64,000 nucleotides of DNA from Symbiodinium sp. CCMP2592 (taxonomy: Eukaryota > Sar > Dinophyceae > Suessiales > Symbiodiniaceae), in the NCBI GenBank assembly GCA_905221615.1, contig CAJNDT010000504.1, forward strand, positions 124,001 to 188,000, written 5' to 3'. Made by a program: the position numbers and the translations under genes. This document shows positions 1-64,000 of this stretch, one piece after another. The notes beneath the pieces are model-generated. The model searched no databases. It was not told the DNA's origin and worked only from the letters and a program-made list of their open reading frames with translations. The first letter of the stretch is position 1, and every line of letters starts with the position of its first letter.

Positions 1-2
1 TT

Positions 3-497
3 CAACAAACCTTTGCTCACGCTGATTTCCTAGCTTTGGGCATTGGGGTTCAAGCTGATATGGCAAGGGAGATTTCGTGTTATGAAGCTCTCGCACAGGC
101 AGCGCTGATATTGGCGGCATCTGCCTTGCTTCCATGCAGTTGCATCCCAATCACTCTCAGAGCTCTTTCAGATAACACGGGTGCGGAATCAGGTGTTAAT
201 GACTCCTTGACAACCAGTCAGCCCTTGTGCTTTTTCTTGGAGTGGATCTCACTTCTTGCAGCAGTGCATCGAGTCACCCCTGATGTATCGCACATACCGG
301 GGGAAGCAAATGATAAAGCAGATGCTCTGTCTAGACCACAAGAGCATCCATTGCCTCACGATTGTTTGCAGCATGAGCGCATTTCAGCTACGCTTCAGGA
401 TCTTTGGCTACCGCGGCCAATGATCAGTGTGTCACCTTCGTCTGTTCAGCTTCCGTGGCAAATTCGCTCGCATGGAGTGCCCACCAACCTCACATAA
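3..497 (+). pseudogene. RNase H end of the Pol ORF of a YR retroelement (element D), cut by the window edge
   Basis: This frame is open from the window start to the TAA at 495-497. It reads as the C-terminal RNase H domain of a tyrosine-recombinase (DIRS/Ngaro-like) retroelement Pol. An acidic DNTGAE motif matches DNSGAE in the complete Pol at 32312-35878. A tail of the form HIPGEANDKADALSR matches HIAGPKNTEADFLSR of that protein. The N-terminal part (reverse transcriptase and beyond) lies outside the window, so partial is a more accurate word than broken. It is followed by the terminal repeats of the same element (541-1344). The sequence is clearly more diverged from elements A, B and C than those are from each other, so D is a separate family. 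Confidence 0.75.
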
Positions 498-540
498 ATT
501 CGGGGTATTTTCTGAGCGAGGTTGCTGGGTAGTTCTAGAT

Positions 541-694
541 TGGTGCGGTTGGACCACCCATCAACCTCGTAATGCTTGCTGGACTTGCTGCCCGGACTTT
601 GTGGGCATACGGCACTCCATGAAAAAGCTTCCGCTTAGTCGAGTTTAATCCCTTCGGGATACACGCCTAGCCAGCACAACTAAAGTAGTAGAAC
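541..694 (+). repeat. Element D internal copy of the split direct repeat (B1)
   Basis: This 154-bp stretch is repeated without mismatch at 1191-1344. It lies just downstream of the RNase H ORF, as B1 does in element B. It contains a small hairpin, ATCCC-TTC-GGGAT (648-660), and ends in GAAC at the junction with the A2 segment. The segment 665-680 is also the exact reverse complement of 755-770 (16 bp). Confidence 0.8.
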
Positions 695-713
695 GGTTTG
701 TGTACTTGTTCAC
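648..713 (+). promoter_or_regulatory. Element D circle-junction-like site: hairpin, spacer, GAACGG, dyad
   Basis: A hairpin (648-660) is followed by 36 nt up to GAACGG (691-696), then TTT, then the dyad GTGTACTTGTTCAC (700-713). The same order and spacing occur in elements B and C. The inner dyad bases are AC/GT here and GC/GC there, so pairing is kept. It is probably the recombinase crossover site formed when the retrotranscribed circle is closed. That role is inference. Confidence 0.55.
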
Positions 714-1190
714 ATCTGTTTTTCTACTTTATGTTCGTGCGAACATTTGGCTCAGTTGTGCTGGCTAGGCATCTTTCTTCGAAATCCTCACCCTCCCGCC
801 CATTTCACACTTTTCGGTCTCACCGGCATTGGCTACAAGAACGATTCAAGATCCCCGTAACAAGAAAGTCAAAAGTTTCGGCTTCGGGGCAGCCGTATCT
901 AGAGTGCAGTGCTTCACCGTGCGTCTCACACCAGCCCGAAAATCCCAAATCTTATTGCGCCCTCAGGCCCTCTGCCTTTACGCTCTAGGTATGCTGCTTT
1001 CATCGGGCTGGTCTCTGGGCCTTCATCGCCCAGCTTCCGTACACGACTGCTAAAACGCTGCAGCTTTTCTTGCATGCTCTGCAAGCCACATACAGATGCA
1101 AATGCTTTCTTTGTCGTTGCGTTGATACTTCTTTGCCTGCTCTGGTTCGCTTATTTGCTACGCATATGCATCGCTTTACGTTCTCTTTGC
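697..1190 (+). repeat. Element D A2 repeat plus spacer
   Basis: This is the segment between the two 154-bp repeats. By analogy with element B it should hold A2 (a copy of the element's left end, which is outside this window) followed by a spacer. The first bases are similar to A2 of element B. No convincing ORF was seen. Confidence 0.5.
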
Positions 1191-1344
1191 TGGTGCGGTT
1201 GGACCACCCATCAACCTCGTAATGCTTGCTGGACTTGCTGCCCGGACTTTGTGGGCATACGGCACTCCATGAAAAAGCTTCCGCTTAGTCGAGTTTAATC
1301 CCTTCGGGATACACGCCTAGCCAGCACAACTAAAGTAGTAGAAC
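1191..1344 (+). repeat. Element D terminal repeat (B2), right end of the element
   Basis: This is the second exact copy of 541-694. After GAAC at 1341-1344 the sequence switches to an open frame of a different element (1345 onward), so 1344 is taken as the right boundary of element D. Confidence 0.75.
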
Positions 1345-2042
1345 AGAAGGAAGCAGAGAAGAAGGCAGCAGCAGCAGGAACAGGATCAGGATCAGGAGAA
1401 GTGGAACCGAGACGTGAAGAAGACAGGATAAAGAAGCTGGAACAGATGATGGAGGACATGATGAAGGAACGCAAGGAGGATAAGGAAAGGATTGCAAGCC
1501 TGACGCAGGAACTTGAGAGCAGAGGATCGGCAGCCGGGTCACAGGCACCCACAGAGCCAGACACAACACCAACAAAGGAGCCAGAAAAGCCAGAAGGAAA
1601 AGGAAAAGGAAAAGAGGCAGGAAAGGAGCCACCAAAGTCAAAGGTAACACAGCAGCAGCAGAAGAAGGAAGGAAAGTACGACAAGGAACTTTCCGCCAAA
1701 GGACCAGTGAACGAAGCGTCGTGCCAGAAAGGAAAAGGACGTGGAGAGTTTGAAGGAAACTGGTTTGCAGTCTACGGTTTCCAAGGCAGGAACTACCAGT
1801 GGAAGTGGAACGAAGAGAAGGCACAATGGTACTGGTATTCAGGATCCAAGGAAACCGGATGGAAAGCAGCGTCCAAGGACCCCAAAGGAAAGGAAAAGTG
1901 TCAGTCGCAGGCAAAGCAGCTTGAAGAGTACCTCAAGGAACAGCTAGAGCAGCAGAAGGAAGCCAACAAGGAAGACGAAGAAGAAGAAGAGGAAGAAGGC
2001 GAGAAGGAGGACCAAAGCAAAGGAAAGCCAAGTTTCCAGTGA
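1345..2042 (+). CDS. Charged Gag-like protein of a small LTR element, 5' end removed by element D
   Basis: The frame is open through the element D junction and stops at 2040-2042. A GTG at 1401 and ATG codons from 1446 are possible starts, but the true start is probably lost. The protein begins with a Lys/Glu-rich coiled coil, then a Pro/Glu/Lys linker with KGKGK runs and poly-Gln. Next comes a compact aromatic segment (GNWFAVYGFQG, then WKW and WYWY), and it ends in an acidic Glu-rich tail. No known domain was recognised. The position, 277 bp before an LTR candidate and with no pol, suggests a non-autonomous element that encodes only a Gag-like protein. The sense strand is very rich in GGAA. 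Confidence 0.5.
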
Positions 2043-2319
2043 GGCTAGAACGCCGAGGAAGTGAGGCCAGAGAGCCAAGGAAAGAGCAGCAACACAGGAA
2101 CCGCGGCACAGCCCTTGTTTCTGTGGTGATCTAAGTAAATGCAGGAACAGCTTTTGTACAGTCTAGCAACCTTGGAGAGGATTGCGAGTGAACGGCAACG
2201 TTTGCGTAGAGGAACAGCGTTTGTTTTGTAGTGAAAAGGAACTGCAGCGTGTTTACTGTTTGTCAAGAAAAGTCGGAGTCACCTCAGTCGAGGAACTTTC
2301 GCTATCTCCGAAGGCGGGG

Positions 2320-2496
2320 TGTTAAACATTCTGCCAGGAACAGTAACACCGCTAGTGCAGTGTAGTTAATGTACAGGAACAGCCGGACTCACGCCCGTGG
2401 CTCAAGGCTCGAGACCCAGCGGACACAGCGACCTGCAAGGAAAAGTGACCGCTTCAGTTTGAGAGTAGGAACCGTAGTGAAGCCCGTTCCTTAACA
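2320..2496 (+). repeat. Candidate 3' LTR (TGTTAA...TTAACA)
   Basis: A 177-bp block starts with TGTTAA and ends with TTAACA, a perfect 6-bp terminal inverted repeat with the TG...CA ends of LTRs. It is directly preceded by a purine-rich stretch, GAAGGCGGGG (2310-2319), that could be the polypurine tract. The upstream partner LTR is not in the window, so the call rests on the termini and tract only. Confidence 0.5.
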
Positions 2497-2579
2497 TTTT
2501 GCCAAAATCTCAATTCCGGGTGGGGAAAAGGGCCCAGGTGACACCCTCAAGGATAGAGCCCACGACCCTCCCCAGAACC

Positions 2580-2694
2580 TGCTACTGGTGCTGGTGCTGC
2601 GACTGCTGATGTTCTGCTCCTGCTATTGATAATACCACTACCACCGCTGCTGCCGCTGCGATTGCTGCTGCTGCTGCTGCTACGACTAGGGCAC

Positions 2695-2742
<48 letters not shown>

Positions 2743-2761
2743 GTACTAGTACTAGTACTAG

Positions 2762-2799
<38 letters not shown>

Positions 2800-2856
2800 T
2801 TACTAGTACTACTACTACTACTACTACTACTCCTACTCCTACTCCTACTCCTACTC

Positions 2857-2899
<43 letters not shown>

Positions 2900-2905
2900 T
2901 ACAAG

Positions 2906-2973
<68 letters not shown>

Positions 2974-3130
2974 CTACTGCTTCTATTACTACGAATATTG
3001 GTGCTGCTACCACTTCTCATCGTCAAAGTCATCATCAACATCAAGCTCATCGTCATTTAGTCGTCAGCACGATCATCATCATCATCGTCATCAAGCTCAT
3101 CAAGATCAGCATCATCGTCATCTTCATCAA
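2580..3130. repeat. Trinucleotide-repeat domain, mainly (TAC)n
   Basis: About 550 bp is built from triplets. It starts with CTG/GCT-type triplets (2580-2690), continues as (TAC)n with CTAGTA and TCC interruptions (about 2698-2972), and ends as ATC/CAT-type triplets (about 3015-3125). Long homopolymeric ORFs (Leu, Val, Ser) on both strands are artefacts of the repeat. Confidence 0.9.
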
Positions 3131-5017
3131 TCAAAACTGCAAGTAGTATAAAACACCCAAATTACAAAAAACGCGTTTGGGGTTCTTATTGTGGGGGGCC
3201 GCTTGATATTAGGGGGAAGCGAGTACTTGGGCAGATTGGCATAGATCCTGTGTTTTGCTGGCAGGTTGATGCACCACGTCGGTCCTCAAGCATCACCCGG
3301 AAAGTCTCTGTCTGGGAACGAACTGCCACGCGACGCGTGGTGTGGCTGTGCACCTGTATCCATGTATCCGTCCATGTACCCACGTACGCATGTATCCCTG
3401 GATGCATGTATGCCTGCATGTATGCTTGCATTCGGTATGGATGGATGTATGGACGTATGTTCGAAGCTTTACCTCCGTGACTGCCCACCCTAATGGCGCT
3501 GATGCACCTGCTGGGGATTGCAGCTCTCTTTCAAGCCGTGCCTTGCCTGCTAAGTGGAAAGCAGAATGCAACAGGCATGGCACGGCTTTTGTGCGTTCAT
3601 TTTTCGTCCGAATGCATTCGAAGAGCCCTGCTAGGTCACTGGATCCTACAAGGCTTACCCGATCGCAAACGAAGGCGGCACCGGTTCAACTCTTAAGGGT
3701 GCAGCTGTTTGTGTCAGCGAAGCCATCAGAACTCTCGGAGAGGAGTTCCCGTCAAGACAGCTTCTCCTTACCAGTGGGAACCATGCATCAAGCTTAGATC
3801 GTTGATGAGTGTCGCGGTGATCTTGGCTATTGTTGCCTTTTTGTTCGATGGTTGTTGCATGCGGAGCCGACTTGCGAGAGAACTAGGAGCCATAGTAGCA
3901 TCCATGATTTTTGCCTCGCAAGCTGTTGCAGGGCTCGGTACTTACGCGTGGCAGTCTAGGCATTCGTATGGCTGGCAACAAACCAGGTGGTGCTGGCTAG
4001 ATCACACCGAGTCTGTCCGCATGTCGGTTAAGATGCAGCATGGGGTTCTTGCTGCTACGTACAATCTCAATTGCCCTCTCACGCGCATGCGCTGCATCCT
4101 GGGTGTGGCAAGTGGTTCGGGGGCGGGGTGATAGTAATTGCGAGTAAGGCTCCCTTGCGACCTTGGGTGTCTGTATTTGTTTGCGCTTCTGTGCGAGTTG
4201 TTTGATTTTCGACGAGGGGCATATTGTTCTCGCACCGAGGCCTTCTTTGCCCACGTTAAGCTTGAGGCCAAGCCTATAACCACCGGTTCTGAAACCCCAT
4301 TCTTGTACCTCCCCATCACACCGCTTGATAAAAGACTTGGGGACATCCTCCAAAATGCTCTCCTGTGGACTTTTCAGGCCTTCACAAGAGTGGGGCTCCG
4401 GATAGCTTGGTGAATCGCCAGATTTTGTTGCAGAACGCCCTGCAAAGCTGAGGTGGTGGCTTCAGCTCTGCTGCATGCGTGCGCAAGGATTGCACAGATT
4501 CTGACCATGCGGCTTGGCTCTGCAGATCAAACGAAGGCCCGGTATCAGGTGGCTGCAGCATCTCCGAAGCAAGCCCAGGGCGGAAGCCGGCAACGATTTA
4601 GAAGTGTTGAAGCAAGATTAACCTTGCAAAGTGCCTGCTTCTGAAGGCTCGTCCCCTTGCACCCAGGCAACAAATGAAAAGAGTCCGGCTTTGCTTGTGA
4701 AAGCACAACGAATCCCAAGCCCCATCACAGCCGCAGATCCTTAGGCAACCCTGAAGCTCCCGCCTCGCTCAGGTGTGTTTGGGGGAGCAGGAGGAGACCG
4801 TGATTTTGCAAGTGCAGAGAAGCCTGCCCAGCTCGTCAGGGACAACTTCTCGGGACTTGGCGGCTCAGCCTTTCATGGAAGGGTTTGGAGTTCCAATACA
4901 ATTCTGTAGAACCGTTGAGATGTTACGATGGGGTTGTCACCGCACAGCATTCCAGGCCAGGTGAAGAGCGGGTAGGAAATCTTCGCTGCAGAGCCTAAGG
5001 CCACAATCCCAGATCCC
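3131..5017. other. No recognisable gene; degenerate CATG/TATG tetranucleotide tract at 3355-3460
   Basis: Only short unconvincing ORFs occur here. The stretch 3355-3460 is an imperfect tetranucleotide repeat built on ATGT/ATGC/ATGG. Upstream exons or the promoter of the GT92-like gene could lie in 4000-5017, but no motif supports this. Confidence 0.4.
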
Positions 5018-5023
5018 GGCCAG

Positions 5024-6343
5024 TTCCTGAACAGCACGAACATTGCCTTGCACCTGTTGAGCGTTGTGCCAAGTTTCGGCGACACTTCCAATTTCGTCGC
5101 CGTCCTTTTCCAGTACAATCAAAGAGCGTGGGAAGCCTTGACAGGCATGGACGTATTCTGTTCAGATGCTGCAAAGTCGCACCGAACCAAGGCCACAGTG
5201 TGGGGCGGGGAACGGAAAGGCACAGCCAGGTTTGCAATCGTCGTCCGGTGTGAGTGGCCTGCCTCACCTGCCTCACAGGCGCATGAGAGCAGCTTCGACA
5301 TGTTGATTGAGGGTAATGGACAAGAGCTGGGTCAAGTGCAGGTCCAACAAAGCCACATAGGCATGCTGGAGCAATACGGCACAGTGGCGTGCATTCCCGG
5401 TTTGTGGAACGGAGAGATCTCCGCGCCTTCCATCATTCCGCAGTGGATGGAGTTCTATTTGCTACACGGCGTGGATCACTTCATTGTGTACACTTCGGGT
5501 ATCACCCATGCTGCGGTACTGGAGATGTACGAGCCATACATCAAAGCCGGTGTCGCAACGAGAGTTCATGTCAACACCACAGGCAAATACGCGCATGGTG
5601 ATGCCCACAAGCGGCTGATCATGAACGATTGCCTTTACCGCATGAAGAACCATGCCCAGTGGTTAATGCCTTCGGTGGATGTGGATGAATATATCCGGCT
5701 GGCAGACAATGATTCTGTCGGGGACTACATGCGAACAGCTTGGGACAAGATCGCAAGCGAGCACGCTCCTAAACTTGTGCACAGTATAAGCATGGCGAGA
5801 GTGAGGTTCGACCGTCCGCTCAGTGTTTTCTACGACAACCTACTGGTGAACACGTCTTTCCGCTTTCCAGATCCTTCAGAGAATTTGGTAATGCTTTTCA
5901 CGTGCCCTGCTATCATCGGGCACCAAGATACACTGAGCCAATCGAGCCAGCTCAACGCCTAAACCCTTGAGGGAGAACTTAGCTTGGCTCAGATCCTAAA
6001 CCACGGGTCAGGTATCTTGGTCCTGTCCAAAGTACCTCGTGCGCCCAACCCTCGTCAATGGTGTGGATATCCATTACCCCATAAGCTGGGAGATGCTTGG
6101 CATTCTTGGCGTTTTTGCCGATGTTAAGCGGTGAGGAAGGTTGTGGACTCGTCTTCCTGGCGTTATGACTTCAGGAACGGCACGCAGATCAGCATCCCCA
6201 TGTCGCAGGGCTTTGCTGCCCACTATCGCGTCGTCCATGGGCCAGCGGACTATGCCATGATTCCGAAAGGTTTGGTCACGGCCGCTGTGCAGCTTATGCT
6301 TTTGCTTGCACTTTCTGTGGTCCTAGCTCGAAAGCTGCTATAG
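5024..6343 (+). CDS. Glycosyltransferase family 92 (DUF23)-like protein, multi-exon
   Basis: The first open stretch (about 5024-5890) shows the GT92 pattern. It has QWMEFYLLHGVDHFIVY, then a short spacer and YEPYIKAGV, then HKRLIMNDCLYR with a nearby WLMPSVDVDEYI, the D-x-D-E type metal-binding motif of this family. A second coding stretch (about 6010-6125) reads PKYLVRPTLVNGVDIHYPISW, in line with the family's K-Y-hydrophobic-R-P...H block. A third (about 6131-6343) contains GFAAHYR and ends with a hydrophobic segment that could be membrane-spanning. Introns separate these: a GT follows the first exon at about 5889, and AG acceptors lie near 6010. Exact junctions could not be fixed. The 5' limit is a CAG acceptor-like site at 5021-5023. 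GT92 members transfer hexoses in the secretory pathway; the substrate here is unknown. This is one of the few host genes in the window. Confidence 0.65.
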
Positions 6344-6730
6344 CAAGCACATGTAGGTGTCAAGATTTCAATGCAGTGTCCCACTCGGTCTGCATGACAT
6401 ATTAACTCTTTGTCATTATGTATGGCTTACACCCTCGATCCCAAGAAAACCTCCCATGCTGCTCAGGTTCGGGACGAGACATTGCTGGCCGACTCCCCGC
6501 GCATCGGCCTAGCCTTGGAAAACCGCTTCAATGGAAAGTGGAAGCTGAGCAGCAACATGAGTTCATAGGTTTCGTAGTTTGTACTGGGGTCGCGGTTTGA
6601 GGATTTCAGGACTAACATGTGCCTTGGAAAGCACCCCCTCGGCAAGGTATCGTTGGTGTTTCTCTCATAAGTGTATGCACATGCGATATTGAATATCTAC
6701 ATGTTGGTACATGTACACTCACATGCAACC

Positions 6731-6766
6731 GAGGGAGGGAGGGAGGGAGAGAGAGAGAGAGAGAGA
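6731..6766. repeat. (GGGA)n(GA)n purine microsatellite
   Basis: Four to five GGGA units are followed by about eight GA units. Confidence 0.9.
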
Positions 6767-6789
6767 CGTTTGACGTTGGCAACGTGGAA

Positions 6790-7068
6790 GGGTTCGAAGG
6801 TCTCTTGCGTGGCAAGGCTAGCAGACCATTCCGGCCCGGCTCGGAGCCACAGCGAGCTGCAGTCGTCGAAGTCACAACCAAAATATTCCAACGAGGATAT
6901 GGCATCAGCTCTGAGTGCAGCGCTGTAGATGTTGTCCTCAATCTTTTCCTGAAAAAGCTGAACATCTGCGGACGATGCTGGCCCGTCAGCAGGTGCTGTC
7001 GAGTGTCCATTCACTGTACGACCCCAGCGATCATCTGGCAACGATGAAGCGTCGTGGGCGGCCTTGAA
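6790..7068 (-). CDS. Weak candidate exon, product unknown
   Basis: The minus strand reads a hydrophilic, coding-like peptide with segments DVQLFQEKIEDNIYSAALRA and ISSLEYFGCDFDD. An AG acceptor-like site (TTTCAAG|G) precedes it and a GT follows in the frame. No family was recognised. The evidence is composition and splice-like edges only, and it could be chance. Confidence 0.25.
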
Positions 7069-7258
7069 ACACATACTGTAGAGAGGGCAAAAGCAACCAG
7101 GACTGCACACTAATCATCGGCAGTCCACTACTACTGTAGACAGGCCAAGAGCAATCAGGAGTGCACACTCATCCATCGTCCGGAGTCCTTCAACGTTTCA
7201 TGAGTCTTCCTAGCGTCGGCAGCATGTCTGCAAACGAAAAGGAGATCATCAAGAGCGC

Positions 7259-7612
7259 ATGAGGACGGACGCTAAGGTCATGCTGCTGATGCCAAGGATC
7301 GATGCAACACTGAAGGGTACGAGCATGTGCGGGGATCGGCAAGCGCAAGATATGGCTTGCCAAGCGACATTGCAGTGCTTGAACCCCCGGCGGATGAGTC
7401 AGGAAGTGCGGGAACTCCGAGCAATCAAAACAACTGGTCGCCCTTGCTGGCATGATCTTGGCGGCTACCAAGTTGGCCATGCCTTCGTGAGCCACCCACT
7501 CTTCGAGGGAGGACGAGACAATCGAACCGTCCGGCAACCCCTTGAAGGCCCGGTAGTACTGAAAGCGCTGGACCACCTGTGGTTTGGTTGTCATTTGCTC
7601 AGGCAACGTCAC
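7259..7612 (-). CDS. Weak candidate exon, product unknown
   Basis: The minus-strand frame contains VVQRFQYYRAFKGLPDG and EEWVAHEGMANLVAAK, which look coding-like. It has the same orientation as the candidate exon at 6790-7068, so the two could belong to one gene. No domain was recognised, and the rest of 6344-8960 holds no convincing ORF. Confidence 0.22.
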
Positions 7613-8959
7613 TCAGGCTGAATGCGTCAACTTCTGCCTCTTCGTCATTTGACTTCTGGCCTGGGCTTCCTGCCGGTCCAACCTGCTTTCGTTCTGTCCC
7701 GGTTGAGGTGGCTGCTTGCCGACGGTTCTCTGAGTCGTGTCTGGCCCGCCTGCTGCCGGTCCCTCCGCCTAACTATCGGATCTATCGGCGGAACATCGGC
7801 TCTGACCCGCGCCGGATTTATCACCCAACAAAAGAAGGGGTCCTTTGCTTCGCTATGTCTCTTTTCAGCGGACAATCAAAGCGTTTCACTGCTCCGAAAA
7901 ATATTGGTTCGATTCTCACAGAGGCATGAAGTGTCACGTAGTTGAAGGTCAGCTTACTTGGTTGTTTCATGGGTGAGTTGAGGCATGCAATAGGTTGCTT
8001 TCATGTAATTTATTTGCCGGAACAATGCTGTTTGGAATAAAGTATGTTGCCGCGGCTTGGTATGCCTTGGTGTACTATTTCGGAATTGGTAGCCTGCTTG
8101 GTCTTGTGTTAGGTCTTAGGGTTCAAAGCCGGGAATTGCCAGGGCCTAGCTGAGTGAGGGGTCGAAGATGGATACAGGTCCCAACACAACCTAGGCCGGA
8201 GATTGAGAAGAAGCTCCGGGCGGGCTCGGATGACCAGCTCTCCCAATTCCCAGCTTGACTGAAAGCTACTCGGATTCGTGCACAGGTTTTGACTTTCTAC
8301 AAGAGGTTGTTGCCAGTCTGCAGGGTTGACAGCAGAAGCACTCAATTCATCAAGTTTCACCTGACCGCTGTATGCGAGCATAAGTGTTTCAAGAATGAAA
8401 TGCCGGCGGAACCCGAAACCCGAAGCTTTTACTACCGCAGACGTCTTAAAACTTGAGGTTGGGTTCCGCAACAACCGAAGCTTTTGGTAAAGCTACAATG
8501 CGCCAGGCCTTGCGCGTTGGTTGCCGAGCCGAGCATGATGGAGGCTAAGTACAACCGAGGTTCTGGCTCTTCACGACAGGAACCGGCAGCAACCTACAAA
8601 CTATGGCCAAAGCCTTCCCCTAGTGGCCGTCAGCGACATGCCATCACAGAAACCAAAACGCACGCACCACGTCAGTTAGCATTTCCGGGCACTTTAGTAT
8701 TTAATGAGTTCTGCACCAAGCGGGTTTGTTGTTGCTGGTGCTGTTGTTGTTGTTGCTGCTGCGGCAAGCCTCTCGGCTCAGGTAAGGTCAGGCTAGTACA
8801 GTTTGCCTTTCCTTGCTCGCCATGGTATTTGCCATCGCCTGAGTTGTCCCGGTCCCAAGTCCGGGAGGAAGCTTCAAGATTTGCAGCCAATTTCGAGTGA
8901 AAGGTGAGGGTTGTCGGTCTTGCGATGCCCAGCGAAACAGCCTTGTGAATCGACCACAC
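7613..8959. other. No recognisable gene; short (GTT)n tract at 8725-8763
   Basis: Only short ORFs are present. A GTT/GCT triplet tract occurs at 8725-8763. Nothing else was identified. Confidence 0.4.
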
Positions 8960-11135
8960 GTTATCAGCCAGCTCCTGAAAGGAAATTGCAAAGGATCTTA
9001 TCAGAAGGCAGTGCGTAAAACTCTACAGGATGCAACAGCGGTCTATAAAGGCAGGAATATGACATCAGCGGAGCTAGGAGCTACTCCGGCTCCCAGCCTA
9101 CCTTCAGGTCCTGGAGTCAGATTGAAATCTTCAGTATTTCTGGAGAAGCAGCAAGTGTCCTATCTGTCATGGAACGCAGGCTCTCTCACCACAGCAGCAT
9201 GGGAAGAGTTATTTTTAGTGCTACGAACTCCGGACTACAGCCCATCAAGAAGTCGCCATACAGGAGACTCATTGGCGAGGCAGCTGGCAATTTACTAAGT
9301 ATGACTGGCACGTAGTGAGCTCAGGCTCGACGGAAGAGAAAGGCGCAGGTGTCTTGGTCATGGTGCATTCCTCGCTCTGTCGACAGCAAGCATTAAGGAT
9401 TAAGGCACAATGAGGTTCACCCAGGCCGCCTTCTGCAGGTGCGAATGCCAAGCGAGAGCATAACCCTTGACGTATGTAGCTGTTACCAATACGTTTGGCG
9501 ATCAGAAGAAACCCTGGACACGAACAAGACCCTGAGGAAGAGGATCTTAACTTCTCTAGGATCGTCTATTCGCTCCATCCCGAGCAGGAACACCCAGATC
9601 TCCACAAGCTACCGTATTAGAAACTCATCAGTTAGTAGCAGCCAACACCTGGGGTGTTAAGCGACCTGCAACTCATGTACAGGGCAACTCGGTCACCCAG
9701 ATAGACTATGCTTTTCTCCTCCTCTAACAGTCGAAGGGTCCAGGCAAGAAGTGCCACCTGCAGCGCACGTTTCGAGTTGCTCAGTGGCGAGAGGGTGGCA
9801 TTACCGTTTGGTAGGGAAAGCTCAGCATAACCGGAGCTACTCCGCCAGCGCATCGAAACCCTACGAGCATCTCATGGAGGATAGCAATCGAGCAATGGAG
9901 CCAAGCATAGATGCCTTTAGGGATCATGTCGACAACTCTCTGCAACATTGCCCAAGGACCTGGGACGCCCTCAGCGAAACTATGGAGTCCGCGATGAGAG
10001 TGCACTTCCCCAAGCCCAAGCGCGCCAAAACAAAGGAGAGTGACAACATATTGAGTACGCGCATGGCCTTTCGCAGCATCCCGACCACGCTGCAAGCGGT
10101 AGCTGGCCTGCAGTCTGGGCTTAAGAAGCTGATGGTCTTAAACTGCTGGCAGTCTGCAGCATCGCAAAGCAAACAAGCCAAACTTGCCAAGCAAAAGAAG
10201 AAGGAGCGACACCAGCAAGAGATAAATGAGCATCTCCTTCAAGCTGCACACAAGTCCAGGCAAGATGGCAGCCATTCGCTGTTTAAGGTAATCACAACGC
10301 TTTTCGATTTGGTTCAGCTTAGGGATCCTCATGAACGTTTTTTAACCTCCATGGAGGAACGCAAACAACTCGAACGACACTCACTCGACTTGTTTGGAGC
10401 AGGAAAGGGTTTTCCACTCAGGGGCAGGGCAATTTGGAGGTCTCAGCAGCAGAAGTGAAAGCACAGCTCATGACCATTAAGGCAGGGAAAGTGTCCCAAG
10501 GGACAGTCCTCCAGCAGCCTGGCGGTCTCTAGGGCCACAAGCACACCAGTACATCGCAGACATCCTTAAGCGAGAAGTTGAAGATGGCTCTTCTTGCGCA
10601 TCTCTGACTGCCTCCCAAATGTCTCGGTTACCCAAACCCCCCAAAAGGCCGGACAAACCTGCTTCCCTCAGACCCATCGGAGTTATAGCCCCGGAAGGTA
10701 AGATCCTCGCAGGTCCCGTTAGGAAACGCTTCAAGATGACACTACACTCGGCACTGTCAGGTGTCATTCAGTTTGGGTTCGTACCAGGTCGCAGCGCAGA
10801 GGAAGCCATGTGCAAAGCTCTCTCCCATGTAGATGAGGCAAGACTCCGAGCAGAGGCCTCGCAGAAGATCGCGGGTCGAGGCCACAGGGGCCTTAAACTC
10901 AAAGGCAGCTTCGCGCTTAGGGTGGACATGAGCAAAGCTTTTGATAGCGTAGACAAAGTTCGTCTGCGTGAAACCTTGGAGACCGAGGCACCCGTTCCCC
11001 TTTAGTCGAAAGTACTGTACCGAATGACAGCCTCAGATCATGCCTTCCAAGTCGCGGTATCACACAAGGATGTAAACTCGCACCATCATTATTTGCTTTT
11101 GCCACGGGGCTTTTGTTCCGTCGATGATAGCCAAT
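8960..11135 (+). pseudogene. Decayed LINE: pre-endonuclease motif, endonuclease, linker and reverse transcriptase fragments
   Basis: Frames are broken by many stops and shifts, but the order is that of a LINE ORF2. A pre-endonuclease stretch with AVYKGRNMTSAELG (8990-9090) resembles FYKGRWCTAKSL of the LINE at 16289. It is followed by the endonuclease start YLSWNAGSLTTAAWEEL (about 9160). A second endonuclease strand, WHVVSSGSTEEKGAGVLVM, lies in another frame (about 9300-9370). The linker is 9751-10458. Reverse transcriptase blocks follow: SLRPIGVIAPEGKIL and QFGFVPGRS, then the motif A region LRVDMSKAFDSVD (10619-11005) and motif B ITQGCKLAPSLFAFATGLL (about 11055-11115, frame shifted). The YADD block and everything after it are missing. 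The sequence runs straight into element A at about 11140-11172. Confidence 0.75.
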
Positions 11136-11175
11136 TACAAGCGCATATTGACAGTCCGGAAGAGTTTCGGCATCT

Positions 11176-13140
11176 TTGTCTGCGGGCAACATGCATTCCG
11201 AGTCCCGTGCTTCAGGTGTGTCGGAGCACGAGGCCCGGGGATTTTCCCCAGTTCGCCGCGGCCCGGTGCTGCTGGATGTTGAAGCGAGCGAGCAAGCAGT
11301 TCCTGCATTTGAGTCAGTCGGGGTTGGGCGGTCGTTTCTAGACCCCCGCCTAAGTCCAGGCGGACTCCATCTCCCAGGGGGGGGGGGTAAGCATCGTACC
11401 CTTCGGAGTCCGAGCCTCGTCATTCTTCTGCTGGCGTCTGCAGTAAGTCGGGTGCATTGCGCGGCCTGCACCTCACCCTGGGACAGTTGCGACACTGCCT
11501 CAAAAGGATATCCGTCCTGCTTCGGCGACCTCCAAGCGACTGACGGTGGCCGGGGCCCAAGGGTCCAGCCGACAGGGAGAACCCAAGGTTCTGCAGCATT
11601 CCGAGATACATTCGCGGCAGTGGATTCGTGCATTGCATCTCTGGAGGGAACTCTGTGAGTTAGCGGTTGTATGTTCTTCGTTGCTACAAGATATATTGGC
11701 GAGTGACAACAAGCTCGCTTTCCTCGAACAGCTCCTCCGACGTGTGTCGGATCTAACTGAATTGCGTTACATTTCAGTGCTGTGGCAGCTCTTTAACACA
11801 TTGAAGGAGCTTGGCATTTCTTTCGCTGTCATCTCGCAGGTGCAACTAGCTGGTCGACTCCTTTCATGTGCTGCAACGATCTCGCTCGAACCAGGCGTCT
11901 GTGCATTCGTTGAATGTCCTCGAGGCGGTCCGGTGGTTCGCGGCTACAGTATAACCTGAGGGCTTCCCGTCGTTGTACCAAGGACTTTTTCATAGTCGAT
12001 CGTGGCAGGCAGACACCATGAAGAGAGAAGCCATTCCCTTACCTCTTGCATTTGTTCTGTGGTTGGAAACGGAGACTATCCTGGGTCATTTTGAACAGGG
12101 CGAGATTGCATTTGCGGGAGCCGTGCTGCTACTATGCATTTGGTGTAGCCTTCGATTCTCAGACTCACAACACGCGCGGCTACAGGAGTTTTTCATTGAT
12201 TTTGATAGTATTCGGTCCATTTCATACCCTAAAAAGTCGAGGAAGTTCATGCCCTTCGGGTGCATTTCGTGTGGACTTTATCAGTTGCCTTCGGGCCGGT
12301 GTTGGCTTTTCCATTGGCTCCATGCGTTGGAGGCGGTCTGGGACATTGCATCGTTGGGTCAGGATGTGCTTGATTACATGTTCGGGTGCTGTGAGGATTC
12401 CTCCATTCGCCCGCTCACGTATGCTGAAACTTTGTCTAGGCTTCGCCGCCTTCTTGCAATGTGGCGTGGCATTCCATCTGCTCAGATCACCCATTATCTA
12501 TACATTGCATAGCATGAAAGTTACGCTTTTGGCGTTTTGCAGGCAGCTCGAGATCTCCATCATTGAGATTCGCCATATGCAGGGACATCATACATTCGCG
12601 TCTTCATCTACATTGTACGGCAGAGATGATGTCAGCCCTCTCACTGTGGCACATGATACATTTATTCAACGTGTGCGCGGCGGCTGGTTGGCTCGCACAC
12701 CCCTGCTGCGAGGCATTACATTTATGCCGTCGGAGCCGGCAGTAAGCCGGTGAGAGGATCTCAGTGTCTGTTTCGTCCATTCCGCACCTGGCTTTCTTCA
12801 GGTTTTCGGAAGGTGAGCCTCGGCGAGCTCTTCAAGCAGTACATTGCTTTCCTCTCGGCCCCAACCGATTGCACTGCCTTCGGAGCCTTCTGCTGTCCAG
12901 GCGATGACCACGCCGGTGCTGCCGGCTGAGTCCGAGACGAGCTCCGAGAGCGAGGATTTGGACGTAGTGGATGAGACTACATCTCTGTCGGCAGAATCCT
13001 CGTGCATTTTTCATGCTGGTGTCGAAGGGCGGACTGCCTGTGGCAGCCGCGGAGTGTTTAGGGCTGTATCCCATCCGAGCGTGGCCTCCAGGTTCTGTCG
13101 AGCCAAAGCTTGCAACTGCATTCTCACCCGCCTGGGATGA
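11176..13140 (+). pseudogene. Element A tyrosine recombinase, frameshifted
   Basis: Successive frames at 11176-11658, 11546-11959, 11973-12512 and 12046-12753 give the same blocks as element B. They include LLRRVSDLTELRYISVLWQL, the first-arginine block CIWCSLRFSDSQH, PLTYAETLSRLRRLLAMW, GHHTFASSSTLYGRDDVSPL with the candidate Tyr, and the Cys tail in 12844-13140 (CGSRGVF, SRFCRAKAC, ILTRLG). At least three frame changes are needed to read through, so it is not functional as it stands. Confidence 0.8.
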
Positions 13141-13474
13141 TGCTCAGCGATTGCATGCACAAAAAGGGGGAATACATTCGTGTGCGTCTCGGTGCTCGAG
13201 GCTGCATTGTCTTTTGTGCTGGCATCTGCATTGGCTTTTAGCCCACAGGGCTTTCACTTCAGGCATCCGGGTTGTTTACCCGCTCTGACTTTCCCAATGT
13301 GCAGCATCAAGGCTTCAGCGTCCGGTAGAGAGCTATGCATATTACGTCTTATCACGAGATTCTTTCGAGTCACTTTAGTCGTCAGCTTTCGATAATCTTT
13401 TCACTGTTCCATATGGACTACATTCCGCTTTCCCGGCTGGGCTTTGAAATTCTTCATTAGTTTTGACCGGCATC

Positions 13475-14092
13475 ATGTCCCAGCCGACTGTGCCGAACCC
13501 TCCTCAGGAAAGCATCAGGGACGTACGTTAGATCCGGTCCGCATTTAGGACGGGTGAAACTACTTTCTGCGTTGGCCTCCGATTTTCACTCTCCGCGAGG
13601 GGTGGCATCCTCGGGTACAGATTCATCTTCCAGTACCAACAAAAAGAGGACAAGAAGGCGGCAGGCGGCCTCCATCGCAGGATCCTCCACGACAGCCTTC
13701 CATTAGGCCTGTGTCAGACCCGACCTTCATTGACCCAGCAGCGAAACCGGCTGGGTGTCCTGTTTCGACCAGGCAGCTCACGTGTTGCCGTGCGCCCTGC
13801 AACCGCTGCGATTCATGGTGTGGCTGTAGCTCGGAGGTGCCCTTCGGCTCGCACTTCGCGTCGAAGGAAACACTACATCTTTGCAAACGCTGCTACCGAT
13901 CCAGCAAATCTACATATTCGCGGGGGTCGGATGATGGGTGGCAGCCGGATGAATGGCAGCGCGACTGGCAAGATGAGTCGTGGGACGTCCCACGACGACA
14001 GCGCCTCGGGCAATCCATGGAATTGGAAGTGGCATTACTAGCCACCGCTCCATTCTGTGTGAGACATAGCCTGCCTCGGTTTTGCATTTAGA
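13475..14092 (+). pseudogene. Element A Cys/Trp-rich ORF, frameshifted
   Basis: It begins MSQPTVPNPPQESIRD, comparable to the start of the element C copy (40007). Pieces in two frames match B and C, especially CCRAPCNRCDSWCGCSSEVP, GSHF, LCKRCYR and the Trp-rich end. The frame is interrupted near 13530 and again later. Confidence 0.65.
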
Positions 14093-14375
14093 GGCTTGCA
14101 ATTGCCTACATTTCATTTGGAGTGTCGAGCTCACTTTTGCATATGGCCCGCTGTGTATCGGCGGTGGCCACTTGATGACTGATGCCTGCGCCAGCGTCAG
14201 CAGCAAAACATCCCTCCGTTGTCCGGGGGTCATGGGGCTTTGCGTCTGCCGTTGGTTTGCGTCAGCCCTGTCCATCCTGTGGATGGTGTGTTGCGATTGT
14301 TTTGCAGCCGGTTGTCATTCCTGGCTGCAGTCCCGACTGTGAGTCTGCGTCCTTCGGGACGTGCTCAAGTTCACT

Positions 14376-14399
14376 ATGGACTTATCGTCCAGTCTCAGG
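14376..14399 (+). pseudogene. First eight codons of element A gag
   Basis: It encodes MDLSSSLR. Element C gag starts MDLSSILR at 41225. Element B starts directly after AGG (14397-14399), and the gag frame continues at 36633 with GAGGAAGCC, which corresponds to GAGGAGAAG in C. Confidence 0.8.
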
Positions 14400-14526
14400 T
14401 ATGTGTGCTTGCTCACGAGTGTTTGGTAATGTTTTGCATGCTTGCTGCATTCATGACATTCCATGTGCATTGCAGCAAGCAGGCTCGCAGCTGCCATCTC
14501 GCCTGCATAGCGGGCAAAACTTTTGT
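14400..14526 (+). repeat. Element B left terminal repeat A1
   Basis: 127 bp identical to A2 at 36116-36242. It begins TAT followed by the dyad GTGTGCTTGCTCAC (14403-14416). After 14526 the copies diverge completely. Confidence 0.9.
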
Positions 14527-14638
14527 AGGCTAACGGGCCTCGCTTTGTAAGCCCTCTAGAACAGTTCTGGAGGCTCTCAACTTTTGTGGATTTAGCTCCA
14601 CTCCATTCCTCTCCCGCTCGCGATAGGGGGAGGAGTGC

Positions 14639-16288
14639 ATGGTTTCAGGCCATTTTGCTTTTGCGACTTTACAGTGCATTTGGCTTTTCATTTGCATTTT
14701 GGATCAGTCAGTGCCTGTGAGTGATTCGTCAGTGCCTGAGAACGTTGCATTTGCTTCACTGGGAAACGACAGTGCGATTTCTGAGCAGACTCGTTGCATT
14801 GTCAAGCGTTTTCAGAAGCGGACTTCATCTCAGCAGGAATTTTCGCCCACTTTGGAGGCATCGCCTTCTGCTTTGGTTCTTGATGCAGTGGTTGCTTCTT
14901 CTCAGGGTGACCTGGAGGCGGATCCATTGCATGCAGTGGCCTTGTCTGCACAGGAAGCTGCTCATGAGGCTCCATTACTCCCGGAGTTGGTCGTCGCTGG
15001 CCAGGATGATCGGCAGGAGCCACAGCTGGACCCTGAAGGTCTTTCGTTTGGGTCGCGGCCCCCTTCACCAATCTACGATCCTGATTTTGACCTGGTAGAT
15101 CCATTGGAAACTTCTTTATCGCAGACGGCGGCAGCTTCTGCTGAGCATTCGGGTTCAACTTCTTGGGATCTGATTTCGCCTGGGCCCGAGCACACTGCTG
15201 CATTCCGTTCTTTGGAATCCTCTCGCTTCTCCCCACTTCGTGTGGGTCGTCTTTCTTTTGCTGAAGCTATCAGGGAGGTTGAGCAACCATTGCTACCGGC
15301 ATTATCTCAGCAGGTGCATTCTTTCACTATGGAGGCTGACTTGCATCCCAAGCCGGCTCTTTTAGCTCGCCCAGTCACCCTCAATTCCGAGGGTGGTCGG
15401 GCTACAAGCTTGCATCCCGTAAGTGCCAGGTCGACGGAACATGCAAAATCGAGGCCGATTTTTCCGCTGAGGGCCTCCATTGGGGTGCCCATATCAGCGC
15501 CCAAGCCTCGTCCTGTTCCTTCTACTCGTGGTTCTTATGCTCGGTACCCATCAGAAAATTTGCATTCTGCTGACCAGGTGTCTGGGGCTCTCTCGAAGAG
15601 TTCGCCTCCATCTCAGGGCACAGTTACTTCGATCCATTCTGGTGGGGCCCCAGAGCTGCAGTCGGGTCCATTGTTGACCAAGGGTCCTGGTGCCAAGCGA
15701 GGCATTGACCTCCTGCATTCAGGCGAACACAAGGGCAGCTCCAAGGTGGTCAAGCAATCGGAGGTCCATTCCAGTCAGTGGTCCCGGGCCCTTCAGCTGT
15801 GGTCGGAGCTTTGCGAATTTGCATTATCATGTTCTGCATTGCTTTGTGACATTTTCAACAGCTCGAACAAGCTTCCACTCTTGGAACAATTGCTCCGCCG
15901 AGTATCAGACACTACAGCTTTGCGATACATTGCTATTATGTGGCAGCTGCTGCACACTATTCGAGACCTGGGTTTTGACCTTACATCTCTGTCTCAGGTT
16001 CAACTCATTGACTCAATTCATACATTACAGAGATCTCGCAGCCACCACTCGTCAGTACATTCCATCAATGTGCTCAAGGCAGTACGATGGTTCTCTTCCA
16101 CGGTGCAGCCCTCTGGCTTTCCTTGGCAGTCGCAGGGTGCATCTAAAGAGGCTTTACCTCTTCCATTATCCTTTGTACTTTGGCTGGAGGCTCAAATCGT
16201 GTGCGGCCACTTTACATTGGAAGAGACTGCCTTCGCGGGATCAGTGCTTGTTTGCATTTGGTGCAGCTTGAGGTTTGGCGACTCTCAA
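14639..16288 (+). CDS. Element B tyrosine recombinase, N-terminal 550 codons (interrupted by LINE)
   Basis: ATG at 14639; the element C copy has the same ATG context (37028). The first 330 or so residues are a poorly ordered Ser/Pro/Ala-rich region. From about residue 375 the protein shows an alpha-helical core-binding-like part (LLRRVSDTTALRYIAIMWQL), then the catalytic part begins. CIWCSLRFGDSQ is conserved in A, B and C, and its Arg (residue 545) is the likely first catalytic arginine. The ORF is cut after codon 550 (Gln), exactly at the end of the 16-bp target duplication of the LINE. The remaining 317 codons are at 28574-29527 in register. Recombinases of this type integrate circular retrotranscripts without target duplication. 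Confidence 0.82.
16273..16288 (+). repeat. Target site duplication, left copy
   Basis: GTTTGGCGACTCTCAA, repeated exactly at 28558-28573 on the other side of the LINE. Confidence 0.92.
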
Positions 16289-16428
16289 GCTCCTGGCTCG
16301 AACCCTGTTTTCTTCGTGGATCGTCTGTCGTCCTTTGTTTTTAAACACCAGGTCTTCATGTTGCCAGGACTCACTTTCATGGTTGTATCCACATACATAC
16401 TCACTTTGGAAGATTTCTCCTTGCCGCC

Positions 16429-19400
16429 ATGTCGTTTTCACGAATGTTTCTGTGTGCTCTGATGGTGCTGAGCGTTCAGGGCGGATCCCGAAGCCGCTCC
16501 AGGTCACCCATATTTAGCCCCTCTTCGGAGGTCCGCTTGAGTGGCTCTGGAAGCAGTGCTGTTAGTGGACGCGCCGGGCCTATTCGTCGGGTAAGAACTG
16601 CTGGCGCCATTTCACAGAGTGGATTGTACCACAGCAGGGATGATACCTCAACGATATTTCGGCCCCTGGCTTCTGAATGGCAGATGGAACCAGATGCTAC
16701 CGAAACATGCTATCAGCTTACAGAAACAATGTCAGATCCGCCTCACCCCACGCATATGGCGTTTTTGGACACATTGGCAGAGCAAGTATTTGAGAACCAT
16801 ATTGGGCCGGATCTGCAGCGCAACTTGCTCATGATATACATCAATGCTCAGAGAGCACGTCTACGTGAGCTCTTGGATATGGCACCAGGACAATGTTGCT
16901 TCATGTGTTTGTGCAAGGGCTGTGCACGGCCTGGCAGTTGCATATCTCGTGAGTATGCATCCCATGCATCGCAGGATGATTTTTCCCGACTACAGGAAAC
17001 GCGGAACCAGATCAATGACTGCCGTTACCTTAGATGGCGGACTAATCAGTGGAAGCGTACGCTTCAGCGCATGCGACATTGTCACATTCGCAGGTGTCGA
17101 TCTTGCTGTAGCGCTTGTGCTGTGAAGAGGTTTTTGTGGGTTCAGGCAGCTTACGCTTGGCCATTTTTGATGAAAATCTGCACCAGACGCCTTTTGCCGT
17201 TGCATGAGTGCCTCTGTCAGAGTTTGTCTTGCATCAGAGCAATGTGTGTGACACTCTGCAGCCCTGTTGTGGCAAAGTCAGCGACTCGGTGGATGGCCCA
17301 CAAGAAGCTATCTGCGCTACAGGAGGCCATTGCACTGAATCCCATACCCGCCCTCACCGTCAGTTTCAACAGGTCAATCTGGTCTTGGGCTTGCTCGATT
17401 TCGTTTGTGCATGCGCTCTTCGATCGAGCCGGGCGCCTATATCAACAGCTGTTTCTGACAGTGCTTGGAAGCAATCTCTTCTGCTGTATTGGTATGTGCC
17501 CTGGAGAGCTGTACATGATACCCACTTGCATTGCAGCCACTATGCTACATGCTGTGCTCCGATGTTTATCTTCAAGATTGCAGACAGCTGTGTGTGTTTC
17601 AGAGCAGATGTTCCTAGTGCAGTGGTATGCACGTGGTATTTTGTATCCATGGTCAGCGGCAAGTTGTATGCATAATTCCTTCTGTGGTGTGCTGAACTGG
17701 AGTATTTCTCTGGTTACCTGGTACCCGGTCTTGCAATGGCTGGAAGCTCTGATTATAGCGATTTGCCTACTCAAATCAGGCAGGAGCTGGCTTCGCAGCG
17801 TGTACACCAGTCTCTATATGAAATTGATGAGTTTGCTGATCCGGTTGAAGCCGTGGCTGCTGCCCCTGGACTGGATGCGGTGGCTGAGCCATTGGTGCCA
17901 CATGTGGTCTCCAGACCTCCGGCTGGTGCTGGCTCCTATCCGAGCACCTTCGATACAGCTCGCTTCTCAACGGAGCCATTGGTTAAGGCCAAGGCCAAGC
18001 CCAGACCTTCTCAGGCTCCACATGTGCGGTTGGCTGGTTCTCTACGAGGACATAACAAGGGCGCTCTCCGCATTGTTCGCGTCCATAAGGCCCCGCGAAC
18101 TCGACCAAAAGGCCGAGCCCAGGGCTTTGCCTTCTTGTGGAGAGGAGGTATGCAATTGCGCAGGCCTGCCTCTAGCAGCACGGCCACTCAGACGGATCCA
18201 GTGCCTCTCAGCCCTCTGCGACCAATGGTGCAACGACCATCCGTGGACTTCAATGACCCTGATCTATCCGACAACTCTGATGCATTGGGCTATGACTGCA
18301 ATTCGAGTTCCGACTCTGAAAGGCTGTCTGCCATTGCACGCAATATTGTCAGTCAAGACAATCCCTCCGACAACGACTGACATATTTGTATCTTCTGTGG
18401 CCTTTGCCAGGGCTCAGCTGCAGTGGAATACACTGGCACTATTTGATGGAACGTCGGTCATAGCATCTGTATTTTTCTCTGAGACTTGCAATTGGCAGAT
18501 TGAAAAATGGGTGTGGGCCTGCTTATATTCTGCTGTACACGCAAGCAACTTGGAGCGAGAGCTTTCCTATTGGTACCTCCTTCTCGCTCAGGTTGATTGG
18601 GACTGCAAATGTCACAGCCTGAGCCCTCTTCGATGGTACACGCCTGCAGCTGTATGCTCTGTGCCCTGGTGGTATATATTTTCTCCGGCAGCACCCAACT
18701 ATGCCCAGGTCGTGTGCCGCTCGATACAATGTATTCACCCAGACTTGTGCCGATTGCTGCCCGACTTTTATGTGTCATTCGTCTGGATTTGGTGGTATGT
18801 CCTCGCGATTGCAATGGCAATATCGATGTTCCGATGGCAGGTCTTATCTCTTCTGACGCTCCTTGTCCCAGTGCAGCTGGCCATCTGGATGTATTGGTGT
18901 GATGGTTTTCGGTCGATGACAACCCGACCTACCTGCCAGGTACGATTCCACCTCTACACCCTACACAGCCGTTGTTCAATCTGGCTGGTGACTCAGCCGG
19001 CTCACTGCACCCTTCTGATCTTCTGCACTCGGCTGGTTGTGTGGAGCTTGAAGCACTGTCACGATATTTGGTCTGCAGTCTGGTTTCTCCAGTCATGGGA
19101 GCATGTGAGAGACATTATACACATGCCAGTCATGCCGATTGTGTCTGGGAAGCAACGTCTAGGTGTTTGGCTGCATACAATTTATTCTCTGTTTCCCTGG
19201 CTGGGTCAACACATCACTTTAGCTCGGAGTCGCCTGCTTGCTATGTACTCTCCTGCGCACCCCGAGCCCAAAAAGGCCTGGGATCAAAGGCCAACCTTAC
19301 AAAGGAAGAGGCCGCGACCTTCTACGCCACCACCGACAAGCACTCGAGTCCCTCTCCAACGCCGAAGAAGGATCCTTCAGGTGCAGGGTGCCAGGCTACG

Positions 19401-22400
19401 CAAGCCCCTCCCTCGTCTGCGGCGGTCAGCAGAAGCTGTACCGCCAAGTGCTTCCAGCTCGACACCCTTGATTCTCACAGATGCCACGGAGACAGGGAGC
19501 CGTCGTTCTGCGAAGCCGGCTCCAAACAGCTCTTTGCGAAAGATGTCGGCCAAGGAAATCAGGTCCATGAAACGGGCCCAGAAGGCAGCCACCAAAGAGT
19601 ACAACAAGATGAAGGAGGCCCGCGAAGAGAAGGTGACCGACACTGGGGACACTGAGGATAAGGAAATGCCTGAGCCTGCATCAGTGGCTACGGTTGATCA
19701 GACTCTCTCAGCCGACTCCAAACACCGAGCGCGCCCGCGGAAGGCCATTTCCTCAAAGACTCCAAAGCCTGTGCCTTCGCAGCCTAAGCCTTCTGGCGGC
19801 AAGAAAGGTTCCATTCGAGAATCTTTTGCGCGCAGCGGCCGCATAGATCCTGAAGCAGCGCCTATTCTGCCAGCGACAACAGCCAGGGCTGAGGGGACCT
19901 CTGGTACTACCGGTGGTACCTCTCGTACACACGCTGAAGCCTCTTCCTCTTCCTCAATGGTGCCACCCGGGCAGGATGACATCATGATTCAACGACAACA
20001 GCAGCTTCTGGCCATGCAGCAATACGCCGACAAAAGACGTGCACAGATCAAGCAACAGGCCCTCTTGGTACAGCAAAGGGCTGCTGATGATGCTGCAAAT
20101 TCAACTGCTACAGCTGGAGACTCTACTGCAGAACCCACCGAACGAGCTCATGCCCCCTCTGCGTATACAGAAAAGCCACCTCTTGTTTGCAGCCAGGAGT
20201 GCATGGCATGGAGGGCAAATAGTACCTTTACAGCTTGTGCATCACTCTTCATTGCCCTCCCAGGTCAACTTCGCCAGCTACGGTCTTTGCCTCAACATTT
20301 TCCGGATGTTCACCCTATGATCTGGCTGGAGAGCAGTACCTTTTGTGTCTTCTGGTTGTTGATGGTCAGGCTATACTTCTGCATTGATGGAGTGCAGAAG
20401 CTGCTGCAGGCATGGTGCCTCCTGTTGATCAGGCTGCGCTGCAATATTGCTGCCATCACTTTTTCAGTTGCACAGCCTGCACACTGGATCGATCATTTGT
20501 GGCAGTGGATGCAAACTACACGCTCTTACCTTTACTGGCAGCATTTGCGGTACATGAATAATCTTCAACATCTTGGTTCTTCAGCTTCTATAATCCTTCA
20601 TTACATTGGGACGATCACACCTTTTCCGAATGAGCCTCCGGGTCCCAAGTCCCGGAACGACCCACAGGCCAGCACTCGGTGCTTCTCTACTTCTTCGTTT
20701 CGACTGGTCTGGTTTCGTTTTCTTCTTTTCTACTTTGTTATCAATGGGGTCGTAGGAGCGAGGGTTGCCTCTGACGCCACAGGGGCAGGATCACAGGAGC
20801 CAAGCGCGACTGTGACAAGCGGCGGAAGCCTTACCACACGGCATGGGAAGAGAGCGTTTCACAGAGCCCAGCAGCGGGCACAGGCAGTTGGGGGCACGTT
20901 TTATAAGGGACGATGGTGCACAGCGAAATCGCTTCAAGTTCAAGGTCCTCCCGTCTCGTTCTCCCCTGAGTTTTCTACTTCTAGACCAAGGAAAGGTGCG
21001 TTTCGTGGTACACAGACGAATTATCACTCTCGCTCAATCAACTTTATTACCTGGAACAGCAGTGGCTTGAGCTCTGGTGTCCTACAGGAATTTTTACTGT
21101 GGACGGATACGCTGCCGGCTTCTTCCCGACCTCATGTTATCCTGATACAAGAATCACACTGGCGATTTACGTCAGAATATCGCCACGGGTCTTGGCTGGC
21201 CTTCCATAATGGGGTATCTGAATCTTCGCAGGATAGATATGCTGGCTTGCTCACTCTTGTTCGCATTCCAGGTGTCACTCCGGATCATGTTCGCGTGCAC
21301 AATGTACTGCAAGGGCGGCTGACACATGTGCGAGTTGATCTCCCTCATCGCAACTTGGATATTGTCCATGTGTATCAACATCCCACCACATCGGATCCCA
21401 GTCGGACTATCCAAGACAAGCGCAGAAGATTATTTCAGCGTCTCGATGCGGTTGTTCAATCAATGCCGGGCCGCAACTTTTTGGCTGTTGGAGGTGATTT
21501 CAATATTGCGTTGCCTTTTGCCCCACCTCATACTGGAAGCTCCCTCGTTGCACCATACCCAACACAGTCTGAGCACACTGCGGCCAATAATGCACTATTG
21601 CGCATTCTTGAGCGACACTCCTTGCAGGCGGTCAACACTTTTCACTGTCGGCCATGCTACACATATCAACATTGCGACAGTCGCACCCAAATTGGTTTTT
21701 TACTGGTCCGGCAACATGATGCCACTGCCCGTGCCAAACAGGCCCGACCAGTTTATGACCAGGTTTTGATGGCGTGGCGGGACACCAAGCATCATCCTGT
21801 CCTTGCAGAATTTTCTTTGCCATATACTTGGTGGCCCAAGAAACCGACAGTCACGCCGTATGACAAGAAAGCCATGCTCGCAGCTTACAACACTCAGACA
21901 GATGCATATGCCTCCTTTGCTTGTGATGCGAGTGAGACCGTCAGTAACCTTCTGGACAGCTCCTATGATGACATTTGCTCGGGCTTGCTTCAGGTCTGTA
22001 GTCGGCATTTTCCTCCCACTGGATCGCAGGCACTCCAGCCCTGGCAACATCCGCTTGTATCAGGTTCCATTCGGACTATGTGGCAGCACTTCAGATCAGC
22101 ACAGTTATACAAGCAACGCCATGCCTTTGATTTGCCTACGTGCTTTGCACAGTGGTTTCATCTCTCTAAATTTCGATCGATGAGGAAACTCACACAATCT
22201 TATGGTCGCCAAGTGAAGAGGTCTCGGTATCTTGATCAAATCCAGAAGGCGGAGGAGGCTGCGAATGCACACAACCCTTATGAGTTGTACCGCATAGTTC
22301 GTCGTCTTGCTCCCAGGCAGCGCTATCAGACCGTGCAGATCCGAGACGAAGACAATAGTATCATTTCTCATGCCAGAGAACTGGAACAACTACGGGTACA

Positions 22401-22956
22401 CTTCACCAAGGTCTGGAGTCTTCCAACGAACTGGAAGTGCCCCACTCTGCGCAGTCGATCTGATGTTATGTCTCACATGTCTTTGCAGGAAGATATCTAC
22501 GTTCCGCAGACAGACAAGCTTCTGGTTTGTGCTTCCTCCATTCCACCCTACAAGGCACTACCCAAAACACATCCGATTGCGCCTGCTTTTAGGGCGGTTG
22601 CAGATCTGCTTGGTCAGAAAGTTCTCAGTTTGCTTGGTCGCGAGTTCCGAAAACAGATGCCAGGCTCCTGGAATCTTACTCATGTGGCTTTGATTCCCAA
22701 ACCGGGCAAGAAGGTGGGCGCCATATCCTCATTGCGACCAATTGGCCTCCAGGATCCTGTTGCCAAGTGCTATGTGAAGGTTTTGGCGGATGATCTCAAA
22801 CCTTACGCGATGACATATCTCCGGCGCATCCCTCAACACGCTTACCTGGCCTATCGCTCAACCTACACCGCTATAGTTCAGGTGACAGATCACTGTCGTC
22901 GGGGTCGAGATCTTTTGGCCTCTTACGCTCATAACCTTCACCCAAATTTCTGTTGA
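16429..22956 (+). CDS. LINE long ORF: ORF1-like region, endonuclease and N-terminal half of reverse transcriptase
   Basis: One frame stays open for 2175 codons. Three parts read like normal protein. Part one, residues about 940-1240 (19250-20160), is a Lys/Glu/Ser/Pro-rich ORF1-like region with MKRAQKAATKEYNKMKEARE and a Gln-rich coil. Part two, from about 21031, is an AP-type endonuclease fold: INFITWNSSGL, LIQESHW, VGGDFNIALP. Part three, from about 22480, is the front of the reverse transcriptase: HVALIPKPGKKVGAISSLRP and LIPK-type blocks. The stretches between them (16900-19250 and 20200-20700) translate to unusual Trp/Cys/Leu-rich sequence and may be coding in other frames or not at all. 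The endonuclease lacks the expected Asp in its last two motifs (QIGFLLV and KHHPVLAEF, where related enzymes have I-D-[YF] and S-D-H). The frame ends 10 residues before reverse transcriptase motif A, which is in the +1 frame. Confidence 0.6.
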   Translation: MSFSRMFLCALMVLSVQGGSRSRSRSPIFSPSSEVRLSGSGSSAVSGRAGPIRRVRTAGAISQSGLYHSRDDTSTIFRPLASEWQMEPDATETCYQLTETMSDPPHPTHMAFLDTLAEQVFENHIGPDLQRNLLMIYINAQRARLRELLDMAPGQCCFMCLCKGCARPGSCISREYASHASQDDFSRLQETRNQINDCRYLRWRTNQWKRTLQRMRHCHIRRCRSCCSACAVKRFLWVQAAYAWPFLMKICTRRLLPLHECLCQSLSCIRAMCVTLCSPVVAKSATRWMAHKKLSALQEAIALNPIPALTVSFNRSIWSWACSISFVHALFDRAGRLYQQLFLTVLGSNLFCCIGMCPGELYMIPTCIAATMLHAVLRCLSSRLQTAVCVSEQMFLVQWYARGILYPWSAASCMHNSFCGVLNWSISLVTWYPVLQWLEALIIAICLLKSGRSWLRSVYTSLYMKLMSLLIRLKPWLLPLDWMRWLSHWCHMWSPDLRLVLAPIRAPSIQLASQRSHWLRPRPSPDLLRLHMCGWLVLYEDITRALSALFASIRPRELDQKAEPRALPSCGEEVCNCAGLPLAARPLRRIQCLSALCDQWCNDHPWTSMTLIYPTTLMHWAMTAIRVPTLKGCLPLHAILSVKTIPPTTTDIFVSSVAFARAQLQWNTLALFDGTSVIASVFFSETCNWQIEKWVWACLYSAVHASNLERELSYWYLLLAQVDWDCKCHSLSPLRWYTPAAVCSVPWWYIFSPAAPNYAQVVCRSIQCIHPDLCRLLPDFYVSFVWIWWYVLAIAMAISMFRWQVLSLLTLLVPVQLAIWMYWCDGFRSMTTRPTCQVRFHLYTLHSRCSIWLVTQPAHCTLLIFCTRLVVWSLKHCHDIWSAVWFLQSWEHVRDIIHMPVMPIVSGKQRLGVWLHTIYSLFPWLGQHITLARSRLLAMYSPAHPEPKKAWDQRPTLQRKRPRPSTPPPTSTRVPLQRRRRILQVQGARLRKPLPRLRRSAEAVPPSASSSTPLILTDATETGSRRSAKPAPNSSLRKMSAKEIRSMKRAQKAATKEYNKMKEAREEKVTDTGDTEDKEMPEPASVATVDQTLSADSKHRARPRKAISSKTPKPVPSQPKPSGGKKGSIRESFARSGRIDPEAAPILPATTARAEGTSGTTGGTSRTHAEASSSSSMVPPGQDDIMIQRQQQLLAMQQYADKRRAQIKQQALLVQQRAADDAANSTATAGDSTAEPTERAHAPSAYTEKPPLVCSQECMAWRANSTFTACASLFIALPGQLRQLRSLPQHFPDVHPMIWLESSTFCVFWLLMVRLYFCIDGVQKLLQAWCLLLIRLRCNIAAITFSVAQPAHWIDHLWQWMQTTRSYLYWQHLRYMNNLQHLGSSASIILHYIGTITPFPNEPPGPKSRNDPQASTRCFSTSSFRLVWFRFLLFYFVINGVVGARVASDATGAGSQEPSATVTSGGSLTTRHGKRAFHRAQQRAQAVGGTFYKGRWCTAKSLQVQGPPVSFSPEFSTSRPRKGAFRGTQTNYHSRSINFITWNSSGLSSGVLQEFLLWTDTLPASSRPHVILIQESHWRFTSEYRHGSWLAFHNGVSESSQDRYAGLLTLVRIPGVTPDHVRVHNVLQGRLTHVRVDLPHRNLDIVHVYQHPTTSDPSRTIQDKRRRLFQRLDAVVQSMPGRNFLAVGGDFNIALPFAPPHTGSSLVAPYPTQSEHTAANNALLRILERHSLQAVNTFHCRPCYTYQHCDSRTQIGFLLVRQHDATARAKQARPVYDQVLMAWRDTKHHPVLAEFSLPYTWWPKKPTVTPYDKKAMLAAYNTQTDAYASFACDASETVSNLLDSSYDDICSGLLQVCSRHFPPTGSQALQPWQHPLVSGSIRTMWQHFRSAQLYKQRHAFDLPTCFAQWFHLSKFRSMRKLTQSYGRQVKRSRYLDQIQKAEEAANAHNPYELYRIVRRLAPRQRYQTVQIRDEDNSIISHARELEQLRVHFTKVWSLPTNWKCPTLRSRSDVMSHMSLQEDIYVPQTDKLLVCASSIPPYKALPKTHPIAPAFRAVADLLGQKVLSLLGREFRKQMPGSWNLTHVALIPKPGKKVGAISSLRPIGLQDPVAKCYVKVLADDLKPYAMTYLRRIPQHAYLAYRSTYTAIVQVTDHCRRGRDLLASYAHNLHPNFC
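17736..18380 (+). CDS. LINE internal ORF, ORF1-like (frame differs from the long ORF)
   Basis: 214 codons begin with ATG (MAGSSDYSDLPTQIRQEL). The composition is Pro/Ala/Arg/Ser-rich with an acidic end (NDPDLSDNSDALGYD) and ends at the TGA at 18378-18380. It overlaps the long ORF, whose translation here is Trp/Leu-rich and less protein-like. This frame is therefore the more likely coding frame in this interval. No known domain was recognised. A nucleic-acid-binding ORF1 role is inference from position and composition. Confidence 0.45.
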   Translation: MAGSSDYSDLPTQIRQELASQRVHQSLYEIDEFADPVEAVAAAPGLDAVAEPLVPHVVSRPPAGAGSYPSTFDTARFSTEPLVKAKAKPRPSQAPHVRLAGSLRGHNKGALRIVRVHKAPRTRPKGRAQGFAFLWRGGMQLRRPASSSTATQTDPVPLSPLRPMVQRPSVDFNDPDLSDNSDALGYDCNSSSDSERLSAIARNIVSQDNPSDND

Positions 22957-23713
22957 CTTGTCCCAGGCCTTTGACACGGCGCCGTGGGCTCTGCTGGAAC
23001 AGGCCCTGAATCGCACTGCAGCACCCAGCGACCTGAAAGGACGTATCATGGAATGGATCACGGGTACTACCTATGTGCTTGAGCACCGTGGATCGAGGGT
23101 CAACATTCCTGCTGAGAGAGGCGTGCGCCAAGGCTGTGTGCTTAGTCCTTTGCTGTGGAGTCTCTTTACTGGACTCATATATGAAGAATTTCAGTACATT
23201 GTTCAGGGATCTGGTCTCTCACCGGACATTGTCTTCTTTGCTGATGACAAGCACTTGGGCTGGCTACTACGAAAGCCTCAGGAACTGGCCCTGGCCCTGG
23301 AACAATTTGGCAAATTTCTTTCTTTGCTACGATCCTTCGGACTCCAAGCCAATCCCACGAAAAGCAAGGCTATACTGTCTATGCGGGGCTCTATGTCTCA
23401 AAGTCTTCGTCGTTTGTGGGTATCACTGTATCGAGGCGAGAGCTGGCTGCGTATTCCGGTGGGACTGAGCAATGAATACATACCTTTGGTGCAGCAGATT
23501 GATTACCTGGGTATTGTCCTTTCGTATGGAAGATTTGAAGACCTCAGTTGGAAGCGTAGGTTCGGTGTCTCTCAGGCCAGCTATGAACGTCTTCGCAAGA
23601 TTCTCTTGGGCCACCATGTGTTGTCTCTGAAGCATCGCATACAATTGTGGCGAGCTGTTGTTCTATCCTCTGCTTGCTATGGACTTGTTGGTGTGGAGCC
23701 AATCTGGTTATGA
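22941..23713 (+). CDS. LINE reverse transcriptase palm (+1 frame continuation)
   Basis: Motif A reads ISVDLSQAFDTAPW, motif B RGVRQGCVLSPLLWSLFTG, motif C FFADDKHLGWLL (F-A-D-D form). Then come GLQANPTKSKA and the thumb region with IDYLGIVLSYG. All catalytic Asp residues are present. The frame joins the preceding ORF by a +1 shift near 22940. It is left again by a second +1 shift near 23700, where VGVEP continues as SGYERLHGMCMRHMR in the next frame. Mutation or assembly error is the simplest reading; programmed shifting is possible. Confidence 0.8.
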
Positions 23714-26660
23714 ACGCTTACACGGGATGTGCATGAGGCATATGCGCGCCATCGCACGAGCTCCCCGACATCTCACTCACGAAACCAATGATCACCTGCT
23801 ACAGCGACTGGGGGTACCGGCACTTGGTGTGCACCTTCATCGTGTTGCCGTTCGGGCCTGTGATTATCATCTTTCATTGTCCCAGCATCTGGATTCATCG
23901 GATATTGTCTGTAACTCGTTGTATGCCGATTGGTATGGCACCTTATCAAAACAGATTGAGCAAGCTGTGGAGAGGACGAACCTGCTCACTGTCACCTCTG
24001 TGCAGGATTCCACTGACCTTCCGTATTCGTGCGAATTCTGTGAACGCACCTATGCAACTATGCGGGATCTGCGAGCACATCAAACGAAGATGCATTCAGA
24101 TGATTTGCCTGAGGACTGGAACCGGAGTCAGGTTACGCTTGAAAATGTCCGCACGTATGCAGTTGATGGTATGCCCACATGTTCATTCTGTCTTCGTGAT
24201 TTCAAGAACTGGCAGAATTTGTACACACACTTACTGCATTCACGTTGCTCAGCAGCGACAGCAGGGTTCGAATCAGTAGCGGCCACATCGACCTCCTCTA
24301 CCACGGCCCAGCCCTTTGTCCGGGACTCTGCTTTCTTGGCTAAACTTCGCCAACATGGTCTTCAACCTTTGCGTAAAGCGGCTGGGGTATTGCAGGAGCT
24401 TCGACATCACTGCTGTATTTGCAGGCAATGGCTGGTGCACTCAGATTATGTTTGCTCGCACTACAAGAAAACACACGTGGCTTTGTGGAAGGAATTTGAA
24501 TCCCGTGTACGAGCCCTGGTGCGCCCTAGCTATTTGAGTGCACAATGTCCATACTGCTTGCGTCGGCCCTCTCGCAAGGGTCGCCACAGATGTCCAGTTC
24601 TTATGCAGGTACATCTGGCCATATTGCAAGATGGACGAGAACCTCCGCGAGGGTCAAGAGTTGGCACCTCCCAGCCGGGAGGAAACCAAGTATTTTACGG
24701 ACATGTTTCCAAAGCCACAGTCCCCCACCCAGATACCGGAGCAACCGGCTCCCATGGATACCAGTGCACAGCCAAAACGTGGCACTTTCGACGACTCTTC
24801 GGCCAAGGAGGAGGGACAGCAGAAAGCCCTCAAAGCGACGACAAGGATTGCACCAAAAGTAGAACCAGCGATGACGGTTTCCACAGCAGCTACACCGACC
24901 GGCTCCCAGAGCTCCCAACCATTGCAATCCCTGCCATCAGCACCCTCGACAGCAGACCAGGACACACAGCAGAAGGGCAAGAACAAGGGGAAAGAGGACA
25001 AGGACAAGGGCAAGGGCAAAGGCAAAACTCCAAAGAATGGCAACAACGGTCCCTCGCAGACTTCTTCAAACCATCAGGCCAACCTGGTGTCAGCCATAGG
25101 TCGTCTATGTCTGAGACACGAAGATGCGATCGCGATACAGCAAGCCAACCAAGGATATATCTTTTTCCTACGCACGACAGGTCCAGAGTCCATCATCCAG
25201 CCCTTGGCTCGAGTATCGCAAGCGTGGAATCAAGCCAAAGAAACGGAGATACCCCGACATCCTCTTCGCATCGTCCTTCTGTCAACCCTCCTGGAAGCTA
25301 CCATAGAGCGTGTCGAAGCGGCCGTGAAACTCACGGACAAGAGGGAAGCAACGATTCAGACAGGCCTAGTGATCAACCAGGGCGGCGAGCTGTATTGGCC
25401 ATACATCCAGTGGAATCAAGAACAGCGCACGGAGGAAGTGATTTCCACGGATCAGGTTCGGCCGCTGGAACATGCGCGACTACTCAGGAGATTGAATCAC
25501 CTAAGGGACTCCATCACGCCGGAGAACATTCTGAGGTGTCACGGACACCACAAGATTGCGGAGAATCTGGAAACCGAGGTCTACCGTCTGGTTCTGGAAG
25601 TCGAGACGGTGGGCGAAGAAGCCCAGAATATTCACGAATGGCTTCGTCTTCTTGTGAATTGCACGGCTTGGAAGCTGATCGGGGGCCGGTTCCGGAGGGG
25701 GAGATTGGGGCGCTCGCCTCTGGCGAAGCGTCTGGGCGAGCTGTTGGGACAATGAGTTCAGGTTCAAATGTTGCCCTCGTTACCCTGCGACCTCCTCGAC
25801 TTTACAAGGCGCCGAACATGATGTTACAGAACCCTCACAACGTCTGTTATGCGAACGCGGTTGCCATTTCACTTGCCTGGCTTGGATACGTATATCAAAA
25901 TTATACTCATGTTGGTGGCAGGTGCTCTGGATGTCTGAGTGTTGTGCTTGGAGCCCGGATGCTTCTTCTTATGAATTCCCTGCCGTGGCTGATGGTATTT
26001 ACTGACTGGCCCCAGGCTCATGAGCAGCATGATGCAGCTGAATTTCTCACTCACTTCCTCTCCAAGGCTGCTCCGAATGTTTTTGCAGGTCTGTGGCAGT
26101 CCCGAGCGGAATATGAGCATGGTATTCATGTTCAGGAACGTGGTACATTGATGATTCCTCTGGTCCTGGACAGGTTGGGCACCGATCTTCAGTCCTGTAT
26201 TGATATGTGGGAAGGTCAGTATGATGTAAGACCAAACGTCTGGCAACCGTTTGTCCGTGCTCTTTCTACATTTGGTAGCGATCATGGCATGGTTTTGCAG
26301 CTTCAGCGGTTTGTGCCTACTGCATCCGGAGCAAGCAAGGTCTTTGATAGGGTTGTCATCCGTCCAGGCCAAACAGTAGCTGCACCGGTGTTTGAGAATG
26401 CTGGTTCCACGTCTACATACATGGTCAGTTGTCGGCTTGCTTTTGTGATATATCACATTGGTTCTACCATGCTTGCTGGTCACTACAAAACTGCCCTATG
26501 TGTTCCTGGTACATCACTGGGATTTCGAGATGGCTGGAAATTTGTTATATGCAACGATGCCCAAATGCCTTATTTGGCCTCTGCACAAGACTATGCTGAG
26601 ATTGAGAGTGGTTGCTATCTACTTGGGCTGTATCGCTCCTCGACCTCAGCTGCAGGATGA
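23700..26660 (+). CDS. LINE ORF2 C-terminal part: C2H2 fingers, PIP-box-like motif, USP-like protease
   Basis: The frame is open without stops to the TGA at 26658-26660. Parts in order: (1) post-thumb region ERLHGMCMRHMRAIARAPR. (2) Four Cys/His fingers, CEFCERTY...H-x4-H from 24030, then CSFCLRDF, CCICRQWL and CPYCLRRP, to about 24600. (3) A long hydrophilic linker containing QRSLADFF (25044-25067), an exact match to the PCNA-binding consensus Q-x-x-L-x-x-F-F. (4) A ubiquitin-specific-protease-like domain with Cys box NPHNVCYANAVAISL (Cys codon 25845-25847), QHDAAEFLTHFL, and His box LAGHYKTAL (His codon 26481-26483) followed by W-x4-C-ND and a final YLLGLYR. This order and these residues match peptidase family C19. 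No ubiquitin substrate can be inferred. The linker overlaps another ORF (24631-25755). Confidence 0.72.
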   Translation, partial: QSGYERLHGMCMRHMRAIARAPRHLTHETNDHLLQRLGVPALGVHLHRVAVRACDYHLSLSQHLDSSDIVCNSLYADWYGTLSKQIEQAVERTNLLTVTSVQDSTDLPYSCEFCERTYATMRDLRAHQTKMHSDDLPEDWNRSQVTLENVRTYAVDGMPTCSFCLRDFKNWQNLYTHLLHSRCSAATAGFESVAATSTSSTTAQPFVRDSAFLAKLRQHGLQPLRKAAGVLQELRHHCCICRQWLVHSDYVCSHYKKTHVALWKEFESRVRALVRPSYLSAQCPYCLRRPSRKGRHRCPVLMQVHLAILQDGREPPRGSRVGTSQPGGNQVFYGHVSKATVPHPDTGATGSHGYQCTAKTWHFRRLFGQGGGTAESPQSDDKDCTKSRTSDDGFHSSYTDRLPELPTIAIPAISTLDSRPGHTAEGQEQGERGQGQGQGQRQNSKEWQQRSLADFFKPSGQPGVSHRSSMSETRRCDRDTASQPRIYLFPTHDRSRVHHPALGSSIASVESSQRNGDTPTSSSHRPSVNPPGSYHRACRSGRETHGQEGSNDSDRPSDQPGRRAVLAIHPVESRTAHGGSDFHGSGSAAGTCATTQEIESPKGLHHAGEHSEVSRTPQDCGESGNRGLPSGSGSRDGGRRSPEYSRMASSSCELHGLEADRGPVPEGEIGALASGEASGRAVGTMSSGSNVALVTLRPPRLYKAPNMMLQNPHNVCYANAVAISLAWLGYVYQNYTHVGGRCSGCLSVVLGARMLLLMNSLPWLMVFTDWPQAHEQHDAAEFLTHFLSKAAPNVFAGLWQSRAEYEHGIHVQERGTLMIPLVLDRLGTDLQSCIDMWEGQYDVRPNVWQPFVRALSTFGSDHGMVLQLQRFVPTASGASKVFDRVVIRPGQTVAAPVFENAGSTSTYMVSCRLAFVIYHIGSTMLAGHYKTALCVPGTSLGFRDGWKFVICNDAQMPYLASAQDYAEIESGCYLLGLYRSSTSAAG
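24631..25755 (+). CDS. Overlapping ORF inside the LINE, 374 codons, family of unknown function
   Basis: It starts at ATG 24631 (MDENLREGQELAPPSREE) and ends at the TGA at 25753-25755. It has a Pro/Gln/Thr-rich first third, a Lys-Gly run (KGKNKGKEDKDKGKGKGK), then a well-ordered half: LVSAIGRLCLRHEDAIAIQQ, FFLRTTGPESIIQPLARV, HPLRIVLLSTLLEATIERV, LYWPYIQWNQE. The second half looks more like a folded protein than the linker read in the ORF2 frame over the same bases. I have the impression that similar peptides recur in dinoflagellate transcripts, but could not verify this. It may be an ORF1-type or accessory protein of the LINE. Confidence 0.6.
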   Translation: MDENLREGQELAPPSREETKYFTDMFPKPQSPTQIPEQPAPMDTSAQPKRGTFDDSSAKEEGQQKALKATTRIAPKVEPAMTVSTAATPTGSQSSQPLQSLPSAPSTADQDTQQKGKNKGKEDKDKGKGKGKTPKNGNNGPSQTSSNHQANLVSAIGRLCLRHEDAIAIQQANQGYIFFLRTTGPESIIQPLARVSQAWNQAKETEIPRHPLRIVLLSTLLEATIERVEAAVKLTDKREATIQTGLVINQGGELYWPYIQWNQEQRTEEVISTDQVRPLEHARLLRRLNHLRDSITPENILRCHGHHKIAENLETEVYRLVLEVETVGEEAQNIHEWLRLLVNCTAWKLIGGRFRRGRLGRSPLAKRLGELLGQ

Positions 26661-28557
26661 CTTTTCTGACCTCATCGGCCACTGCGGCTGGACTTCGTCT
26701 TTCTGAGCGAGCGTGAGACACTGTCGTTTTGCGGCGAGTGACCATTTAGTGCAAAGTCCTGATACGGCTCATTTTTGTTTCATTGAACATCTAACCAATG
26801 CTTCGGTTTTCGGTCCTCGCGAGATGTATTGTGCCTTTGACACTCTCTTGCTGAACTTGAACTGTTTCATGCCACACCGTGATTCTTCCCCCACTCGACT
26901 GCCTCATACTCTACTTGGTATCCTTGATGTATTGTTCCGGCTTATAGCTGTCACTGGGAGAATTACACTGGCCAAGATGGCCATACGTCTTCTGCCAAGG
27001 ATTCGTCAGGTGCATGAAGCCATATGGGACGTGATACTTCTTTATGTTCCTATGTGCTGTGTGATTGCCATGAGGCTCACCTGACAAGCCTGCGCCTCTG
27101 CATGCATCGGACTTCTCACGAGTGAAGGCCATGTGTGTGGAAGGAAGTCTGATTTCCTCTCTAGGCTGTGGGTTGGTATCGATTGTTCTTGTGACTTCAT
27201 TGAGTTGTTTGTCTCTTTATCAATTTGTTGCCCCCAGCCTATGACGGTCACCGGAGGACTTTTACTCCTGGGCCATGAGGGTCTCACGCACGATCTGCCG
27301 GCCGATTTGTAATGTGCATAGCACTGCATATGGTGGTCAGCGTCTTGGTTTAGCTAGTGGTTTTGTTTCTCATCTGGCCTCAGCACTCATGCACCACCGG
27401 CAGCACGCCTTTTGCGAATATGTATATCTGCTCATCTTCATTGGTCCTACATCTTTATTTGGCTCTTTGTCGCCGATTGTAATTGTTATGTAGTTCTTAT
27501 CGCTTTACAATCAAGATGAGCAGAACTCCGGTACCTCACATGCTTTTCCATGGGACAGATGACCGACTGATAGCAATGCATTGTCTCCTACTACGTCACC
27601 AGTGGAACCTGCTCTGTGGTCATGATAGACTTTGTGCGTTGTCGGTTTATACTTTCATTGCTGCTACCTAATGTCTAAACTGGTATCTCAGAGCATGGTG
27701 CAAGACGGCTGTGACGGCCTCACGTTGAATTGCTGCTCGTTGATTTGTAAGGTGAGTTGAGATACCAATGCTGAGCAATACTCTCTGCAGCTTACACATC
27801 ACCTGTAATCTTGTCATATGCTTGGCGTTTATCTCATTCACATGGCGGCATTCCTCACTACGATTGATTTTTATGCTTCCGGTCTTCAATAGCTGGTGAA
27901 GCCAATCTTTCGTGCACGGTGGACTGATGGCCACAGGCATTATGCTGCCACTTGACTTGTAAGGTGACCTGAACCCTGGACCCCCGCAATGTGCTATGTT
28001 TGTTCACGGTGTTGTTATGGTTCACTTCCTGGGATCCAGCTTTGGTCACCACTGGCAGCTTCTCTGACTATCACTTGACATGGGCCTACGCCTGACTGTC
28101 TTTGATCACTAATTCTGAAGCCATTTCGACGTGGCGTGATCGATCATGGGAATGATCTTTACATTGTTGGTCTCTCACTATGCATACTTTGTATTACCAC
28201 ACTGGTTCTTCCGCCACGTCAGCCTCTTTCACTCTTTCAACTTTACATAAGCTGTTTTGAAGGCTGGATCTCCCATCTGTTATTTCAACACTCTTATGTA
28301 TACCTTATGTCCGCTTTGGCGCTGTTTGATACGATGGGCCTTCAATCAGCCTGTGTTTGTTCCTTCTCGGGTCTTCGGGCCGGGGAACACCGCTGTTGGA
28401 GTGCGTGCTTGGTTCTTCGGAACGGCGCACGGCTCCGTTCTCTTTCTTTCTCTCTGCTATGGATCACAAAGTGAGCGTTCTACCTGAACGCCGTGCAATA
28501 TGCATGTCCTGCGACTCGCTACGTTCGGACTCCGAGCAGCGCTGCAAAGTCAAAAAA
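26661..28557 (+). other. LINE 3' region without convincing ORFs
   Basis: 1.9 kb between the ORF2 stop and the A-run at the target duplication. All frames have frequent stops. It is read as a long 3' untranslated region. No internal repeat or terminator was identified by eye. Confidence 0.6.
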
Positions 28558-28573
28558 GTTTGGCGACTCTCAA
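28558..28573 (+). repeat. Target site duplication, right copy
   Basis: Exact copy of 16273-16288, directly after the A run that ends the LINE. Confidence 0.92.
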
Positions 28574-29527
28574 CACATTCAGTTGTCGGATCTCTACATT
28601 GACTTCGATAGCTTTAGAGGTGCATCTTACCGAACGAAAACACAAAAATTTATGGCATTTGGCTGCCTTTTCTCAGGCCTCTTGAGGCTACCACGCACGC
28701 AATGCTGGCTTTTACATTGGCTAGCGGCTCTCGAGAAACTTATGGATTTGCATTCTGATCCTTCAGACATACCTGACTACATTTTCTTCCTTCTGGACAA
28801 AGGGTGCATCAGACCGTTGACTTACGCAGAGTGCCTTTCCAGGCTCAGACGTTTGCTGGTCATGTGGAACCAGCTTCCATCGGGGCAAGAACTCCAATAT
28901 ACATTGCATTCCATGAAAGTTACATTGCTTTCTTTCTTCAGGCAACTGAATATGTCGCTTGAATCGAGGCACCTTCAGGGCCACCACAAGCACTCAGCTT
29001 CTTGTGTGTTATATGGTCGTGACGATGTCTCTCCATTACTGCTCGCTCAGGACAGCTTCATTGAGAAAGTTAGAGGAGGCTGGCGGTCGCGAACTCCATT
29101 AATGCGTGGAGTCACCTTTATGCCAGTTGAGCCAGCTTTGCAGTGGCCTCCGGATCTAGGGGCAGTTTTGTATGCTGCATTGCCAGTCTTCTTCAGGTTA
29201 GATACATTTCCGCCGACTTTGGTGCCCTCGTCTGATGTACCCTCAGCTTCGGCTGCATCTGTTGCACCGGTCAAGGATGTCATTGCACCTGCTTTACCTT
29301 CAAAGGTTCCTGAAGAGGCGGAAACAAGCAGCTCGGAGGGCGAGCTGGGCGAGGCGGAGGAGATTGCTTTCCTCAGTGCAACCACTAGCTCCATTATACA
29401 TGCTTGCATTGAAGGCAAACCGGCTTGCGGCTGCCGGGGAACCTTCCATTTGATCTCGCACCCACCTGCGGGCTCGCGATTTTGCAAGTCAAAGCCTTGC
29501 ATTTCTATTCTCACGAACCTCTCGTGA
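28574..29527 (+). CDS. Element B tyrosine recombinase, catalytic C-terminal part
   Basis: The frame resumes at codon 551, right after the right copy of the target duplication. Catalytic blocks, numbered on the uninterrupted protein: LHSMKVTLLSF with His662 and Lys665, RHLQGHHKHSAS with His687/688, and LYGRDDVSPL with Tyr697 as the likely nucleophile. This H-x-x-K, GHH, Y arrangement fits DIRS/Ngaro-type recombinases. The last 100 residues are acidic, then a conserved Cys/His tail (SIIHACIEGKPACGCRG, SRFCKSKPC). The full protein would be 867 residues. The absence of stops or shifts on both sides of the LINE shows that it was intact when interrupted. Confidence 0.82.
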   Translation, partial: HIQLSDLYIDFDSFRGASYRTKTQKFMAFGCLFSGLLRLPRTQCWLLHWLAALEKLMDLHSDPSDIPDYIFFLLDKGCIRPLTYAECLSRLRRLLVMWNQLPSGQELQYTLHSMKVTLLSFFRQLNMSLESRHLQGHHKHSASCVLYGRDDVSPLLLAQDSFIEKVRGGWRSRTPLMRGVTFMPVEPALQWPPDLGAVLYAALPVFFRLDTFPPTLVPSSDVPSASAASVAPVKDVIAPALPSKVPEEAETSSSEGELGEAEEIAFLSATTSSIIHACIEGKPACGCRGTFHLISHPPAGSRFCKSKPCISILTNLS

Positions 29528-29829
29528 AGTTGTCGGGCGCCTGACAAAACATTGCATTTCTTTGCAATTGCGACTGCGAGTGTTTCATCGCTTGATTTAC
29601 TTCCTTTGTGCAATTGCGGGCATTTGCATTGCATGCCTCGGCAGTGGAGTGCTCAGAAGATGAGAGTTGCATGGCAGGCATCATGTGGCTGACATGTGCG
29701 CTTTCATTACTTGCTTATTCCGTGCATGCATTCACTACATTTGCAGGGCGTGACTTCACACTTTCAGGTTTACATTGACTTTAGCCTTTCTCTGAGCTTG
29801 CATTTCGCTACTCCGCGCAATTTTACATC

Positions 29830-30552
29830 ATGGAGAACATCCGTGACACTGAGGAAGTGCGGAAGGCCCTTAGCTTCCTCTACAACTCAGACGTCCATCA
29901 GGTCGTTAGTTGCATTAGAGGCGGACCGGCGGCTGGCCAGCGCAAGCTGTTACTCATCAGTGCGATGAGCTACCAGCAGCCATCCACTACATCGTCTACT
30001 CCGAAGTCCGACTAAACCTCCATTGAGGAGGACAAGAACAAAGCAGCCCCATCGGAGGAGACGAAGAAAGATGCATCAAGTACGGGGTCGGCTGGTGCAT
30101 CAGATGGTGATCCCCCTTCCACTGCAGATGCATCCAAGACCCCCCGTTCGGGGGATGCAACAGCAGGGGATCCCACTGCATCCCCGCCCGCAGCTGCTGC
30201 AACTACATCCCCGGCTCCGCCGATACAGCCCATTCACAGCCCTACATTCATTCAGGAGGACAACTCGGGCCACAAATGCAAGACGGCTACCAGACAAGTC
30301 GTATGCTGTCGCAATGAGTGCGACACTGATGGTTGCATTGCACTCTGCGGATACAGTTCCGAGGTGCCCAATGACAGCCACTTCATTGCATCCTCAACCC
30401 GCCATGCTTGCAAGGCGTGCTATCGTGCACGCATGCATTCCAAGGAGTCTCAGGATCATGGTACATCGAGTACATCCTGGGACCAAGACTGGGGGGATGA
30501 TCAATGGAACCACGGCGACAGCTGGAACTGGTGGCGTCGAGGAGGCTACTAG
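29830..30552 (+). CDS. Element B Cys/Trp-rich protein, one in-frame stop
   Basis: ATG at 29830 (MENIRDTEEVRK); TAA at 30013-30015 interrupts the frame, which then stays open to the TAG at 30550-30552. The N-terminal part has VVSCIRGGPAAGQRKLLLIS, like LVSYIRSGPALGRVKLLS in element C. The middle is Pro/Ala/Ser-rich. The conserved C-terminal module reads TRQVVCCRNEC, then CGYSSEVPNDSHF, then ACKACYR, and ends in a Trp-rich stretch (WGDDQWNHGDSWNWW). The Cys/His spacing suggests a zinc-binding fold, and a nucleocapsid-like role is a guess. No match to a named family was recognised. Confidence 0.65.
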
Positions 30553-31085
30553 CTGCATCCTCCATCGTGCATTCTTGCACTTTTCTCCATTTTAACAATG
30601 GGCTGCTCGTGTTTTCCATTGACGGCCCAGGAGGTAGACTCAGGTCTCCTCCACAACTTCGGCAGCCACCTTGGCGCCCGCAGCCGACCTCCCAGCGAGG
30701 GAGTGAAAAGTGTTTTCGGATCGGACTGATTGCTTTCTCAGCTTGCATCTGCTGTGTTCGGACCTTTGCGGTTCATGTCCCTCAACACTACTGTGTTGCA
30801 TTCCTTTTGGCCCCAGCGATTGCCATGCTTAGGCATCTTGAGGACATCATGTCACGACCCTTTCTCGGATTGCATTCTTACATCCACTGCACGACTTACA
30901 TTCTCCAAGGCACTTGCATCTGTGCTTGTCAAGCTCTCTGGTAGCATACCAATTTTGCGGAGTAGACGAGTGCAGCTTTGGCTTTCTCCGCGACTGGTGC
31001 ATTCGCACCATTTTACAGGCCTGAGGTCAGTGCATTTCTTCGCTTATTACTTTGTGTCACTGCCAGGTCAAATTCGTTGGGGAGT

Positions 31086-32296
31086 ATGTCGTCCCCCAGC
31101 TTGGAACAAATCCTCAAAGAGGAAAAAGTTCCGGATCTCATTGCAGGGCAACTCACTTCGCAACTCACGGTCCGCTCCTTCCCTTGCATTTGCGAAGGTG
31201 TGGACACTCTGCCAGACTGCATCAAGGATGTCTTGGACGCCCCGGGCCAAGCTCTCCTTACGACTGTCACTTTGGCGTGCTTGAAGGCAGCATACCATCG
31301 CTGCATTTCTTCCGTTATTTCGGCTACTCCCTCAGCTACGTCTGCACCTCCTTCATCGGGCGGTGGAGCTCTCAGTACATCTTCGTGGACAGAGCCTTTT
31401 CCTGCGAAGTTGAGCATTGAACGAGTGAATGCCATGAGAGCTACATTCGAAGCTTCATATCCCTCCGAAATTCTCGATGCATCCAGTATGCCCTCGTCAA
31501 GGCTCCTTGCATCCTGCAACAAGCAAGTGCAGGACAAGCACTTTTCTTACATTCCATGGAAGTTTCGACTCAGCGAAGAGAAACAGGAAGATGTTACATC
31601 ATCCAGACCGAAAAAGATCGCACGTCTCGACGACTTCATTTTTGACGACGTCCCCTGCAGGGACATAGCTGATACTGGCGTGTCGCAAATGTTCCTTTCG
31701 CATTTGTTAGACTTGATCGCCTTTGCATTTTGTTTGCTTGAAATCGGTCACCTCAGCTCCTTTCGTGCATACAACAAGCTCTTCATAAAGCTTGCATTCC
31801 ATCGTCCGCCGCCGGAGTCAGGGCTGCGAAGCCCGAACGTCACGGAAATGCAGGCGGCGGACAGAGAAGCGTGGAAATGCATTTGCGAATTGGTAAACAA
31901 AGGTTGGTGCATGGATGATGCATTGCATGAGATCGTGCAAGTCCGTTGCATCCTACAGTCCTACAGAGTCACCTACAGCCGCGAGTTTTCATTCAGAAAA
32001 CCAGGAGGCCCAGCACTGGGTCAGGCAACACAACTCAGCCTGAAAAAACCCACCCGAAGGGCAAAGGCGGCAAGGGCAAAGGCAAGAATGGGAAGTCGAA
32101 GGACACCTGCGATCAGAATGGCCCCAAGTGGATGGTTTCATTTTATGAGAACGGTGTTCAGAAGCAGATGTGCAAGCGTTGGAACCTTCGCTCGGGTTGC
32201 AAGTTGGATGACTGTGCATTCGTACATGGCTGCGCTGTTGATGTGGGTGGCAGGCCGTGTGGTAAGGATCACCCCGCTTACATGCACAAGTCCTGA
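31086..32296 (+). CDS. Element B Gag-like protein with CCCH finger, one frameshift
   Basis: ATG at 31086 (MSSPSLEQILKEEKV). The alpha-helical first 300 residues are colinear with element C gag (41225). Shared blocks: LACLKAAYHRCIS, ASYPSEILDASS, FSYIPWKFRLSEEK, MQAADREAWKCICEL. Between about 31950 and 32040 the reading moves to another frame, which has a Lys-Gly run, then CKRWNLRSGCKLDDCAFVH (C-x8-C-x4-C-x3-H, a CCCH-type finger) and a second Cys/His patch. It ends with TGA at 32294-32296. The Pol frame is the same as this last Gag frame. Confidence 0.72.
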
Positions 32297-35200
32297 AACA
32301 GCCCGAAACCTGTGGAGGGGCAGCTTTCCGGGCTTGCACCACATGCACCCTCGCCTTTGCCATCGGCTGGCCATACATCTACTTCTGATGAAGAAATCCT
32401 TGACTTGCTTCAGCAGTCTTTTACATCAACCACTGTGAAGTACAGATGGCAGGCTATTGAGGGGGATCGTGCGGAGGCCGCCTACTTCAACCTCGGTGGT
32501 TTCTCTCAGTCGGTGCGTTTTGGCCTGACACACCATACATTCCAATACCAACACATTTTGTGCCGACTTAATGCTTGGTTATGTATGCTTTTTCCATTGG
32601 GTACATGGACATCGTTATGTGTCTCTCACAACGAAGTTCTCAAAGTCCATCGTGATACATCCAATGAGCCAGGCACCCTCAACTACACCGTTGCTCTGGG
32701 TGACTTTTCGGGTGGAGGTTTAATGCTGGAATCTTCATCGGGCGAGAAATCCATGCGAGTCGACGCTTTACAGAAGTGCATAAATTTTTCATTGGTTGAT
32801 ACCAGGACATCACCTCTTGCATTCGATGGTGGTCTTTGGCACGCCACTGAGCCCTTCGTGGGCGACAGGTGGGTCATCACGGCCTACACTTGCAGGCGGT
32901 TGGCGGAATTTCAATCATCGGACATTGATGCATTGCGCATGTGGGGGTTCCCCCTACCTGGTGATTCCTTACCTCATCGGATGCCTCAACCTCAGGCGGT
33001 CGAACTGCCTCAGCCTGCTCTGCCGAAGAAATTCTGCCTTTTGCTGGCTTCACAGCACTCTGAGGTACTTCGTGCCGGCCTCTCAACTGCGGGTATTCCT
33101 CATGTGTGCATTCAGTCTCTTGATCAGGAGCATACAAGAAATTGCATTTTTCGATGTGCTGGGGAAGGTGTTTTCCCTTGCATCTTCATGGTGTACTCTC
33201 CTGACTGGAGTGAGAGTCACACTCGCTGGGTGCTGCAACTCTGCAAAGTTGCATATTCGGCAGGTTCTGCGGTGCACTTTGATATTTCTGGTTGGACCCA
33301 ATGTTGGTCTGATCAACTGTTCCTTCACTGCATTTGTACTGGCCTGCATCACATCGTGCAGGTGCCGGCGTGTGCATACAAGGGAGTTGGTGGCACCCCC
33401 TGGATCATGGTCTCCTCGTCGCCTTCATTTTCTGCATTGGGGCACCCATGCTCGTGTAGTCGGTGCTGTTCGACCTCCACGATTTCTGATTACCCTCCTG
33501 CATTCGTGGATGCTCTTTGCGATATACTGTTGATATCTAAACTCCGCAAATGCTCAGGTCAATGTGAATTTTCCATTGATGAGGCTTGGTCTTGCATTCC
33601 AGAAAAGCCGATTGATTCTCCACCACATGCTTGGGTGGATGGCGGCGGCCTTCACAGCCGTCCAGACTGGAGTGGCCAGGAGCGATCCACTGATGATACT
33701 TTCAAATCGCTCCGCCATGCCTTAATTGCTTGGTGTGGCAAGGCATGCATTCCGTCCAGAGTTCGTCAAAGATTGTTGCATCCATCAGATTCCCATCTCT
33801 TCTCCGAAACTGAGGTGCAGGAAATCCGAAGACTCTTCAGCACATGGCTGGAGTCCCAAGGTTGCAGTTCCATTGATTGGCACGTGAAGGATGGTCAGCC
33901 ATACTGCTTGAATTCTCTGGCTGCATTGTCCTCGGCTCTTAAAGATGCGGATATGACTCTCTTCGGTGCATTGCTGAGTGGTGTTCCTACTGGCTTCAAA
34001 CACGATATCCCCATTTCAGGTGTTTTCGCTCCATCTGGTCGCTCAGCCTCAGATGATGCATTAACGGTTTGCCAGGAAAACTGGCAAGGTGCTGAGGACG
34101 ACCCAGTCCTCCTTGAGGAGCTGGTGCAGATCGAGGTGGACAAAGGCTGGTTAAGGTGCATTGAATCGTTGGAAGCTGCACGCCAGATCTGGCCCAATGT
34201 TGCTGTTGGTAAGCTTAACATTGTACATTCCGAAGGCAGAAAACCTCGCTTGGTGGTTGATTCTTCCATTTGTGGTACAAATGCTTGCTGCCTCATTCCT
34301 GAGCGTTCGGCATTGCCTACATTACAAACTATCCAAGCCTCTTGGCCATTACGGGGAAAACTTGAACCCCTGGCAGCTTGGTCCATTGACGTTCAGGCAG
34401 CTCACAAGTCCATTATGGTTCGCGAGTCAGAACAAGGGCTGCTTGGCATTCGAGTGGGTCCCAAGCTCTATTTCTATACAGTTTGTCCATTCGGTGCAGC
34501 TTTTTCAGCTTTCTGGTTTGCTCGCCTTGGTGCATTTTTCGTTCGCACCCTTCATCGCTTGATTTTCATTGCCCACTGGCTGGCAATGTATGTGGACGAC
34601 TTACTTGGCTTTCAATCTGCATCAGTTGCAGAGATGAGCTTTTGCATTACTTTATGTTTCTGTGGGGCCTTTTCCATCCCCTGGAAGAAATTACAGTTTG
34701 GATGCTCCATCCGTTGGATAGGATGGGAGCTCAATTTCAGTATGGGCTGTGTTTGCATCCCATCGGACAAGCTTGAAAAGTTGCATTCGGTTATCGTGTC
34801 GGCACTCCGTGGCAAGTACACTGACCGTGCTACATTGAGCAAGTTGTGTGGCATGTTGCAGTGGCTTTTCAAACTTTTTCCATTGGCTAGGCCATGGCTG
34901 AGGTCTCTTTATCAGGACCTCAACACTCCACGTGCAACCAACTTCAGTGTTCGACAGAACGACTGGCAATCATTCATTTCTTGCTTGAACGACACTTTAC
35001 ATTTGGTCAAGTTACCTCCTGGATCGGCGGTTACGGTTGGCAGTCGTGTTCTTGCGGTGAGACATCACAAGGTTTCCACCAAGCGAGAACTTTTACATTG
35101 CAACCTGGGGGATAAGGATATATGGCTTCGCATTGCAGACTCTGCCTCCAAGCGTCGTGCATTGAGTCCATCCTCCAGAAGTGTGTTGCAGTTCTGGCTT

Positions 35201-35878
35201 GATTGGTCTGCATTGCCTCCAATTTGGCGATCGCTTCGCCCTATGGAGCATTTACAGGTGGAGGCAGCAGCTGATGCCATGGGCAACGGCCGCACTTTTG
35301 CTATAGGTGGCTACATTGCTTTACCAGGCGGTGAATTTTGGTTTTCAGAATGCTTTACTGTGGAGGATTTTGCATTCGCAGAGCTTCCATTGAAGTCTGA
35401 GGCGCACAAGGACATTACATGTTACGAGTGCCTCGGTCAGATTGCATTAGTTTGGCTTTTGAGTGTACTCAGCCCAGGATGCAAACTGTCTGTTCGCATG
35501 CATTCCTGGTGTGACAACAGTGGGGCGGAAGCCACTGCTAACAAGCTTTTCACTACATCCTGGCCTCTCGCTGCATTTGTGCAGCGACTGGCCATTTTAA
35601 GCAGTTTTACTGGTGTCCACTTGGATGTACATCACATTGCAGGTCCAAAGAACACTGAGGCTGACTTTTTGAGTCGCTGGCTTCCACCAGCTGCCTTGCC
35701 GGCTCGGTGGAGCCTCTCACGAAGGCGTCGCATTGCTTTAAAGGCACTTTGGAATGCTTCGCCTTCCATTTTCGATTTCGCCTCCATCGTGGAAGCCTCC
35801 TTTCAGCATTCCGAGCAGCTCTCCATTAGGAGCAGCACTCTAATCACCTTGTCGCACGTTTTTCATTTGGGGAATTGA
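32297..35878 (+). CDS. Element B Pol: dioxygenase-like domain, methyltransferase-like domain, reverse transcriptase, RNase H
   Basis: The frame is open from 32297, directly after the Gag stop. There is no early ATG in good context; a GTG lies at 32312 (numbering starts there). Residues about 55-195 carry the H-x-D...H...R pattern of Fe(II)/2-oxoglutarate dioxygenases: VHRDTSN (His113, Asp115), ALGDFSGGGLMLES, FDGGLWHATEPF (His177) and DRWVITAYTCR (Arg186). Residues about 230-410 (HFDISGW, ACAYKGVGGTPWIMVSS, DYPPAFVDAL) may be a degenerate methyltransferase-like module. The reverse transcriptase has RLVVDSSICGTN, motif A WSIDVQAAHKS (Asp693) and motif C MYVDDLLG (760-763). RNase H follows with WCDNSGAEA (Asp1068) and HHIAGPKNTEADFLSRW. 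The ORF has no stop or shift, and at 1188 residues it is long for a YR-element Pol because of the two front domains. Confidence 0.85.
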   Translation, partial: NSPKPVEGQLSGLAPHAPSPLPSAGHTSTSDEEILDLLQQSFTSTTVKYRWQAIEGDRAEAAYFNLGGFSQSVRFGLTHHTFQYQHILCRLNAWLCMLFPLGTWTSLCVSHNEVLKVHRDTSNEPGTLNYTVALGDFSGGGLMLESSSGEKSMRVDALQKCINFSLVDTRTSPLAFDGGLWHATEPFVGDRWVITAYTCRRLAEFQSSDIDALRMWGFPLPGDSLPHRMPQPQAVELPQPALPKKFCLLLASQHSEVLRAGLSTAGIPHVCIQSLDQEHTRNCIFRCAGEGVFPCIFMVYSPDWSESHTRWVLQLCKVAYSAGSAVHFDISGWTQCWSDQLFLHCICTGLHHIVQVPACAYKGVGGTPWIMVSSSPSFSALGHPCSCSRCCSTSTISDYPPAFVDALCDILLISKLRKCSGQCEFSIDEAWSCIPEKPIDSPPHAWVDGGGLHSRPDWSGQERSTDDTFKSLRHALIAWCGKACIPSRVRQRLLHPSDSHLFSETEVQEIRRLFSTWLESQGCSSIDWHVKDGQPYCLNSLAALSSALKDADMTLFGALLSGVPTGFKHDIPISGVFAPSGRSASDDALTVCQENWQGAEDDPVLLEELVQIEVDKGWLRCIESLEAARQIWPNVAVGKLNIVHSEGRKPRLVVDSSICGTNACCLIPERSALPTLQTIQASWPLRGKLEPLAAWSIDVQAAHKSIMVRESEQGLLGIRVGPKLYFYTVCPFGAAFSAFWFARLGAFFVRTLHRLIFIAHWLAMYVDDLLGFQSASVAEMSFCITLCFCGAFSIPWKKLQFGCSIRWIGWELNFSMGCVCIPSDKLEKLHSVIVSALRGKYTDRATLSKLCGMLQWLFKLFPLARPWLRSLYQDLNTPRATNFSVRQNDWQSFISCLNDTLHLVKLPPGSAVTVGSRVLAVRHHKVSTKRELLHCNLGDKDIWLRIADSASKRRALSPSSRSVLQFWLDWSALPPIWRSLRPMEHLQVEAAADAMGNGRTFAIGGYIALPGGEFWFSECFTVEDFAFAELPLKSEAHKDITCYECLGQIALVWLLSVLSPGCKLSVRMHSWCDNSGAEATANKLFTTSWPLAAFVQRLAILSSFTGVHLDVHHIAGPKNTEADFLSRWLPPAALPARWSLSRRRRIALKALWNASPSIFDFASIVEASFQHSEQLSIRSSTLITLSHVFHLGN

Positions 35879-35911
35879 TGCGCGACTTCGGTTCTCTGGC
35901 AGATTGCATTT

Positions 35912-36115
35912 GGGGGAAAACATGCAGACCCTTTTCACAGGCAGCTTCTTGCTGCTGAAGCTCGGATCTGCATTTCCCGCCAGAGAACAAAAGGAGCGAG
36001 TGTGTGCGAGTGACTGCATCAATTCCCCTTCTTATACATTCTTTGCTTTATATGTATACATTTTTACATATAAAGCTGCATATAGGAAGCAGCTGCGAAT
36101 ACATTAACCGAACGG
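35912..36115 (+). repeat. Element B internal repeat B1
   Basis: 204 bp identical to B2 (36429-36632). It contains a perfect hairpin, GCTTTATATGTA (36045-36056) with TACATATAAAGC (36065-36076). It ends CCGAACGG at the A2 boundary. Confidence 0.92.
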
Positions 36116-36132
36116 TATGTGTGCTTGCTCAC
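36045..36132 (+). promoter_or_regulatory. Element B junction site: hairpin, 39-nt spacer, GAACGG, dyad
   Basis: The hairpin ends at 36076. GAACGG ends at 36115, followed by TAT and the dyad GTGTGCTTGCTCAC (36119-36132; halves GTG-x-GC and GC-x-CAC). It is the join of right-end and left-end sequences, so it equals the junction of a circular intermediate. The last GG is also present at the target (CTCAGG|GAGG), consistent with crossover over these two bases. Confidence 0.6.
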
Positions 36133-36242
36133 GAGTGTTTGGTAATGTTTTGCATGCTTGCTGCATTCATGACATTCCATGTGCATTGCAGCAAGCAGGC
36201 TCGCAGCTGCCATCTCGCCTGCATAGCGGGCAAAACTTTTGT
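36116..36242 (+). repeat. Element B internal repeat A2
   Basis: 127 bp identical to the left terminal repeat A1 (14400-14526). The 186 bp from 36243 to 36428 is a unique spacer without an ORF. Confidence 0.92.
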
Positions 36243-36428
36243 CCCACCCACCTCTTCCCTTTTCTGGGTGCGAGTGCTGGCGACTGCACTCTTACACTTT
36301 CTTCTACTTGCTTGCATTTGCATTCGGTGTCTTTCTGCGGTCTGTCCTTTAAAAGGATGGGTCCATCTGCATTCCCTCTCTCTATGGCAGGTCAGTGCCT
36401 TTTGATGCACCTAGATCCCATCTGAGGA

Positions 36429-36632
36429 GGGGGAAAACATGCAGACCCTTTTCACAGGCAGCTTCTTGCTGCTGAAGCTCGGATCTGCATTTCCCGCCAG
36501 AGAACAAAAGGAGCGAGTGTGTGCGAGTGACTGCATCAATTCCCCTTCTTATACATTCTTTGCTTTATATGTATACATTTTTACATATAAAGCTGCATAT
36601 AGGAAGCAGCTGCGAATACATTAACCGAACGG
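36429..36632 (+). repeat. Element B right terminal repeat B2
   Basis: 204 bp identical to B1, including the AT-rich hairpin (36562-36573 with 36582-36593). It ends GAACGG, after which element A gag resumes. Confidence 0.92.
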
Positions 36633-36785
36633 GAGGAAGCCTCTGGCTCAGTCATTGACTACGCATTCCTTTGCATGCCTTGCGACACCGCCTGACCTGC
36701 TCGAGGATTCCATTCGGGAGGCTTTGGATGTCAGTCTGTGCCCAAAACTGTTCTTTCTCTTGCCTGCCTGAAAGCTAGATTTCGG
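36633..36785 (+). pseudogene. Element A gag, continuation between elements B and C
   Basis: It aligns with element C gag (41249 onward). GAGGAAGCC continues codon 9, and LSLACLKARFR matches LSLACLKAAFHR of C. A stop lies inside. Element C is inserted at TTTCGG (36780-36785). Confidence 0.75.
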
Positions 36786-36862
36786 TATGTGTGCTTGCTC
36801 ACGTTTGTTTGGAAATGTTTTCGACTGCATGCCACATTACATGTCACCGCGCGATGTAGCAT
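36786..36862 (+). repeat. Element C left repeat A1 (part shared with A2)
   Basis: 77 bp matching 46286-46362 with two differences. A1 continues beyond this, but A2 is truncated. Confidence 0.85.
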
Positions 36863-37027
36863 GCAGGCTCGCAGCTGCCTTGCTTCCGAACAAGTCGGAA
36901 AACTTTTGTAGCTAACAGGCCTTCATTGTGTAAGCCCTCTAGACCAGGTTCTGAGGCCCTTGAAGGTGCTTTGTAGGCTTGATCCTACATTCGCCCGTGG
37001 TCCCGCTCGTGATAGGGGCCCGGGTGC

Positions 37028-39666
37028 ATGGTTTCCAGGCCGGTGCGGCCATTTTTCGCGATAGTGTCTGCGTTTGCTTTTGTACATCTTGGGTCTTTTC
37101 CAGCAGACATGTCGGAGCCAGTGCACATTCGGCTCCTGTGGGTGATGGTCGGAAGCCTGACGTCAAGTCTGTGCCTGAGAATTCCATTCCTGTTTCAGTG
37201 GTGGGACTTGCATTAGGCAGGCCGCAGGCTGGGGCCCGTGAGGCACCGTTGGAAGCTGGTTCAGGTGTGGTCGTGAACAGATATAAGAAATCCCGACCGT
37301 TACCGGTGCATTCACAGACTCCGCCTGAGCCCAGGGGTGCTCAGGCTACTGCCTTGTCTGCAGACGGGGGGCAGGTGGCTTTTGATAGTACATTGATGAG
37401 TCACGAAGCAGGCTCCCCAGAGAATGAGGTGCTTCAACAGACACTGCATGACTTTTCGCATCCGAAGATGGCTTTTGCAAGCGACATTTCATCCCAACCA
37501 GCAGGTCTTCCGGCGGCGTCATCTTGCATTTCATTGGTCGAAAATTATGTTCAGGACGTTGACTTGGATTCGGCTATGCTGCAGGAGTCCTCGCCAAGTG
37601 ACAAGTCGTGGTGCATTCCGTCTATGCCCCCGCCTAGCTCTTCGGAAAGATTGCATTCGCTGCCCGGTGTTTCAGGTGTGCAGGCCCAGGAGCTGGATAC
37701 CTTTTCCCCAGTTCGTCGAGGTCCTCTTTGGCCTGATAACTTGCAGGGGGCACAGCATATGCATTTTCAGTGAGTGGAGCTGGCCTTGAGGTTCCTGATA
37801 CTTCAATGACCTCGCGAGGGCGGATTCTATCAGGCCGCCCCCGAAGCCTCGCCCGGTTTCGGGCAGTTCGCTTGCATTGTCACGACCTGTTTCTTTGCAT
37901 TCGGTCGTGCATCGATCTTCAGCGGAGGCCAGGGAGGCGCCGTCTCGTATTTTGCACACCACCCGCGGATGGGAGGCACCAATTCGCCCCCCTCCAAAGC
38001 CCAGGCCTACCCCGTCCAGACGGGGCTTTTGCGCATTGTATTCCTCGGAGTCAGAGCCTCAACGGTCACCTGCCGGCGTCTGCAGTAAGTCGGCTGCTTT
38101 GCATCCAGCAACCGCCCCGGGGCCAGCTCTGCGACACTGCCCCGGAGGGATGTGCCTACATTGGCGAGCTCGATGAAGCGGCTGAAGATGGCTGGCGCCC
38201 CAAAAGCGGATCAGAAGGGCGAGTCCAAAGTGTTGCAGCATGCTTCAAGACATATTGGCAAGTGACAACAAAGCTGCGTTGTTGGAACAGCTCCTCCGGC
38301 GCGTTTCGGATGTCACCGCCCTCCGATACATATCGGTTTTGTGGCAGTTGTTCAATACATTGCAGGAATTGGAAATCTCCCTTATCGGTTTGTAGCAGGT
38401 GCAATTGGTTGATTCCATTCATGTCTTGCAACGATCTCGCTCAAATCATGCATCAGTGCATTCTCTGAACATTTTGAAAGCGATCAGGTGGTTCGCTGCA
38501 ACTGTCCAGCCAGACAACTTTCCATCCTTGTATCAAGGTCTCTTTCATAGCCGATCGTGGCAGTCAGATACCATTAAGTGCGAAGCCATTCCATTGCCAC
38601 TTTCATTTATGTTGTGGCTAGAGACGGAGATAGTCCTCGGCCATTTCAATGAAGCGGAGATTGCATTCGCTGGGGCATGTGCATTTGGTGTAGCTTGAGG
38701 TTCTCAGACTCTCAGCACACTCGATTGCGGGACATGTACATTGATTTCGACAGCTTTCGGTCGGTGGCCTATCGTACTAAGTCACGCAAACATATGCCAT
38801 TTGGGTGCCTGTCGTGTGGGCTTTACCTTCTTCCTATGGGAAAATCCTGGCTCTTCCATTGGTTGCATACATTGGAAAAGTGCTGGGATGTGGATTCGCT
38901 GGGGACGGATGTTCCAGACTACATTTTTGCATATTATGACAAGGAATCCATTCGCCCACTCACGTATGCTGAGACTCTTTCTCGCCTCCGGCGTCTTCTT
39001 GCATTGTGGGGGGGCATCCCGAGAGAGCAGATTGCGCACTATACATTGCTGGCATTTTTCCGCCAGCTTGACATGTCTCTGGAGGTACGGCATATGCAGG
39101 GGCATCATACATTTGCATCGTCAAGTACATTATATGGGAGGGACGACGTTTCTCCATTGATTATCGCGCAGGATACATTTATCCAACGAGTACGATCCGG
39201 TTGGGTCGCTCGTGCACCGTTGCTGCGAGGCATTACATTCTTGCCGTCGGAGCCGTCGCTACATTGGTGCTCCGATCTCAGTTCTGTGCTGCTGACGCCT
39301 CGGCTCACTCTTTTCAGGACATCTGAGGGCGACGAGTCGACTTCATTGTCGGGCTCTTCGAGTACTGCATTGCCTCCCTCTCGGGTCGTTGCACAGGAGT
39401 CGGTTCCAGCTGCACACGTGTCTCAGGCGATGTCTCCATTACAGCCTCCAGCTGAGACGGAGACCAGTCCCGAAAGCGAGGATGGGGACATAGCGGATGA
39501 GATTACTTTTCTTTCTGCGGAGTCCTCTTGCATTTTGCATGCTGGCATTGAGGGCCGACCTGCCTGTGGCAGTAGAGGGGTGTTTCGGGCTGTGTCCCAT
39601 CCACCAGCGAATGCCAGGTTCTGTCGAGCCAAGGCTTGCAACTGCATTCTCACTCGGTTGGGATAA
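37028..39666 (+). pseudogene. Element C tyrosine recombinase, frameshifted
   Basis: ATG at 37028 in the same context as element B (GTGC-ATG-GTTTC). Coding pieces lie in several frames: 36979-37773, 37770-38468, 38399-38698 and 38677-39666. The last holds the catalytic part: PLTYAETLSRLRRLLALW, RHMQGHHTFASSSTLYGRDD, and the Cys tail with CGSRGVFRAVSHPP and RFCRAKACNCILTRLG. The first-arginine block is split: CIWCSLRFSDSQH spans the start of the last frame. The copy is clearly inactive but is useful as a second witness for conserved residues. Confidence 0.8.
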
Positions 39667-40006
39667 TGCGCGGCGATTGCATTCAAAAACGGAGAGTGCG
39701 TGCGGCTTGCGATTTCATGTGCGTCCAGTTGCACGGGCGGCCATTCTAGGCAGTATTGTGTTCGACCTTTGCGACTGGTGAACGCGAGTGGCTTGCATTG
39801 GCCGGGGTTATGCCCCTCATGCGTCTTCATCCGATGCAGTGAGGTTTTCAGCGTCCGGTAGAGAGCTGAGAATCATCATGTCAGCTGTGCATGCTTTCAC
39901 GTCAGGAGTTGCATTCGTGTGCTTTGCAGGGTGCAATTCAATCGTGGATGTTAGGGCAGAACTGTCATTGCCTCCCGGCTGACCTCAGAGTTTTCCACTT
40001 TGCATC

Positions 40007-40704
40007 ATGGCCCAGTCCTCGGAACCTTCGACTCCGCACGAAAGCATTCGTGATCCGGCGGCCTTAAAGGGTTCATCGATTTTTACATACAATACCGAGT
40101 TTAGCCAGCTCGTCTCCTACATTCGCAGTGGACCTGCATTGGGGCGTGTCAAACTCTTGTCGGCCATTGCATCGAGTTTCCACCCCCCTCGTGCTGCTGC
40201 CAACACGGAGTCGGCTAAGGGCAAACCGAAGGAGGCAGTGGACAAATCGTCCATTGTTGAGGACAATCCTGCCCCAGCCCCTCCATCGTCGGGGACTGCT
40301 TCGGGATCTACATCTACCGAGCCACCAAGTGCCGAGGGCGCGGATGCATTGCCCCAAGCCAAGAAGCCATCGCTGGACCCCATTTCCGACCCAACCTCCT
40401 CGACAAGAGTGCATTACCTTCGCACTGCCCAATATCGACACGCCAGGTGGTGTGTTGCAGACATCCTTGCATTAGATGCAAGGATGGCCTATGCGGCTAT
40501 TCCAGCGAGATCCCTCACGATTCGCATTTTGAAGGGAAGAACACGCAACACCTGTGCAAGCGTTGCTTTCGCAAGGGGGCTGATTCGAAGGTACATTCTG
40601 AGGAGGAGAGCTGGCACCATGATGATTGGGGCCACGAGTGGGACGCTCCAGGATGGTCCGACGATGCTTGGCAGGGCGGCCGGAGCTGGCGGCGTGGATA
40701 TTAG
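40007..40704 (+). pseudogene. Element C Cys/Trp-rich ORF, one frameshift
   Basis: ATG at 40007 (MAQSSEPSTPHESIRD). The reading changes frame between about 40400 and 40440. The conserved module TRQVVCCRHPC, CGYSSEIPHDSHF, LCKRCFR and the Trp-rich end lie in the second frame, ending at 40704. Confidence 0.7.
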
Positions 40705-41224
40705 CCGCATCCATTCTTTCGGGGATCCCGACTTTTGCATTACGGGAAAACCCCGAACTGCATTCAGGCACAGCTCCTTCAGCGGTTTTTGGTACATTCT
40801 CGGCCTGCTTGGTGTGGGCGGTGCCCCCCCCTTTTGCATCGGATGCCTGCGGCTGCATCCAGGTTTAAAAAGAGTGGGTTCCGAGTGGGCCCGGCGTCTG
40901 CGTGCTGGCATCAGCTTGGTAGGTTTTGCGTTGCGAAGGGTATATATCTGCGACATTGAGAGTTGGCCGACTGCTGCAAACACCCTATCTTCCTGCAGCT
41001 GCTTCATTCAGAAGCTCAGTTGTTACATGATCACAGCATGCGTCTGCAGCACGGCGATCAGCTTGTTACAGCAGTACATTTCAACAGATTTACATGTGAT
41101 AATCTCTCCTTTTTCGGGCAAGGAGCTCAGCGCCAGGTTAGTCGCCATTTTCTTTTCCGCGCTTTGGCGATTGTGATCCCTGGCGGTGTCTTTGTGTAGC
41201 TATTTTTCCAGCCTCGCAGTGGAG

Positions 41225-42380
41225 ATGGATCTCAGCTCCATTCTCAGGGAGGAGAAGGTCCACTCGGACCTTGCAGAGCCATTATCTCAGTCGTTGACGG
41301 TACATTCTTTTGCTTGTCTGGCGGCATCACCTGACCTGTTGGAGGACTGCATTCGGGAAGCCCTGGATGTCAGTTTGCATCCCAAGTTGAATGTGCTGTC
41401 GTTAGCATGCCTTAAAGCTGCATTCCATCGGTGTGTATCAGCGGTGGTGTCTACCCCGGCCAACAATTCGGCCTCAGGAGCACAACAGGCATCGGCGGCA
41501 CCCTCAGGATGGATCGAGACATTTCCATCAAAGCTTAGCCAGGAAAGGTTCTCTGCTCTTCGCAGTCAGTTTGAGAAAGACTACCGCAGCGAAATCCTGG
41601 ATACCAGTACATTGCCTTCTGCACGTATGCTTGCATTGGCCAACAAGCATGTTACTGAGAAGCATTATTCTTACATTCCATGGAAATATCGTATGAGCGA
41701 GGAACGGTTGGAAGAAGGAAATTCCATTCGTCCACGAAAGTTGGCGAGACTCGAAGACCTTGTGATAGACGAGGTCCCATCTCGAGAAATACCAGACGGA
41801 GTTTCGCAGATGTTGCTTTTACATTTACTTGACCTCGTTGCATTCTCATACTGCCTCCCGGAAGCGGCACATTTGTCTTCTTTCAGGGCGTATAGCAAAC
41901 TTTTCATTAGAGACGGGCCTGCGATCACCCAACGTAGCGGAGATGCAAGCAGCCGATCGGGAGGCCTGGAGGTGCATCATAGACCTCGCCAACAAGGGCT
42001 GGTCGTTAGACGATGCATTACATGAAGTCGTGCAGGTTCGGTGCATCTTGCAAAATTGCCTCCAAAGCCGTCCTATGCCGTGGAAGGTGAAAAGCCCTCC
42101 ACCACCACGACTTCCCCCCGGGGCAAGTACATGGAGACAAAAGGGTGGTGGCAAAGGCGGCAAGGGCAAGCAACAGGGCAAGTCAAAGGGCAAGGAAAAT
42201 GGGCAAGGCCCGAAATGGTGCATCGAATTTATGAAAGCTGGCAAAAAGCATTACATTTGCAAGAGATTTAACCTTCGCTCGGGATGCAAGTTGGAGAACT
42301 GCTCCTTTGTCCATTGCTGCGCGGTGGATGTTGGGGGCGAACCCTGTGGGGAAGACCATCCTGCATTCATGCACAAGTGA
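41225..42380 (+). pseudogene. Element C Gag-like ORF, one frameshift
   Basis: ATG at 41225 (MDLSSILREEKV). The frame breaks near 41910 (SFRAYSKLFI) and continues in another frame with MQAADREAWRCIIDL, a GGKGGKGKQQGKSKGK run and the CCCH finger CKRFNLRSGCKLENCSFVH. It stops at 42380. Confidence 0.75.
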
Positions 42381-42523
42381 GGACGCTTCATCTTTGCAGG
42401 GGCGGAAGATGAGGCAGTTGTGGAGGAGCCCCCCACCACGGAATCCCAGGCTGTTGGCACTGCTGGACTGCTGGACATACGTTCACTTCGAGTGAAGAAG
42501 TCCTTTCCATTTTTCGGGATGCA

Positions 42524-45500
42524 TTGTCGGAGCCTATGCAAAATTGGAGGTCCCATGCATTGGAGAACTCGTCGAGCTCGGCTGCCTACTACAATTTAGG
42601 TGCTTTCAGTCAATCCATTCGGCGTGGTATCACGAATGCCTCGTACAGGTACCGCAACATTCTTTGCAGATTGAATTCATGGCTTTCGATGTTGTTTCCA
42701 TTGGGGACCTGGACCTCCATTTGTGTATCGCACAGTGAGACGTTGCGATTACATCAGGACTTGACAAATGAGGCCAACGCCCTGAACTTCACAGTGGCAT
42801 TAGGTGATTTTACAGGCGGCGGGCTGCTTCTAGAGTCGACACTAGGCGATCGGGAGCTTTGGGTCCCTGCAATCAATAAGCACTTACATTTCACAGTGTG
42901 TGATACTCGTGCGAATCCCTTATCCTTTGATGGACGCTTGTGGCATGCGACGGATGCATTTTCAAGTGATCGCTGGGTGGTCACGGCCTATACCTGTCGG
43001 GACGTTTCCCTGCTTAGCGCCAAGGAACGTGAAACATTGCTGGCTTGGGGCTTTCCACTGCCAGATGTTGATCCATTGGTGCAGGCCTCGCCAACTTTGC
43101 AGGTTACACCGGAGCTTTCTCTACCCAGACATTTTTGTTTGCTTACCGGGTCTGGAGACCTTACAGGCCTCTCGGCTCCGGGCGACTGCGGTGTGCCCCA
43201 TGTGCATTTTGATTATGCCCAGGATGAACAAGTTCATGATCAGGTCTTTCGCAGTGTTGCCGAGGGCATCTACAAATGCATCTTTGTGCGGTTTCATGAG
43301 TCCATGCAGGCCTCTGAGATTGAGTGGATGTTGAACCTGTGTAACACTGCATTTGCTGCTGGGGCAGTGGTGCATGTCGACGTCTCGGGTTGGCCGGATT
43401 GTTGGTCACATTCCTTGTTGCAGCATTGCATCTCTTCTTTCTTGCACTGGATTGTACACGTGCCTCCATGTGCTTTTCAGGGGGCCTGTTGTCAGCCCTG
43501 GATTTTCATGTCCAGTAGCGATGCTTTCAAGGATATGGGTCAACTATGTCGTTCGTCCAAGTGTCGCGGCCGAAAGCATCCGGCCGAGTACCCTCCTGCA
43601 TTGCTTTCCTCAATGGGCCAGGCACTTACGTTGCCGGCCATTTCAAATGTTTCAGGTCGATGCCTTTTCTCGTGCCAAGAAGCGTGGTCCTGCATTCCAG
43701 TGAAGTCAGCAGAAGCATCACCACATGCTTGGGTCGATGGAGGTGGGCTGAACAGTCAGCCCGATTGGAGCCGGCCCGAAAGGCCAAAAGCGGACGTTTT
43801 CGGTACTCTTCGCGCGGAGCTTCAGAGGTTTTGCTCGGACAATCACATTTTGAGCAGACTGCGATCGCACATCAAAGAAGAGTCGTCAGATCCTCTTTTC
43901 AACCCTACAGAGACGACGCAACTCCGTGGCATTTTCGACAGGTGGTTTGCATCCCAGGGTGTTCAGCCTGTAGACTGGAGAATTCCTTCAGACCAGCCTT
44001 ACTGCCTACACGCTTTGTCGTCCCTTAGCACTGCTCTGGCGGATGGGGATATGACTCTATTCAAATGCCTTCTGGAAGGCGTCCCAACTGGGATTAAGCG
44101 TGACATTCCATTATCGGGCTGTTTCGCTGCCTCGGATAAGGATCAGACCGACCCTGCATTGCAGGTTTGCACCGAGAACTGGACGGGCGCCGAATCAGAT
44201 CCATTGCTGCTTGAGCAACTGGTGCAACAGGAAATTGACTCGGGCTGGTTGCATTCAGTTTCCTCGCTGGACGAGGCCCGCAAGCTCTGGCCTGCTGTGG
44301 GCAAGATGAACATAGTGCATTCCGACGGCAGAAGCCCGCGACTGGTCGTAGACAGCAGCGTATGTGGTACCAACTCAGCATGTTACATTCCGGAAAAGCT
44401 GAGCCTGCCAACTTTGCTTTCCATTGCCACTTCATGGCCACTCCGAGAATCTCTCGGGCCCGTGGCGGCCTTTTCATTGGACGTCAAAGCGGCACACAAA
44501 TCCATTAGGATCAGGCCTGCAGAGCGGGGATTACTTGGTATCCGTGTGGGAAACAAATTTCATTTCTACAAAGTTTGTCCCTTCGGGGCTACATTTAGCG
44601 CCTACTGGTTTGGACGCCTAGGTGCATTTTCCTGCGGGCTATGCATTTGCTGATCTATGCACCACATTTTCTTTCATTATATGTGGACGACCTCTTAGGC
44701 TTCCAGGGCGCGGACCTGGCAGAGATGATGTTTTGCATCCTTTTATGTTTCTGTTCTGCCTTTGGTATTCCATTATCCTGGAAAAAACTGCAGTTCGGTG
44801 TCAGCTTGCGATGGATAGGGTGGCAGCTTGATTTTGCCAAGGGTTGTGTCTGCATTCCGTTCGACAAACTGCAGAAGTTACATTCCCTGCTACAACAGGG
44901 CATGCGGGGCAAATACATTGATCGCCACCTTCTGAGCAAGATCTGTGGGCCGCTGCAATGGTTACCGGTTATTTAAAATCTTTCCCATGGCTAGGCCATG
45001 GCTGCGTGCACTTCATCTGGACCTACATAGCCCTCGGGCTACCAATTTCAGCATTCGTCAATGTGACTGGAAGCGATTTGTGGACTGCCTGGATGATGCA
45101 TTATTTGTGGTGCGGGTTCCAACCGGTTCTGCGATTTGAATTGGGAGTCGGGTGTTGGCGGTTCGGCGCCGGAAGGTCCACACCAAGGCGGAGCTGCTTC
45201 GTTGCAACCTCGGTGACAAGGACATTTGGCTGAGGATCTCCGATCCTGCATCCAAGCGTAGAGCTCTCTCGCCTGCGTCCAAGCAGTTTCTTACATATTG
45301 GCATGGTTGGTCAGCACTGCCTCCATTGTGGCGCCCTTTGCGACCACTGCCCAGGCTTGAGGTTGAGGCAGCCGCGGACGCGATGGGCAGTGGGGATAGG
45401 TTTGCTATTGGCGGTTATATTTCATTGCCATCTGGTGATTTTTGGTTCTTTGAGAAGTTTACTGTCACAGATTTTGCATTCGCTGACATTCCTCTTCGTT

Positions 45501-45945
45501 CAGAGGCCCAGCGCGACATTTCATGTTATGAGTGCTTGGCACAAATTGCATTAGTGTGGCTGCTCGGTCAAGTGCATTGCCGGGCGAAGCTTTCGGTGCG
45601 CATGCATTCGTGGTGTGATAACTCGGGAGCTGAGGCGGTTTCGAACAGCCTCTTTACTACATCATGGCCGTTGGCAGCCTTTGCGAGAAGCTTTCATTAT
45701 TGTCTGGCTACACAGGCATCCATTTGGACGTGCAGCATATCGCAGGTCCCAAAAACGACGAGGCGGACATGCTCAGCAGATGGGACGGTGTTTCTGCATT
45801 ACCTGCCCGATGGCTTTCGACGAATCGCCGACGTCTGACGCTTCAGTCCTTGTGGTTTGCATCGCCAACTGTTTCATGTTTTCCTTCGGAGTGGAAACCT
45901 CCTGTTGCTCTCCCGGAGACATCCCCTATGGGGGCTACGGTCTAG
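42524..45945 (+). pseudogene. Element C Pol, several frameshifts
   Basis: Frame pieces run 42524-44653, 44641-44976, 44945-45139, 45152-45838 and 45664-45945. Together they cover the same order as element B Pol. The dioxygenase-like residues are kept: LHQDLTNE, GDFTGGGLLLES, FDGRLWHATDAF and DRWVVTAYTCR. Motif A FSLDVKAAHKS, motif C LYVDDLLG and RNase H WCDNSGAEA are present too. At least four frame changes make it inactive. Confidence 0.82.
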
Positions 45946-46227
45946 GTCTAGTCATGTTATCCATCGCTTGTGCTGATAGCACGCCAGGTGGTAGCATGTA
46001 GCCGCACGGTGTGCATTTGGGGAATTGATGCGCGGCTCCATTTCCACTGCCAGGGTTTTAACTTGGGGAAAGACATGCAGATCCAGCTTTGCTTTGCATG
46101 TTTCATATCATGCTTCACTGTGGACGGATCTGCATTTCTCCGGCAGTGGAAAAGAGAGAGAGTTCGCTTTGACCGCGTCAATTCCATGTGATTTTATATT
46201 TGAAAGATTGGCAACAAATATTCCATA

Positions 46228-46302
46228 CATTTATATGTTACATATAAATGCTTGAGCAGCTGCGAATACATCATTCTCCGAACGGTATGTGTGCTTGCTC
46301 AC
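46228..46302 (+). promoter_or_regulatory. Element C junction site: hairpin, 35-nt spacer, GAACGG, dyad
   Basis: A perfect hairpin, CATTTATATG (46228-46237), TTA, CATATAAATG (46241-46250), is followed by 35 nt ending GAACGG (46285), TAT and the dyad (46289-46302). The hairpin arms differ in sequence from element B but the position is the same. Confidence 0.6.
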
Positions 46303-46370
46303 GTTTGTTTGGAAATGTTTTCGACTGCATGCTACATTACATGTCACCGCACGATGTAGCATTAACAGAA

Positions 46371-46535
46371 TGTTCAATTTTCCCTCATGCCCAATTTACC
46401 GCCAGTTTCACTGCGTATCTCCGTAGGTCAAACGTAGGCTCAAGACAGCCTGACAGCAGAGCGAGTAGTGAGAAAAGAATCCGAAGCTCGCGCCGTGCTG
46501 TAACAAGGATACTGGTTTAAGGGTTTAAACTTTCA
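46371..46535 (+). repeat. Candidate 5' LTR of a copia-like element
   Basis: It starts TGTTC and ends TTTCA, immediately before TGGTAGCGGAGC (46536-46547). That stretch fits a primer-binding site for a tRNA ending GCTCCGCTACCA, such as an initiator-Met-type tRNA. The exact left edge is uncertain (46363-46371) because the partner LTR is not in the window. Confidence 0.5.
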
Positions 46536-46771
46536 TGGTAGCGGAGCTGTTGGCAAAGGCCAGCAGCTGATCAAGCAAAGATCCAGGGAGGCCAGCCACG
46601 AGCTGGAAAAGGTGAAAAGTGTGGAACAGGAAGTTACGGTTTACCAAGAGCATCCTGTCGGAGAACAGCGAGGAGTTACGGCTAAGCCAAAAGCACCTTG
46701 CAAAGTCGGAGAAAGCGTGGAAGTGAAGACCTTGGGCCAGATATACAAGGACCTGCCAAAGTGTTGAAAAG

Positions 46772-47885
46772 ATGCAAGAGCAACAACAAGCTCAACGGCC
46801 ACAGCACCAGCCGAACCCCCAGCAGGTGAGGTTGGAACAGCTGATGACTACACTAGGCCAAGCTACAGAAGCTATGGCAAGAGTTGCGCAAGGAACAGCA
46901 ATGCAACAAGCGCAATTGACAACAGCAATGGATGCACTGGCGAAAGCCCAAGCATCACCGAAGGCAGCCCCTACGGGAGGCCAGCCAGCCTCAGTAAGTT
47001 TTGATACTGGAGGTAAGATCCTCAAGCCACCGGAATCGTTTAATCCAGCTACGATTGAAGAAGAAGTGTCACAATGGAGTGACTGGTCATTTACGTTCAA
47101 GAACTTCTTAGCGTTCATGGACCAAGAATTCCTGAAGGACCTGAAATCGGCAGAAGAACAAAAGGCTGTGATAGGAATGGAGGTGACAAATGCATTCTTC
47201 AACAATGATCAAGGAAGAGTGAACAGAGGAACGAAGCTTTACTCAGTGTGAAGCAGTTACTTGAGAAACAGACCTCTGAAAGTGCTGAGAAGTGTGAGCG
47301 GGATGAATGGATTTGAAGTGTGGAGAAAGTTGACGGCTGAATTAGAGCCGACATCTCGTTCAAGGAGTCTAGCAATGGCTCAGGCATTGGTTGGATTCCC
47401 AGCCATGAGCAAAGGAGCATCGTTGATGGACTACGTCCTGACATACGAAAAGCTCACAGCAGAGTACGAAAAGCTCTCAGGCCAGAAGTATGATGAAAAC
47501 TTGAAGATCGGTACACTGCTGAAAGGAATACCGCAGCACCTCAAGCAGCATGTGATGGTTGATATCACTGATAAGACCACGTACGAAGAGTTAAGAGCGA
47601 AGCTGCTACAATATGAAAGAAGCAATCAGACATGGTCAGCTGAAAACATCTTAGGATCGTTGAGTGTTCCAGACCCAACATCACACTCAAGCAACAAGAC
47701 TTACCAAGGACCAATCCCGATGGAACTCGATAGATTGCACATGAGGAAAGGTAAAGGAGATGGAAAAGGAAAAGGTGACAAAGGAGGAAAAGGAAGCCCT
47801 TATGGAAAAGGAAAGGACAAAGGAAAGGGCAGAGGATACGGAAAAGGAAAAGGTGGTAGAGGAAGATCAAAAGGAAAAGGAAGCA
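46772..47885 (+). pseudogene. Copia-like Gag with one in-frame stop
   Basis: ATG at 46772 (MQEQQQAQRPQHQPNP). A Gln/Ala-rich coil is followed by the Gag core: KPPESFNPATIEEEVSQWSD, then, after a TGA at 47249-47251 in the same frame, WRKLTAELEPTSRSRSLAMA, LMDYVLTYEKLTAEYEKL and LKIGTLLKGIPQHLKQHV. A long Lys-Gly basic tail replaces a zinc knuckle. After about 47885 the frame runs without a break into LINE reverse transcriptase. A single nonsense change separates the two Gag halves. Confidence 0.75.
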
Positions 47886-50105
47886 CCTTTTATGAACGCG
47901 TGAGCCACGAAAAGTTGTGCGAAGAAGCAGCCCAATGGGGCTTTCCGCCTCTTCTTCTCAACTTAGGGATGCAAGCCTATCGTGGCGGTCGCATCGTGAC
48001 TGCCGACTCTGTCGCATCACCATGCGTTTACGCAGCGAGAGGAATAGTAGCGGGTTGTCCGCTAGCTCCTCTCCTATCGAAGCTATCGATAGGAAAGCCC
48101 ATCAGGGCGGCGTGCACAGGCACCCTGGCGGACTACGTAGGGTGCTGGGTGGACGACGTCTCGGCCGATGTCGTTCACAAAACCCCGGAGCGCGCCGCCG
48201 CCGGGATCGTTACCCTCTTTCGTCGTCTCCACGACGCGTTGGAGGCAGAGGGCAATGAGGTGTCTGCCTCAAAGACACATTTCCTGGCCAGCTCGCCGGA
48301 GGCGGAACGCGCACTCCGCCGAAAACCGGGGAAGGGCGACCCCCCGGTGCGCCAAACCACCAAGGACCTTGGCATGGAAACGGCAGCCGGGCGGCGCCGT
48401 ACTACCTTCCAGTCGGCGGCGCGTCGCGTGAAGGCCAACCGGCGTTTCGCGAAGCTCCAATCGCTCCGCTTGCCGGCCCTCAGGGTCCGGTCCCGGCTTT
48501 TCTCCATGAGTGTCATGGCGTCGGGAAACTGGGGACACCAATCCCAAGGGGTTTCGCCCAAGGTCATGCAGTGATGACTGGCAGTGTGGAGGTTGCGCTT
48601 GAGCTTGGTGGCCCACCAACAAAAGATCCGCGCACCTCCATCATCGGCCAGCACTGGGCTGCCCTCGGCAAAGTCCTTTGCGCGTTGCCGGACCGCGAGC
48701 AGTTGGAGCGCACGTGGCACTCCCTCTGGGCGCAGCTCCAGCGGAAGGACCGGTGGAAGGTCATATGCGGGCCGGTGGGCGCCATGATCGGATACCTGGT
48801 GGAATTGAGGGTTGAGGCCTCCTCCCCTCACCGGTGGCTCTTCCCGGCGGATTTGTGCCCCGCCACGATGGCCGGCCAGCCAGTGGGGGAGCAGCAGGTG
48901 GCCTTCAACCCCCTAAACCCCCTGGCTCACCAACCAATCAAGGCGTGCCTTCTCGTCCTGGCAGAAGGCGGCGCGAGGCCATCAGCAGGCAGACTGGCTG
49001 CGAGGCGCTTGACCGGGGGATCGACCACACTGTCCCGCGCCAGCCAACCAAGGGCAGGACCAGCAACGCCCGCGCCGGTGCCCTTCGTATGGTGCAAATG
49101 CGTTCCCGGCTGATCCGGCCTGGCGAGCAGTGCCCTTTGTGCAGGGTGGAGCTTACTCCCCTGCACATTGCTCAGGAGTGTTTGTGGCCAACTGGGCACG
49201 GCTCGGGGAGACTTACGGGCCTCTTTCCGGCAAAAGCCTCCCAGCTCCTCGGGTACACTTGGGGCCCGGAGAGTGAGGAGGTCCGGGCGCCCACGGCAAC
49301 GACCCTCACGGCCGCGTAGCAGCCTGGAGCGTGGTCATCTTCCAGCGTGCCCCTGACGGGCTCAAACAGGTCGGGTCCGCATGCGGCGTCCTGCCGCCGG
49401 GCACCACGGTGCCCCAGGCCGAAGCTTACGCGATCGCCCGCGTTTGTGCCCGCACGTCGGGGGTCGCAGACATCACCACCGACTGTTTCGGGATGTTGCG
49501 GCAGCAGAAGTCCTTGGTGGTCAGCTGGCCTCTCTCTGGAGGAAGCAGGTAAACGACGCGGCCGACCACCTCTGCCGGAAAGCGGCGGCCCGGGCCACGG
49601 CCCAAGCGCGGACATTGGTGCCCGGACGAGATCGATGACCTCGTGCGTGAGGTGACGCTGTTCCTGCAGCACAGGGCATCCATACTGTGCTGCTGCTGGT
49701 CTCTCAAGAGCAGCCACCTTGGGACCTGACCCCGGAGGGGAAGCCCAAACGCAGGAAGGGGAAGAAGCACACCGCCAAGGGGGCGCACGAGCCTGCGACC
49801 ACTGACCCCACACAGCCATCGCCTCCGCGGCGTGCTCGGTGTGCGGGCTGTACATAAAGCAGCTCATGCCCCTGTGGCGGTTCAACCGCATAGCCGCCCA
49901 CCAGTGTCGGCACAGGGAGAACCCCATTCCAGCAGAGCTGGAAGTGCATGGGTCACACGACATGCACAACCTCGGCGACAGGTGGATGTGCAAAAAGTGT
50001 GGCGCGCAGCTTAGGCCAGGGCACTCTAAAGCCTCGATGACCCTGTCTAGCCAGTGTGTGCCTACCCGTTTTAAAGAAGGGGCAGATTGCCGCGAGTATG
50101 CTTAG
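47886..50105 (+). pseudogene. LINE ORF2 fragment: reverse transcriptase from motif A, zinc finger, RNase H, Cys-rich end
   Basis: It starts in the middle of reverse transcriptase with TFYERVSHEKLCEEAAQWGF (Glu where motif A normally has Asp). Motif B follows as ARGIVAGCPLAPLLSKLSI and motif C as CWVDDVSADV. The frame ends at 48574, and the next parts lie in other frames: DPRTSIIGQHWAALGKVL (48640), the finger CPLCRVELTPLHIAQECLW (about 49130-49190), RNase H-like VVIFQRAPDG with PQAEAYAIARV (about 49330-49450), and a last Cys patch CSVCGLYIKQL...CKKCGAQL (49840-50010). The codon usage is GC-rich compared with the fused Gag. It is inactive. Confidence 0.75.
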
Positions 50106-50428
50106 TTCCTCACTCCCCGCGGCTACCCCCTCTCTGGCTCCAAACCCAAAGGCGTGCCCAGCAGTAGACAGGAAAAGGGTCAAGCCTAAGCCCCAAGCGA
50201 AGCCCGAAGCCCAACCTAAGCTCCGGCAGCTGTTTCAGGCTCGAAGCTCGAAACCGGGACACGCCCCAAGCACGTCCCCTCCCGAAGCCAAAGCGAGCCC
50301 TCAGGAAACTCTGCCCAGGACTTCCACTCAGCCCCTTCAGTCCCCTAAGCCCGGGAGAGCCTCAGGTAGTGGTAGTGTAGCTGCCGCGGCTGGTCCTGAG
50401 GCCTGCATAGGGTTTTTCCGTGCGCGGG

Positions 50429-51934
50429 ATGGGACCTCCCAGCGCTAAGGGCCGGCCGGAGGCTGGCAAAGGCAAGGGCCAAGGAGGGCCCGGAGGCCGA
50501 GGAAAAGGGAAAGGAGGAGTTAGGAGTGGCAAGGGCAAGCATCCCAAAGAGGGAAGCTCGTGAGGGAAGCCAAGCCCCTCGAGACCAGGCCCAGGGCCGG
50601 GAAGACATTCCACTGGACAGTGGATCTCCCCAATAGCGCTCAGCCGAGAGCAAGAGGCCCAATACCAGGCCTTTGTTAGGTCTCGCAAGGCCGCTAACCC
50701 AAACTGCACGCGGGTTTCGCGGCTGGGCGCGCAACATGCGCCCAACGAGCTGGGCACCCGAGGTTGTTTGCTCTGGTTTCTGCTGGAGAACTCCAATACC
50801 TTGAAGGGGCACCCATACTGTGATCAGGTGATAGACCACCTCAGGTGCTGTTTGCCGTGGTTCTACTTGGATTTGCGTGTGGAAGACTCTGTTGATTGGG
50901 GGCCCATGCGGAGACGGCGGACTTTCATCCGAGGCCTTCGTTTGGACTGCTTGCCTCGTGGGTTCCATGGCCCTTTGCCAGTGGTGACAGTGGACCAGCT
51001 TGGCCATGGAAAGCCCGTTACACTACTTTTGCAGCAAGGCTTGCCACCCACCGACCCGAGCATGCTGTCGGTTGGGATGCAAAGGAACCTGCAGAGGTAC
51101 AAGGGCATGGCATCCCAGTCTGAAGACCAAGGCCGCCCTCGTGTGGCCTGTGCAGAACTGGACCGTGACCCCACGAATGCTTACGGTCCTCGGTTCGAGT
51201 TGGGCAGGACCAGCAGCCTCCGGACTGGCGGCCCGGCTCTTTTTCTATTGAGCCTGGAAGACCTGCAACAGTCCTGGGATAAACAAGAGCTGCACCGAAT
51301 GCTATCCATCCCGGAGAGGTTCTTGCTCATGGGCCACCCGGCAGAGACAGCAACAGTTTTTGCCAGTAGGGCAGTTGCAAAGAGAGCCTCCGGCAACGGC
51401 ATGCACACGTTGGTGATGGCATGTCTCCTGGCTCCGATGCTTCTGCTGGCAGATCGGGCCGGGGTGACTTCAGAAGGCCGGCCGCCTCCAGCAGCCAGTC
51501 CAAAGCAGTTGTGGGACATGGCATTTGAGGACCTAAGAGCCACAGGCAGCATGGGTCGGGTCCACAGGAAGCAAAATTTCCGTAGTCCCAGATCCACAGC
51601 CACAGCTGCCAACCGAAATGTGCGTAGAGCCACAGCTGCCACCGGAGAGCTCATCCATAGTCCGAGAAAAGCAGCAGCAGCTGCCACTGGAGCTGCCACC
51701 GGAGAGCTCATCCGAGCAGCAGCAACTGCCACTGGAGCTGCCACCAGAGAGCTCATCCATAGTCCGAGAAGAGCAGCAGCAGCTGCCACTGGAGCTGCCA
51801 CCGGAGTCATCCATAGTCCGAGAAGAGCAGCAGCAGCTGCCACTGGAGCTGCCACCGGAGAGCTCATCCATAGTCCCAGATCCACAGCCACAGCTGCCAA
51901 GCGAAGGCGTCTCCGGGGAAAGACAGGCAAATAG
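50429..51934 (+). pseudogene. C5 cytosine methyltransferase remnant (motifs IV-X) with repetitive tail
   Basis: The frame opens at ATG 50429 with a GKGKGQGG-type tract, has a TGA at 50561-50563, then stays open to 51934. After the stop, conserved methyltransferase motifs appear in order. Motif IV-like NCTRVSRLGAQ keeps the catalytic Cys (codon 50705-50707) but has Asn for the usual Pro. Then come motif VI-like LLENS, motif VIII MRRRRTFIRG (50909), motif IX-like RMLSIPERFLLMGHP and motif X GNGMHTLVMA (51392). Motif I (AdoMet binding) is not visible, so it is truncated. It lies directly after LINE debris in the same orientation. Retrotransposon-borne methyltransferases are known from dinoflagellates, so it was probably part of that LINE or a relative. 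The last 110 residues are the translated minisatellite. Confidence 0.62.
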
Positions 51935-52290
51935 CAAAGAAGGCAAGCCGTGGGCGGATGCAGGAGTGTCGCCGGAGAGCTCATCCATAGTCCCATTAAT
52001 AGTCCAGCCACAGCTGCCGCCGGAGGGCTCATCCATAGTCCCACAAGACGGGCCACAGCTGCCTGCCTGCCGGAGAGCTCATCCAGCCACAGCTGCCGCC
52101 GGAGAGCTCATCCATAGTCGTAGTACCAGTCCGACCAGTCCCAGGGCGAACCGTAGTAGCCATTTTGACAAGTTGGCAGTGCGTCGGTCATGCGGATGCA
52201 TAGCCATAGATCTCGATTAGGCAGCCTTGAGCTTTTCATGGCAGAGTGCAGAAGCACAGCTGTCACTGCCGGAGAGCTCATCCATAGTCT
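51600..52290. repeat. 57-bp minisatellite with partial units
   Basis: The consensus unit translates to 19 residues (HSPRRAAAAATGAATGELI in the methyltransferase frame). Full and partial units run to about 51930, then shorter pieces built on GGAGAGCTCATCCATAGT continue to 52290. The unit length is a multiple of three, so the frame stays open. Confidence 0.85.
52150..52172 (+). other. Possible relict of the dinoflagellate spliced leader
   Basis: ACCGTAGTAGCCATTTTGAC and the following AAG contain 12 exact consecutive bases of the dinoflagellate spliced leader (GTAGCCATTTTG), with the leader's CCGTA just upstream, but also a 3-nt insertion and a changed end. It is about 430 bp before the ATG of the next gene. 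It may be chance. Confidence 0.25.
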
Positions 52291-52580
52291 GTAGTCAATT
52301 CGGTGTCTTAATTTAGTTAATTAGATCAGTGCGTGCAATGCAGGCCTCAGTTTCTTTAATCAGTTTAGCTGATCAGTGCACTTTGTGCAAAAGGTTTTCG
52401 ATACAGGCGGATGGCATGCTTCATGATGGTGCACTTCCTCCAGTCGCCAGGCAGTGTGTTCTGACAACTAGAGTGTAGGGCTTAGGCTTGACAATGAAAT
52501 AGCAACTGCTTGAAGCACCTGACCGAGACCCCTCTGGCCTGGTGCCCTGGCCCCTTCTGTGCAAGTCAGCGAGACCAGCC

Positions 52581-55060
52581 ATGGATGGGACCGGCGAACT
52601 CCTTTGCCGCAAATGCAACGAGCCCACCACTGTTTCGACTTCCCATGCAACGGGATTAAACGAGTTGCTCCGGATTTGCCAGGAGTGCGGCGGCACGGAG
52701 CGGATCTTGAACAAGCAGATCGCTCAGGATCGCTCAGGTAGGTAGTATTATTAGGGAGACCCCCTTAACGGGTACCCCAAGGGTCCCCCTAATCCCCTAA
52801 TCCTAGCTCCCATCAGGCGAAGAGTTTGGCTCAGAAGAAAGCCAAAGAGGGTGAGCTCAATGCTCACGACGAGGATCTGCTGAACAAGTGCCAGACTGCT
52901 GCGGACTTGAAGAAGCAGCTGGGGAAGATGACGAAGGAGGAGCAGTACGAGTGGTACAGGAGTGAAAAGAAGTCCCACCGCCAGGACGGTGGTGGTGGCG
53001 GTGTGTCTAAGAAGAGAACATTTGCCACCGCCGTCGGGGTTGTCGAAGACACTCGGCGGGCTTCCATGAGAAACAGCGAGCAGGATAGGTGGTGGCTTGA
53101 GAAAGACTGGGTCGCCAGAGAGATGACCTTGGGCTTCGTGAAGAACTACGAGGATGGGCGGACGAAGCTCTTGAAAAGGTGTCAGGATGATGACACCGAG
53201 AGCAATCAGTTGAGAGGCGTCTGGATGCTGAAGGAGTTTGGTGGCTTGCTGGGCGAGCTCGCACAGGAGCACAGCGTAGCAGGAACTCTTCGCCAGCGAA
53301 TGGACGTCACAGACCAGAGCGAGCTGGCTGTCTGCCAAGAGCAGACAGCACAGAGGCTCAAAAAGGCCGGTGAAAGGCTGGCAACCGAAAAGGCCATGCT
53401 CGACCAAGGCATGGAAAACGCCTCGGTGCCGGGACTGCATGTCGCCCGAGACCTCAATCAGCTCAAGCAGGAAGAGGCTCTGCGAGATCAAAGGTGGATG
53501 GAAACGGTGCTGGAGAAGCAACAAGCCGACAAGGAAAGGCTTGAGAATAAGGACAAGAAGAAACCCGCTCGGGCAGTGCTCTTCCTGCAGATCAAGAATG
53601 CCCATGCCCGGGAGGAGACCATGCTTGCCTCCGCACACGGCAAGCAGCAGGAAGCCTTCACCGGCCTGAGAGAAGAGACTCAGGCAATGATGGCAGAGGA
53701 AGACGAAGGAACAAAGAAAGAGTTCCAGTCAACAATGGATGCACTCGAAGAGGACTTGAGCAAACTTCTTCAATCCATCCCTGAGCTCGCAGCAAAGCGG
53801 AAAATCAAGGAGGAGGAGATGGCAACGACGGAGGACGATGACGACCTGCTCAACTACCTGAAGGAGGCCACGGAGGCGTGCAAGAAGGGTCCTGGGGAGT
53901 GGCCACAGCTGAAGGCGGTGCCTGCGATTGATTTGGAGGTTTAAGGTTTAAGGGGTTTGGGGTTTAGGATTTCAGATAACGTATGTGGTTTGTAGTGTGT
54001 TGGTCGCAGTCGTAGTTGTATCCGAACCGTTTTGTTGTTCCATTTGTTTTTTGCTCACCCACCAACCCAGGTGAAGGACAGGATGAAGGCCTTCCGAACT
54101 TTGGTCAACGATGCCAAAAAGGCTTTGGCCAAAAAGGACTCGCTGGCCAAGAAGAAGGCAAAGAACAAGGCCCTCGCCGCTGCCACATCTGCGAACGGCA
54201 CCTCGTCGCAAGCCGCAGCTGACATCGCAATCAGCCCGGAGATGCTGGACTGTGTCTGCTGGATGCGAAAGGAGCTGTTGAAGCCAAAATGGTCGAAGTT
54301 TCAGCGAGGCAGCAACGGGGTGTGGTTCAATCTGCAGGAGGATATGCTGGATCAGATTCCGGGCAAGGGCCCAGTGCAGATCCCTGCCGAGCAAATCACA
54401 GGCCTGCTCAAGAGTGTTCACGATCTGGTTTACTACCAGTCCCAGAAGCAGTGGTTAGGAGAGAAGATGAAGACAGATGGCAGAGGTGTAACCACTGCGG
54501 TGACCGGACGAGAGGCAGTTGCGAAGCAAGTTCTCGGCTTCATCGGCAAGAGCCTGCCGGTGGCAGTCGCTGACCGCCTTTCGCTTCCGGGGGATGAAGA
54601 GCTGCTGGACCTGTGGAGGCCCATGTTCTGCCAGTGCATGGGCGGCCGTGTGGACACCAGCACAGCCTTCAGCCTGCCAGAGCTGACGGTGCATCTCGAG
54701 GGGACAAGCGTTTTCTTCGCCGGCTTCCGTGCCAGCGAGGAAACACAGCTCGGGGACTTCAAAGCCCTCACGTCGCAAGAGTTCCTTGACCGCTGCGAGT
54801 GGTTTGCAAACTTGTCCGCCGGCCAGGGCATCGTCCTGCCGCCAGGGATGGTGTACATCATGATCAACACGGAGTACGACGTCGAGAAGGATGGCAGCCC
54901 CGAAAGCATTCCAGCCCACATGCTGAAGTTGTTCGTAATGACGGCGAGCTCCTGCAAATGGGCATCGACAAGCCTTGCAAAGGTGGTCGCCCGCGCCCCC
55001 GAGCTGGGTGCCAAAAGAACAGGTAAACTTCTGAACCACTTCCTCAGCGTGCTGGACTAA
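52581..55060 (+). CDS. Host gene of unknown function: Cys-motif exon, coiled-coil exon, C-terminal exon
   Basis: Exon 1 starts at ATG 52581 and encodes a zinc-ribbon-like pair, CRKCNEP...CQECGG. Exon 2 (52817-53938) is a long charged coiled coil (KKQLGKMTKEEQYEWYRSEK, many Glu/Lys/Gln heptads). Exon 3 (54071-55060) holds a mixed fold: EMLDCVCWMRKELLKPKW, GSNGVWFNLQEDMLDQIP, VLPPGMVYIMINTEYDVEK. Intron 2 (53939-54070) is GT-AG and keeps the frame (LE|VKDRM). For intron 1 a GT at 52738 gives a frameshift. A GA donor at 52728 with AG|G at 52816 keeps the frame, and GA-AG introns are known in dinoflagellates. The product would be about 750 residues. No family was recognised. It shows no sign of decay. 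Confidence 0.6.
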
Positions 55061-55920
55061 TGGACAAGAGGTCCATTGTTTTCTCCCCGGGCGTTCGTTG
55101 AAGAGGCAACGAACGGAAAAGCTCGGCATGTACACAATCTGTTGGATTGTGTTGCAGGCCAGCGCAACATGGTTTCACGAGCAGGCTTGCGGAGAGCCAT
55201 GATCCTTTCAAGCCGGGTGCTTCTTTCTTCAACTGTTGGGGACCCACTGCCGTGGCATCAGATGAATCAGAAGGAAAAGTTCGGTTCCATAGGGGGGTCC
55301 ATTGAAAAGCTAAGCGAACGATGAGGTTTTGGCCCACTATGTTTCGGCTCAAAGTCCTGCTTTCCTAATTTGAAGACTAGATGATAAGTGTCTGCTGAGT
55401 CTGAGGCCACAACCACACAAGGATATGCTGAGAGCACCCTTGTTACAAACGACTGCGTAGTTTGCCGGTGCCAGTCTGGGAGGGTGAAACCCTCACAGCC
55501 GAGGCCACCTCCTACCCACGGATGGCACCTCCCCCCTGACGGTGGCTACAACTCCACGACACTGTCTTGGAGTAGTAGCCTCCGTCAAGGAGGAGGTGCT
55601 GGCCCGCTGGCTGTAGTAAGTTCCAGCCACATTGTGGCGGTTACTATGCAAAGTCAATGATTTCGCATAGTACCCGCCACCATGGCAGCTGCATTGCTCG
55701 TCTGGCAAATGGACTGAAACCCGGCTTCGATCAGCCATGATCGCATGCCGGCTGTCCGGACTGCGTGCTGCCTCATGTGTTCGATTGCGAGGATGCCCCG
55801 ACAGCCTACCATGTTGGCCTGAAAAGTGAGTTTCCATGGAGATGCTAATCTTTTGCTTGTGTTATCTTTTTGACACACGAGGTTTCGGCTCAAACTCCTC
55901 TTTCACAGCTTCTGCCTAAG
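55061..55920. other. Intergenic region with an inverted repeat at 55634-55680
   Basis: No supported ORF. Arms 55634-55649 and 55665-55680 (16 bp, one mismatch) flank a 15-nt loop. The 12-mer TTTCGGCTCAAA occurs at about 55344 and again at about 55881 upstream of the next ATG, which hints at a duplicated 5' leader. Confidence 0.45.
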
Positions 55921-56442
55921 ATGAAGAGAAGCTTCGTAGTTGATGAGGAAACTTGGGACTCTGTCACCAGAGATCTCGAGAGCCGTGAAGCTGCGACCTT
56001 TTCAACTCCTGGGACACTGGAGCAACAGCTCAAGGTGGAACTGGAGATTACGAATTATCGGCTGCAGCTGCAAAAAGATCTGACCACTGCACTGCGTGCA
56101 AATGTTGATCAGCTCCTCGCCGAGCGAAAGGCACGAGAAGATCACATCAGGGCCCTAGAGGAGCACATCAGGGCCCTGAAACAAGGGCTGAACGAAGACT
56201 TGTGTGAACTGCTCGGCGTCTTGGAAAACGCAGAGTGCGAGGAAAGTTGTAACATGGATGTAGCGGAGCCTGCTGTAGAGGTGCCTGCGTCAGATCCAGA
56301 AGAGTTCCCCGAGACCCAGGTCATCCCTTTCCAAGGGATGGCCCCTCCGGTGTTGCCTCCTGCGTTCGATTGCGGTCTAGATTCGCAGCCGACTGACACT
56401 CTGGATTCCATGATGATGGCTCGCTGGAGTAATTATGCATAA
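55921..56442 (+). CDS. Small coiled-coil protein, 173 residues, function unknown
   Basis: ATG at 55921 (MKRSFVVDEETWDSVTRDLE). An earlier in-frame start at 55870 is less likely because it lies in a leader-like stretch. The helical middle has LEQQLKVELEITNYRLQLQK and a duplicated RALEEHIRALKQ coil, followed by an acidic, Pro-rich end. The stop is TAA at 56440-56442. A TTTT box (TATCTTTTTGAC, about 55863) lies some 55 bp upstream, as reported for dinoflagellate promoters. There is no known domain. A DNA-binding or scaffold role cannot be inferred. Confidence 0.5.
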   Translation: MKRSFVVDEETWDSVTRDLESREAATFSTPGTLEQQLKVELEITNYRLQLQKDLTTALRANVDQLLAERKAREDHIRALEEHIRALKQGLNEDLCELLGVLENAECEESCNMDVAEPAVEVPASDPEEFPETQVIPFQGMAPPVLPPAFDCGLDSQPTDTLDSMMMARWSNYA

Positions 56443-56499
56443 GGCATAAGTTTTGTGCACAAAGCTCGTGGGGTGCGAGAGAAAAAGGTGCATCACGTG

Positions 56500-56594
56500 T
56501 TTGTGTGTGTGTGTGTGTGTCGTGTTTCGTTTAGGCGTGTAGGGGTTCGGGCTTTGGGTGTGTGTTTGTGTCGTGTTTTGTATAGGCGTCTAGG
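56500..56594. repeat. (GT)n microsatellite and an imperfect 28-bp direct repeat
   Basis: (GT)n at about 56498-56520, followed by TGTCGTGTTTCGTTTAGGCG and a second copy about 54 bp downstream with four differences. A 38-codon ORF from ATG 56608 (MAKSGRRRRDYTTTLGG) runs on the plus strand into the LINE, but is too short to call. Confidence 0.7.
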
Positions 56595-56701
56595 TTCACA
56601 ACTTGGCATGGCAAAGTCCGGTCGTAGGCGACGTGACTATACCACCACATTAGGCGGAGCAAGAGCCAAAGCTCAAAAAACTAACGGAATCCTTTACAGC
56701 A

Positions 56702-57397
56702 TCAGGGGTACTCATCCATGATCAAGCGGAGGTGGCGACAAATCTTGGTCTTAAGCAGTAAGTCAGCTTTCAAAGTAGCGGTCAACGACGTACGAAGAGA
56801 AAGCAGCTCTGGCGGGATGGAAAGCAACGGTTTGTTAGCAGCACTGTCAGCAGCAGCATTGTGATGAATAAGCCATAAATCATGGTTGTTGCAGGCCGAA
56901 GTGAGAGGTCTGTGGGCTTTGACCCAGGTGACTGAAAAGGCCCCTCTCTGTTTGGACGAGAGCAATCTCGAACACGTGCGTATCAGGTCTCTATCATGGT
57001 GTGCTATCCAGGCTTCGTCCGTATACTCCGACACCAGCAACTGATTCACAATCTTGGCAACAGCTTGATTGTCCGTGTAAATATTTGCCGATGGCACCGA
57101 GGCTATAGCCGCATTTACAGCATGAAATTCTGCCCGAAAAACAGTCTGTCTTCTACCCGGCAAAAGCCCAGCGCACAGAGTTGTATTCCGCGGTCCCCCA
57201 TCATGAGCACATGTGACAGCCCATCCACACAGCCTCATAAACGGACAGGTGTTGTCAATGGCCGACCCATCCGTAAACAGATTGAAGCGTTCCACTTGTA
57301 TAGGCGGGTCCAACACGGGGGGGTGCTGAATATCATCAAGAGCTTGTAAATATTTGTTGCAGTCCTTGAGTCTCGGGAACAAACCAGTGAGCAACAT
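56702..57397 (-). CDS. LINE ORF2 RNase H domain
   Basis: All four acidic positions can be placed: FTDGSAID, RAEFHAVNAAIA, YTDNQAVAKI and HHNAAADSAANK. The stop is at 56702-56704. The domain follows the zinc-finger stretch by a frame change near 57430, and the frame reads upstream into EEWKDICSQPDY. The residues needed for activity are intact. Confidence 0.8.
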   Translation of the reverse strand: MLLTGLFPRLKDCNKYLQALDDIQHPPVLDPPIQVERFNLFTDGSAIDNTCPFMRLCGWAVTCAHDGGPRNTTLCAGLLPGRRQTVFRAEFHAVNAAIASVPSANIYTDNQAVAKIVNQLLVSEYTDEAWIAHHDRDLIRTCSRLLSSKQRGAFSVTWVKAHRPLTSACNNHDLWLIHHNAAADSAANKPLLSIPPELLSLRTSLTATLKADLLLKTKICRHLRLIMDEYP

Positions 57398-57399
57398 GT

Positions 57400-57660
57400 A
57401 GTCGGGCTGCGAACAGATATCCTTCCATTCTTCTGTTGTCGAACAGAAAAAGTAGCTGGGCAGTCATGAACACGATGCTCCAGTGTATCAACAGCTCCAC
57501 AATGGCAACAGAATTGTTCCTCCGCTGTGTTGACATGAGATCTCCTTCTTTGTGGGAACAAACCCCCCAACCTAACCTTCCGCATGAAGCCTTCCAAGAG
57601 AGGGTCCGACAAGGGAGGGTAAGAAGACCGAAACACTGAAAAGTCTTGCAGGTCCGCAAA
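57400..57660 (-). CDS. LINE ORF2 zinc-finger segment (separate frame)
   Basis: It contains EEQFCCHCGAVDTLEHRVHDCP, the C-x2-C...H-x4-C finger usual between reverse transcriptase and RNase H in such LINEs. It is joined to the reverse transcriptase by a frame change near 57650 and to RNase H by another near 57430. Confidence 0.65.
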
Positions 57661-59577
57661 TTTCCCAATCGGCAGAAACAATATCAGCAAATTGAGCCGC
57701 AGATATCTCCCATATCTTGAAGACCCAACCATCCAGTGAAATGCAGGTCCCATCTCTTTGGAGTTCCCATCCCAGGTCATGTAATTGGTTGAGAAAAAGA
57801 GACACCATACCCTTCGTGGCCCTTTTGAAGAATGCTTTCTTCTGGATTGCCAAGTCCCAAACTTCTTGAAGCAGAGGTAAGTCCCTTGCCATCAATCGGA
57901 GCAATGCAGAGAAACGATACTTCGCAAGGTAAAGCACCGGTTCATAGCATGTTCCCGAAAATAAAGGCGTTAGGTAGTGCAAATGGTACTGCTTCTTGCC
58001 CCATACAGAGTGGTTGCACTTGGCCCTTACTTCACGAATAAAGTCCTTGCCAGTTGCCCAAGTTTGTGCACCGAAGAAGACCAACGGCATGATCCCACGT
58101 GTGACAATCTGTGTTTTGATCTTCTCGGACCATGGCATATACTGCAGGCGGTTCAGTAAAACCTTTGACTTCGTCCATCTCTCGTCCCGAATGTGGGCTG
58201 AAAGCTGTTTGGCAGTCTGGAAGTTGATACCCAAGCCTTCAAAGTTCTTCACCAGCCCTAGCCGAAAGCCTTGTCCACCCAATAAGGCCTGCAGCTTCCT
58301 AGCCAGTTTCTGATCCGTGGCAAAAACCCCAGACTTTGGCAAAGACAAAAGAAGGCCAAATTTCTGCGCAAGTTTGTCCAATTGCATAATAGCTTCTGCC
58401 AACAAATGGGCGTCACCGTTGAGCATCACCCAATCATCAACATAAGAAAAAAGGGTCGTCGATGTCTTTCGCTGCATTGCCAATGTAAAAACCCACGTCA
58501 AGAGTATCATCTGGCCGACCGCGATAGGGCATCCTTCTGGTACACCAACCATAGATAGTTGTGCACTGCCCCAGTGGTCACCACACTTGAAATGCCTTTG
58601 CAAATCAGAGAGGAAAGAAGAGTATGGCTTCCACAAAGCACCCAATCCTAAGCGGTGGTTGATCTTCTCCAACAATTCGCGCAGTAAAGTGTTATAGGCT
58701 TTAGAGAAATCCAGACTGACTCCATACATAGGTTGTCCCGTCAGTAAAGATTTTTCCAATCGACTTTGGACTGCACCCACCATATCACCAGAGCATCTTC
58801 CCGGCACTGAACCAAATAAGGTTTTGGGTAAGTGCGGTGTCACATGTCTGAGCAGTTTCCGCGTCATAATCTTTGCCCATAAGCGATATACTGAAGCCAG
58901 AACAGTGATTGGTCTCGTCGTTGTAATGTCTCCAATCTCTGTTGTTTTGTGAAGCAATGCCATTCTCGCCCTCAGCAAAGCCTGTGGCCAAACACCTGTT
59001 TTCGTGAAAAGATTGAGTAGATCGAGGAGGTGTGGGTGGAGCGCAAGTGGTAATGCTTTCAACTCATAGTTGGAGAAACCATCCATTCCACGAGCCTTTT
59101 TGGTAGAAAGTTTGGAAAGGGCCCATTGCAAATCCTGTTGATCCACATTGCAATCCAACACCGGTAACTGGGGAAGAAAATCAATAGCCTCCATCACTTC
59201 CACATCATCTGCATCAGAGCATCGCTTGGTATTCCAAAAGGATTTCCAGTATTGACCGGCAACCTCTGTGATCTCCTGCGGGATGGCCGAAGGCCTGTGC
59301 TGTTGTATATAACCTGATGTAAAAGTCCCCACAACATCAGCAAGGTGGATTTTGCCCGAAACAATCTTGGACACAACAGCCGAAGACGTTCCCTGAGTCC
59401 ATCTGCATCCCACATGAATGCATTGCAAATCATCGTGGACTGGAATGCAAACGAAAGATCTTTTCCCACGGGCTCTGCACAGCTGGATTTGTAAAGAGGA
59501 AGGGATATCCAGCGAGTCAACTCTGGGCATTCCCGGCGGCTTGATGGCACTAAAGTGCTTGTGGCCACCATTTTTTC
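57650..59577 (-). CDS. LINE ORF2 reverse transcriptase
   Basis: Motifs in order: KKARGMDGFSNYELKALP, ARMALLHKTTEIGD with TRPITVLASVYRLWAKIM, LFGSVPGRCSGDMV, motif A GVSLDFSKAYNTL, motif B GVPEGCPIAVGQMILLTWVF, motif C FSYVDDWVML, then a thumb with GLLLSLPKSGVFATD and LGINFQ. The frame is open over almost 700 codons. It is joined to the endonuclease by a frame change at a run of six T on the plus strand (59571-59576). Confidence 0.85.
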
Positions 59578-61238
59578 CAATCATCATGGAAGACCTTTCT
59601 AGTGCACTGAGCACGAGAATTCCTAGCCAACGGACTCCAATGAATCTCGTCGTTCTTAAGAACATCAAGCATAACTTTGGCTACAGCCGCTGAAGGGAAA
59701 CCCAAAGGGAACTCTTGATAATGTACATCCATCCACCACTTCTGGAAGCAACCAGGGAAACCTGAGGACGCAAGTATTGCTCTCCATGTCTGTCTTCGGG
59801 CTTGGTCAGCATTGCAGTAAGGCCGGGAGCCGTTCTCATGGCGCGACATAGCCCGCATCTGTGCCACATAGGTCGCAATTCTTCGAACCTGACGAACTCT
59901 GTGTCTAAGCAGGATGTTCGTTTCATCACCTGTAGGTTGAAACTCGCCCAATGTCGCAGAAAGGGTAGGCGATTCCAGGAAGGGTACCTTGTGGAAAACA
60001 GAGCGACCACGCGAAAAGAAATGTTTCGGAGGCCTTGGTTCAGCCTTCTTCTCCAATGCATAGGCAACCGATCCCTCATAGGCCCGGACAAAGGCAGTCC
60101 ATGCCACCTCACTGTCACCAGTTTTCAGCGCTGACTGTAAATCCCTATCCAGAGCCGCAGGGATGTAAGCCATCTTCAATTCATGTTCAAGCAAGTTGAG
60201 CTTTGAGGCATCCAACGGCATCCGGAATGAACTCGCCTGCTGGGGTAAAAGGTTCCAATCAAAGGTGGCAAAGACAGATTTGTGGTCAGTCTCCGGCTGT
60301 TCAGAAACACCAAAGTGTTGGAGGGCCACCGCAGCTTTGGGGTTGACCAAGATGTAGTCAATCCTCGAGTCCTCTTTGAAAGTACAAGCAGGTTCACGAC
60401 CATCCTTTGCTTGTTGCCAGATGGCTGCATCCTGCCATCCTTGGTCCTGTAACAGTTGCCACGCAAGGAGGGCCTGAACATCCATGTTGATGTCACCCAC
60501 AATAATCGCTGGGCAGTCCAAGGCAGATGCCCTCTGGGCCACCTCTCGCAAAAGATCTTCATTTCGCAGTTCAGCATCAGGGTGGCCTTGATGAAAACCG
60601 TAAATAACACAGACATAGATAAGTCCGACCGGGGCAACCAGGAAAGAATCAACCACTCGTCCTGTCTGCCAGGATTCCGGAGTCCACTGGGCTCGCAGTG
60701 ATCTCATAGGCATTTTCGACAAGATTGCAGACCCAATCGCTTGCCCTTTGGTCTCACATTGTCTGCCATCCGAAAAGCATCTCCTAGCTGCCGCCTTGCT
60801 GCAAACCAGGTGTCTGCCAGCCATGTTAGCTTGTTTCGCTGCTTTCTGTTGTACAAAGACTGTTGCCGCCGTCTCAGAAAAGAAAACCACATCTGCTGCA
60901 TGTAAGAATCGCCCATCATCCAAAAAAGCGTTGAGGCTCTGAACATTGAGGCCAGCCACTGTCATGAGACCAGTCTTGGGTCCAGGGTTCGCAGCCTCCC
61001 CAACTCGCTGTAATTGATTCCAGGGTGGCGGGTGCCAAATGCACCCAAAAGGCTCCATCATGGTCCGCGGGTAAAATGAATTATACATCGAATTTGCTCC
61101 ACGAAAGCTCTTTCCAGCAGAGTTGCCGTCATCCACGCCAAAGGGGAGCTGCATGAAAACACATCCATCAGCTGGTCGGTAGTTGTTGCCAGCTGTCCAT
61201 TGCACACCACTCAGAAGTGAATCCAAGTGAATTTTCAT
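59571..61238 (-). CDS. LINE ORF2 endonuclease domain
   Basis: ATG at 61238 (MKIHLDSLLSG). The AP-endonuclease motifs are LNVQSLN, VVFFSETAAT, YGFHQGHPDA, GDINMDV, SRIDYILVNP and ETDHKSVFATFDW, so all catalytic positions are kept. The frame runs out a few codons after the six-T run, where reverse transcriptase continues in another frame. Confidence 0.82.
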
Positions 61239-61239
61239 T

Positions 61240-61256
61240 GGAGGCAAAATGCCTCC
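61240..61256 (-). promoter_or_regulatory. Hairpin between LINE ORF1 stop and ORF2 start
   Basis: GGAGGCAAAATGCCTCC forms a perfect 7-bp stem with a 3-nt loop. It lies between the ORF1 stop (61266-61268) and the ORF2 ATG (61236-61238). It could help reinitiation. That role is inference. Confidence 0.5.
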
Positions 61257-61265
61257 TTGTACATG

Positions 61266-63983
61266 TCACTGCTTGGGCTTCTTTCCATCGGCCTCCTTCT
61301 CCTTGGTTGGGGAGGGAGTCCTTTTCCGCATCGTACCAATCTGGCTCCGGACCTCCACCATGAGCTCATCCTTGAGGCTTGCCTGGGAGGTGGTCAGGTC
61401 CTTGGCAATGTCGGCCCGGTGCCCATCTAGAGCCGATGTAATCGAAGCTGTGTGCTGCATGAGCTGTGCAGTGATAGTGGCCGTGATACTGGAGATGCCC
61501 GTAGCAAGCTCATTGTTGATCTTCTCCTGCTTCTGGTTGGTGGCAACAACCTCCTTCTTGAACCCATCGAGGTCTTCCTTGAGCATTGCGTAAGAAGATT
61601 GCTGCTCCTTGTGAAGCTGATCCAGCTTCTTCTGGATTCGGTCTTCCAGATCCGAGGTAGTCGAGTCGGAGTCCACTTGCATCGCAAACTGTGCACCCGG
61701 GGTAGGTCTGGCCATTGTTTGGTCCGGCATGAAAACAGAAGAACTTGCAACGATCCATGGGTTGGCTCCTTTGGCAAAGGTTTTGGATTTACCTTTGCCT
61801 GCAGCTTTGCCCTTGCCTTTGTCGGTCCTTTCTGTAATTAACACAGTCCCATGGGAAGCCAGGTGCACAAGATTCTCCGGCTGTTGCTCTGCTCCCACCA
61901 ACCATGTTCGTGGGTGTAGCTGCTTGATGACCAGAGCCTCCCACTTTATGTCATTGATGAACTTTTGCACTTCCGCTTTGGAGCAGCAGAGTGGCATGTT
62001 TTGCAGATCAAAGTGCTTCTGGATCTTGAGGTCATAAGGCGTGTTGGCCAGAGGCTTCCAGGCTGGAACCCATTTCTGCTTGAGCTTCGTAAACTCCGAC
62101 GCTTTGACACGAATGCCAAAGCCCGTCTTGTTTCTGACCAATCCCATCGCAGTAGGTTCTGTGTTGGCTTTAACCAACACCTCAGCCAATGGCTTGTCCT
62201 GGAACCACACCACCTTGTATGTATGGTCCGGCGCGCCATCCTCTGTCCTTGGAGAGAAGTAGATGCCCTCACAGACCGACTTCAAGATTGCCTCCTTGTA
62301 CTGCTTCTTGATGCGGAGCATGACAAACATAGTCTGGGCCGCCCTGGCATCCGTGGTGGGTTTGCCAGCAGCAAAGCATCGGCGACCCCAGGTCGCAAAG
62401 AGGGCCTCCTCCAAGGTCGGGATCCTCGACTTGAGAAACTTCAGCGGGGCATCTGCAATCTCATCCCATTCAGGGATCTCCTTCTGAACCATCTCGCAAG
62501 CTAACACCACCGCCTCAAGCTCGTCCACCTTGATCCTGGAGGATTCACCAGCAAGAGTCACCTTCTTGGCTCCAAAGTTGATCATCTGTGCTCGCACCAA
62601 AATTCTGGCATCTTGGGCATTCCGACATGGAACTTCAACCTGCTGCATGTCAAAGCTTCCCGCATTGAGGAAAGATGATCCCACAACTATCGCTGCAAGT
62701 TCTCCAGAGGACATCGTCTCTTGATTCTGTAGCAGCAATTCCGCCTCCCTTTCCGTGACCAGGGCAACCCCGACAGATCCATGTGAAATCTTCGTCAAAG
62801 CCTGTGGGGTGGACCCATCTTCCATCTGAAAGAAGGAGCACCCCAGCTTCCACGATCCTTTGTCCTGCAGGGCTTGCATCCACGGATCCGACGTCATCAG
62901 AGGATCAGGGCCAACATCCTTCTGCAAGTCCTTGGCCTTGGGGCGATGCTTTGCTTCAGACTCCTTGACCAATCTGGTGGGGCAGGCAGCTTTCAGTTTG
63001 CCCCACGGGTCCCGTGAGGAATATGCTTCACGGATGCCTTTGTCCCCCACATGTTCACGGATTTCACGGATCCGTTCATCCAGGGATTCTTCCGGCACAC
63101 CTTTCGCTGCCAGCAAACCACGTAACTTGGTGACTGGATTCTGAACTGGGACACATGCACATAGGGCAGAAGAGGCCAATACCCTTCCGAACAGTGTGAA
63201 GTACGTAGATCCAATAGGTAGCCCCCATTCATCCAAGACAATCTGCTGAAGGCTTCTGTCGTCATTCTGTCCCACAGCTAGGACCCGGCTCTGGAAGGCC
63301 AAGTAGACCGCAGAAGACATGTCCTTGTAGGTCATGGGCTCAGAGAAGGGCATACCGCGGACTGGCGGCTCGGCCGTCGAAGGTGTGGCCTCCTCACCCG
63401 GTGGTGGGCGGTCCTCATCGTCTGTCATCGGCTGCGTGTCATCCAGAGGAGGGTCGGTGACCGGTCCTCCTTCGCTGCTCTCATTGTCTTCAGGCTGGGG
63501 TGTATCTGGAAGGGTTCGCTCGATCTCATCCAGCTGTTTGAACACATCCACATCTTGCCACTCGTGGTCTGAGTGGTTGTCCCATCGAAGTCTGAAGAAG
63601 TCACCATTGAGGGCAGGTAGTGGCCACTGCAACTCATCAACAATCTCCCCATTGAGCATGACAATGTCCGGAAAGGAGCCATGTGCATCCAGATAGGTAG
63701 TGGCAAGGTCCGACTTCTGGATAGGGTCTGGCAACCAATGTGCTTGTGGGATGGCTGCATCCACCAGCACCAATGCCTTGCTGGTGGAGCTGGAGATGAC
63801 CTCTCCAACCACAATCCACCGTGCCATGATCGGGTCCTGGCACCTGACCGGAACAGCAACCAGGCGCTCAGCCGGAATGAGCAGGAAGTCTGCAATCTTC
63901 TGGTGGACTGATTCCGTGCTCTCGTCATCATCCAGCAGCAGGTCGTGGTAGCCACAGAAGGCCTCAAACAGGCGGTGTGTCAT
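61266..63983 (-). CDS. LINE ORF1 protein, about 905 residues
   Basis: First ATG at 63983; the frame is open to the window edge, so the start may lie further upstream. The first 150 residues look folded (MTHRLFEAFCGYHDLLLDDD), followed by an acidic Pro-rich linker. A long alpha/beta part follows (WKLGCSFFQMEDGSTPQAL, MFVMLRIKKQYKEAILKSV), then a Lys-Gly basic tract (KGKGKAAGKGKSK), and a C-terminal coiled coil (LEDRIQKKLDQLHKEQQSS) ending in a basic tail. It probably binds LINE RNA. No named domain was recognised. It is intact. Confidence 0.75.
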   Translation of the reverse strand: MTHRLFEAFCGYHDLLLDDDESTESVHQKIADFLLIPAERLVAVPVRCQDPIMARWIVVGEVISSSTSKALVLVDAAIPQAHWLPDPIQKSDLATTYLDAHGSFPDIVMLNGEIVDELQWPLPALNGDFFRLRWDNHSDHEWQDVDVFKQLDEIERTLPDTPQPEDNESSEGGPVTDPPLDDTQPMTDDEDRPPPGEEATPSTAEPPVRGMPFSEPMTYKDMSSAVYLAFQSRVLAVGQNDDRSLQQIVLDEWGLPIGSTYFTLFGRVLASSALCACVPVQNPVTKLRGLLAAKGVPEESLDERIREIREHVGDKGIREAYSSRDPWGKLKAACPTRLVKESEAKHRPKAKDLQKDVGPDPLMTSDPWMQALQDKGSWKLGCSFFQMEDGSTPQALTKISHGSVGVALVTEREAELLLQNQETMSSGELAAIVVGSSFLNAGSFDMQQVEVPCRNAQDARILVRAQMINFGAKKVTLAGESSRIKVDELEAVVLACEMVQKEIPEWDEIADAPLKFLKSRIPTLEEALFATWGRRCFAAGKPTTDARAAQTMFVMLRIKKQYKEAILKSVCEGIYFSPRTEDGAPDHTYKVVWFQDKPLAEVLVKANTEPTAMGLVRNKTGFGIRVKASEFTKLKQKWVPAWKPLANTPYDLKIQKHFDLQNMPLCCSKAEVQKFINDIKWEALVIKQLHPRTWLVGAEQQPENLVHLASHGTVLITERTDKGKGKAAGKGKSKTFAKGANPWIVASSSVFMPDQTMARPTPGAQFAMQVDSDSTTSDLEDRIQKKLDQLHKEQQSSYAMLKEDLDGFKKEVVATNQKQEKINNELATGISSITATITAQLMQHTASITSALDGHRADIAKDLTTSQASLKDELMVEVRSQIGTMRKRTPSPTKEKEADGKKPKQ

Positions 63984-64000
63984 CTGAACAGGTGGTGGCT

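What the first reader, a model, noticed from the sequence alone, without database searches (positions are those of the whole stretch)
32590..32890. YR-retroelement Pol begins with a Fe(II)/2-oxoglutarate dioxygenase-like domain
Seen: in Pol of element B, H-x-D (His113, Asp115), a GDFSGGGL strand, His177 and Arg186 occur with the spacing of 2OG dioxygenases (64 residues between the His, Arg nine after the second His). In the diverged, frameshifted element C all four positions and the surrounding motif are kept (LHQD, GDFTGGGL, LWHAT, DRW). Known: TET/JBP-type enzymes of this fold hydroxylate DNA pyrimidines, and dinoflagellate DNA contains hydroxymethyluracil. Inference: the element may modify its own DNA or that of its host, to mask itself or to mark sites. 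I know of no description of this fold fused to a YR-element Pol.
Basis: partly seen in the sequence, partly recalled or inferred. Interest (0 to 1): 0.9.

Follow-up and report, generated by a model that had tools for sequence, protein, structure and literature searches.

The report
TET-like oxygenase in jumping gene
A mobile genetic element of a dinoflagellate alga carries, at the front of its copying enzyme, a well-preserved enzyme domain of the kind that chemically alters DNA bases (TET-like), next to what looks like a worn-out DNA methyltransferase, which suggests that the element may chemically mark its own DNA.

The parts
32408..32944 (+). TET-like 2OG-Fe(II) oxygenase domain at the N terminus of Pol (residues about 33-211)
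   Evidence: AF2 pLDDT 85.1/pTM 0.80; structural matches NgTET1, TET2, AlkB; conservation
32648..32656 (+). H113-x-D115 iron ligands
32663..32665 (+). N118, HxD+3, position of TET2 N1387 / NgTET1 D234 / CMD1 D350 (N4 of 5mC)
   Evidence: 31 of 32 relatives Asn; residue roles from PMC7854593 passages; equivalence by spacing
32840..32842 (+). H177, third iron ligand
   Evidence: Arg instead in 2 of 38 genome copies
32867..32869 (+). R186, 2OG C5-carboxylate Arg (equivalent of TET2 R1896, NgTET1 R289)
   Evidence: 34 of 34; roles from PMC7854593; equivalence by spacing
32885..32887 (+). Y192, Arg+6 aromatic, position of TET2 Y1902 / NgTET1 F295 (stacks on the flipped base)
   Evidence: 34 of 34 Y or F; roles from PMC7854593
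33011..33556 (+). Rossmann-type domain resembling DNMT3, without PPC and ENV at the places of motifs IV and VI
   Evidence: AF2 best model pLDDT 70.5/pTM 0.68, the other four models 49-53; Foldseek and VIA best matches DNMT3B/3A/3L entries, TIR domains tied; relatives have a PPCGTASRA domain in this place
34097..34903 (+). Reverse transcriptase (YVDD at 34589)
   Evidence: (RVT_1 E 0.048, below cut-off)
35099..35731 (+). RNase H-like C-terminal region (approximate bounds, by recalled motif)
   Evidence: inspection; no Pfam hit
32297..35878 (+). Pol ORF, one TGA (32294-32296) behind the zinc-finger end of Gag, same frame
30966..32293 (+). Gag region: frame 30966-32435, and CCCH-finger ORF 31931-32293 in the Pol frame (Gag frame is broken in this copy)
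30016..30549 (+). small Cys-rich ORF, matched in two other copies
28475..29524 (+). C-terminal part of the tyrosine recombinase (HSMK ... GHH ... YGRDD)
14627..16459 (+). N-terminal part of the tyrosine recombinase ORF, cut by an inserted LINE (about 16.4-28.4 kb)
14398..14526 (+). left A repeat (100% identical to 36114-36242)
35912..36115 (+). first B repeat
36114..36242 (+). second A repeat
36429..36632 (+). second B repeat
42536..43090 (+). same oxygenase domain in element C (54% identical), all motif positions kept

Best explanation
Pol of this DIRS-type element starts with a catalytically competent Fe(II)/2OG oxygenase of the TET-like, nucleic-acid-modifying type, followed by a domain that resembles DNMT3 without its catalytic motifs, then RT and RNase H. 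Shown by computation: fold, ligands, purifying selection, position in the element. Inferred: it is made as Gag-Pol (readthrough of one conserved TGA, or splicing), is carried in the particle with RT, binds the newly made double-stranded DNA (the DNMT3-like domain serving as DNA-binding or scaffold part, as DNMT3L does; recalled), flips out a pyrimidine and oxidises its 5-methyl group. Likeliest substrate is thymine (giving 5hmU, the host's abundant mark), next 5mC. The mark would make the unmodified cDNA look like host chromatin, or alter methylation and silencing of new copies. My estimates: oxygenase fold 0.97; active enzyme 0.85; TET-like rather than AlkB-like 0.8; DNA of the element as main substrate 0.55; thymine rather than 5mC 0.55 of that; second domain DNMT3-like 0.65 (lowered from 0.75 on re-reading, where one of five models is confident).
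Against: No Pfam, PHROGs or NCBIfam oxygenase model matches; the only oxygenase in the PDB profile search is CcTet at E 1.5 (two of four hits). Foldseek ranks ABH2 as high as CcTet. TET's N3-reading His is C/I/L/V/P/S/A here (0 of 34 His). The HxD+3 residue is not universal in TETs: CcTet has Gly there (PMC12730594). The second Arg of TET (C1 carboxylate) was not located. CMD1 keeps the C5 Arg yet uses vitamin C (PMC7854593), so R186 does not prove 2OG use. CpG o/e and transition counts show nothing special. In Breviolum the 5hmU enrichment is named for Maverick elements, not DIRS. The DNMT3-like model is confident in one of five runs and ties with TIR domains. Activity, localisation and substrate are untested; the RNA around the TGA shows no unusual fold.
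Confidence: 0.6

Rival explanations
1. AlkB-like demethylase: the domain removes N-alkyl groups (m6A, m1A) from the element's RNA or repairs its template, as the AlkB ORF of orchid Gypsy elements does.
Against: The AlkB RxxxxxR motif (PMC9289625 passage) is absent: Arg+6 is Y or F in 34 of 34. VIA prefers NgTET1 by 1.6. Asn at HxD+3 and the aromatic at Arg+6 match TET2.
Confidence: 0.15
2. 5mC eraser: a TET-like enzyme that oxidises 5mC to undo host silencing of the element, as proposed for fungal TET transposons. This overlaps with the best explanation and differs in substrate and purpose.
For: Closest structures are 5mC oxidases; Asn at the TET2 N1387 position; Symbiodinium genomes are mostly CG-methylated (PMC5890265 abstract).
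Against: The N3-reading His is lost; element Pol CpG o/e 0.61-0.65 is no higher than the window's 0.71, so no sign of protection.
Confidence: 0.3
3. Protein hydroxylase: the domain modifies Gag or another protein.
Against: 49 of the 50 printed rows in each belong to TET, AlkB-type or FTO enzymes, which act on nucleic acids (recalled).
Confidence: 0.07
4. Non-catalytic relic kept only as a DNA-binding or folding module.
For: The neighbouring DNMT3-like domain appears to be retained without its catalytic motifs; H177R in 2 of 38 copies; P0005 has lost the D of HxD.
Against: Iron and 2OG ligands stay almost invariant, also between rows about 20% identical.
Confidence: 0.08

Closest known systems
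NgTET1 / TET2 / CMD1 / CcTet (TET/JBP dioxygenases)
   Same: DSBH fold by structure match, HxD...H...R, Asn at HxD+3 as TET2 N1387, aromatic at Arg+6 as Y1902/F295/F416
   Different: No significant sequence-profile match; Arg+8 His (N3 reader) missing; part of a retroelement Pol
SymbioDIRS-Dnmt3 (PMC5890265; abstract, outline and 12 passages seen)
   Same: DIRS-type elements of dinoflagellates, A-coding-B-A-B repeats, DNMT3-type domain in Pol next to RT
   Different: There DNMT3 keeps key residues and methylates CG; here the DNMT3-like domain lacks the motifs and a TET-like oxygenase precedes it; 'oxygenase' and 'TET' occur nowhere in that paper's main text
Orchid Gypsy-AlkB elements (PMC9289625; abstract, outline and two passages seen)
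   Same: 2OG oxygenase carried by a retroelement
   Different: AlkB type with RxxxxxR, additional ORF, LTR Gypsy, m6A RNA demethylase in vitro
Fungal TET+ DNA transposons (Kyakuja, Dileera, Helitron; PMC12730594; passages seen)
   Same: TET/JBP oxygenase carried by a mobile element
   Different: DNA transposons; [quoted passage not shown]
DNMT3A/3B/3L
   Different: Fold-level similarity only, tied with TIR domains (8.7); which of 3A, 3B and 3L is nearest is not resolved; DNMT3L identity of the 6w8j_B chain is inferred from residue numbers

Membership tests
2OG-Fe(II) oxygenase superfamily | DSBH fold | tested here: met
   AF2 model and Foldseek/VIA matches
2OG-Fe(II) oxygenase superfamily | HxD/E...H iron ligands | tested here: met
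   32/32, 31/31, 33/34 of rows with a letter; P0005 has a deletion at D
2OG-Fe(II) oxygenase superfamily | Arg for the 2OG C5 carboxylate | tested here: met
   34/34 at the expected place
TET/JBP | Asp/Asn at HxD+3 contacting N4 of the base (TET2, NgTET1, CMD1; Gly in CcTet) | tested here: met
   Asn 31/32; role from PMC7854593; CcTet from PMC12730594
TET/JBP | aromatic at Arg+6 stacking on the base | tested here: met
   Y/F 34/34; role
TET/JBP | His (Arg in CMD1) at Arg+8 | tested here: not met
   0 of 34 His or Arg
TET/JBP | match to a family profile in Pfam | tested here: not met
   none of 12 members matches any oxygenase model at E<=1
TET/JBP | oxidation of a 5-methyl pyrimidine in DNA | not testable with these tools
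   needs an assay
AlkB | RxxxxxR motif | tested here: not met
   second R is Y/F in 34/34; motif from PMC9289625
DIRS-type YR retroelement | A-coding-B-A-B split repeats | tested here: met
   window and two further copies
DIRS-type YR retroelement | tyrosine recombinase R...HxxR/K...H...Y | tested here: inconclusive
   motifs SLRFGDS, HSMK, GHH, YGRDD in an 881-aa ORF, recalled signature; Pfam and PDB sequence searches empty
C5 DNA methyltransferase (DNMT3) | fold of the second domain | tested here: inconclusive
C5 DNA methyltransferase (DNMT3) | PPC (motif IV) before ENV (motif VI) | tested here: not met
   neither stands at its place in the window family; a PPCAFQG string in element C, P0001, P0003 and P0005 (PAC in the window) lies later and aligns with another Cys of the PPCGTASRA family

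The most novel reading that the evidence does not exclude
A retroelement lineage took over both sides of an epigenetic cycle, a DNMT3-type writer and a TET-type oxidiser fused in one Pol, and in this branch kept only the oxidiser alive to hydroxylate thymine (or 5mC) in its own cDNA, thereby contributing to the 5hmU-rich repeats of dinoflagellate genomes. (Probability lowered from 0.30 because the DNMT3-like model is confident in one of five runs.)
Probability: 0.27. Interest if true: 0.92.

Novelty: new variant of a known kind. Interest (0 to 1): 0.77.

Why it matters
Dinoflagellates replace a large share of thymine by 5hmU, enriched over certain repeats (PMC11071213, passages), and their DIRS elements were known to have captured DNMT3 (PMC5890265). 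A TET-like oxygenase carried by the same kind of element, open in 37 of the 39 copies scored, gives a concrete enzyme to test for who marks transposon DNA. It would be the first retroelement with a TET-type enzyme that I could find. If the second domain is indeed DNMT3-like, a silent methyltransferase sits beside a live oxidiser, which is worth asking about in itself.

Tried and rejected
Sequence-only identification failed: Pfam, PHROGs, NCBIfam, PDB phmmer (8) and PDB profile (67; two CcTet sequences at E 1.5 among four hits). PDB search of the P0006 methyltransferase-like part: nothing related (85). hhalign of the window's post-oxygenase segment with the PPCGTASRA family: probability 0.8%, E 0.074 (83), so their homology rests on place and fold, not on that score. 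CpG depletion and transition counts: uninformative (107). RNA fold around the TGA: z -0.03 (106). Viral-contig scan with A3: no searchable stretch (94). Absence of the oxygenase in other Pols cannot be claimed: of 56 proteins with methyltransferase and RT but no oxygenase match, 3 have 150 or more residues upstream (113). A first per-copy count read many loci on the wrong strand and is replaced. Families absent from the VIA list are not excluded; no JBP chain was seen in it.

Literature: ten answered searches showed no paper with a TET-like oxygenase in a retroelement; only open-licence PMC papers are held. The dinoflagellate 5hmU-enzyme paper (PMC11572971) is not held; I saw only its title in a reference list (47).

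Full report
OBSERVATION. The Pol frame 32297-35878 is open over 1193 codons. Element C has the same motifs in the open frame 42413-44650. The two Pols are 51% identical over 721 residues, the domains 54%.

THE ELEMENT. Element B carries the DIRS arrangement A-coding-B-A-B: A1 14398-14526 equals 36114-36242, B1 35912-36115 equals B2 36429-36632. Its tyrosine-recombinase ORF is split: N part 14627-16459, C part 28475-29524. A LINE with endonuclease and RT matches sits between them; in the C657 copy the two parts are contiguous. That uninterrupted copy shows the order A1, 881-aa recombinase ORF, small Cys-rich ORF, 507-aa Gag ORF, one TGA, 1183-aa Pol ORF, B1, A2, B2, about 10 kb. The recombinase is named by its motifs (SLRFGDS, HSMK, GHH, YGRDD; recalled signature); Pfam and the PDB sequence search find nothing. 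Gag's end and Pol lie in one frame separated by a single TGA (TCC TGA AAC) in 9 of the 10 distinct copies examined, element C being the exception (L005 was examined a second time as L040+L041). In the window copy the Gag frame itself is broken. In the database protein P0001 (Symbiodinium microadriaticum) Gag and Pol are joined, with the finger region and the TGA left out, so splicing is an alternative to readthrough.

RESIDUES. Three protein searches returned 100 proteins; those with an organism name are Symbiodinium. 42 domain matches in 41 of them, aligned to profile A3, give, among rows with a letter: H73 32/32, D75 31/31, N78 31/32, H137 33/34, R146 34/34, Arg+6 aromatic 34/34 (32 Y, 2 F), Arg+8 never His (21 C, 5 I, 2 L, 2 V, 2 P, 1 S, 1 A). 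P0005 has a deletion at the D and lacks the second half of the domain. Ten of the 12 A3 rows are slices of these same proteins, so for those the alignment is not independent; A3 rows are 20-71% identical to the window. The CMD1 structure paper says that N4 of 5mC is bound by D350/N1387/D234, that F416/Y1902/F295 stack on the base, that H1904/H297 read N3, and that R1896/R289 hold the 2OG C5 carboxylate (PMC7854593, passages). The spacings D347-D350, R1896-Y1902-H1904 and R289-F295-H297 equal those here (D115-N118, R186-Y192-C194). Equivalence is by spacing plus fold, not by a residue-level superposition, which the tools did not print. CcTet has Gly at HxD+3 (PMC12730594), so that position is not universal. 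AlkB's RxxxxxR (PMC9289625) is not met. So the metal site, the 2OG Arg and the base-stacking and N4 positions are TET2-like; the N3 reader is not, which leaves the base open. Asn might also face O4 of thymine: the CMD1 authors considered this for D350N, but that mutant did not act on T.

SELECTION. 39 Pol copies at 89-100% identity were scored out of 6072 candidates of the first look; 37 of them have no inner stop. Ligand positions are kept in 38/38, except H177 36/38 (Arg in L005 and L009); one of the 39 rows has no letters there because only its longest open piece was used. NG86 dN/dS of residues 41-200: 0.067 between subfamilies (15 by 24 copies), 0.046 and 0.077 within them; DNMT3-like part 0.076, 0.111, 0.143; RT 0.026-0.036; RNase H region 0.046-0.107. 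Pairs are not independent. Oxygenase and RT distances go together in the 10 Pols that have both at sufficient length (Mantel r 0.970, 1 of 5000 shuffles), mainly through the deep split of two groups.

MECHANISM. See Best explanation. Shown: architecture, oxygenase fold, conserved site, selection. Inferred: packaging as Gag-Pol, action on cDNA, thymine as substrate, marking as the benefit. [quoted passage not shown] this would be the oxidising counterpart.

NOVELTY. [quoted passage not shown] PMC5890265 has no mention of 'oxygenase' or 'TET'. Ten library searches showed no report (listed under Tried and rejected). The library lacks most subscription papers, so absence there is not proof.

Noticed in passing
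16345-28474: A LINE-type element (endonuclease ORF 16345-22953, RT ORF 22886-23710) lies inside the tyrosine-recombinase gene of element B.
   Followed up: partly
32294-32296 and 8 other copies: Gag and Pol are in one frame separated by a conserved TGA (TCC TGA AAC), suggesting stop-codon readthrough or splicing; no unusual RNA fold there.
   Followed up: partly
Pol residues 1-200 of the 39 genome copies: Synonymous divergence between the two Pol subfamilies is 0.22-0.27 in the first 200 codons but 0.7-1.4 further on: the 5' part, oxygenase included, was probably exchanged between subfamilies more recently.
   Followed up: no
L005, L009: Two otherwise open copies carry Arg in place of the third iron ligand His177.
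   Followed up: no
P0006-P0075: A large Pol family, named members from Symbiodinium, carries a methyltransferase-like domain (PPCGTASRA, ENP) in front of RT; four members scanned had no methyltransferase match in Pfam.
   Followed up: partly
P0023, P0034, P0041, P0088, and weakly P0057: In some relatives the order is methyltransferase-like domain first, oxygenase second.
   Followed up: no
11391-14088 and 3-494: Fragments of further elements of the same kind (recombinase, Cys-rich ORF, RNase H end).
   Followed up: no
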